The notes under the pieces are model-generated. The model was given only the letters and a program-made list of their open reading frames with translations. It did not search any database and had not been told where the DNA came from. The translations under genes and the position numbers were made by a program. From an uncultured Verrucomicrobia subdivision 3 bacterium (GTDB lineage: Bacteria > Verrucomicrobiota > Verrucomicrobiia > Limisphaerales > UBA11358): a stretch of 33,279 nucleotides of DNA. The stretch lies in the NCBI GenBank assembly GCA_903875465.1, contig CAIQWB010000020.1:1-33279 (forward strand), given 5' to 3'. Positions 1-33,279 of the stretch are shown piece by piece (position 1 is the stretch's first letter; the number at the start of each line of letters is the position of its first letter).

Positions 1-1
1 A

Positions 2-136
2 ATTTACCTGCCCCGCCGCGCGCGCGAGCCGGAGGACGTTCTCGCAGCCATGTCTCTTCGCCATCAGGCCCGCCAAAAAGCCATCGACTCCGCTCACAAA
101 AAACACCGGAAATCTAAAGCTATTCTAACAAAGTAG
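2..136 (+). CDS. C-terminal end of an unidentified protein (cut by window start)
   Basis: An open frame enters from the window edge and ends at a TAG at 134-136, giving 44 residues. It reads like a real C-terminus: charged and helical, then a basic tail ending in HKKHRKSKAILTK. The composition becomes AT-rich right after the stop, as expected at a gene end. I do not recognise the family, and the fragment is too short to exclude a chance open frame. It lies directly upstream of the IS3 remnant and is not in frame with the kinase fragment beyond it. Confidence 0.4.
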   Translation: MYLPRRAREPEDVLAAMSLRHQARQKAIDSAHKKHRKSKAILTK

Positions 137-270
137 AATTAGAGCGCGTCTGAATAATCAGGCTGGTTGGTTTTCGAGTTGAAAATCGCGTGGATTGAGG
201 TGGACCCCCAAAATTAGACCACCGGTTAAGATGGACTTTTGCTGGTCTGCTGGCGAAAAGAAAGCAGACT

Positions 271-560
271 ATGAAAGCCAAACGGAAACGGCATGGTGCG
301 GCCTTCAAGGCCAAAGTGGGATTCGAAGCCCTGGTTGGGCTTAAGACGGTCTCGCAACTGGCGAGAGAGTATACGGTGCATCCGACGCAGGTGACGCAAT
401 GGCGGGCGACGATTCGGGATCACCTGCCCGAGTTGTTCGAGTCCGGTCAACCGGGGACGGCGGACCAGGAACAGTTGATTGCGCAATTGCATCAGAAGAT
501 CGGTCAACTGACCGTGGATTTGGACTGGCTTAAAAAAAGCCCAGACAACTGGGGTTGTAA
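271..560 (+). pseudogene. IS3-family transposase OrfA, frame-disrupted at its slippery tract
   Basis: The N-terminus, beginning MKAKRKRHGAAFKAKVGFEA, is a classic IS3/IS911 OrfA helix-turn-helix: KAKVGFEAL, TVSQLAREYTVHPTQVTQWR, then a leucine-rich coiled-coil stretch ending in DLDWLKKS. OrfA binds the element ends and is fused to OrfB by a -1 frameshift on an A-rich tract. Here the tract is seven A's at 532-538. In the present frame the protein runs on into unrelated residues. One frame away it would end LKKPRQLGL with a TAA at 558-560, which looks like a normal OrfA ending. This suggests a one-base indel in the A tract. The end given is that inferred original stop. Confidence 0.65.
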
Positions 561-565
561 CCTGC

Positions 566-683
566 CTGCCGGACCTGGTCCGTCCCGACCCGCAGGTCAG
601 CCTGCGGCACCAGTGCACTCCGGAGACCGTCGAGAACTTGGCGCTGATGCGGCGGTTGGACGAGCTGCACCTGGCGCATCCGG
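566..683 (+). pseudogene. IS3-family transposase OrfB, N-terminal fragment only
   Basis: In the frame of position 566 the translation reads LPDLVRPDPQVSLRHQC and then ENLALMRRLDELHLAHPV. It matches the start of IS3 OrfB proteins, where a VxPDxxxLSxxRQC stretch is followed by ENLALMRLIDELHxxHP. In intact elements the next residues lead into the DDE integrase core. Here the similarity ends after HPV at about 683. About 40 residues of an expected roughly 270-300 remain, so it is non-functional. It marks the deletion junction with the downstream kinase fragment. Confidence 0.65.
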
Positions 684-1361
684 TTTGCCACCATGCTGGG
701 CGAACTGATGGTGCTGGCGCGCCTGGAGGCAGGCCAGGAGATCCGGAAGCTTGCCGAATTCGATGCCGCCGGGCTCCTCACCGAACTGGGTGCAGCCCAG
801 CAGGCCGTGGCCCAGGCGGCCAACTTGTTTTTGGACTTGCAGGGGCCGGCCCCACTCGTCATCGAAGGGGACGCGGAAAAGATCCGGCGGCTGGCCAAAA
901 ACCTGCTGGTGAATGCCCTGAAATATACGGAGTTAGGCGGCGTGACCGTGAGCTGGGGCGGGGAGCCGGAAAGCTGGTGGTTGATGGTGCAGGACACGGG
1001 TCCAGGCCTGGCCACCGGAGCGAAGTCCTCCCTGGTGGCCGGCCTGCAGGAAGCCACGGCGAGTGCGAAGGAGGCGGATGAAATGTCCGCCGCCCGCGCG
1101 GGGGAAACCTCCCGGGTGCTCAGCGCGCCCGAAGATGCGCCCGGCCCGGCCCGGCGCGGCCCGCAACCGCCCGGTGAGGGGATCGGGCTATCCATCGTGA
1201 AACGCTTGTGTGAATTGCTGGATGCGAGTCTGGAAATCGCGAGTTCGGCGGAAACGGGCACCACCTTCCGGGTGGTGCTGCCGCGCCGCTACCGTGGACC
1301 GCAGTCCGCCCGGGTTTTGAGCGGGCCAGCCAGGGGCGGGGCGCGGCCAGGCCGGACTTGA
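684..1361 (+). pseudogene. Sensor histidine kinase, C-terminal catalytic portion only (truncated by IS remnant)
   Basis: From about 684 the frame reads FATMLGELMVLARLEAG, the second helix of a HisKA dimerisation domain. It continues through the HATPase_c motifs: N-box KNLLVNALKYT, G1 box VQDTGPGL, G2 box GEGIGLSIVKRLCELL and the end motif GTTFRVVLP. The helix carrying the phosphorylated histidine and every sensor or membrane segment are missing, because the sequence before 684 is IS3 OrfB. An unusually long proline/alanine-rich lid of about 50 residues separates G1 from G2. A start at ATG 693 is possible, but the product could not autophosphorylate in the usual way. No response regulator lies next to it. 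Confidence 0.75.
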
Positions 1362-1435
1362 GGTCCAAGGGGAAGGCAAGGGCCGCCAGGGCAGGCTGCG
1401 CCGCACAGCATTGATTGGCGGCCGGAGAACGATTT

Positions 1436-1873
1436 ATGAGTGAGTCATTTGATCCAAGGCCTGGACACTCCCGGAGCCGCCTGGGTTATGCGCTGGCGGT
1501 GCTGGCGACGATCGCCGCCGGCCTGGCGTCGCGTCATTTCCCCGGCTTGCAACCGGCGTTTCTGGGGAAGTATCCGGGCGATGCGTTGTGGGCCATGATG
1601 GTGTTCTTTGCCGGGGGAGCCATCGTTCCGGCGGCAAGGAGCGGGCGCGTGGCGGGGCTGGCGCTGGCCACGGCCGGGTCGGTGGAATTTTTGAAATTAT
1701 GGCAAACCCCGGCCTGGTCGAGCATCCGGCACAGCACGATCGGCCATTTGATTTTTGGCCACGCGTTTTCCTGGCAAAACCTGCTGGCCTATGCGGTGGG
1801 GGTGCTGGCCGGGCTGGTGGTGGAATTGCTGATCTGGCCCCGGGTAGCCGTTCCGGTTTCGCAGGCAGATTGA
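1436..1873 (+). CDS. DUF2809 family membrane protein
   Basis: A 145-residue, very hydrophobic protein with about four membrane segments. It shows the layout of DUF2809: an early SRHFPG motif after the first helix, GDALWAMMVFFA, then VEFLKLWQTPAWSSIRHSTIGHLIFGHAFSW and a last helix with YAVGVLAG. The family has no established function; it is a small integral inner-membrane protein. The ATG at 1436 is chosen over an upstream TTG (1415) because GGAG sits eight bases before it. It lies 74 bases after the kinase remnant on the same strand and converges with the uridylyltransferase gene. Confidence 0.75.
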   Translation: MSESFDPRPGHSRSRLGYALAVLATIAAGLASRHFPGLQPAFLGKYPGDALWAMMVFFAGGAIVPAARSGRVAGLALATAGSVEFLKLWQTPAWSSIRHSTIGHLIFGHAFSWQNLLAYAVGVLAGLVVELLIWPRVAVPVSQAD

Positions 1874-1889
1874 CTGGCGGGCAATTCCG

Positions 1890-1952
1890 CTGTCCCTTCA
1901 GGACAGGATGAATTGGTTGGGCGGGCGGGCGGGCGCAATCCCGTTGGGATTG
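1890..1952. other. Palindromes and a (GGGC)4 G-quadruplex motif between convergent genes
   Basis: The 174 bases between two convergent genes hold three distinct structures. A hairpin CTGTCC/GGACAG (1890-1895 with 1901-1906) has loop CTTCA. A perfect (GGGC)4 run at 1919-1934 fits a four-tract G-quadruplex with one-base loops on the plus strand. A hairpin CAATCCC/GGGATTG lies at 1936-1942 with 1946-1952. None has a T-tract, so none is a canonical intrinsic terminator, although the position suits a role in transcript ends. Confidence 0.6.
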
Positions 1953-2018
1953 AAGCAGCAATTCCCCAACCACTCAAATGGTCAGCTCGATTGGCAGGCC
2001 ACCGAAAACAGCGAGGAA

Positions 2019-2046
2019 CCCAGCCATTTTAATTTCGGAGTTCGGG
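2019..2046 (+). repeat. Short copy of a dispersed repeat tail
   Basis: CCAGCCATTTTAATTTCGGA continuing into GTTCGGG recurs at 9433-9460 and, with one mismatch, at 27252-27278; an inverted copy lies at 27051-27075. Here only the tail is present, and it ends one base before the stop codon of the minus-strand uridylyltransferase gene. The upstream 75 bases shared by the 9.4 kb and 27.2 kb copies are absent. Confidence 0.8.
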
Positions 2047-2047
2047 C

Positions 2048-3397
2048 TTAAGTCTCGGAATACGCCACTTTTCCTTCCAGCACCAGGCCGGCGGGGAAAA
2101 TCTTTTTGCCGGTGACTTTGAGGGATTCACAGTTCACGAGCGAGGGGGCGCCGTGGGGGAAGGCGGCTTCGAAGTCCGGGAGCAATTTATAATATTTATT
2201 GTCCAGATCGATCACCGGTGGCTGGCCGTGGCGGGAGGGATCGAGCACCAGCAAATAATCCTCGGTGAGCACATAGGCATCCGAGCGGAGGGCGAGCAAA
2301 TCGGCGGTGGTTTTGACGGGGGCGAACCGGTTGCGGGGCACGACCACCGCGCCGGTTTGGGCAAAACATTCGATGGCGGCGCCCATGGCGCTCTCGATTT
2401 GGATGACCTTGGGCGAGGCGGCGTCGCGGGGGTCGACGGTCTTGGTATTGGTGATGAGGGCGAGGGGCAGGACGCCGCCGCGTTTTTCGAGCTCGGCCTG
2501 CAAATGGTCGAGCCGGATCCAGAGGTTGTTGGTGTTAAAGAACCGGTGCCGGGTGATGTCCTGAAATTGGGCGTCATCCGCGGCGGGGCATTGGGCGCTC
2601 TCGCGCAGGAGCAGGCGGCCATCAGTGCGGCGGCGGGCGAGGTGGCCGCCCTTGCGATCGGCTGCGGTGCGGGTGGCCACTTCCATGAGGAAGGAATCCC
2701 CGGAGGCGGCAAAATGGTTCAGCAGGCGCAAATCCACGGTGGCTCCCAGATTATCGGAGTTGGACACAAACAAATATTTGATGCCGCGGGCCAGGAGCCT
2801 GGCGAGCAGGCCGCAACCGAGCAGGGAGGGATACAGGTCGCCATGTCCCGGCGGGCACCATTCCATTTCCGGGGAGGCGGGCCAGGTGACCGGCTGGAGG
2901 GTCGCGGCCGCGAGTTTCGGCACTTTGCTCTGCAAAAAGTCCAGTTCACCATCAATGGCCAGGGAGGGATACTTCTGGAGGTAGGCCAGGGTGTCGGCCT
3001 GGGTGCTAAAACTATCCATCAGGTAAAACGCCAGTTGGGGGGCACCGCTCTGGGTGCGGAGGCGCAAAATTTGTTTGGCGATGAAGTCCAGGAAGGTGTC
3101 CTCGCCCTTGACCCGGATGAGCGATTTGGCGCGGTCCAAGCCCATGCCGGTGCCGAGGCCGCCGTTTAGTTTGATGACGGCCAGTTGGTTGAGCAAGGCC
3201 CCGGATTCCGGGCCGGCGGGGGGGAGGGATGCCAACGCGGGCAATTCGGCCACGGGTTCAATGGTGGCCTCGGGAATCTGGCCGCGTTCCCCGGCCGCGA
3301 CCTTTTCCACGGCGGCGAGAAACGCCCCGATGGTGGCACCGGTCACGCCGCCGGCGCGCATTTTAGCCTCAATCATTTGCGAAATATCTGGATTCAT
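2048..3397 (-). CDS. UTP--glucose-1-phosphate uridylyltransferase, eukaryotic-type UDPGP family
   Basis: This cytoplasmic enzyme makes UDP-glucose from UTP and glucose-1-phosphate for polysaccharide and glycolipid synthesis. The 449-residue product shows the UDPGP-family nucleotide loop LNGGLGTGMG (about 77-86) followed by the conserved lysine in DRAKSLI. It also has FLDFIAKQILRL, the PPGHGDLYPSL substrate loop, FVSNSDNLGA, FFNTNNLWI, and the basic VPRNRFAPVKTTADLL segment. This is the eukaryote-like UGP fold rather than the bacterial GalU type. The ATG at 3397 is preferred to a TTG eight codons upstream because GGAG lies ten bases before it. The stop codon abuts a dispersed repeat. A UDP-N-acetylhexosamine pyrophosphorylase is less likely given the motif set. 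Confidence 0.88.
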   Translation of the reverse strand: MNPDISQMIEAKMRAGGVTGATIGAFLAAVEKVAAGERGQIPEATIEPVAELPALASLPPAGPESGALLNQLAVIKLNGGLGTGMGLDRAKSLIRVKGEDTFLDFIAKQILRLRTQSGAPQLAFYLMDSFSTQADTLAYLQKYPSLAIDGELDFLQSKVPKLAAATLQPVTWPASPEMEWCPPGHGDLYPSLLGCGLLARLLARGIKYLFVSNSDNLGATVDLRLLNHFAASGDSFLMEVATRTAADRKGGHLARRRTDGRLLLRESAQCPAADDAQFQDITRHRFFNTNNLWIRLDHLQAELEKRGGVLPLALITNTKTVDPRDAASPKVIQIESAMGAAIECFAQTGAVVVPRNRFAPVKTTADLLALRSDAYVLTEDYLLVLDPSRHGQPPVIDLDNKYYKLLPDFEAAFPHGAPSLVNCESLKVTGKKIFPAGLVLEGKVAYSET

Positions 3398-3505
3398 GGT
3401 TTGGTCACTCCACGGTTTCAATTAACCCGCCGGCCTTGCCCGAGCCAGGCGGCACGGGGGCAGGCTAATGGAGGGTGGACGGCCCTAAAAGTTTAAAATG
3501 CGGGC

Positions 3506-3515
3506 GGGGGGGGGG
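3506..3515 (+). other. G10 homopolymer upstream of the uridylyltransferase gene
   Basis: Ten consecutive G's occur about 110 bases upstream of the minus-strand start at 3397. Nearby are TGCCC/GGGCA (3544-3558, loop TTTCA) and AGCCACTGCATGGCT. The 265 bases between 3397 and the tRNA show no convincing ORF. The homopolymer could be a slippage site, but no coding frame crosses it. Confidence 0.5.
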
Positions 3516-3662
3516 AGCCACTGCATGGCTGGTTCATTTCCGATGCCCTTTCAGGGCAAAGCCAGGGTGTTAGTAAAATAATTTCTCAGCTTGAATGCCA
3601 CCGGGGCACCTGATAATTTAAGGTGTGCGATTCATCCCCCGATGGCGCGCGCAAGTTCGGTC

Positions 3663-3736
3663 TGTCCCATGGTGTAATGGTAACACAGCGCCCTTTGGAG
3701 GCGTTATTCATGGTTCGAATCCATGTGGGACAGCCA
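3663..3736 (+). tRNA. tRNA-Gln (anticodon TTG)
   Basis: A complete 74-nt cloverleaf with encoded CCA. Acceptor strands are TGTCCCA (3663-3669) and TGGGACA (3726-3732) with discriminator G and CCA at 3734-3736. The anticodon stem GCGCC/GGCGT encloses loop CTTTGGA, placing TTG at positions 34-36. The T-arm is CATGG-TTCGAAT-CCATG. No integrase or duplicated 3' end is seen nearby, so there is no sign that it served as an integration site within this window. Confidence 0.95.
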
Positions 3737-3781
3737 CTTTCCCGCCGACCGGCTGCGGGCTTGGGCAAACAAGGTCAGGCA

Positions 3782-4903
3782 ATGCATTCATTCGCGGAAC
3801 AACTCATTGGGAAGGGTCGTACCCTGGCCGGGCTGGGTGGGGGACTGTTCCTGCTGATCCTGGGCCCGCTGGCGGGCATGGGGCAGGATGCCTTCAGCCA
3901 TTTTATTGGCCTGACCAATTTTGCCAGCTTCACCCAAACGACCAATGCCGAGGGCTCGGCTGTGTGGCTCTCGCCGGTCTTGAAAAGCCCCGCACCGTGG
4001 AATGAACTGATTGTTTCCTGGAATGCTGACGCGCCGGCGGGGACCTGGCTGAAAATCGAGGCGCGCGCCAGCCTGCCCAGCCACCCGACGAAATTTTATG
4101 TGATGGGATTATGGACCCGGGACAACCTGCCCTTTCCCCGCGCCAGTGTGCCGGGCCAGCGGGATGCGGACGGGGATGTGCGGGTGGATACGCTGTCGTT
4201 GCAGGGGCTCGCGAGCGGGGCCCAGGTGCGGATCACGCTCGGGGGCACTCATGGCGGGGTGCCGCGCTTGAAATTTCTCGGCCTGGCGGGCTGCAATACC
4301 AACCTGACGCCGGTCGCCCGGCCGCCGCATCCGGCGGCGTGGGGCAAAATCATTCCCACGCCGGAACGCTCGCAACAATCCTATCCCGGCGGCAGTGGCT
4401 GGTGCAGTCCCACCTCGCTCTCGATGGTGCTGGCCCGCTGGGGCGCGGTGGCGAACCGGCCGGAATGGTTGCTGGACGCCCCCGCAACCGCCGCCGGTGT
4501 GTTTGATCACGGCTTTTATCATCCCACGGGCAACTGGTCCTTTAACACCGCTTTCGCCGGCAGTCTGCCCGGCCTGCGCGCATACGTTACGCGGCTGGCA
4601 GATTTGACGGAGCTGGAAGACTGGATTGCCGCCGGGATTCCGGTGATTCTTTCGGCCCGGTATGATTTGTTGCAGGATGGCCGGCCACCAGATCTCAATG
4701 GCCACCTGACGGTGTGCCGGGGATTTACGGAGAACGGGGACGTGGTGATTAATGATCCCTGGACGGATCCCCGGGTGGAAAGCATCCGCCATATTTATAA
4801 GCGAGCCAATGTGCTCAAGGCCTGGGACACTTCACACCACACGGTTTATTTGGTGTATCCCGAACACTGGCCGGTGCCCGTGGACCGCCTGGGGCATTGG
4901 TGA
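3782..4903 (+). CDS. Secreted C39-like (papain-fold) putative peptidase
   Basis: A 373-residue exported protein. Residues about 12-35 form a basic-hydrophobic signal segment ending near MGQDA. Residues 40-170 are a beta-rich region, and the C-terminal half from about 195 matches the Peptidase_C39_2 type. The likely nucleophile is Cys208 in GWCSPTSLSM, the likely base is His308 in NGHLTVCRGF, and Asn324-Asp325 lie in VINDPW. Family members cleave or bind peptides, often outside the cytoplasm; the substrate here is unknown. An upstream open frame starting at 3623 overlaps the tRNA gene, so the ATG at 3782 is used. The gene starts 45 bases after tRNA-Gln and converges with the FmdB gene. Confidence 0.75.
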   Translation: MHSFAEQLIGKGRTLAGLGGGLFLLILGPLAGMGQDAFSHFIGLTNFASFTQTTNAEGSAVWLSPVLKSPAPWNELIVSWNADAPAGTWLKIEARASLPSHPTKFYVMGLWTRDNLPFPRASVPGQRDADGDVRVDTLSLQGLASGAQVRITLGGTHGGVPRLKFLGLAGCNTNLTPVARPPHPAAWGKIIPTPERSQQSYPGGSGWCSPTSLSMVLARWGAVANRPEWLLDAPATAAGVFDHGFYHPTGNWSFNTAFAGSLPGLRAYVTRLADLTELEDWIAAGIPVILSARYDLLQDGRPPDLNGHLTVCRGFTENGDVVINDPWTDPRVESIRHIYKRANVLKAWDTSHHTVYLVYPEHWPVPVDRLGHW

Positions 4904-4930
4904 GCGGGCGGGGTTAATTCCCGTGCCCGC
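4904..4930. terminator. GC-rich hairpin between convergent genes
   Basis: GCGGGC (4904-4909) pairs with GCCCGC (4925-4930), with GGG/CCC pairing inside and a TTAATT loop. It starts immediately after the stop of the C39-like gene, and the stop codon of the convergent FmdB gene lies in the loop. It could end transcripts from both sides, but there is no T-tract. Confidence 0.35.
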
Positions 4931-5153
4931 CACAGTGGCCACCACAACAACCGCCGCCGCCACCACCACCGCCGCCGGTCGCACAGGCACTGGCATCGCC
5001 CCCGCCGGTGCCGGCCGCGGCAAAGACGGAAAACTTCTTGGCGAGATGGGTCGAGCCGCAATGCGGGCACTTTGTGCCCTGCCATTCGCTCGAGCGAACG
5101 AGGAGTTCGCTATCGTTCGTGCAGGAGTTGCAATGAAATTCGTAAATCGGCAT
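4914..5153 (-). CDS. FmdB-family zinc ribbon protein with Gly/Cys/His tail
   Basis: A 79-residue protein starting MPIYEFHCNSC, the hallmark of the FmdB/CxxC_CxxC_SSSS zinc-ribbon family. A second knuckle CPHCGS lies at about 35-40, so CxxC plus CxxC can hold one zinc ion. It then has KKFSVFAAAG and ends in a low-complexity tail of nine glycines, GCCGGHCGGHGN, which could bind metal through cysteine and histidine. Family members are assumed to be small regulatory or metal-handling proteins; no precise role is proven. GGGAG lies about 11 bases before the ATG. It is monocistronic and convergent with the C39-like gene. Confidence 0.85.
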   Translation of the reverse strand: MPIYEFHCNSCTNDSELLVRSSEWQGTKCPHCGSTHLAKKFSVFAAAGTGGGDASACATGGGGGGGGGCCGGHCGGHGN

Positions 5154-5282
5154 GGGGTCAAATTACTCCCTTCCGCCAAAAATTCAAGCGGGCGCATTCC
5201 GGCTTTTCTTTTGCGGTTGAGGGCGTATGGTGGCGGCTGGCAGCGTTAACCACCACTCAACTTTTAACCACTTCCCCACACC

Positions 5283-5978
5283 ATGGCTGTACCCCGGCAA
5301 CTTAACACATCGGTCGCCAATGAAACTTTTGGCGGCGTCACTTATCACATTGAGGGCCAATTGGTGCCCGTGCTGCACCTGGAATTGTCCCACACCCCGG
5401 TATATTTCGAGCATCATATTCTATTGTGGAAGGATCCCCAGGTGGCGATTGAACTCAAACCGATGCGCGGGGCTCTGAAACGGATGCTGGCGGGCATGCC
5501 GATTTTCATGACGGCGGCGCGCGGGCCGGGCAGGATAGCCTTCAGCCGGGATGGCACGGGCCAGGTGTTCGCGCTGCATTTGCGTCCGGGGGAGGCGGTG
5601 GATGTGCGCGAGCACCAGTTTCTGGCGGCGACGGACGGGGTGGAATTCACTTTTAACCGGGTGCGGGGGATGGCGAACATGCTGCTGGGCGGCACGGGTT
5701 TCTTTGTGGACACATTTACCGCTGCCGGCACCGAGGGGATCTTGTGGCTGCACGGCTACGGCAACGTTTTCGAGGTGGAATTGCGGCCGGGCGAGCAAAT
5801 TGACATTGAACCCGGCGGCTGGATTTACAAATCCCCCACCGTGACCATGGAAACCGTGTTTCAGCGCCTCTCCACCGGTTTGTTCGCCAGCGGCGGGCAG
5901 ATTGCGTGGAACCGGTTTACCGGGCCGGGCAAAATCGCCCTGCAATCGATGTACCTGCACCTGGCCACGGAGGAATGA
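5283..5978 (+). CDS. AIM24 family protein
   Basis: A 231-residue protein that fits the AIM24 (formerly DUF124) family: a duplicated beta-sandwich with repeated glycine-rich turns. Visible family features are GQLVPVLHLEL near the start, AARGPGRIAFSRDGTGQVFAL, LRPGEAVDVREHQFLAAT, a central GGTGFFVDTFTAAGTEGILWLHGYG and ELRPGEQIDIEPGGWIYK. Bacterial members have no agreed function; the fungal namesake is mitochondrial. There is no signal peptide, so it is probably cytoplasmic. The ATG at 5283 has an A/C-rich leader and no Shine-Dalgarno. It stands alone, divergent from the FmdB gene. Confidence 0.85.
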   Translation: MAVPRQLNTSVANETFGGVTYHIEGQLVPVLHLELSHTPVYFEHHILLWKDPQVAIELKPMRGALKRMLAGMPIFMTAARGPGRIAFSRDGTGQVFALHLRPGEAVDVREHQFLAATDGVEFTFNRVRGMANMLLGGTGFFVDTFTAAGTEGILWLHGYGNVFEVELRPGEQIDIEPGGWIYKSPTVTMETVFQRLSTGLFASGGQIAWNRFTGPGKIALQSMYLHLATEE

Positions 5979-6025
5979 CCGGACGCGGGCAGCGCGCCAG
6001 GCCTTTTAAAAAGTTTTAAAAAACC

Positions 6026-6054
6026 GTTGACTTGCCGCCGCATTCCGCCCATAT
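6026..6054 (+). promoter_or_regulatory. Possible sigma-70-type promoter
   Basis: TTGACT (6026-6031) and CATATT (6049-6054) are separated by 17 bases and lie in an AT-rich patch after the AIM24 stop. The -35 match is good and the -10 match is moderate. It would drive the small ORF at 6196 and perhaps the haloperoxidase gene. Confidence 0.3.
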
Positions 6055-6195
6055 TGACGACATGATAAGTCGTTATTAGATAAGTTTGCAAAAGCACATT
6101 TAATCGCAATAAAAAAATTAATATTGAACTATTTGTTAAATACACAATTTGACAAGTAGTCATTCTAAGCGCCAACCGGACCACTGGAGGTGATG

Positions 6196-6273
6196 ATGAA
6201 AAACCACTCATACATATGCCTTCATTGCGCCATTCCGATCCGGGCGAATCGTTCGTGCTGCGGGCGAAGGTGA
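6196..6273 (+). CDS. Possible 25-residue Cys-rich leader peptide
   Basis: A short frame begins MKNHSYICLHC and ends CCGRR with a TGA at 6271-6273. GGAGGTGAT (6186-6194) matches nine consecutive bases of the consensus 16S anti-Shine-Dalgarno complement, and GGAGG is five bases before this ATG (an ATG at 6193 is also in frame). The peptide has a CxxC and a CC pair, like half a zinc ribbon. Most neighbouring genes lack a Shine-Dalgarno, which makes this one stand out. It lies 260 bases before the haloperoxidase start and may be a leader peptide, a tiny metal-binding protein, or chance. Confidence 0.35.
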   Translation: MKNHSYICLHCAIPIRANRSCCGRR

Positions 6274-6532
6274 ACCACCTGCGCTTGCTGTGCCGGTTCG
6301 ATTTCCGGCAAAAGGCATGGGCGCTGCCCGGCTGGGAAAGCTGGTCCAATCGTCCCGCCTGGCTCGTGGATTGCGCCACGGCGCTGGCCGCCTCCATCGC
6401 CCACGAATCTCCTGACTTTTCCGACCCTACCAAGGGAGGCAACCCCCACCCGGGAACGCGCCGCCGCCGGACTGGTTTCCGGCGCGCACTCCCGCGCTCC
6501 CGGACAAACAACTCAACTACCAACCTAAGAAC

Positions 6533-8023
6533 ATGAAATTGAATACTGCCTCCCTCGCCGCCCTCTCGGTGGCCACCCTGGTTTCCCTGGTGTCCACCGC
6601 ATCCGCGGATGTCATCACGGATTGGAACCTGATCACCGTGAACGCCACCAAGACTGCCGGGCTGAACAGCAACCTGGGCTCGCGCATTGATGCCATTGAA
6701 GCGATTGCCGTGTATGACGCGGTGAATTCCATCCGGCAATTTGGCACCCCGTACCATTATTTCTCGGCCAGCGCCGGTTCCGCCCAGGCGGCGGCGGCGC
6801 AGGCGGCGCATGATGTGCTGGTGAATTATTTCCCCGCCCAGAAGGCGGCGCTGGACACGGCTCTGGCGAACAGCCTGGCGGCAATTACCGACGGCCCTCT
6901 GGGCAACGGACCTGCCACCGGCTCCGCCTCGGCGGCGAGCATCATCGCCCTGCGCGCCACGGATGGGGCCACGCCCAATGTGACTTATCCCGGGCCGGCG
7001 ACGATTGTTCCCGGCGCCTACCAACTCACCCCCAACATCCCCACCGCGACCACCCCGCCTTATACGTTCGGCGCGGGGATTAACGAGCAATGGGGCACGG
7101 TGACGCCTTTTGTGCTGGCCGCGACCAACCAATTCCGCCCGGGTCCGCCACCGGCCTTGACCAGCGCGCAATACAGCAATGACCTGGCACAAGTGCAATC
7201 GCTGGGCGCGATCAACAGCACCGCCCGCACGCCGGACCAAACCCATATCGCCCAGTTCTATAAACAGGATGCGGAACTAACCGTCAATGAGGCCGCACGG
7301 CAGCTGTCGCTGGCCAACGGGATTTCGCTGGAACAAAACGCCCTGCTGTTTGTGCTGACGGACATCGCGGCGGCGGACGCCCGCATTGCGGTGTGGGATG
7401 CAAAGTACACTTACCTGAACTGGCGGCCTATCACTGCCCTAAACGCGAATCCCGACGGGACGGTGACGAATAATTATACCGCCTGGCAGCCACTCATCGT
7501 CACGCCGAACCATCCGGAGTATCCCAGCGGCCATGGTGGGACGGTTAATGCGGGGTTTGAGGTGATCAAAGCCTTTTTTGGCGACCAAAACACCCTCCAA
7601 TTGCATACCACCACGGCGGGGGAACCGGCGCGGTTGATTCAGTCGTTGACCAAGGGGGAGACCGAAAACGTGCTGGCGCGGATTTATGACGGGGTGCATT
7701 TCTGGTTCTCGGACACGGCGGGCCAGACGATCGGCAACCAGGTGGCCGCGTATGTGCTGGCGCACGGTCCGACCTACCTCCAACCATCCAGCGCCAGCGC
7801 CCCCGCGCAAGTGGGCATTGCCAGCTACCCGGCGATAACCCTGACCGGGACCGTGGGCCAGTCGTACCGGATTGACTACGCCACGACCCTGGTGCCCGCC
7901 ACGAACTGGACCACCCTCAAGTTTGTGACGCTGCCGACGTCCCTGCCGTATCCGGTTTTGGACACGACCCCGTTCAGTGCCAATGCGCAGCGCTACTACC
8001 GCGCCGTGAGTCTCTCGAACTAA
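6533..8023 (+). CDS. Secreted vanadium-dependent haloperoxidase / PAP2-type enzyme
   Basis: A 496-residue protein with a signal peptide (1-25, ending STASA). The mature part carries a full vanadate/phosphate-binding set: Lys291 and Arg298 in KYTYLNWRPI, Ser332-Gly333-His334 in PEYPSGHGG, and Arg383 and His389 in RIYDGVHFW. Spacings K-x6-R and R-x5-H equal those of fungal vanadium chloroperoxidase. Enzymes of this fold oxidise halides with peroxide when vanadate is bound or act as acid phosphatases; sequence alone does not separate the two. The last 70 residues (YPAITLTGTVGQSYRIDY to RYYRAVSLSN) form a separate beta module common at the end of secreted verrucomicrobial proteins. There is no Shine-Dalgarno; the leader is A/C-rich. 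Confidence 0.88.
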   Translation: MKLNTASLAALSVATLVSLVSTASADVITDWNLITVNATKTAGLNSNLGSRIDAIEAIAVYDAVNSIRQFGTPYHYFSASAGSAQAAAAQAAHDVLVNYFPAQKAALDTALANSLAAITDGPLGNGPATGSASAASIIALRATDGATPNVTYPGPATIVPGAYQLTPNIPTATTPPYTFGAGINEQWGTVTPFVLAATNQFRPGPPPALTSAQYSNDLAQVQSLGAINSTARTPDQTHIAQFYKQDAELTVNEAARQLSLANGISLEQNALLFVLTDIAAADARIAVWDAKYTYLNWRPITALNANPDGTVTNNYTAWQPLIVTPNHPEYPSGHGGTVNAGFEVIKAFFGDQNTLQLHTTTAGEPARLIQSLTKGETENVLARIYDGVHFWFSDTAGQTIGNQVAAYVLAHGPTYLQPSSASAPAQVGIASYPAITLTGTVGQSYRIDYATTLVPATNWTTLKFVTLPTSLPYPVLDTTPFSANAQRYYRAVSLSN

Positions 8024-8040
8024 CGGAGGTCGTAGAATTT

Positions 8041-8118
8041 ACCTGACCCGGAAATTCCGGGTTCAGGTCAAATGGGGTTTCCGGTGCTGAAAGTTTGGAG
8101 GTGCGCCGGAAACCCCAT
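8041..8118 (+). promoter_or_regulatory. Two consecutive strong hairpins between haloperoxidase and cysE-like gene
   Basis: Hairpin one pairs ACCTGACCCGGAA (8041-8053) with TTCCGGGTTCAGGT (8055-8068), one base bulged. Hairpin two is a perfect 13-bp inverted repeat, ATGGGGTTTCCGG (8072-8084) with CCGGAAACCCCAT (8106-8118), enclosing 21 bases. Neither is followed by a T-tract. The first could end the haloperoxidase transcript. The second ends 36 bases before the start of serine acetyltransferase and could regulate it. Confidence 0.55.
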
Positions 8119-8154
8119 GCCATTATTTTGAAAATACTTGTGTCCACACCGCTA

Positions 8155-9150
8155 ATGAAACGTGAATCCTCCCACGGGAACGGGCCTGCCGCTGCCGTGG
8201 CCGGGCCACGCCCACCCGCCGCGCCGCCCGCGCCGGAAAAGCCCTATGACCAATTCGTGCCCGACTTGCTGGCCTCGTATGCCACCGTCGGCGGGCTGAA
8301 CCACCGCGATGCGCACAACATGCCCTCCACGCGGGCCGTCGGGCAGATTTGCGAGGGGCTGTTGCAATTGCTTTTTCCGGGCTTCCACGATGACGACGCC
8401 GTGCACCATGGCACCCTGGCGGAACTGACCAGTGAACGCCTCACCCAGGTGGCCCTCGGCCTGGAGGATCAGGTGCGCAAAAGTGTCCGCATTGGCGACC
8501 CCAAAAAGCCCACGGGCCGCACCCCGCCGATTCTCCGGCAGTTTTTCCAATCCCTGCCGGATGTGCGGGAGCTCTTGCGCACGGATATTGAAGCGGCCTA
8601 TGAAGGCGATCCCGCGGTGCATTTCAGCGAGGAGATTATTTTATCGTACCCCTTCATCACGGCCATCGCGATTCAGCGCCTGGCCCATATTTTGTATATT
8701 GCGGGGGCGCCGATCATTCCCCGCATGATGACGGAGTGGGCGCACAGCCGCACGGGCATCGACATTCATCCGGGGGCCCGCATCGGCTCGCACTTTTTTA
8801 TTGATCACGGCACGGGGGTGGTGGTGGGCGAGACCTGCCGGCTGGGCCGGCACGTGAAGCTGTATCATGGCGTGACGCTGGGCGCGCGGAGTTTTGTGAA
8901 GGACGAGGCGGGCCACATCGTGAAGGGTGGGAAGCGGCATCCGGACGTGGGAGACCATGTGACCATTTACCCGAACTCCACCATTCTGGGCGGCGAAACC
9001 GTCATCGGCGCGAATTCCACCATCGGAGCCAACGTGTTTCTCATGCACAGCATTCCGCCGGATTCCCTCGTGGTCTACGAGGAAAAGCAACTCGTCATCC
9101 GCGACAAGTCCGCCCGCAAAAAAGAAGCCGCCCCGGACTGGATGATTTGA
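8155..9150 (+). CDS. cysE: Serine O-acetyltransferase
   Basis: This cytoplasmic enzyme acetylates L-serine with acetyl-CoA to O-acetylserine, the direct precursor of cysteine. The 331-residue protein has an alpha-helical N-terminal domain (about 25-190, with ILSYPFITAIAIQRLAHILY) and a C-terminal left-handed beta-helix. Catalytic features are Asp in RTGIDIHPGA, His in IDHGTGVVVGE, and His in YHGVTLGARSF, followed by GGKRHPDVGDHVTIYPNSTI. The long N-terminal region fits the EpsC/plant-like length class rather than the 270-residue E. coli enzyme. An in-frame TTG at 8095 would put the upstream inverted repeat inside the gene, so ATG 8155 is chosen, although it lacks a clear Shine-Dalgarno. No cysK is adjacent. 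Confidence 0.9.
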   Translation: MKRESSHGNGPAAAVAGPRPPAAPPAPEKPYDQFVPDLLASYATVGGLNHRDAHNMPSTRAVGQICEGLLQLLFPGFHDDDAVHHGTLAELTSERLTQVALGLEDQVRKSVRIGDPKKPTGRTPPILRQFFQSLPDVRELLRTDIEAAYEGDPAVHFSEEIILSYPFITAIAIQRLAHILYIAGAPIIPRMMTEWAHSRTGIDIHPGARIGSHFFIDHGTGVVVGETCRLGRHVKLYHGVTLGARSFVKDEAGHIVKGGKRHPDVGDHVTIYPNSTILGGETVIGANSTIGANVFLMHSIPPDSLVVYEEKQLVIRDKSARKKEAAPDWMI

Positions 9151-9250
9151 GCATTTGGAATGGGTGGCAACTGGCGCATCCTTTCACTACCCCGGAGCGC
9201 GGCTGTGTCCGCCGGACCAGCCGCAGCACTTCGGCATGGGTACCCTTCCC

Positions 9251-9343
9251 AGCCCCAACGGGGCTGAGCCCCCAAGGTTGTCCCGTCAGCGGGACTACCC
9301 TGGGTAACCGCGCCCAATTACGTTCCAACCCCAACCGGGGTTG
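9251..9343. repeat. Cluster of short GC-rich palindromes
   Basis: Four different palindromes lie within 93 bases: AGCCCC-AAC-GGGGCT (9251-9265), GTCCCG-TCAG-CGGGAC (9280-9295), TACCC-T-GGGTA (9296-9306) and CAACCCC-AACC-GGGGTTG (9326-9343). They are not copies of one unit, so this is not a CRISPR. The arrangement resembles REP-like intergenic elements known in other bacteria. The region runs straight into the 102-nt dispersed repeat. Confidence 0.65.
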
Positions 9344-9358
9344 CGCCCTTCGTGCAGA

Positions 9359-9460
9359 GGCAGTCTCACCAGACCGCTGCGGGTATGCCGGCGATTTTTC
9401 CAGAGTGTTTCTGCTCCAACATCTGGACACATCCCAGCCATTTTAATTTCGGAGTTCGGG
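9359..9460 (+). repeat. 102-nt dispersed repeat, copy 1
   Basis: This block aligns without gaps to 27177-27278, with about ten mismatches by eye. Shared cores are GCCGGCGATTTTTCCA, GTTTCTGCTCCAACA and the tail TTTCGGAGTTCGGG. Only the tail is found again at 2019-2046. No open frame conserved between copies is convincing, so it looks like a non-coding mobile or structural element. Confidence 0.85.
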
Positions 9461-9836
9461 TTGAAGGCGATCCTATCTGGGGCTAGAAAGGAAAAAAGTC
9501 GCCATCAAGTTGGTCAAGCCATGCAGCATCTCGACGACCCGCGATGGCCATGCCCCAATTATCCCCCCGGCGCAATCCGGAAATAGATGTTAACGTATAG
9601 CTAAAAGATGGTGCAAGCAATGAGCAGATTCCGCTGCGCCATTTACGGGTCCGTATATATAAAAAGTTCTAAAAGTTTGAGCTCAAGTTTTCCGTTCTGA
9701 AGAAAACCAGGTTGAGCCGTTCCAGATTTGATCCGCTCAGCCGTCATCCAATTGTCACCACAAAGTAACTCTGCCATGGGATTTACCAGCTAAAATAAGT
9801 GCGTGTTAGCAGGGTGACAACTTTAATACAAAAGAT
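9461..9836 (+). other. AT-rich intergenic region upstream of the AraC-type regulator
   Basis: This is 376 bases with no gene. Composition drops to AT-rich from about 9585, with TATATATAAAAAG near 9655. It probably contains the promoter of the regulator gene at 9837, but no pair of -35/-10 boxes is good enough to name. Confidence 0.5.
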
Positions 9837-10859
9837 ATGGCACAAAGTATGGTTGGAAACGATTTATTGCTAAAAGTGGCCACTGGTCCGGCGCGGGAAC
9901 TCAAACCGAGCTGCGTTTTCTGGACCAATCCCACCGGGCAAATGTGCGTCCAAAATTTTCGCCCGGGGGAAAATGTTTACTACGCCCCACACACCTATTC
10001 GGAATACACCATCGTCGTCTGCCTGGAGGGGGAAATGTTCAAGGCGCAATCGGGTGCCACTTCCTACATAGGCCGGGGCGAAACCATGTTTGGCAATCCC
10101 GGCGTGGAGCATTCCAGCGGCTACCTGGCGCGGAATGGCAAGCCCTGTGAAACGATTTGTCTCACCTTGGAGCCCCGCCTCGTGGCCTCGTTAACCGAGG
10201 AGTTCAAGCTGCCCCTGGTGAATGAAAACAATTGCGCTGCGTTCCTCGGAAAAGTGCAAAATCGGATTGTTCACGAATGTGCGCAGAGCATTGCCGATGA
10301 ATTGCGGACGGCGCAACCCGGCCACCAAATTGTCATAGAAACCCTGGCCACGCGGCTGCTGGTGGAAACCCTCCGCTCCTGGCCCCGGGCCAATGTCACC
10401 ACCATTCCGACCGACCGGCAGCCGCGCTTGCCCCGCCGGGATTTTGTCCGGGCTTATGAATTCATGCGGTGGTGCCGGAAAGAAAATTTCCGCCTCCAAC
10501 AATTGTGCCAGTTTCTGGGGAGCAGCCAGGAACGCTTCACGCGTTTGTTTTTGGCCTCCACCCGGCATACACCGGCGAGTTTTTACAACCGGATGCTGCT
10601 GGCGCGCGCCCGGGATTTATTGCTCAATGACGGCCTTTCCATCAAGGAAATTGGCTTTGAACTGGGGTTTAAAACCAGCAGTCATTTTATCGCCGCCTTT
10701 CGCCGGGAGTTTGCCAAGTCGCCCCAGGAGTACCGCCAGCGGCCCGCCCTCGCGTGCGCGGGTTCCCTCCCATCCAGCCTCACAACAGAAAACTCCCGCC
10801 TGCCCAGGCAAACTGGCGGAAACAGGACACCCTATCAATTTGCGACCGCCACCGGTTAG
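9837..10859 (+). CDS. AraC-family transcriptional regulator with N-terminal cupin
   Basis: A 340-residue cytoplasmic DNA-binding protein. Residues about 40-115 form a cupin-like ligand domain, with [20 protein letters not shown] and [14 protein letters not shown]. Residues about 200-305 form the double helix-turn-helix of AraC/XylS proteins. The first HTH is in [20 protein letters not shown], the linker is [19 protein letters not shown], and the second HTH is in [20 protein letters not shown] with [14 protein letters not shown] 35-residue low-complexity tail follows. The effector and targets are unknown. The nearest downstream genes encode pseudopilin-like proteins starting 75 bases away, and regulation of them is only a guess. 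The leader shows no strong Shine-Dalgarno. Confidence 0.88.
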
Positions 10860-10933
10860 TGTTTAGTGTCACGGCTGGCCTTTGCTTGGAGCCGGTGGGG
10901 AGCCCCACCGGCCGGAACATAGGCCACCCAAAA

Positions 10934-11785
10934 ATGCACCATCCATCCCGCCCCGCCGCCGGCCGCCAGCAAGGATTTACCCTGATCGAACTCTTGGTGG
11001 TCATCGCCATCATCGCCATTCTGGCGGCCATGCTGCTGCCCGCCTTAAGCAAAGCCAAAGCGAAGTCGCAGGGGATTTATTGTCTAAATAATGTCCGCCA
11101 GCAGGCGCTCGGCTGGCTCCTGTATTCCAGTGACTCGGCGGACAAGCTTGTGAGTGTGGGCGGAGTGAGTGTTTTGCAGTTGAATCCGGTCGCCGCCGCC
11201 GCCCAGCCAGGCGGCCCCTTAGCCGCCTGGGTCCTGGGCACGGTGGAACAAAGTTCACCAGCGGATGCAGCGTGTTCCACGAACCTCCTATGTTTGAAAA
11301 ACGGGTTGGTTTACCCCTATCTTAAGGCGGTCGCCGCGTACAAATGCCCGGCCGATCAAAAAGTCGGTCCCGGCAACTTCCCCACTGTGCGCAGTTATTC
11401 GGTGAACCTGTGGCTGGGCACCCTGGATCCCAACGGGGAAAGTGATCCCACCAGTGCCACTGCCAGCATGACCGCGAGCGGCTTTCAGGTTTTTCAACGG
11501 CAAAGCGATCTCCGGCATCCAGCCAGCACGTGGCTGGCCATGGATGAGGATCCAGCCTCCATTAACGACGGGGCACTGGAGGTATGGCCCGTGGGGACTG
11601 AGTGGGTCGATTCCCCGGCGCACTACCACAATAACAGTGGCAGCCTCTCGTTTACCGACGGTCATGTGGAGAGCCGAAAATGGTCGGACTCAGGCCTGCT
11701 TCACGATCGCGGAAACTTCTTTAATCAAAGCGCGGGATCGTATGATTTGAACTGGCTCCAGGCACGCACCACGGATTTGCGATGA
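10934..11785 (+). CDS. Pseudopilin-like protein with H-X9-DG motif
   Basis: A 283-residue protein with a type IV prepilin/type II secretion N-terminus: a short basic leader ([14 protein letters not shown]), then [20 protein letters not shown] with the expected Glu at +5. A prepilin peptidase should cut between G and F. The body is globular, and near the C-terminus [15 protein letters not shown] gives an exact H-X9-DG motif, typical of the large pseudopilin-like paralogue families of Planctomycetes, Verrucomicrobia and Lentisphaerae. Their role is unproven; extracellular or envelope assembly is assumed. The frame stays open upstream to 10754 but overlaps the regulator gene, so ATG 10934 is used. 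A second family member follows 135 bases later. Confidence 0.85.
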
Positions 11786-11920
11786 CCCGATTATGTAGAA
11801 TAAATTGTTACATTTTGGTCAAATCAGTTGTCGGAAATTCAAGGGACCACTGAACTTATGCGGAAAGGGAATACCCCGGTGCCTTGAGCGCCAGGTGAAC
11901 GGCTTGATAAAGTAGGATTA

Positions 11921-12790
11921 GTGAGTTTAAATAACCAACTTAAGTCAAAAGCCGGTTCCGGCCTGTCCTGCCCGCAGTCCCGGGCATTTACCTTGATTGA
12001 ACTCCTGGTGGTCATTGCCATCATTGCCATCTTGTCGGCCATGCTGCTCCCCGCGCTGGGCAAGGCCAAGGAGAAAGCCAAAGCGGCCCAATGCCTGAAC
12101 AATCTCCGCCAGATCGGTATTGCCGGCAATCTCTATGCCGATGATTACAATAACACTTTCTTTTGCAATCCAGGTGATCCCAACTGGCTGCCCAATGGAG
12201 GCGCCTGGACGCTTAATCCCCGGTCCGGCTTAACGTTGCCGCCGAATAATGATCTGGCCTACTGGGGGGTGGGTTACAAACCCTATCTGGGACAAAAAAA
12301 TGTTAATACCGTCTTTGCCTGCCCGGATGGCAAGGTCACGGATGAATGGCATGACAGCGGGTTAAATTACCCGGATGATTACTGGGCGAATTCCTCTTAT
12401 GGAATGTGCGATTTTCTGATTCACACCCCTGGTGACATTGATACGACATATGGCGTGCACAACCAGAATTTAAAGCGCTCCTCATATAAGAGCCCGGTAA
12501 GCACGATTTTCTGCCAGGACGCCACAGAACAGAAAAGTGAAGGCCCGGATGACACTCTGGGTTTGTTCCCTGGTAACGCCACCATCCTGAACCAATGGGG
12601 ACCTGAAGGCAATTTGCAAGCGCTGTATCCCGGCATGGATTTATTGTCGGGTTGGTGGCGTCACAGCAAGGGCTGCCAGACGCTCTGGGTTCCGGGCAAT
12701 GTCAGCCGGATTCGCTGGGTGCCCCGCACCCAGGGCATAGATTACCGGTACTACACCGGCGAAGCCCCCAGTGTCCTCCCGAATTTTTAA
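11921..12790 (+). CDS. Pseudopilin-like protein with altered H-X9-PG motif
   Basis: A 289-residue paralogue-type protein with GTG as the likely start. After a leader ending CPQSRA it has [20 protein letters not shown] and then [20 protein letters not shown], the usual prepilin transmembrane helix and amphipathic extension. The residue before the cleavage site is Ala rather than the standard Gly, which may affect processing. The C-terminal region has [15 protein letters not shown], where family members normally read H-X9-DG; the Asp is replaced by Pro. It may have a minor pseudopilin or adhesin-like role, unknown in detail. A lipoprotein gene starts five bases after its stop, suggesting co-transcription. 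Confidence 0.82.
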
Positions 12791-12794
12791 ACTC

Positions 12795-13169
12795 ATGAAA
12801 ACCTGTTTCCCTATGCGCCACGCGCTGCCGGCCCTGCTGCTGCTCACCGTTTTGGCCGGTTGTTCCAAAAACAGCTCCACGGCCCTCGCGCCCGACCAAA
12901 TTCCCGTCGCCGTCAATCAGGCGTTCAAACAATCCGCCGGTGAGACAAAGGCGCTGGCGGGCGCGGTGGTATCCGCTGTGCAAGGCCAGGACCCGGCCAC
13001 GGCGTTCAATAGTTTGCAACAGTTGGAGCAGCAGAAGGATTTGACCCCTGAACAACGGGCCATCGCGGCCCGGGCCATGGCCGCCACGATGCCGCAATTG
13101 CAGACCGCGGCACAAAACGGCAACTCCACCGCCCAGGCCGTGCTGCATCACTACCTGTCCACCCGCTAA
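12795..13169 (+). CDS. Small lipoprotein of unknown function
   Basis: A 124-residue protein with a lipoprotein signal: MKTCFPMRHALP, a leucine-rich core, and lipobox LAGC at about residues 20-23, so Cys23 should be lipidated and the protein anchored in the periplasm or outer membrane. The mature part is Ala/Gln-rich and alpha-helical (FNSLQQLEQQKDLTPEQRAI, ARAMAATMPQLQTAAQNG), with no recognised domain. It starts four bases after the second pseudopilin-like gene and may share its transcript. The start is taken at the ATG that begins the signal peptide rather than one eight codons upstream inside the preceding gene. Confidence 0.8.
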   Translation: MKTCFPMRHALPALLLLTVLAGCSKNSSTALAPDQIPVAVNQAFKQSAGETKALAGAVVSAVQGQDPATAFNSLQQLEQQKDLTPEQRAIAARAMAATMPQLQTAAQNGNSTAQAVLHHYLSTR

Positions 13170-13223
13170 ATTTTAGTCGCACCAACCCAACCACACCATC
13201 ACAACCTAAATCCAAAAACACGA

Positions 13224-16200
13224 ATGAAACGAAGCACCATCAAACTGGCCGGCGCCCTGCTCGGGGCGTTGACCTGTGCCAGCAGCCTGCTGGCACAAAA
13301 TGTCGGACAATGGGATTTTGACAATGGCGATCTGACCCAAACCACTGGCGCCACCCTCGGCGATCTGGCCTATTACGACGGTCCGGCCGGCCCGACGTCC
13401 ACCCAGACCTTGTTCGGCAGCACCACCAATCTGGGCATTCCCAGCATCAATGGCACCAACGCCTTTGTCATGAAGTTTCCCGGTGGCCGCTTGCCGGAAG
13501 GCTTTCTGATGCCCACGCCGCCCGCCAATGGTGGAGGCACCCTCGTCAATCAATACAGCGTGATCATGGACGTTTTTTATCCGCAGGGCGGGATTCTGCG
13601 CCCCTTAATTCAGATGGATGACGGGACTTTGGACAATATTCGCGCCTTGTGGGACATCGGCCGGACGGATGGGATCGAAGTGACCAACACCTTGGGCGGT
13701 TCCTCCCTGGCCTCCGGTGTGTTTGGCACTCTCACCACCAATACCTGGTACCGTCTCGGTCTGGTGCTGGACACCACGGCCGGAACGGCCACGGTTTACA
13801 CCAACGGCGTCACCGTGGGTATCCTGAACTTTGGCGCGGGCAATGTTGACTCTCCGTTCGCCTTGTTCCCGGGGGATATGCTGCCCATCTTCAGTAGCAC
13901 CTATACCAACGCGCCGGGTTATGTCAACAGCGTCCAGGTCAGCGACCAAGTGCTGAGCCCCGGTCAGATGGAAGCCATTGGCGGACCTTCCGCGGCGGGT
14001 ATTCCGCTCGTGCTGCCGCCGGCCCATTCCTATATTGTTTCCCGCACCCCGAATGTGGGCGATACCGGCATCAATCCGGTGCCGGCCGTGAGTGTGGTCG
14101 TCGATCCCGGTTCCACCACCATTAATGCTGGCAGTATCAGCCTCGCCTTGGATGGTTCGGTGCTGCCGACCTCCGTGACGGCTGACGCCAACAATGCCAG
14201 CGAGTTCGATGTCAACGCCCAGGTGACCACGATCCTGGATCCGCAATCCGTGCACACGCTGTCCCTCACCTATTCGGACAGCCTGCTGGGCCTCCACACC
14301 AAGAGCTGGTCCTTCACGGTGGCCAATTATCAAAACATCACCCTGCCCACGCCGATTTATTCTGAGAATTTTGACGCCGTGGCCGAAGGGGCAATGCCCG
14401 CTGGTTGGTCGGTGACCAACAACACGGTGGCGCAAACCTCCGGTTTTGATCTGAACAAACCCAAGTCTGATTCTTACAAGGACTTTGTCGTGATCAGCAG
14501 CAATCGTTTGTCCACGGTGTTTTCCAGCCATGGCACCTATTCCAGTCCGAATCTCGGCACGACCACCGGCAATCGCCGCCTGGTGGTTCCGCCGATCGTT
14601 TTGAATGGCACCATTCTGGACAGCCTCGCCCACGGCAATCTGGCCTACGCCGATTCTGACACGCGCCAAAATGCCGGTGGCCAGGTCAACGTGCTGTTTA
14701 GCAAAGATTATGATTTGAGCTCCCAAACCAATGTCTATCTGGCCTTCAATAGTTTGTATGAGCAAAACCAGGACAACATTGGCTCGGTGGAATATTCCAT
14801 TGACCAAGGTGCCACCTGGCTGCCGGCTTTGTACATGCTCGATGATGGCACCACGGACAGCGACGGCTCCGATGTGGTGACCAACGCCGCCACCGGCCAG
14901 ATCGACGTATGGGCGACCTTTGGCACTCCCCGTTCGGATCAGGCCTATGGACTGGCCTATAGCAACTTCATCGGCGCGGTGGTCTCCACCAACCTGATTC
15001 CCTACATCTCCCCCCGCCGCAACGATGATCCGGTCTCCAGCAAGCGTATTGAAGTCATCCGCCTGCCGTTGGCGGACAAGCAATCGCATGTGCGTTTCCG
15101 TTTCGGCCAGGCCGGCACTTCAAGCTGGTACTTCGGTATTGATGACTTCGGCCTGTACAGCATCACCACCCCGGTGATCAGCAGCCAGCCCGGCAATGCG
15201 ACGGTCAACGCCAACACCCCGTACACCTTTGCGGTAACGGCCTCCGGCTCCCCGCTCACGTATCAATGGCGTTTCAATGGCGTGGCCATTCTGGGGGCGA
15301 CCAACCGCACCTACACCATCGCCAGTGTGAATCCGACCAATGCCGGTACGTATCAAGTCATCGTGGGCGGCGTCACCCGCAGTTCGCCTGCCGTCCTCAC
15401 GGTGAACACCACGCCGGTGCTCACGGCCGACCTGAGCGGGGAAATCGTGGATCCGGGTGCCACCGTGATCTTCACGGGCAAGGCCACCGGCGGCCAGCCG
15501 CTCACCTACCAGTTGTATTTGAATGGCAACCTGGTTTCCAGCTCGACCAGTGGCTCCTTCATCCTGAACAATGTCCAGGCCGCCAACGCCGGAAATTATC
15601 AACTGCTGGCCGTGAACAGCTACGGCACGGCGGCTGGGTCCATTGCGACCCTGCGCGTGTTTGCCGGTTCCATCAGCAGCAATCTGGTTGTGCACCTGCC
15701 GTTCGATGGCGACTTGAGCGACACGTCTGGCCGCGGTAACAATGCCGCGTATATGACCTATGGTGCCAATGCCAGTCCGGCTCCCCGGTTCGTCCCGGGC
15801 TTGTTTGGCCAGGCGTTTGAATACACCACCACCAATGACTACTCCGACATTGAATACGCCACCCTCGGCTATCCGGCCGACCTGCAATTTGGCGCGACCA
15901 ATGACTGGACGGTTTCGCTCTGGTGTAATTACACCAATCAGAGTGATGACCTGCCGTTCATTTCCAACAAGGATTGGGATAGCAGCAGCAACCTGGGCTG
16001 GGGTATCTTTACCCAATCGGGTGGTAATTACCGCGTCAACATCACCGGCCCCAATGGCGGGGCGGACAAGTTCAGCTACACCGACACGCCGAATACCTTG
16101 AAGAACGGCAACTGGCACCATGTGCTGGTGAGTGTGCAACACGCTCCCTTCGGCCAGTCGGCTTACGTTTATGCCTACCTCGACGGCGCTCTGGTTTCCA

Positions 16201-16655
16201 AACACCCCCTGAGCGTGGCCGGCACGGTGGACACCTTTGGCACGCCCATCACGGATCACCAGCAGGTCTCGCTGGCCCAAAGCGAATGGGCTGTGAACAT
16301 CGGCCAGGACGGCACGGGCATCTATACCGACGGCACGGGCGCCCATGATATTGACGCCAAGATTGATGACGTGGGCATCTGGCGCCGGGCCTTGACCTCC
16401 AATGAAGCCAGCGCCATTTACAATGCGGGTGTGGCCGGCAAGGACCTGTCCCAAGTCATGACGCCGTTCAAGCTGATCATCACGCTGGCCAATGGCAACG
16501 CCAACCTGTTCTGGATCGGCAGCAGCTCCTTGAAACTGCAACAATCCACCAGCCTCAACCCGGCCAACTGGACCGATGTCCCGGCCACCCTGGGTGCCAG
16601 CTCGGCGGTGGTTCCGGTGACCGGCAGCAGCACGTTCTTCCGCCTGTCCCAATAA
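13224..16655 (+). CDS. Large secreted LamG/Ig-like multidomain protein
   Basis: A 1143-residue exported protein with a signal peptide (1-25, ending SLLAQ). In order it has: a concanavalin/LamG-like beta-sandwich (about 25-255); an Ig-like domain beginning PNVGDTGINPVPAVSV (about 270-375); a beta-rich region starting YSENFDAVAEGAMPAGWS (about 380-650); two Ig-like repeats with NAGTYQV and NAGNYQLLAV signatures (about 655-815); a second LamG-like domain starting LVVHLPFDGDLSDTSGRGNN, with NGNWHHVLVSV (about 820-1080); and a short C-terminal module with LQQSTSLNPANWTDV. Such proteins usually bind carbohydrate or matrix; no catalytic motif is seen. There is no Shine-Dalgarno; the leader is A/C-rich. 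A strong terminator follows. Confidence 0.85.
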   Translation: MKRSTIKLAGALLGALTCASSLLAQNVGQWDFDNGDLTQTTGATLGDLAYYDGPAGPTSTQTLFGSTTNLGIPSINGTNAFVMKFPGGRLPEGFLMPTPPANGGGTLVNQYSVIMDVFYPQGGILRPLIQMDDGTLDNIRALWDIGRTDGIEVTNTLGGSSLASGVFGTLTTNTWYRLGLVLDTTAGTATVYTNGVTVGILNFGAGNVDSPFALFPGDMLPIFSSTYTNAPGYVNSVQVSDQVLSPGQMEAIGGPSAAGIPLVLPPAHSYIVSRTPNVGDTGINPVPAVSVVVDPGSTTINAGSISLALDGSVLPTSVTADANNASEFDVNAQVTTILDPQSVHTLSLTYSDSLLGLHTKSWSFTVANYQNITLPTPIYSENFDAVAEGAMPAGWSVTNNTVAQTSGFDLNKPKSDSYKDFVVISSNRLSTVFSSHGTYSSPNLGTTTGNRRLVVPPIVLNGTILDSLAHGNLAYADSDTRQNAGGQVNVLFSKDYDLSSQTNVYLAFNSLYEQNQDNIGSVEYSIDQGATWLPALYMLDDGTTDSDGSDVVTNAATGQIDVWATFGTPRSDQAYGLAYSNFIGAVVSTNLIPYISPRRNDDPVSSKRIEVIRLPLADKQSHVRFRFGQAGTSSWYFGIDDFGLYSITTPVISSQPGNATVNANTPYTFAVTASGSPLTYQWRFNGVAILGATNRTYTIASVNPTNAGTYQVIVGGVTRSSPAVLTVNTTPVLTADLSGEIVDPGATVIFTGKATGGQPLTYQLYLNGNLVSSSTSGSFILNNVQAANAGNYQLLAVNSYGTAAGSIATLRVFAGSISSNLVVHLPFDGDLSDTSGRGNNAAYMTYGANASPAPRFVPGLFGQAFEYTTTNDYSDIEYATLGYPADLQFGATNDWTVSLWCNYTNQSDDLPFISNKDWDSSSNLGWGIFTQSGGNYRVNITGPNGGADKFSYTDTPNTLKNGNWHHVLVSVQHAPFGQSAYVYAYLDGALVSKHPLSVAGTVDTFGTPITDHQQVSLAQSEWAVNIGQDGTGIYTDGTGAHDIDAKIDDVGIWRRALTSNEASAIYNAGVAGKDLSQVMTPFKLIITLANGNANLFWIGSSSLKLQQSTSLNPANWTDVPATLGASSAVVPVTGSSTFFRLSQ

Positions 16656-16669
16656 GTAGTTGAACTCAC

Positions 16670-16716
16670 ACCGGGTTCGGATGGCCACCCACGGACATCC
16701 GAACCCGGTCCTTTTT
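16670..16716 (+). terminator. Rho-independent terminator after the LamG/Ig gene
   Basis: ACCGGGTTCGGATG (16670-16683) pairs perfectly with CATCCGAACCCGGT (16696-16709), with a 12-base loop, followed by CCTTTTTA. It is the clearest intrinsic terminator in the window. It separates the LamG/Ig gene from the phosphonate locus, whose first start codon is 18 bases further on. Confidence 0.92.
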
Positions 16717-16733
16717 ATACCCAACCTGACTTG

Positions 16734-18068
16734 ATGCAAAACTCTGAGCCCTCAACCAAGCCGGCTTCTGCGGTTGCCGGTGCGACCCGGCCGCCACTCG
16801 GCGCGGCGAATGCGGAATCCGCGATGGGTATTTCCACCTCCCGCGCCGCCCTGCAACTAGGCTGCGTCATTCTTGGTTACATTGGCGTTTATTTGTGTCG
16901 CAAAAATTTCGCGGTGGCGGTCCCCCTCCTGCAACCTGCCTTTGGCACCGACAAGGCGCATATTGGCGCCATTGATAGTTATGCCACGATGGCTTACATG
17001 GCTGGCAAACTATTCTGGGGACCTAATTTAGTGGATCGCTTCGGTGGTAGAATTTGCTTTTTTGTGGTGTTGCTGGGCGTGGCCCTGTTTGGCGGCCTTT
17101 CGGCCTTCGCCATCAGCCTGCCCATGTTGGCGGCCTGTTACATGGCCAACCGCTTTTTTGGGGCGGGTGGCTGGGCCTCCATGGTCAAGCAGGTGCCGGA
17201 TTGGTTTTCCCGCCGGCATATGGCGCTGGCGCTGGCTTTTCTTTCTTTAAGCTTTGTCTTTGGCGGCGTTTGTTCCCTCTTGCTGGCCGGGCAGATTGCG
17301 GCATTTTCCGGCAATAACTGGCGGGCCGTGATGGGGCTGCCCTCCCTGGTCTTGCTCCTGATTGCGGGTATTTGCTGGCTCACTTTGGCGCGCGACCGGC
17401 GGCGGGCGGCCATTGCGAATAACCAGGTTGAACCCTGGACCTACCGGCGACTCGGGGCCCTGGTAAAAATCCCCCAATTCTGGATGCTGTGCATTCTTTC
17501 TTTTACCCTGACGATTACCCGGGAGACGTTTAATGTTTGGACCGTGGATTTTCTCAAGACCGACGGCGGCAGTCAGATGACCACCCAGATGGCGGCCTTA
17601 CTATCAACACCCTTTGACGCCATGGGTGCCGTCGGCATTTTGGCCTTGGGCTGGTTGATGGACCGGATCACCGGCGCGCAGCGCAAATGGTTGCTTTTTT
17701 CGATCCTGTTGACGGTGGCCGCCCTGACCTATGAATTGCCCGCCCTAATCCACCAACCCCTGTGGATGGTAATCTCAGCCATTGGCTTGATCGGACTCTT
17801 TTCATACGGACCTTACAGTCTGCTCGCTGGCGTGCTGTCGCTCGAGGTGGGCGGCGCCGACAGCGTGGCCACCGTGGCCGGCCTGGTGGACGCCTCCGGG
17901 TATCTCGCTGGCATACTTTCCGGCTATCTCTTTGGTCACATTCTGGACCTGGGCGGCTATCATCTGGGATTCCATTGCCTGGCCGTAACGACGGTCATAG
18001 GCGCCTTGTTATGTCTGGGCCTAAACCGGCCGGGCCAGCCCGACACCACTCAACTCTCCAAACCATGA
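16734..18068 (+). CDS. MFS transporter of the organophosphate:phosphate antiporter type, probable phosphonate importer
   Basis: A 444-residue integral membrane protein with about 12 helices. The N-terminal half carries an OPA (GlpT/UhpT-like) signature: GYIGVYLCRKNFAVAVPLLQ, then DSYATMAYMAGKLFWGPNLVDRFGGR, the conserved loop between helices 2 and 3. Later come RFFGAGGWASMVKQVPDWF and SRRHMALALAFLS. OPA carriers exchange phosphorylated solutes for phosphate. Because the next gene overlaps by four bases and encodes PhnW, the substrate is inferred to be 2-aminoethylphosphonate or a relative. ATG 16734 is chosen over a TTG one codon before. It is the first gene of a plus-strand unit reaching 24112. 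Confidence 0.8.
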   Translation: MQNSEPSTKPASAVAGATRPPLGAANAESAMGISTSRAALQLGCVILGYIGVYLCRKNFAVAVPLLQPAFGTDKAHIGAIDSYATMAYMAGKLFWGPNLVDRFGGRICFFVVLLGVALFGGLSAFAISLPMLAACYMANRFFGAGGWASMVKQVPDWFSRRHMALALAFLSLSFVFGGVCSLLLAGQIAAFSGNNWRAVMGLPSLVLLLIAGICWLTLARDRRRAAIANNQVEPWTYRRLGALVKIPQFWMLCILSFTLTITRETFNVWTVDFLKTDGGSQMTTQMAALLSTPFDAMGAVGILALGWLMDRITGAQRKWLLFSILLTVAALTYELPALIHQPLWMVISAIGLIGLFSYGPYSLLAGVLSLEVGGADSVATVAGLVDASGYLAGILSGYLFGHILDLGGYHLGFHCLAVTTVIGALLCLGLNRPGQPDTTQLSKP

Positions 18069-19216
18069 GTCTGCCCTCCCCCACCAATCGCGATGCCCGT
18101 TTGTTCACCCCCGGCCCTTTGACCACCAGTCTGGGCGTCAAGCAAGCCATGATGCATGATGCCGGCTCCTGGCACAGCGATTTCAATGCCCGGATCCGCT
18201 GGATCCGGGAGCGCTTGCTGGCGATTGCGGAATTATCCCCGGTGGAAGGCTGGGAAACCGTGCTCTTGCAGGGCAGTGGCACCTATGGCGTGGAAGCGGT
18301 CTTTGCGACTTGCATTCCGCCCGCTTGCCGGGTCTGCGTGCTCGCCAACGGTGCGTATGGGGAGCGGATGGTGCGCATGCTGGAACATCTGCACATCGAT
18401 CATACCGTGCTGCGGAGCCCGGAATCCGAAGGTCCGGATTTGTCCCTGCTGGCCGAAACGCTGGCGGCCGACCCCACGATCACCCACGTGGCGGCGGTCC
18501 ATTGCGAAACCACCACGGGCATCCTGAATCCCATTGCCGAAATTGGCCGGGTCGTGAAACGCCATTGTTGTTTGTTCATTGTCGATGCCATGAGCAGTTT
18601 TGGGGCGGTCCCACTAGAAATGGAAAGCACGGGCATTGATTTTCTGATCAGTTCGGCCAATAAATGCCTGGAGGGCGTTCCCGGTTTTTGCTTTGTCATC
18701 GCCCGCCGGGAAAGCTTGCTGGCGAATGCGGCCCACGCCCGTTCCCTGAGCCTTAATCTGGCCGACCAATTGCGGGGCTTTGACCGGAACGGACAGTTTC
18801 GCTACACCCCTCCCACCCACGTATTGCTGGCGTTTGAGCAGGCCCTGAATGAACACACCGCGGAAGGCGGCGTGGCGGCCCGGGGGGCGCGGTATCAAAG
18901 GAATCACGAAATATTGGTTGCCGGCATGCGCGGATTGGGTTTTCAGCCGTATCTGCCCCCGGCAGTGCAAAGTTTTATCATCACCGCGTTTCATTGTCCG
19001 TCCGACCCCCGGTTTACTTTCACAGAATTTTACCAGGCCCTGGCCGGGCGCGGCTTTATCATTTATCCCGGCAAGATCAGCCGGGCGGAAACCTTTCGCA
19101 TCGCCAACATTGGGCACCTCTTTGAAGCCGATATTCACGACCTGCTCGCGGCCGTCAGTGAGGTCACGGTTACTCTCGGCTTCAACCCCAAACCCCCGGC
19201 CGAGCTGGCACGGTAA
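18065..19216 (+). CDS. phnW: 2-aminoethylphosphonate--pyruvate aminotransferase
   Basis: PhnW moves the amino group of 2-aminoethylphosphonate to pyruvate, giving phosphonoacetaldehyde and alanine. The 383-residue product is a class V PLP enzyme of normal PhnW length. It opens with FTPGPLTTSLGVKQAMMHDAG and SWHSDFNARI, followed by LLQGSGTYGVEAVFAT, the CETTTGILNP segment, the cofactor Asp in FIVDAMSSFGAVP, and the PLP lysine Lys200 in SSANKCLEGVPGF. The C-terminal KISRAETFRIANIGH is also characteristic. Its ATG overlaps the transporter stop (ATGA), implying translational coupling. PbfA and PhnX nearby support the pathway. Confidence 0.93.
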   Translation: MSLPSPTNRDARLFTPGPLTTSLGVKQAMMHDAGSWHSDFNARIRWIRERLLAIAELSPVEGWETVLLQGSGTYGVEAVFATCIPPACRVCVLANGAYGERMVRMLEHLHIDHTVLRSPESEGPDLSLLAETLAADPTITHVAAVHCETTTGILNPIAEIGRVVKRHCCLFIVDAMSSFGAVPLEMESTGIDFLISSANKCLEGVPGFCFVIARRESLLANAAHARSLSLNLADQLRGFDRNGQFRYTPPTHVLLAFEQALNEHTAEGGVAARGARYQRNHEILVAGMRGLGFQPYLPPAVQSFIITAFHCPSDPRFTFTEFYQALAGRGFIIYPGKISRAETFRIANIGHLFEADIHDLLAAVSEVTVTLGFNPKPPAELAR

Positions 19217-19255
19217 TTCCCGCGCACAACCCGGCTGCGACTCCCGATTCATTTT

Positions 19256-20653
19256 ATGAAAACTCCCCCCCTGTGCCCTGCTCCCGATGCCCTCGATGTG
19301 TTTCGGGCGGAAGGCGATTTAAATTTGTCGCCTCAACGCCGCGTTTGGGCGGCGGAACATATTGGACCCGCCACGCAAGCGTTGCTGGATCAAGATGCCG
19401 GACATTTCCTCCATCAATCCCTCTCCACCCCCTGCCTCAATGTCTTGCGCCGCGCGGAAGGCGCTTGGATTGAGGACATCGATGGCCGGCGATATTTGGA
19501 TTTTCACGGCAATTGCGTGCATCAAGTGGGTTTTGCCCATCCCAAAGTGGTGGCGGCCGTCAAACACCAACTGGATGAATTATGCTTTTGCCCCCGGCGT
19601 TATACCTGCGAACCGGCCATTGAACTGGGAGCCAAACTCACCTCCCTCGCCCCGGGGAACTTGAATCGCGTGCTGCTCGCCCCCGGTGGCACCACGGCCA
19701 TTGGCATGGCCTTGAAACTGGCCCGGGTGGCCACTGGACGCTTCAAGTTTGTTTCGCTATGGGATTCCTTTCACGGGGCCTCCCTGGACGCGGTCTCCAT
19801 TGGCGGCGAGGCGGCGTTTCGCCAGGGGGTCGGCCCGTTGCTCCCCGGCTGCGAACACGTGCCGCCAGCGGAACCCATGCGCTGCCCCTTTCGCTGTGGC
19901 AAGGTGTGCAATCTAACCTGCGCGGATTATCTCGCCTATGTGTTGGAAAAAGAAGGCGATGTGGCGGCGGTGGTCGCCGAGACGGTGCGCAACACCCCCT
20001 TCATCCCGCCTCCGGAATATTGGCAGCGCATTCGGGCCGCCTGCGACAAGCACGGCACCCTGTTGATTCTGGACGAAATCCCCATCGGCCTGGGCCGCAG
20101 TGGAAAATTGTTTGCCTTTGAGCATTACGGCGTCGTGCCCGACATGGTCGTGCTGGGCAAAGGCCTCGGGGGCGGCATCTTTCCCCTGGCCGCCCTCCTC
20201 ACCAATGAGGCGCTGGATGTGGCCGGGCAAATGTCCCTGGGCCATTACACGCACGAAAAAAATCCCGTGGCCTGCGCCGCCGCCCTGGCGACCCTGCAAG
20301 TCATAGAAGAGGAAAACCTCGTGGAACGGGCCCGTGAAATGGGGGCCTATGCCCTCGAAAAAATGCGTGAACTGGCCACCCGCCATCCCCTGATTGCCGA
20401 TGTGCGCGGGCTCGGTTTGTTGTTGGGGATCGAACTGGCGGTGACGTTGCCGGATGGCCAGCGCCAACCCGCGATTGCCCAGGCCGAACAAGTCATGTAT
20501 GAGGCCCTCAAACGTGGCTTGAATTTCAAAGTCACCATGGGCAATGTGTTGACCCTGACCCCGGCATTAGTGATTACCCGCGAAGAAATGGACCAGGCCC
20601 TGGCGATTTTGGATGAGTCCCTGCGTCTGGTCGGCACTCCAACCACAGTTTGA
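19256..20653 (+). CDS. pbfA: (R)-1-hydroxy-2-aminoethylphosphonate ammonia-lyase, class III aminotransferase fold
   Basis: PbfA removes ammonia from (R)-1-hydroxy-2-aminoethylphosphonate to give phosphonoacetaldehyde, feeding PhnX. The 465-residue product is a fold-type I PLP protein resembling class III aminotransferases. It has FLHQSLSTPCLNVLRRAEGA, DFHGNCVHQVGFAHP, LAPGGTTAIGMALKLARV, the cofactor Asp273 in LILDEIPIGLGRSG, PLP lysine Lys302 in VVLGKGLGGGIFP, and GHYTHEKNPVACAAAL. The call rests on recalled similarity of these segments to PbfA plus position between phnW and phnX; an ordinary omega-aminotransferase is the alternative. An evenly spaced C-x3-C-x3-C-x3-C lies at 210-222. The gene starts 39 bases after phnW. 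Confidence 0.82.
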   Translation: MKTPPLCPAPDALDVFRAEGDLNLSPQRRVWAAEHIGPATQALLDQDAGHFLHQSLSTPCLNVLRRAEGAWIEDIDGRRYLDFHGNCVHQVGFAHPKVVAAVKHQLDELCFCPRRYTCEPAIELGAKLTSLAPGNLNRVLLAPGGTTAIGMALKLARVATGRFKFVSLWDSFHGASLDAVSIGGEAAFRQGVGPLLPGCEHVPPAEPMRCPFRCGKVCNLTCADYLAYVLEKEGDVAAVVAETVRNTPFIPPPEYWQRIRAACDKHGTLLILDEIPIGLGRSGKLFAFEHYGVVPDMVVLGKGLGGGIFPLAALLTNEALDVAGQMSLGHYTHEKNPVACAAALATLQVIEEENLVERAREMGAYALEKMRELATRHPLIADVRGLGLLLGIELAVTLPDGQRQPAIAQAEQVMYEALKRGLNFKVTMGNVLTLTPALVITREEMDQALAILDESLRLVGTPTTV

Positions 20654-20668
20654 ACCCCTGACCTGCGC

Positions 20669-23356
20669 ATGAAATTTAATTTAAATGGCACTATGGCCGT
20701 CCTGGCCGGTCTCAGCCTGCTCGCGCCCGGTCTCCGGGCACAAACCAATCTGGACGAGCTGGACTGGTCGGAAAATGTGGGCCGCGCCGGCAACGGCCGG
20801 GTGGTGCTCCCGGTAAACCAGGTCATCACCCCCGCCGGCACCCAAATCGAATTGCATGGCTTGCGACCCCAAGTGCTCGCCCTGAGCCCGGATGGCAAAA
20901 TCCTGGTCACCTCGGGCAAGACCCATGATCTGTTGGTGGTGGACCCTGACCGGCAGACCATCGTCCAAACCGTGTCCTTGCCCGATGACCGTGTGATCAC
21001 CAAGGTGGCCGGAGTTTCCCCGCACATTCTCAAACCGGATCGTGACGAGCAGGCCAGCTTTACAGGACTGGTGTTTTCCCCGGATGGCACGCGATTGTAT
21101 ATGTCCAATGTCAAGGGCAGCATCAAGGTTTTTGCCGTGGGGGCGGATCACCGGCTGAAAGGCCTGGGCTCCCTCGCGCTGCCCGACGCCAATGCCCCGG
21201 AGCGCCAGGAGGAAATCCCCGCCGGACTCGCCATTTCCAAAGATGGCCAGCACCTTTATGTCGCCGGAAATCTATCCAATCGTCTGCTTGAATTTGCCCT
21301 GCCGGAAGGCCGCTTCGTGCGCAGTTTTGACACAGGCATGCTGCCTTATGCCGTCGTGCTCGCGGGCCACAAGGCCTATGTCAGCAACTGGGGCGGCCGC
21401 CGGCCCGATCCCAACAGTGTCACCGGGCCCGGCGGCAAGGGCACTCTGGTGCGGGTGGATCCAGTGCGTTTTATTGCCAATGAAGGCTCGGTATCCGTGA
21501 TTGATCTGGCCCAAGGTGTGGTCACCGCCGAGGTCCTCACGGGCCTGCACGCCTGCGCCTTGCAGTTGACCCCCAACGGCCGCTATCTCTGCGTGGCCAA
21601 CGCCAATAGCGACACCATCAGTGTGCTCGCCACCGCCACCGACCAAGTCGTGGAAACCATCCCCGTCCGCTGGCAGGCCCAGGACCTTTTTGGCGCCTCG
21701 CCCAATGCCCTGGCCATGGATGACGCGGGCAAAACGCTCTACGTTTGCAATGGCACCCAGAACGCGATTGCCGTGCTGGCCTTCAAGCCCGGCAAATCCA
21801 AAATGCAGGGGCTCATTCCCACCGGCTGGTACCCCGGGGCCATCGTGTATGACCAGTCCCGCCGGCAACTGGCGGTCGCGAACATCAAAGGCACCTTGCC
21901 CGACGCGAATTACAACTTGTTCAAGCATGGTTATAATACCCATCAACATCTCGGCACCCTATCCCTCATCCCCCTCCCCGACAAAAGCAGTTTGCGGCGG
22001 GATACGGCCGTGGTGCTGCACAACTACCGGCGTGCCGTGGCCGAAAACGTCTTCGCCCCCGCCCGCGACGGCATCGCACCCAGTCCCGTGCCGGAGCGCA
22101 TCGGGGAACCCTCGGTTTTCAAACATGTGATCTATATCATCAAGGAAAACCGCACTTACGACCAGGTGCTGGGGGATGTCCGGGCGGGCAACGGGGACAA
22201 TCGCTTGTGCATCTTTGGTCAACGGGTGACTCCCAACCAGCATAAAATGGTGAATGATTTCGTTTTGCTGGATAATTTTTATTGCTGCGGCATTTTAAGC
22301 GCCGACGGCCATGAGTGGGCCGATTCCGCCCTGGCCACCGATTACATGGAAAAATCCTTTGCCGATTTTCCCCGCAGCTATCCGGACTTGCAGGACCATG
22401 GTGACTTTGATGCCATGGCCTATTCGCCCGGCGGTTTTATTTGGGACAACGCCCTCGCCCATGGCAAAACCATCCGCACGTATGGCGAAGGCACCGTGGC
22501 GGTGACGGCCTGGAATGACCCCCAGAATAAAAAGCCGCTGCACTTCCTCGATTATTACCACGATTTCCTCAACCACTCGCATTTAATTAATTACAGCAAC
22601 TACGCTGGTGTGGCGGCACTGCAACCCTTCATGATGACCAATTTCGTGGGCTGGAAACTGGACGTGCCGGACGTGTTCCGCGCCGAGAAAATCATCGCGG
22701 AGCTTCAGGATTATGCCGCCCGCGGCACCCTGCCCAACCTGATCCTCATTGATCTCCCCAATGACCATACTTCGGGCACGGATCCCGGCCTCCCCATTCC
22801 GGCCGCCCAGGTGGCCGACAATGACCTGGCCTTTGGCCAGGTCCTGGAGGCGCTCAGCCGCACTCCGTTGTGGCGGGACACCTGTGTGTTTGCCTGCGAG
22901 GATGATCCCCAGGCCGGCTGGGACCATGTCAGCGGTTATCGCACCACCGCCTATGTCGCGAGCGCGTATACCAAACGGCACACCGTCGTGAGCGTTAATT
23001 ACAACCAGACCAGCATCGTGCGCACCATCGAACTCATGCTGGGCCTGCCGCCCATGAGCCAGTTGGACGCCACCGCCACCCCCATGACCGCCTGCTTCAC
23101 CAACCAGCCGGATTTCAGCCCCTTCGCGTGCGTCACGAACAACATTCCCCTGGATCATTTGAACCCGGGCTTTTATTCCATCACGGATCCGCGGGAATTA
23201 CGGGATGCCAAGCTTTCCGCCCGGCTGCCGCTCGACAAACCAGACCAATGCCCCGAAGATGTCCTGAATCAAATCCTCTGGCATGCGCAACGCGGCTTTA
23301 CCGAGCCCTACCCGCGCTGGGCCATCTCCGAAACCACCGACCCGGATGATCATTAA
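20669..23356 (+). CDS. Secreted YncE-type beta-propeller / phosphoesterase fusion
   Basis: An 895-residue exported protein with a signal peptide (1-24, ending LRAQ). Residues about 45-420 form a seven-blade YncE/YVTN-like propeller, with repeats such as LALSPDGKILVTSGKTHDL and LQLTPNGRYLCVANANSDTI. Residues about 485-880 form a phosphoesterase of the phospholipase C/acid phosphatase and alkaline-phosphatase superfamily. Putative metal and catalytic residues are Glu493, Asn494 and Thr496 in KENRTYDQVLGD, SADGHEW near 544, Asp699 and His700 in DLPNDHTSG, and Glu744-Asp745-Asp746 with Asp752-His753 in EDDPQAGWDH. The substrate is unknown. Its place 15 bases after pbfA suggests release of phosphonate or phosphate from an ester outside the cytoplasm, which is inference. 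Confidence 0.85.
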   Translation: MKFNLNGTMAVLAGLSLLAPGLRAQTNLDELDWSENVGRAGNGRVVLPVNQVITPAGTQIELHGLRPQVLALSPDGKILVTSGKTHDLLVVDPDRQTIVQTVSLPDDRVITKVAGVSPHILKPDRDEQASFTGLVFSPDGTRLYMSNVKGSIKVFAVGADHRLKGLGSLALPDANAPERQEEIPAGLAISKDGQHLYVAGNLSNRLLEFALPEGRFVRSFDTGMLPYAVVLAGHKAYVSNWGGRRPDPNSVTGPGGKGTLVRVDPVRFIANEGSVSVIDLAQGVVTAEVLTGLHACALQLTPNGRYLCVANANSDTISVLATATDQVVETIPVRWQAQDLFGASPNALAMDDAGKTLYVCNGTQNAIAVLAFKPGKSKMQGLIPTGWYPGAIVYDQSRRQLAVANIKGTLPDANYNLFKHGYNTHQHLGTLSLIPLPDKSSLRRDTAVVLHNYRRAVAENVFAPARDGIAPSPVPERIGEPSVFKHVIYIIKENRTYDQVLGDVRAGNGDNRLCIFGQRVTPNQHKMVNDFVLLDNFYCCGILSADGHEWADSALATDYMEKSFADFPRSYPDLQDHGDFDAMAYSPGGFIWDNALAHGKTIRTYGEGTVAVTAWNDPQNKKPLHFLDYYHDFLNHSHLINYSNYAGVAALQPFMMTNFVGWKLDVPDVFRAEKIIAELQDYAARGTLPNLILIDLPNDHTSGTDPGLPIPAAQVADNDLAFGQVLEALSRTPLWRDTCVFACEDDPQAGWDHVSGYRTTAYVASAYTKRHTVVSVNYNQTSIVRTIELMLGLPPMSQLDATATPMTACFTNQPDFSPFACVTNNIPLDHLNPGFYSITDPRELRDAKLSARLPLDKPDQCPEDVLNQILWHAQRGFTEPYPRWAISETTDPDDH

Positions 23357-23386
23357 TCCTCGGCCACGGTTGATGACTGATAATTT

Positions 23387-24112
23387 ATGAAATCAAAATT
23401 GTTTTTGCCGCTGATCGTGGTTGCCGGGGCGGCTGCCGCCGTGGGCTTCTATTTGTTCCAGTCCCCGCCAGGAAACGGGGCACCCCCCCCGGCCGGCGAG
23501 TCCACCCCCGCACCGGTGGCGGCACCGGTGGTAGATCTGGCGGCCTTGCAAACGAAAGCGACGGCGGGCGACCCCGCCGCGCAAACGACTTTGGCCCGGG
23601 CCTATTTGACCGGTGGCGGGGTTAAAATGGACGTCAAAGCCGCGCTCAAATGGTTGACCCAGGCCACCAATCAAAATTATGCCGAGGCCTACGCGACGCT
23701 CGGCGAACTGGCGCAGGCCGGCCAGGGCATGCCAGTGAATCTCTCCGAGGCGGTCCGGCTCTACCAATTGGCGGCGGCGGGCGGCAGCGTGACCGCCCAA
23801 TACGACCTGGCGTACCTCTACGAACAGGGCACCGGCGTGAAACAGGATGAAAAAGCGGCCGCCCATTGGTACCAGTTGGCCGCCGAGGGGGGGGACCAAA
23901 CCGCCCAGTACGACCTTGGCCAGCGTTATCAACTGGGCGTGGGGGTGGCGGCCAGCCACGTGGACGCCTTTAAATGGCTCAGCCTGGCCGCCGCCCAAGG
24001 CCAGCCCGATGCCACCAAATTACTGCCCTCCGTGAAAGCCCAAATGTCAGCCGAAGAACTGCGCCAGGCCACTGAGTTAATCGCCCAGTTTGTCCCCCGG
24101 CCAGGGAATTAA
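23387..24112 (+). CDS. Membrane-anchored Sel1-repeat protein
   Basis: A 241-residue protein with one N-terminal membrane segment (KLFLPLIVVAGAAAAVGFYL) and a Pro/Ala-rich linker to about residue 48, followed by four to five Sel1-like repeats. Typical units read AQTTLARAYLTGGGVKMDVKAA, AEAYATLGELAQAGQGMPVN, AQYDLAYLYEQGTGVKQDEK and AQYDLGQRYQLGVGVAASHV. Sel1 repeats are alpha-helical solenoids that hold other proteins. The solenoid should lie on the periplasmic side. It starts 30 bases after the phosphoesterase gene and is the last gene of the unit, so it may scaffold or anchor that enzyme; there is no direct evidence. Confidence 0.85.
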   Translation: MKSKLFLPLIVVAGAAAAVGFYLFQSPPGNGAPPPAGESTPAPVAAPVVDLAALQTKATAGDPAAQTTLARAYLTGGGVKMDVKAALKWLTQATNQNYAEAYATLGELAQAGQGMPVNLSEAVRLYQLAAAGGSVTAQYDLAYLYEQGTGVKQDEKAAAHWYQLAAEGGDQTAQYDLGQRYQLGVGVAASHVDAFKWLSLAAAQGQPDATKLLPSVKAQMSAEELRQATELIAQFVPRPGN

Positions 24113-24143
24113 GCGACTGCCATCGCAGCCAGCTCCGCCGGTT

Positions 24144-24962
24144 TTAATGCGGCACCAAGCGCGGCGGCAACTGGCCATTGGTGAGTCGGTGATCGATAAC
24201 CTCCAGGGCCGAGGGTAGCTCCGTCAGGTTGTTAATCACAAAATGGGCGCCCGCTTCGGCCAGTTTCCGCGTTGCCCGCTGGATAATCCGGTTCCGGTCC
24301 TTTTCCGGCAGCCCGTTGAGCTCGCGTTCGCCCAGACTGATCAGGCTGCTGCTTTCCACCACCGCCACGGACCAAACCCCGGCGTTACTGGCCTCGGCCA
24401 CATCCGCGACGGTGTCACCCACTTTAACCACGGCGGCGGGCGGGCAAATTTTCAAAAACTCCAGATTCTTAAAGATCATCCAGGGCCAGGGACGGCCCTG
24501 GGGAACCTGATCGGCGGCAATCCAAAATTCCGGCATGTAACCCTGGCGGGCGGCGGCCGGGGCCAGAATTTCCATCAGGGGCGAGGTATAGCCAGTCGTG
24601 GAGCCAATCCGCAAGCCCTGCTCGCGCGCAAAGGTCAGCGCCCTCTCCAGGCCCGGAATCAGTTGGGCCGAGGCCGCCACGGTTTCCAGCATGCGTCGTT
24701 CGGCAGTGCGATACAAATCATCCACGTCATGCACGTTCGGGGGGGCCCCGTGCAATTGGTGCCAGACCGCCTGCACTTCCGGCAGGGCCAGCAGGGCCAG
24801 AATGTGGTCGCGCTTGTGAATACCCATGAATTGCTGAATATGCTCGAGCGACAACGCCACCCCTTTTTCGCGAAAGGCTGATTGAAACGCCGCAATCGGG
24901 CACAGGCAGCCAAAGTCCACCACGGTACCCGCCCAGTCAAAAATAATTCCCTTTAACTGCAT
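24144..24962 (-). CDS. phnX: Phosphonoacetaldehyde hydrolase (phosphonatase)
   Basis: PhnX hydrolyses the carbon-phosphorus bond of phosphonoacetaldehyde to acetaldehyde and phosphate. The 272-residue HAD protein has the phosphonatase-specific nucleophile motif FDWAGTVVD (Asp9) and the cap-domain Schiff-base lysine Lys50 in FMGIHKRDHI. It also has GSTTGYTSPLM, the arginine in QGRPWPWMIFKNLE and the acidic motif VKVGDTVADVAEASNAG. All expected catalytic elements are present and the length is normal. It lies on the strand opposite to phnW-pbfA, converging on the Sel1 gene with 31 bases between stops, and is divergent from the second HAD gene across 201 bases. Confidence 0.93.
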   Translation of the reverse strand: MQLKGIIFDWAGTVVDFGCLCPIAAFQSAFREKGVALSLEHIQQFMGIHKRDHILALLALPEVQAVWHQLHGAPPNVHDVDDLYRTAERRMLETVAASAQLIPGLERALTFAREQGLRIGSTTGYTSPLMEILAPAAARQGYMPEFWIAADQVPQGRPWPWMIFKNLEFLKICPPAAVVKVGDTVADVAEASNAGVWSVAVVESSSLISLGERELNGLPEKDRNRIIQRATRKLAEAGAHFVINNLTELPSALEVIDHRLTNGQLPPRLVPH

Positions 24963-25163
24963 ATATTTTGTGCCGTCAGCATAGGCCAGCCTGCCGCCGG
25001 CCCCAAACCCAAACCATGGTCAAAAAAGCGCCCTTGCCGTGCTCGCTAGGCGGAAACGGGATATCCGGACCGCTTGCCGGTTCCCGGACGGCCAACTACG
25101 CTTGGTGGACCATTCGCCAAACGAACTGGCTTGACCAACCACCACTGTTAACTGCCAAATCTT
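24963..25163. promoter_or_regulatory. Divergent control region between phnX and the second HAD gene
   Basis: This 201-base stretch without a gene must hold the promoters of both divergent units. On the minus side an AT-rich ATATATTTTG sits right at the phnX start. On the plus side TTGACC at about 25132 precedes an A/C-rich leader (ACCAACCACCACTGTTAACT) with no Shine-Dalgarno before ATG 25164. No operator palindrome is strong enough to name. Confidence 0.5.
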
Positions 25164-25892
25164 ATGAGCAAAATCAAACTGGTCGTTTTCGACCTGGCCG
25201 GCACCACCGTTGAGGATAACCATGCCGTGCGGGACTGCCTCTACACCGCCGCCCTGGAATTCAACCTGCCCACCACGCCCGAAGAAGTGCAGCTGCACAT
25301 GGGGACGAATAAAATCCATCTCTATCAGTATATCATCGCCCGGCGCCAGGGCCGCCCGATTGCTTTCAAAGACTTCGAAAAGCAGCAGGACCCGGCGACC
25401 CTCGAACTGGCCCTGCAAGTGTTTCACCGCTATGAAGTCCTGATGATCAATTATTACCGCACCGAAGTCCGGGAAATCCCGGGCGCGGCTGATACTTTTC
25501 GCTGGTGCCACGCCCAGGGCATCAAGGTGGCCACGAACACCGGCTTTCACCGGGAAATCACCCAGGCCATCATGGAGGGCCTGGGCTGGCTGCGCGATGG
25601 CCTCGTGGATCTGGCCGTGGATGTGGAGCATATTCCCAACCAGCGCGGGCGTCCCGCCCCGTATATGATCTTTCACGCCATGAGCCACCTCGAAATCCAA
25701 AGTGTGGCCGAGGTCGTCAAAATCGGGGACACGCCGGCCGACATGCTGGAGGGCACGAATGCTGGCTGCCGGGGCGTGGTGGGCGTCCTCACCGGCGTGC
25801 TGCCCGTGACCGCTTGGGGTCACCACCGTCATACCCACGTTATTCCCAGCGTGCGCGACCTGCCCGCCCTGCTGGAAACGGAATTTTCCTGA
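25164..25892 (+). CDS. Phosphonatase-like HAD hydrolase (TIGR03351-type)
   Basis: A 242-residue HAD protein related to PhnX but distinct. The nucleophile motif is VVFDLAGTTVED (Asp10). A lysine (Lys50) in HMGTNKIHLY falls at the same position as the Schiff-base lysine of the neighbouring PhnX. ATNTGFHREI, the arginine in RGRPAPYMIFHAM and VVKIGDTPADMLEGTNAG follow. This pattern matches the phosphonatase-like family often found with phosphonate genes; its substrate is not established to my knowledge. It is followed four bases later by the alcohol dehydrogenase, so the two form a translationally tight pair. A second phosphonatase for a substituted phosphonoaldehyde is the natural hypothesis. 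Confidence 0.82.
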   Translation: MSKIKLVVFDLAGTTVEDNHAVRDCLYTAALEFNLPTTPEEVQLHMGTNKIHLYQYIIARRQGRPIAFKDFEKQQDPATLELALQVFHRYEVLMINYYRTEVREIPGAADTFRWCHAQGIKVATNTGFHREITQAIMEGLGWLRDGLVDLAVDVEHIPNQRGRPAPYMIFHAMSHLEIQSVAEVVKIGDTPADMLEGTNAGCRGVVGVLTGVLPVTAWGHHRHTHVIPSVRDLPALLETEFS

Positions 25893-25896
25893 ACCC

Positions 25897-26988
25897 ATGA
25901 TCACCAGCAGACTGGCAGTCTTTCACGCCGCCGGCCGGCCGTTGACCCTGGAGTCCACCCCCGTGCCGCCGTTGCAAACCGGCGAAATCTTGGTGCGCAC
26001 CGAATATACGACCCTTTGCCGGAGTGATTTAAACACATTTTCCGGCAAGCGGACCGAACCGGTTCCGACCATCTTGGGCCATGAAATGGTCGGCCGGATT
26101 GCCGGCCTGGCCCCCGGGGCGCCCCCCACCGACTGCCGCGGGGCGGCCTTGCGCGTGGGCGACCGCGTGACCTGGGCGATTTATGCGGCGGATCCTGCCT
26201 CCCCGCTCGCCCGCCTCGGGTTGCCGCAAAAAGCCGCCGGCCTGTTCAAGTATGGCCATGAAACCATCCGGCCCGGCAGCACCCTGCACGGGGGCCTGGC
26301 GGAATATTGCATCCTGCGCCGCCATACCCCGGTCATCCGCATCGACGCCCCTGTGCCCTTGCCCCTGCTCGCCCTGATCAACTGTTCCGTGGCCACCGTG
26401 GCTGGCTCCTTGCGACTGGCCGGCCCCGTGGCGGGGCGCACCGTCATCATTGCCGGCGCGGGCATGCTCGGCGTGGTCGCCTGCGCCATGTGCCGCTGCG
26501 CCGGGGCAAAAACCATCATTGCCTTGGACATTGCCGCAGACCGCCTGGCCACCGCCACCCAATTTGGGGCGGACCATACCTTCCATCCCGGCTCCGGCTT
26601 TGCCGCGTTGCCGCAGGAATTGGCCACCCGGTGGCCTGGCGAACCGGTGGCCGTCGCCCTGGATTACAGCGGCGTCCCGGAAACCATGGAGGCGTTGCTC
26701 GGCCTGCTCGGCATCGGTGGCACCGCTGTTTTCATCGGCGCGACCTTCCCGCAACGCTCCCTGCAAATCAACGCCGAACAACTCATCCGCAAAGTCCATA
26801 CCATCAAAGGTTTGCATAATTACAACGAATCCGACTTCGTGGCTGCCGTCGAATTCATGGAACGTAATTATGCCCGCTTTCCCTTCGCAACCCTCGTGCA
26901 CGAGGAATTTGATTTGGCTTCAGTGAATGCCGCCTTCGCACACGCCCTGGCCTCCCGGGCCTATCGCGTCGGCGTTCGGATCTGTTGA
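25897..26988 (+). CDS. Phosphonate-associated zinc-type alcohol dehydrogenase (TIGR03366/HpnZ-like)
   Basis: A 363-residue medium-chain dehydrogenase/reductase. The GroES-like half has the catalytic-zinc ligands Cys41 in TLCRSDLNTF and His62-Glu63 in ILGHEMVGRI. The Rossmann half has VIIAGAGMLGVVACAMCRCA and ALDIAADRL, fitting NAD(H) use. The segment LGLPQKAAGLFKYGHETIRP and the pairing with the HAD gene fit the proposed phosphonate-catabolism dehydrogenase family. The loop that usually holds the four-cysteine structural zinc site (about residues 88-115) contains no cysteine. It presumably oxidises or reduces a phosphonate alcohol or aldehyde; the substrate is unknown. Confidence 0.82.
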   Translation: MITSRLAVFHAAGRPLTLESTPVPPLQTGEILVRTEYTTLCRSDLNTFSGKRTEPVPTILGHEMVGRIAGLAPGAPPTDCRGAALRVGDRVTWAIYAADPASPLARLGLPQKAAGLFKYGHETIRPGSTLHGGLAEYCILRRHTPVIRIDAPVPLPLLALINCSVATVAGSLRLAGPVAGRTVIIAGAGMLGVVACAMCRCAGAKTIIALDIAADRLATATQFGADHTFHPGSGFAALPQELATRWPGEPVAVALDYSGVPETMEALLGLLGIGGTAVFIGATFPQRSLQINAEQLIRKVHTIKGLHNYNESDFVAAVEFMERNYARFPFATLVHEEFDLASVNAAFAHALASRAYRVGVRIC

Positions 26989-27050
26989 AAGGGGTCCCCT
27001 CTTAGCCGGATCTATGCATTTCTATTACAAGGTTCCGGTTTGGGCCTATT

Positions 27051-27278
27051 AAACCCGAACTCCGAAATTAAAACGGCCGGTCGGCATCCATCGCTTGGGC
27101 ATAAACGCTTTGGAACATTGGCTTCCCAAGCCGCTGCCCAGCAGTTGGCTATTTAAGGATGCGCGCTGCGCGCGGCGGCAGTCTCAGCAGACCACTGCGG
27201 GTAGGCCGGCGATTTTTCCAAAGGGTTTCTGCTCCAACAGCTTGACGCATTCCAGCCATTTTACTTTCGGAGTTCGGG
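27051..27278. mobile_element. MITE-like element with inverted ends
   Basis: AACCCGAACTCCGAAATTAA (from 27052) is the reverse complement of the repeat tail that ends at 27278, with about 22 of 25 bases matching between the two ends. The pair bounds a 228-bp non-coding segment containing the 102-nt repeat copy at its right side. The layout is that of a miniature inverted-repeat element. No flanking duplication is obvious. It fills most of the 454 gene-free bases between the dehydrogenase and the outer-membrane protein gene; from 27281 to 27442 I see nothing further. Confidence 0.5.
27177..27278 (+). repeat. 102-nt dispersed repeat, copy 2
   Basis: Aligns without gaps to 9359-9460 with about ten mismatches. 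The tail here reads TTTTACTTTCGGAGTTCGGG, one base different from the other plus-oriented copies. It forms the right half of the MITE-like element. Confidence 0.85.
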
Positions 27279-27442
27279 CTAAAATTACTCCTGCCCACAA
27301 GAGAAATACCTGCAGAAAAAAACACTTGGGCTCCCCAGCGGTCAGCATCAGCCTGAATTGTGCTTGTGTGGGCCGGTGGTTAGTCCTCATGGCATCACTG
27401 AAAGCGTGGTCGCTTGCATTCCATTCTTGGGCCCTTCGCCCC

Positions 27443-28660
27443 TCAGCTCCCAAACAAACCCCGCCAGCCTTTCCACAGGCCGGGCGACAACGGATGAAAC
27501 CGCGATCCTGCCAGTTTATCCAAATCAATCTGCAGCAGCATCCCGATGCTGTTCGCCCCCCGCCCATGCGCCCGGATGGCGTCCACCCCGTAGCCATAAT
27601 CCAAAATCACCTTCCACCGGTCCGATTTCGCCCGGTACAAAATCCCGCCACCCACCCCTGTCAGCCAGTTCCCCGGCTGCCCCATGCCCGGCAGGTAATC
27701 CACCACCGTGGTCGCCGCCTCCACATTCAGATTCCAATGCTTGTCCTTGTCCAACGGCAGCAAATAATTCGCATTAAACAGCACAAAATTCCGCGCGCTG
27801 ATTTCCTGATAATAATAGCCGGGCAGGGAGAGCGGAAATTCCGCCACCAGCGGCAAGTACCCCCCAATCCGGTAACCGCTGAACCGGTCCGCATTCACAC
27901 TCGTACCGGCCTGCAACTTTACCGAAAAACTCTGCTGACTGTCCGGCAGCGTGTAATCCAAGGCCGCCTGCGTCCAAAACAGGTGCGATTGCGATTCCAC
28001 TGTACGGTCGTAACTGCCGTGCCGGAAAAAACCATATGGATCCGAATCCGACCGAAACTGCCCCTCGTACCATATCGACAACTCCATGGCCAGCGCCGGG
28101 AACAAAGTCGGCTCAATCCCCCCCCAGCGCAGCCCGGAACGCACGTTAAACGTCGTTCGGTTGTCGGGCACCATAAATCGGGCCGCTGTGCCATCCGCCA
28201 CGTAAATCGAATAGTGAGTCCCGCCCCGTAATATAAAACTCAGCGGAATCTGATCCCCGGGATTAATCAAATGATACAAACTCGCCGAAAACTCCACCCC
28301 ATGTCCGTCAAAAGATTCACCCGGATGATACGTCCCCCCGCGAATTTCCGAATAACCGTCGGCAAAACCACCCCCCGCCAGACCAATCCCCAAATCCGTA
28401 TTCGGTCCAAGCAGCCCCTTGAAACCCACCTCTGAATCCATGTAAACCGGCGCCACCGCCAGTCGCAACGTGATATTCGTCTGCAGAAAATTCGGCTGGT
28501 TATGGTAATAAAATGCATAAGCCCCCAAAGGCGACCGGCCTTCCAGTGGTTGATCATATCCCAACTGCACCAGGTCACGCGCCACCGGATCCACCTGCGC
28601 GCCCGCCTTCATCCCCAGGAATACCAGAACTCCCGCCAGCCAGTACCCCTTAAGTTTCAT
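27443..28660 (-). CDS. Probable outer-membrane beta-barrel protein
   Basis: A 405-residue protein with a signal peptide (MKLKGYWLAGVLVFLGMKAG, cleaved near AGAQ). The body alternates short hydrophobic strands and polar turns: ITLRLAVAPVYMDSEVGFKG, FSASLYHLINPGDQIPLSFI, LRWGGIEPTLFPALAMELSI, SFSVKLQAGTSVNADRFSG and KWKVILDYGYGVDAIRAHGR-like strands near the end. This fits an outer-membrane barrel of unknown cargo; no named family is recognised. The ATG at 28660 begins the signal peptide and is preferred over one 12 codons upstream. It is divergent from the carB fragment gene across 104 bases. A link to phosphonate uptake is possible but unsupported. Confidence 0.65.
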   Translation of the reverse strand: MKLKGYWLAGVLVFLGMKAGAQVDPVARDLVQLGYDQPLEGRSPLGAYAFYYHNQPNFLQTNITLRLAVAPVYMDSEVGFKGLLGPNTDLGIGLAGGGFADGYSEIRGGTYHPGESFDGHGVEFSASLYHLINPGDQIPLSFILRGGTHYSIYVADGTAARFMVPDNRTTFNVRSGLRWGGIEPTLFPALAMELSIWYEGQFRSDSDPYGFFRHGSYDRTVESQSHLFWTQAALDYTLPDSQQSFSVKLQAGTSVNADRFSGYRIGGYLPLVAEFPLSLPGYYYQEISARNFVLFNANYLLPLDKDKHWNLNVEAATTVVDYLPGMGQPGNWLTGVGGGILYRAKSDRWKVILDYGYGVDAIRAHGRGANSIGMLLQIDLDKLAGSRFHPLSPGLWKGWRGLFGS

Positions 28661-28764
28661 AGTGCCATAACTAAACCATCCCCCCTTGCCCGGCAAGTTG
28701 AATCAAGTCCCGGCTGGACACTGCCGGTAAAATTCGGCTAACTATCTGCCAACTGATTTTTCTG

Positions 28765-30564
28765 ATGCCACCGCTTAACGCTGAAAAACTGGCCAAAGCC
28801 AAGTCGCTCGGGTTTTCCGACCGGCAAATCGCTCATTTAACGGGTCAAACCGAGGATGCCGTCCGCGCCGAGCGTAAACGTATCGGCCTGATTCCCAGCT
28901 ACCGCCTGGTGGACACTTGTGCCGCCGAGTTCGAGGCCTACACTCCTTATTATTATTCCACCTACGATCGCGGCGATGACGAGGTCAAGGGCAACTCCGC
29001 CAAAAAGGTCATGATCCTCGGCGGTGGCCCCAACCGCATCGGCCAGGGCATTGAGTTTGACTATTGCTGTGTTCACGCCGCCTTCGCCCTCAAGGAAGAC
29101 GGCTTCGAGACCATCATGGTCAATTCCAACCCCGAGACCGTCTCCACCGATTACGATACCAGCGACAAGCTCTTCTTTGAGCCTTTGACCCTCGAGGATG
29201 TCCTGCACATTTACGAACGGGAACAATGCTGGGGTGCCATCGCCCAGTTTGGCGGCCAGACGCCACTCAACCTTGCCCTGGCGCTGCAAAAAAACGGCGT
29301 CAACATCATTGGCACCTCGCCCCAAAGCATCGAGATCGCCGAAGACCGCAAATTGTTCGCGGCCATGCTGAACAAGCTGAACATCCCGCAGCCCCCCAAC
29401 GGCCTGGCCACCAACGAGGCCGAGGCCCTGCTGGCTTCCAAGCAACTCGGTTATCCCGTCCTGGTGCGCCCCAGCTTCGTCCTGGGCGGCCGCGCCATGC
29501 AGATTGTTTATTCCGATGCCGAACTGTCGCACTACATGCGCTTCGCCGTCGAGGCCTCCCCCGAACGTCCCGTGTTGGTGGATAAGTTTCTCGAAGATGC
29601 CACCGAGGTGGACGTGGATTGCATCACGGATGTCGGTCACTTTCCGAACCCGGAGGAAGGCACCATTGTTATCGGCGGCATGCTCGAGCACATCGAATTT
29701 GCCGGCGTGCATTCTGGTGACGCCGCCATGGTTTTGCCCCCGCACACGCTCACTCATAGTGTCATTGCCACCATCCGCCAGTACACCCACGCCATGGCGC
29801 GGGAATTGAAGGTCATCGGCCTGATGAACGTGCAATACGCCGTGAAGGGCGAAACCGTTTACGTCCTGGAGGTGAATCCCCGTGCCTCCCGCACTGTGCC
29901 TTTCTCCAGCAAGGCGATCGGCGTCCCGCTGGCCAAACTGGCCGCCAAGGTGATGGCCGGTAAAACCCTCAAGGAACTGGGTTTCACCGCGGAAATCTGG
30001 CCCGATTACTGGGCCGTCAAGGAATCCGTCTTCCCCTTCAACCGTTTTCACGGCCAGGACATTTTGCTTTCCCCCGAAATGCGCTCCACCGGCGAGGTCA
30101 TGGGCCTGGATGCCGACCTGGGCGTGGCGTATGCCAAGTCGCAAATGGCGGCCAACTCACCCTTGCCGGTGAGCGGCCGGGTGTTCATCAGCGTCAGTGA
30201 TCACCATAAAGACGAGGTCGCCGCCGTCGCCCGGCAATACACTGACCTGGGCTTTGAACTCGTCGCCACCAGTGGCACGGCCGCCGTGTTGGAAAAAGCC
30301 GGATTGAAAGTGCAGCGCGTGCTGAAACTGACCGAGGGCCGTCCCAATGTCGTGGACCTCCTGAAAAACAAGGAAATCCAGCTCGTCATCAATACCCCCG
30401 CCGGCCAGAGCCCGCGCGCGGATGAAATCAAAATTCGCACCACGGCCGTTTATACCGGCACCCCCATCATGACCACCCTGAGCGGGGCCAAAGCCGCCGC
30501 CCTCGGCATCGCCGCCCTGAAAGAACGCGGCTACGATGTGAAGACCGTGCAGGAATATCACTGA
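28765..30564 (+). CDS. carB: Carbamoyl-phosphate synthase large subunit, stand-alone C-terminal half
   Basis: This 599-residue protein matches only the second half of CarB. It starts within the oligomerisation domain (FSDRQIAHLTGQ, then SYRLVDTCAAEFEAYTPYYY). It continues with the carbamate-phosphorylating ATP-grasp unit (LGGGPNRIGQGIEFDYCCVH, NSNPETVSTDYDTSDKLFFE, RPSFVLGGRAMQIVYSD, EVDVDCITD, VLEVNPRASRTVPF) and ends with the MGS-like regulatory domain (VFISVSDHH to VQEYH). The carbamoyl-phosphate-forming half is present; the bicarbonate-phosphorylating N-terminal half is not upstream, where a TGA at 28699 closes the frame. Split large subunits occur in some bacteria and archaea, so it is probably functional with a partner elsewhere. 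No carA is adjacent. Confidence 0.9.
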   Translation: MPPLNAEKLAKAKSLGFSDRQIAHLTGQTEDAVRAERKRIGLIPSYRLVDTCAAEFEAYTPYYYSTYDRGDDEVKGNSAKKVMILGGGPNRIGQGIEFDYCCVHAAFALKEDGFETIMVNSNPETVSTDYDTSDKLFFEPLTLEDVLHIYEREQCWGAIAQFGGQTPLNLALALQKNGVNIIGTSPQSIEIAEDRKLFAAMLNKLNIPQPPNGLATNEAEALLASKQLGYPVLVRPSFVLGGRAMQIVYSDAELSHYMRFAVEASPERPVLVDKFLEDATEVDVDCITDVGHFPNPEEGTIVIGGMLEHIEFAGVHSGDAAMVLPPHTLTHSVIATIRQYTHAMARELKVIGLMNVQYAVKGETVYVLEVNPRASRTVPFSSKAIGVPLAKLAAKVMAGKTLKELGFTAEIWPDYWAVKESVFPFNRFHGQDILLSPEMRSTGEVMGLDADLGVAYAKSQMAANSPLPVSGRVFISVSDHHKDEVAAVARQYTDLGFELVATSGTAAVLEKAGLKVQRVLKLTEGRPNVVDLLKNKEIQLVINTPAGQSPRADEIKIRTTAVYTGTPIMTTLSGAKAAALGIAALKERGYDVKTVQEYH

Positions 30565-30699
30565 GTTTTTCCCCGCCTGCCACCTGCTTTCCCTGCCCGC
30601 CCCAAGCGGTCAGGGAAATGTGCTTCTCAGACAAAGATATGAGGGGTTTCTGCTTTCGCGCCCACCGCGCTTGGCGTAATGCTAATGCCGACACACCTC

Positions 30700-31845
30700 A
30701 TGAAAACCTGCACTCTATGGGTCCTTCTTGCGCTCGCCAGCCAGGTCACGGTCTGGCTGGCCACCGCTGATTCCCTGGCGTTCCCCGGGGCCGAAGGCTT
30801 CGGCCGCCACACGCCAGGAGGTAATGCCGGCCCGGTGGTCCATGTCACTAATCTGAGCGATGCCGGGCCCGGCTCGTTCCGGGAGGCTGTGAGCCAGTCC
30901 AATCGCCACGTGGTCTTTGATGTCAGCGGTATCATCCGGCTGCAATCCAATGTGGCCGTCGGCAGCCAGCTGACCTTGGATGGGCAAACGGCGCCGGGTG
31001 CGGGCATCCTGCTTTACGGCCGTTCCACTTCGTTCAGTGGCGCTCATGATGTCATTGTGCGGTACTTGCGATTTCGCGAGGGTATAAACGGCGACAAGGG
31101 CAAATGCGCGGTGAATCTCTCCGGCGGGCAGAACCTGATTTTTGATCATTGCTCCATTGAATGGGGCCGGTGGGATTGCCTGGGGGTCACCCGGGGCAGC
31201 CACGACATCACCTTCCAATACTGCATCATCGGCGAAGGTGTGGACCCGCAGCGCTTTGGCTCCTTGACTGATGATGCCGACAACATCACCTACAGCCACA
31301 ATCTTTGGATCAATAACCAGAGCCGCAACCCCAAGGCCAAGGGTAAAATCCAGTATATTAACAATGTCATTTATAACTGGGGGGTATGCGGGCTCGTGGG
31401 CGGCCATTCCGGGGCCGATCATTATCTGGATGCCATCGGGAACTATTTCATCGCCGGTCCAAATTCCAGCCGTCACTTCACCGGTGAATACAAGGCCACG
31501 GACCATGTTTACCAGCGGGATAATTTCACCGACCTGAACCCGGACGGCCAGCTGAATGGCCGCCTCGTCGTGCCTGCGGATTTTGGGGCGGGCGAGGATG
31601 CTCCCACCTTCCTGGCGGGGCCTGCGGTGACTCCGCCAGCCCCGGTCACCGTGGAGCCGGCGGCCGTGGCCCTGGCCCATGTCCTGGCCCAGGCCGGATG
31701 TTCACGGCAGCGGGATGCCATCGACCTTCGGCTCCTTGACGCCGTGCAATCTTACGGGACCCGTGGGAAGATCATCCACAGCGAGGCTGAGGTGGGCGGG
31801 CCCGGTGTCATCAAGGAAGAGCATGTCGTGGCCGTGGAACAATAA
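30700..31845 (+). CDS. Secreted pectate-lyase-like protein
   Basis: A 381-residue exported protein with a signal peptide (MKTCTLWVLLALASQVTVWL to about residue 24). The mature part begins FPGAEGFGRHTPGGNAGPVV, the usual opening of polysaccharide lyase family 1-like bacterial proteins, followed by GSFREAVSQSNRHVVFDVSG. Right-handed beta-helix rungs follow: LTLDGQTAPGAGI, DVIVRYLRFREG, NLIFDHCSIEWG, DITFQYCIIGEG and NITYSHNLWINNQSRNPKA. The last contains the RNP segment near the catalytic groove. It probably cleaves or binds pectin-like polymer outside the cell. The ATG at 30700 starts the signal peptide and is preferred over two ATGs just upstream. It stands alone. Confidence 0.85.
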   Translation: MKTCTLWVLLALASQVTVWLATADSLAFPGAEGFGRHTPGGNAGPVVHVTNLSDAGPGSFREAVSQSNRHVVFDVSGIIRLQSNVAVGSQLTLDGQTAPGAGILLYGRSTSFSGAHDVIVRYLRFREGINGDKGKCAVNLSGGQNLIFDHCSIEWGRWDCLGVTRGSHDITFQYCIIGEGVDPQRFGSLTDDADNITYSHNLWINNQSRNPKAKGKIQYINNVIYNWGVCGLVGGHSGADHYLDAIGNYFIAGPNSSRHFTGEYKATDHVYQRDNFTDLNPDGQLNGRLVVPADFGAGEDAPTFLAGPAVTPPAPVTVEPAAVALAHVLAQAGCSRQRDAIDLRLLDAVQSYGTRGKIIHSEAEVGGPGVIKEEHVVAVEQ

Positions 31846-31942
31846 GGCCCGGCGGGAACACGTTCTTCCCCACCACGGCCAAGCTTTTTGCCCGGGCGCT
31901 GGCCCGGTTGGGTGAGATGCCCACCCCGGCGGTCACCCTTAT

Positions 31943-32518
31943 CTAACTGCCCGCTGGCTCGTTCCCCGGCTTCCACTTGATATTACAGCCCACGCTCGGC
32001 GTCTGCTGCCCGGACACCGGTTGCCCCGCCAAAACCGCGTCCAAGGCGGCGCGCAGGTCTTTTCCGGTCACCGGCCGGCCATTACCAGGCCGGCTGTCAT
32101 CAAACTGGCCGCGGTACACCAGCCGCTCCGCCGCATCGAACAGGAAAAAATCCGGGGTGCAGGCCGCCTGGTAAGCCCGGGCCACCGTTTGGTCCGCATC
32201 GTAAAGGTAAGGAAAAATGTAACCCGCAGATTTAACCTCGGCGGCCATTTGGGCCGGGCTGTCGGCCGGATACCGCTCCACGTCATTACTATTTATGCCT
32301 ACCATGGTGATGCCCCGGGGCATGTAATCCCGGGCCAGCTGGGCCAGGGCACTGCGCAAATGAATGACGTAAGGGCAGTGATTGCACATGAAGACGACGA
32401 GCAACCCCGGGCGATTCCGGAAATCCCGGCGGGAAATCAGGTGCCCGTAAATGTCCGGCAGCGAAAAATCCGGCGCCGGCGTGCCCAGCGGCAGCATGGT
32501 GGAAGGTGTCAAAGCCAT
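31943..32518 (-). CDS. Thioredoxin-fold/peroxiredoxin-like protein
   Basis: A 191-residue protein of the AhpC/TSA-like thioredoxin superfamily (PRX_like1 type). It has PLGTPAPDFSLPDIYG at the start, then LLVVFMCNHCPYVIHLRSAL with a CxxC-type pair Cys45/Cys48. ITMVGINSNDVERYPADSP, then FPYLYDADQTVARAYQAACT and PDFFLFDAAERLVYRGQFDD follow, ending near PSVGCNIKWKPG. It probably reduces peroxides or disulfides; no signal peptide is present with the chosen start. The frame is open 38 codons further upstream, but that extension is low-complexity and overlaps the divergent exonuclease gene start, so ATG 32518 is used. Confidence 0.87.
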   Translation of the reverse strand: MALTPSTMLPLGTPAPDFSLPDIYGHLISRRDFRNRPGLLVVFMCNHCPYVIHLRSALAQLARDYMPRGITMVGINSNDVERYPADSPAQMAAEVKSAGYIFPYLYDADQTVARAYQAACTPDFFLFDAAERLVYRGQFDDSRPGNGRPVTGKDLRAALDAVLAGQPVSGQQTPSVGCNIKWKPGNEPAGS

Positions 32519-32606
32519 GGGCGCAAGGTGCGGGGGCGGCAAATTTTTTTCAAGACCGGAATCGCCGCGTGGAAAAAGTTTGTTTCCCAACCCGCCAGCA
32601 GGTTTC

Positions 32607-33155
32607 ATGGAGGCCGCAACCGTGAAAAACATCGTTTATTTTGATTTGGAAACCCAAAAGTCCGCCGATGAAGTGGGTGGCTGGGGCAATATCATTCGCA
32701 TGGGCCTGAGCGTGGCGGTGACTTACAGCACCGCCCGCAGCGAATACACCATTTACGGGGAAAAGCAAGTCGACGACCTCCTCCGGGAATTGCAGCGCGC
32801 GGATTTGGTGGTCGGCTTTAATAACTTGCGGTTCGATTATGAAGTCCTCCACGCCTACACCTCCATGGATTTAACCCAGCTCCCCACCTTGGACATGCTC
32901 GTGGACCTTACCGCCACCCTCAACCACCGGCTGTCGCTGGATTCCATTGCCAACGCCACCTTTGGGGTGGAAAAAACCGCCGAGGGGCTCCAAGCCATTC
33001 GCTGGTACAAAGAAGGCAAACTGGCTGAAATTGCCGAATATTGCTGTTTCGATGTGAAAATTACCAAATTGGTCCATGAATATGGCCAGCAGCACAAACA
33101 GTTATTTTACGTAAACCGGTTCGGAAAGAAGTTGAATGTGGCCGTAAATTGGTAA
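32607..33155 (+). CDS. DEDDy-type 3'-5' exonuclease / RNase H-like protein
   Basis: A 182-residue cytoplasmic protein with the three exonuclease motifs of the DEDDy group. Asp13 and Glu15 lie in IVYFDLETQKS (Exo I), Asp77 in VVGFNNLRFDYEVL (Exo II), and Tyr145-x3-Asp149 in EYCCFDVKITK (Exo III). Between them lies LPTLDMLVDLTATLNHRLSL. The length is that of a bare nuclease domain with no helicase or polymerase part. The family is stand-alone and uncharacterised in most bacteria; it probably trims single-stranded DNA or RNA. ATG 32607 is chosen because the upstream open frame (from 32451) overlaps the divergent thioredoxin-like gene. Confidence 0.82.
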   Translation: MEAATVKNIVYFDLETQKSADEVGGWGNIIRMGLSVAVTYSTARSEYTIYGEKQVDDLLRELQRADLVVGFNNLRFDYEVLHAYTSMDLTQLPTLDMLVDLTATLNHRLSLDSIANATFGVEKTAEGLQAIRWYKEGKLAEIAEYCCFDVKITKLVHEYGQQHKQLFYVNRFGKKLNVAVNW

Positions 33156-33169
33156 CCGGACCACCCGGC

Positions 33170-33188
33170 GGCCCCGGGAACCGGGGCC
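33170..33188. terminator. Perfect GC hairpin after the exonuclease gene
   Basis: GGCCCCGG (33170-33177) pairs with CCGGGGCC (33181-33188) around loop GAA, starting 14 bases after the exonuclease stop. It lacks a T-tract but lies between convergent transcripts. Confidence 0.4.
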
Positions 33189-33207
33189 AGAACTACCCTC
33201 TGCCTGT

Positions 33208-33229
33208 CCATTTTCATTGGGGAAAATGG
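33208..33229 (-). terminator. Hairpin at the 3' end of tRNA-Lys
   Basis: CCATTTTC (33208-33215) pairs perfectly with GAAAATGG (33222-33229). The right arm includes the CCA end of the minus-strand tRNA-Lys. It could mark the transcript end or a processing signal. Confidence 0.3.
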
Positions 33230-33279
33230 TGGGTTGGCGGGGACTCGAACCCCGGACCAATGCCTTAAAAGGGCACTGC
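33227..33279 (-). tRNA. tRNA-Lys (anticodon TTT), partial at window end
   Basis: The 3' 53 nucleotides of a tRNA on the minus strand. From the window edge inward: anticodon stem GTGCC/GGCAT with loop CTTTTAA (anticodon TTT), a five-base variable loop, T-arm CGGGG-TTCGAGT-CCCCG, acceptor strand CCAACCC, discriminator A and encoded CCA (plus-strand 33227-33229). The D-arm and 5' acceptor strand lie beyond the window. Confidence 0.93.

Follow-up and report, generated by a model that had tools for sequence, protein, structure and literature searches.

The window analysed here, a stretch of 33,279 nucleotides from an uncultured Verrucomicrobia subdivision 3 bacterium, carries a gene set that we read, with moderate confidence, as a locus for scavenging phosphonate esters, in which a secreted propeller-phosphoesterase (PPE), an importer and the enzymes PhnW, PbfA and PhnX would act in succession, joined by a dehydrogenase-PhnX2 pair and an AraC-type regulator. 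The inner enzymes are already known, and the new lead appears to be their repeated pairing with secreted ester-cleaving enzymes. The substrates (the ester included), the direction of transport, secretion and regulation are predicted here from protein families, conserved motifs, gene order and linkage. In the proposed scheme, the secreted PPE would free ester-bound 2-aminoethylphosphonate (AEP) and hydroxy-AEP (HAEP) outside the cytoplasm, possibly with the LamG/Ig protein and the membrane-anchored Sel1 protein as helpers, and an AepP-like carrier of the organophosphate:Pi type would take in the free phosphonates. PhnW (from AEP) and PbfA (from R-HAEP) would then form phosphonoacetaldehyde, which PhnX would convert to acetaldehyde and phosphate. 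The dehydrogenase would most likely oxidise another phosphonate alcohol, with 2-hydroxyethylphosphonate as the simplest candidate, and the resulting beta-carbonyl phosphonate would be cleaved by PhnX2 via a Schiff-base lysine, and the AraC-type protein would control the gene set.

Gene content, degradation route and importer

The co-directional run on the plus strand possibly starts with a type II pseudopilin-like gene (11921-12790; Pfam N_methyl and DUF1559). It continues with a small lipoprotein (12795-13169, start at 12795 or 12813, LAGC lipobox read in the sequence), the 1143-residue LamG/Ig protein SEC with a signal-like N-terminus (13224-16655; Pfam), the MFS importer (16734-18068; PF07690), PhnW (18065-19216), whose reading frame overlaps that of MFS by 4 bases, the ammonia-lyase PbfA (19256-20653), PPE (20669-23356) and a Sel1-repeat protein with a hydrophobic N-terminal segment (23387-24112; PF08238). 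The eight genes described in the first-pass annotation are all intact open reading frames, but its placing of the importer as first gene has to be given up, since the pseudopilin, lipoprotein and LamG/Ig genes stand before it in the run. PhnX (24144-24962) is a minus-strand gene, in convergent orientation to Sel1 and in divergent orientation to PhnX2, and is thus outside the operon; the 201-base gap between the divergent phnX and phnX2 in the ORF map (24963-25163) presumably holds a divergent promoter. PhnX2, a phosphonatase-like HAD protein with conserved D-x-A-G-T and M-G-x-x-K motifs (25164-25892), and a Zn-type alcohol dehydrogenase paired with it (25897-26988) are again on the plus strand, as is the AraC-family gene (9837-10859; Pfam AraC_binding and HTH_18), which probably belongs to the locus. 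A promoter scan stayed at chance level (7 found, 7.6 expected), and a terminator scan was slightly over chance (31 against 23.9 expected, sd 4.5).

The annotated route for the degradation of AEP and hydroxy-AEP is borne out, as PhnW, PbfA and PhnX all exceed curated cut-offs. PhnW, the AEP:pyruvate transaminase, scores 482.4 bits against 296 for NF010006 and 461.5 against 400.8 for TIGR02326, also passes the TIGR03301 cut-off, and matches the solved structure 1m32 with an E-value of 6e-114. PbfA reaches 688.1 bits against 525 (NF049939), a family score from which it is predicted to be the lyase for R-HAEP. The phosphonoacetaldehyde hydrolase PhnX scores 320.4 bits against 220 (TIGR01422) and matches PhnX structures with an E-value of 8e-64; it holds the motif MGxxKxxH, aligned to these structures, the lysine of which we take to be the Schiff-base residue. 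The predicted conversion of AEP and R-HAEP via phosphonoacetaldehyde to acetaldehyde and Pi is a readable, already known pathway. Searches of the metagenome-assembled genome that contains the window (96% complete) gave no match for PEP mutase or for PhnJ, so that neither phosphonate synthesis nor C-P lyase is seen there; a role of PhnW in phosphonate synthesis was rejected for lack of a PEP mutase match. All three enzymes are shared with the hydrolytic PhnW-PbfA-PhnX pathway (Zangelmi et al., 2021, PMC8154272), to which, as far as the available part of that source describes it, the window adds the PF04185 phosphoesterase and the Sel1 and LamG proteins, and the window differs also in having its PhnX on the opposite strand.

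The importer is of the organophosphate:Pi antiporter (OPA) type: it matches every named OPA family, though only below cut-off, with TIGR00881 as nearest NCBIfam relative at a score far under cut-off, and it can be aligned with SLC37A4, the RK-motif Arg included. Among the 31 genomes with homologues in the order, 25 have them linked to phosphonate genes, a count that ignores kinship; in five, the stretch that was read holds no phosphonate gene. An importer of this type had been singled out as unusual, a claim to novelty that we set aside because the available part of one report (Murphy et al., 2021, PMC8316502) already describes AepP, a characterised GlpT-related AEP permease that occurs together with phnW in Verrucomicrobia. 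The MFS protein of the window, likewise OPA-type and beside phnW, resembles AepP in kind, and AEP uptake is predicted from this type and neighbourhood.

Conservation of the block in relatives

The first-pass annotation had made its reading depend on whether related genomes keep the transporter, phosphoesterase and Sel1 genes beside phnW/pbfA, and they do: the order MFS-PhnW-PbfA-PPE-Sel1 is kept in all three congeners having PbfA (L065, L066, L067). In another family, L064 keeps MFS-PhnW-PbfA-PPE up to the contig end; L099 has the order SEC-MFS-AlkP-PhnW-PhnY-PbfA-PPE, and L206, which is without PbfA, has SEC-MFS-PPE-Sel1 with convergent PhnX and PhnW. The Sel1 gene, 41-57% identical to its congeneric counterparts, follows PPE in L065, L066, L067 and L206, and on account of such conservation Sel1 and PPE were rejected as chance neighbours. 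MFS, PhnW, PbfA and PPE are 68-82% identical between window and congeners, as against 38-39% for PhnX, which in congeners G013 and G038 is placed elsewhere; G033 has PhnA-PhnY instead. The inclusion of PhnX in the locus therefore stands for the window, where it lies beside Sel1, but not as a fixed trait, since the congeners differ in both place and enzyme.

Near full-length SEC homologues lie immediately 5' of MFS in L065 (44%), L099 (55%) and L206 (65%); tblastn found none in G013 and G038, the latter having masked bases there. The lipoprotein, searched with the residues from 12804 on, gives a single match in its own genome; in L065/L223, L206 and L099/L235 a homologue stands between the pseudopilin and SEC genes. 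L065, L066, L067, L206 and L099/L235 also have a pseudopilin-like gene ahead of the block, but genes of this kind turn up in many unconnected positions of the loci, so their presence alone is weak evidence.

Ester hydrolases linked to phosphonate genes

PPE combines a lactonase/YncE-type propeller (PF10282) with a PF04185 phosphoesterase domain (37.4 bits, cut-off 23), and is predicted from its signal-like N-terminus to be secreted. All 39 rows of the alignment retain residues E493, N494, S544, H548, D745, D746 and H753; six of these rows duplicate a gene already represented. An AlphaFold2 model, built from an input alignment of 4 rows, has a mean pLDDT of 43.7, with the catalytic half below 50. 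The PPE tree was sampled from the 30 best places of the order-wide search plus the copies at PbfA loci, outside which falls a weak L145 match, and comprises 34 of 42 sequences after omission of the six same-gene second copies, one 38% fragment and the partial L126 copy. In this tree all 8 phosphonate-linked copies sit in one clade of 9 (support 98/92), the ninth member being the unlinked G164 copy (65-66%), and linkage labels change twice, against 7.4 times in shuffles (0 of 500 shuffles as low).

Elsewhere in the order, PbfA loci hold AlkP-like (PF01663) or GDPD-like ester hydrolases with signal-like N-termini. When a hydrolase is counted only if it shares the strand of a phosphonate gene and is no more than 1.5 kb from it, 38 of 100 PbfA loci (102 PbfA genomes minus the window's own and G216) have AlkP (19), GDPD (16) or PPE (6), and three more matches lie elsewhere in PbfA loci, outside this criterion. 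Signal-like N-termini were found in 17/17 AlkP, 6/7 PPE and 11/16 GDPD proteins, compared with 1/41 PhnW and 0/97 PbfA; the same measure also flags PhnA (4/21) and PbfD (5/6). The GDPD-like protein scores under its Pfam cut-off (22.7 against 27). AlkP and GDPD were chosen because they recur at PbfA loci, and placement across the order was tested for AlkP: of 39 homologues with at least 51% identity, 21 have PbfA no more than 15 kb away, against 0 of 38 at 42% identity or less (like the other linkage counts, these ignore kinship). The other 18 close homologues, not on record near PbfA, are in genomes without PbfA (8) or on another contig (10). Four further close AlkP places comprise two by PhnW, one by MFS and one by none of PbfA, PhnW and MFS.

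These distributions bear on two rival explanations. PF04185 and PF01663 enzymes act chiefly on phosphate esters, and the genomes have many further members of both families, so that PPE and the other hydrolases might be ordinary phosphatases or phosphodiesterases, kept near AEP genes through a shared role in phosphorus supply. It also speaks against the ester-scavenging reading that, away from phosphonate genes, PPE relatives occur in 184 of 320 genomes and GDPD relatives in 170 of 320. We regard such general scavenging as unlikely, as linkage is confined to particular subclades, namely the close AlkP homologues and the PPE clade, and Pho-box-like matches are at chance level (3 against 1.6 expected, a number reached in 20 of 100 shuffles), which also led us to reject membership in the Pho regulon. 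It is still less probable that the secreted and membrane genes are mere hitch-hikers on a unit that consists only of the importer, PhnW, PbfA and an enzyme cleaving the C-P bond of free AEP/HAEP. Such a view would suit the 62 of 100 PbfA loci where no hydrolase of the three kinds is close by (39 with less than 5 kb on one PbfA side, 23 with at least 5 kb on both), as well as six stretches with MFS-PhnX2-PhnW and no PPE, AlkP or GDPD match (L308, L314, L316, L317, L319, L325); however, L206 lacks PbfA and has PhnW in a changed position, yet retains MFS-PPE-Sel1, and PbfA loci repeatedly feature hydrolases from different families.

Scavenging of phosphonate esters, the reading we prefer, can be extended, tentatively and with more doubt than confidence, to all three secreted hydrolase kinds: propeller-PF04185, small PF01663 AlkP-like and GDPD-like proteins would each be dedicated to phosphonate esters in this order and would provide the missing first step by releasing AEP and HAEP, and possibly 2-hydroxyethylphosphonate too, from lipids or glycans, and three funnels (PhnW, PbfA and the dehydrogenase) would lead to beta-carbonyl phosphonates cleaved by PhnX or PhnX2. 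Marine phosphonates occur as polysaccharide esters, for which the available parts of two sources only postulate releasing enzymes, alkaline-phosphatase-like in kind (PMC5649143, PMC8931226). The postulated release from marine polysaccharide by APase-type or phosphonate monoester hydrolases (PMC5649143) likewise has an ester hydrolase feeding a phosphonate pathway; in the part of that source available to us the enzymes are PhoD and PEH, in C-P lyase bacteria, whereas here PF04185, PF01663 and GDPD-like proteins are linked to PhnW/PbfA. Because these hydrolase candidates are genetically linked to AEP/HAEP genes, the postulated ester-release step becomes directly testable. No description of such linkage was found in the titles and abstract openings returned by full-text searches of open-access papers.

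PhnX2, its partner dehydrogenase and regulation

Both members of the pair have best matches in 'hypothetical equivalog' families below the curated cut-offs: PhnX2 in TIGR03351 (189 bits, cut-off 218.9) and the dehydrogenase, with Pfam domains PF00107, PF08240 and PF16912, in TIGR03366 (HpnZ; 305.4 bits, cut-off 328.1). PhnX2 matches a PhnX structure with an E-value of 1.8e-13 and retains in the alignment the phosphonatase lysine K50 together with D10 and A12, 'nearly invariant' here meaning 9 of 9 real rows, as the tenth (L296:1-105) is a wrong fragment. The annotated second HAD with a dedicated dehydrogenase is upheld as a pair in the window, but not as a fixed part of the locus across congeners: the pair is retained in G033 (71%) and G038 (70%), and PhnX2 was not found in G013. 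Ten loci hold PhnX2 together with MFS and PhnW but give no match for PhnX, PhnY or PhnA.

Acetaldehyde is the product of PhnX, and the pair could form a separate module in which the dehydrogenase disposes of it. We give this somewhat less than an even chance, and it is compatible with the scavenging reading of the other genes. In its favour, G033 carries the pair on a different contig, with a PF01663 protein and an AraC homologue as neighbours. Against it, TIGR03366 was named phosphonate-catabolism associated by its curators, and the PhnX2 lysine, if PhnX-like, would need a carbonyl substrate, which the dehydrogenase could supply. The linkage hints at functions for the TIGR03351-type phosphonatase-like HAD and its dehydrogenase partner. 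According to the available part of its report, the HAEP racemase PbfF is also a dehydrogenase-like gene in AEP clusters, but of the PF02826 family (PMC12366243); identity with PbfF was ruled out, the window's dehydrogenase being PF00107/PF08240.

Homologues of the AraC-type protein (59-66%) occur in L208 (G033), L210/L067 (G038) and L211/L066 (G013), with PhnX2 or PhnX as the neighbour in every case, and suggest that it may regulate the locus. A common AraC operator was rejected, the best word, present in 5 of 9 regions, being equalled in 3 of 3 shuffles. As a separate observation, the sequence upstream of the pseudopilin gene looks alike by eye in the window and G038.

Gene content and layout of the phosphonate locus

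The core pathway encoded here is already known, and the new part is its coupling to putatively secreted hydrolases; the function of the locus as a whole is predicted from its genes, their linkage and motifs. The source genome (5.3 Mb, 153 contigs, 96% complete) contributes the window as one entire contig of 33,279 bases. All eight genes claimed at 16734-26988 are intact in the ORF map, in the order OPA-type importer (MFS), PhnW (transaminase of 2-aminoethylphosphonate, AEP), PbfA (lyase acting on R-1-hydroxy-AEP, R-HAEP), a beta-propeller phosphoesterase (PPE), Sel1, PhnX (minus strand), the second phosphonatase-like protein PhnX2 and a Zn-type dehydrogenase. Scores above the curated family cut-offs were obtained for PhnW, PbfA and PhnX, PPE and Sel1 lie above the Pfam thresholds of PF04185 and PF08238, and PhnX2 and the dehydrogenase fall under the TIGR03351 and TIGR03366 cut-offs. 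The unit had been drawn too small in the first-pass annotation: a pseudopilin-like gene, a lipoprotein gene (start 12795 or 12813; no second match found in its own genome) and SEC, a LamG/Ig protein of 1143 residues, lie upstream of MFS and are co-directional with it. Their successive gaps are 4 (or 22), 54 and 78 bases; PhnW overlaps the last 4 bases of MFS, followed by gaps of 39 (PhnW-PbfA), 15 (PbfA-PPE) and 30 bases (PPE-Sel1). PhnX and Sel1 face each other, and PhnX and PhnX2 point apart, so at least three transcripts would be expected.

An AraC-type gene (9837-10859) has relatives of 59-66% in three congeners, each adjoining PhnX2 or PhnX. The stretches upstream of the pseudopilin genes in the window (11786-11935) and in G038 (L210, 12364-12480) look alike by eye, forming a candidate AraC operator that did not rise above shuffles in a crude test. 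Searches for Pho boxes and for operators returned nothing above chance. At 28765-30564, a 599-residue ORF resembles, by eye, only the C-terminal part of the carbamoyl phosphate synthase large subunit, suggesting part of a split carB.

Conservation of the block and its importer

PbfA exceeds its cut-off in 4 of 49 genomes of the family searched and is found in 102/320 genomes of the order (E up to 1e-110), where 100 PbfA loci were read in addition to the window. Each of the three congeners that have PbfA retains the MFS-PhnW-PbfA-PPE-Sel1 block (L065 in G033, L066 in G013, L067 in G038). Parts of it are retained elsewhere: MFS-PhnW-PbfA-PPE as far as the contig end in another family (L064), PhnY-PbfA-PPE (L109), SEC-MFS-AlkP-PhnW-PhnY-PbfA-PPE (L099, AlkP being a small PF01663 protein), and PPE-Sel1 on the opposite strand adjoining SEC-PbfA-PhnW (L126). 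Genome G074, with no PbfA match in the order search (E up to 1e-110), carries pseudopilin-lipoprotein-SEC-MFS-PPE-Sel1, then convergent PhnX (51% to that of the window) and PhnW (L206). Transporter, phosphoesterase and Sel1 are thus kept around phnW-pbfA in relatives, and their consistent absence from such places, which the first-pass annotation had named as refutation, does not occur. SEC lies directly upstream of MFS in L065, L099 and L206; it was not seen in the G013 and G038 stretches, which hold another long ORF or masked bases there.

MFS homologues occur in 31/320 order genomes (E up to 1e-60). PbfA is no more than 15 kb away from twelve of them, PhnW or PhnX2 turned up in the stretch read around a further twelve, and that of G074 has PhnX and PhnW close by, giving 25/31 with a phosphonate gene (relatedness uncorrected); one (G160) adjoins AlkP alone, and five had no such gene in the stretch read. 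AepP, a characterised GlpT-related AEP permease, is reported with phnW genes in Verrucomicrobia (PMC8316502).

Linked and putatively secreted hydrolases

PPE relatives are widespread (184/320 order genomes, E up to 1e-150), including a second copy (57%) in the genome that holds the window. In a tree built without the L126 copy, eight rows linked to phosphonate genes fall within a clade of nine (support 98/92; relatedness uncorrected), the unlinked exception being G164. The structure model of PPE is of low quality over its catalytic portion; from linkage we infer that the substrate would be ester-linked AEP or HAEP.

Other PbfA loci contain AlkP or a GDPD-like protein (under its Pfam cut-off), and some combine two hydrolase kinds (L091, L099, L159). 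In 38/100 PbfA loci (relatedness uncorrected), a phosphonate gene has AlkP, GDPD or PPE within 1.5 kb on its own strand; among the 44 loci whose sequence extends 5 kb to either side of PbfA, 21 have such a linked hydrolase. Because AlkP and GDPD had been picked for recurring at PbfA loci, AlkP was then tested across the order, giving 77 matches in 67/320 genomes. At 51% identity or more, 21/39 lie within 15 kb of PbfA and 31/39 in genomes with PbfA (relatedness uncorrected); at 42% or less, the counts are 0/38 and 9/38. Four other places with close AlkP were read: two are by PhnW (L322, L324), one by MFS (L321) and one by neither (L323). GDPD relatives occur in 170/320 order genomes, and 16/100 PbfA loci have a linked GDPD. 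A crude signal-sequence measure fits secretion of these hydrolases, flagging AlkP 17/17, PPE 6/7 and GDPD 11/16, with PhnW 1/41, PbfA 0/97, PhnY 2/22, PhnX2 1/8 and PhnA 4/21 for comparison; PbfD (5/6) represents its false positives.

Interchangeable C-P cleavage and other genes at PbfA loci

The C-P cleaving step is interchangeable among these loci. The PhnX proteins of G013 and G038 are 39% and 38% identical to that of the window and are encoded ~6 and ~9 kb upstream of MFS; G033 has PhnA-PhnY upstream, and a PhnX search there found no match apart from PhnX2. G033 (on a different contig) and G038 retain the PhnX2-dehydrogenase pair, and no PhnX2 was found in G013. Among the 100 loci, PhnY or PhnA matches lie no further than 8 kb from PbfA in 26, PhnX2 in 7 and PhnX in 2, L090 being counted twice (for PhnX and for weak PhnY matches); none of these was found in the stretch read of the other 66, where contig ends hide neighbours.

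D10, A12, G13, T14, M46, G47 and K50 of PhnX2 are kept in all nine real rows of its alignment and align with PhnX, presumably with the same nucleophile and Schiff-base lysine roles. PhnX2-type enzymes may be able to act as phosphonatase for the PhnW product, as suggested by ten loci where a PhnX2 relative accompanies MFS and PhnW in a stretch that gave no match to PhnX, PhnY or PhnA (L074, L121, L127, L129, L308, L314, L316, L317, L319, L325). The window PhnX2 is only 37-38% identical to four aligned relatives from such loci; given this and its pairing with the dehydrogenase, our guess would be a different beta-carbonyl phosphonate as its substrate. In G033, the neighbours of the PhnX2-dehydrogenase pair are the AraC homologue and a PF01663 protein with a signal-like N-terminus (L208, 6050-7621).

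In L146-L153 and L162, PbfA relatives (54-56% identity) occur close to sulfatases, where neither PhnW nor PhnX gave a match, and may have another use. Loci L069, L086, L087, L115 and L161 encode a candidate alternative phosphonate uptake protein, ModA-like and of the extracellular binding type (SBP_bac_11, two stretches), close to PbfA, PhnW or a second class III aminotransferase. DUF5690 proteins, a candidate second importer family, recur at L083, L124, L125, L140, L142 and L145, some adjoining PbfD and PhnX2. Finally, a second class III aminotransferase-like gene, ~30% to PbfA, follows PbfA in L063, L069, L071, L072, L087 and L091.
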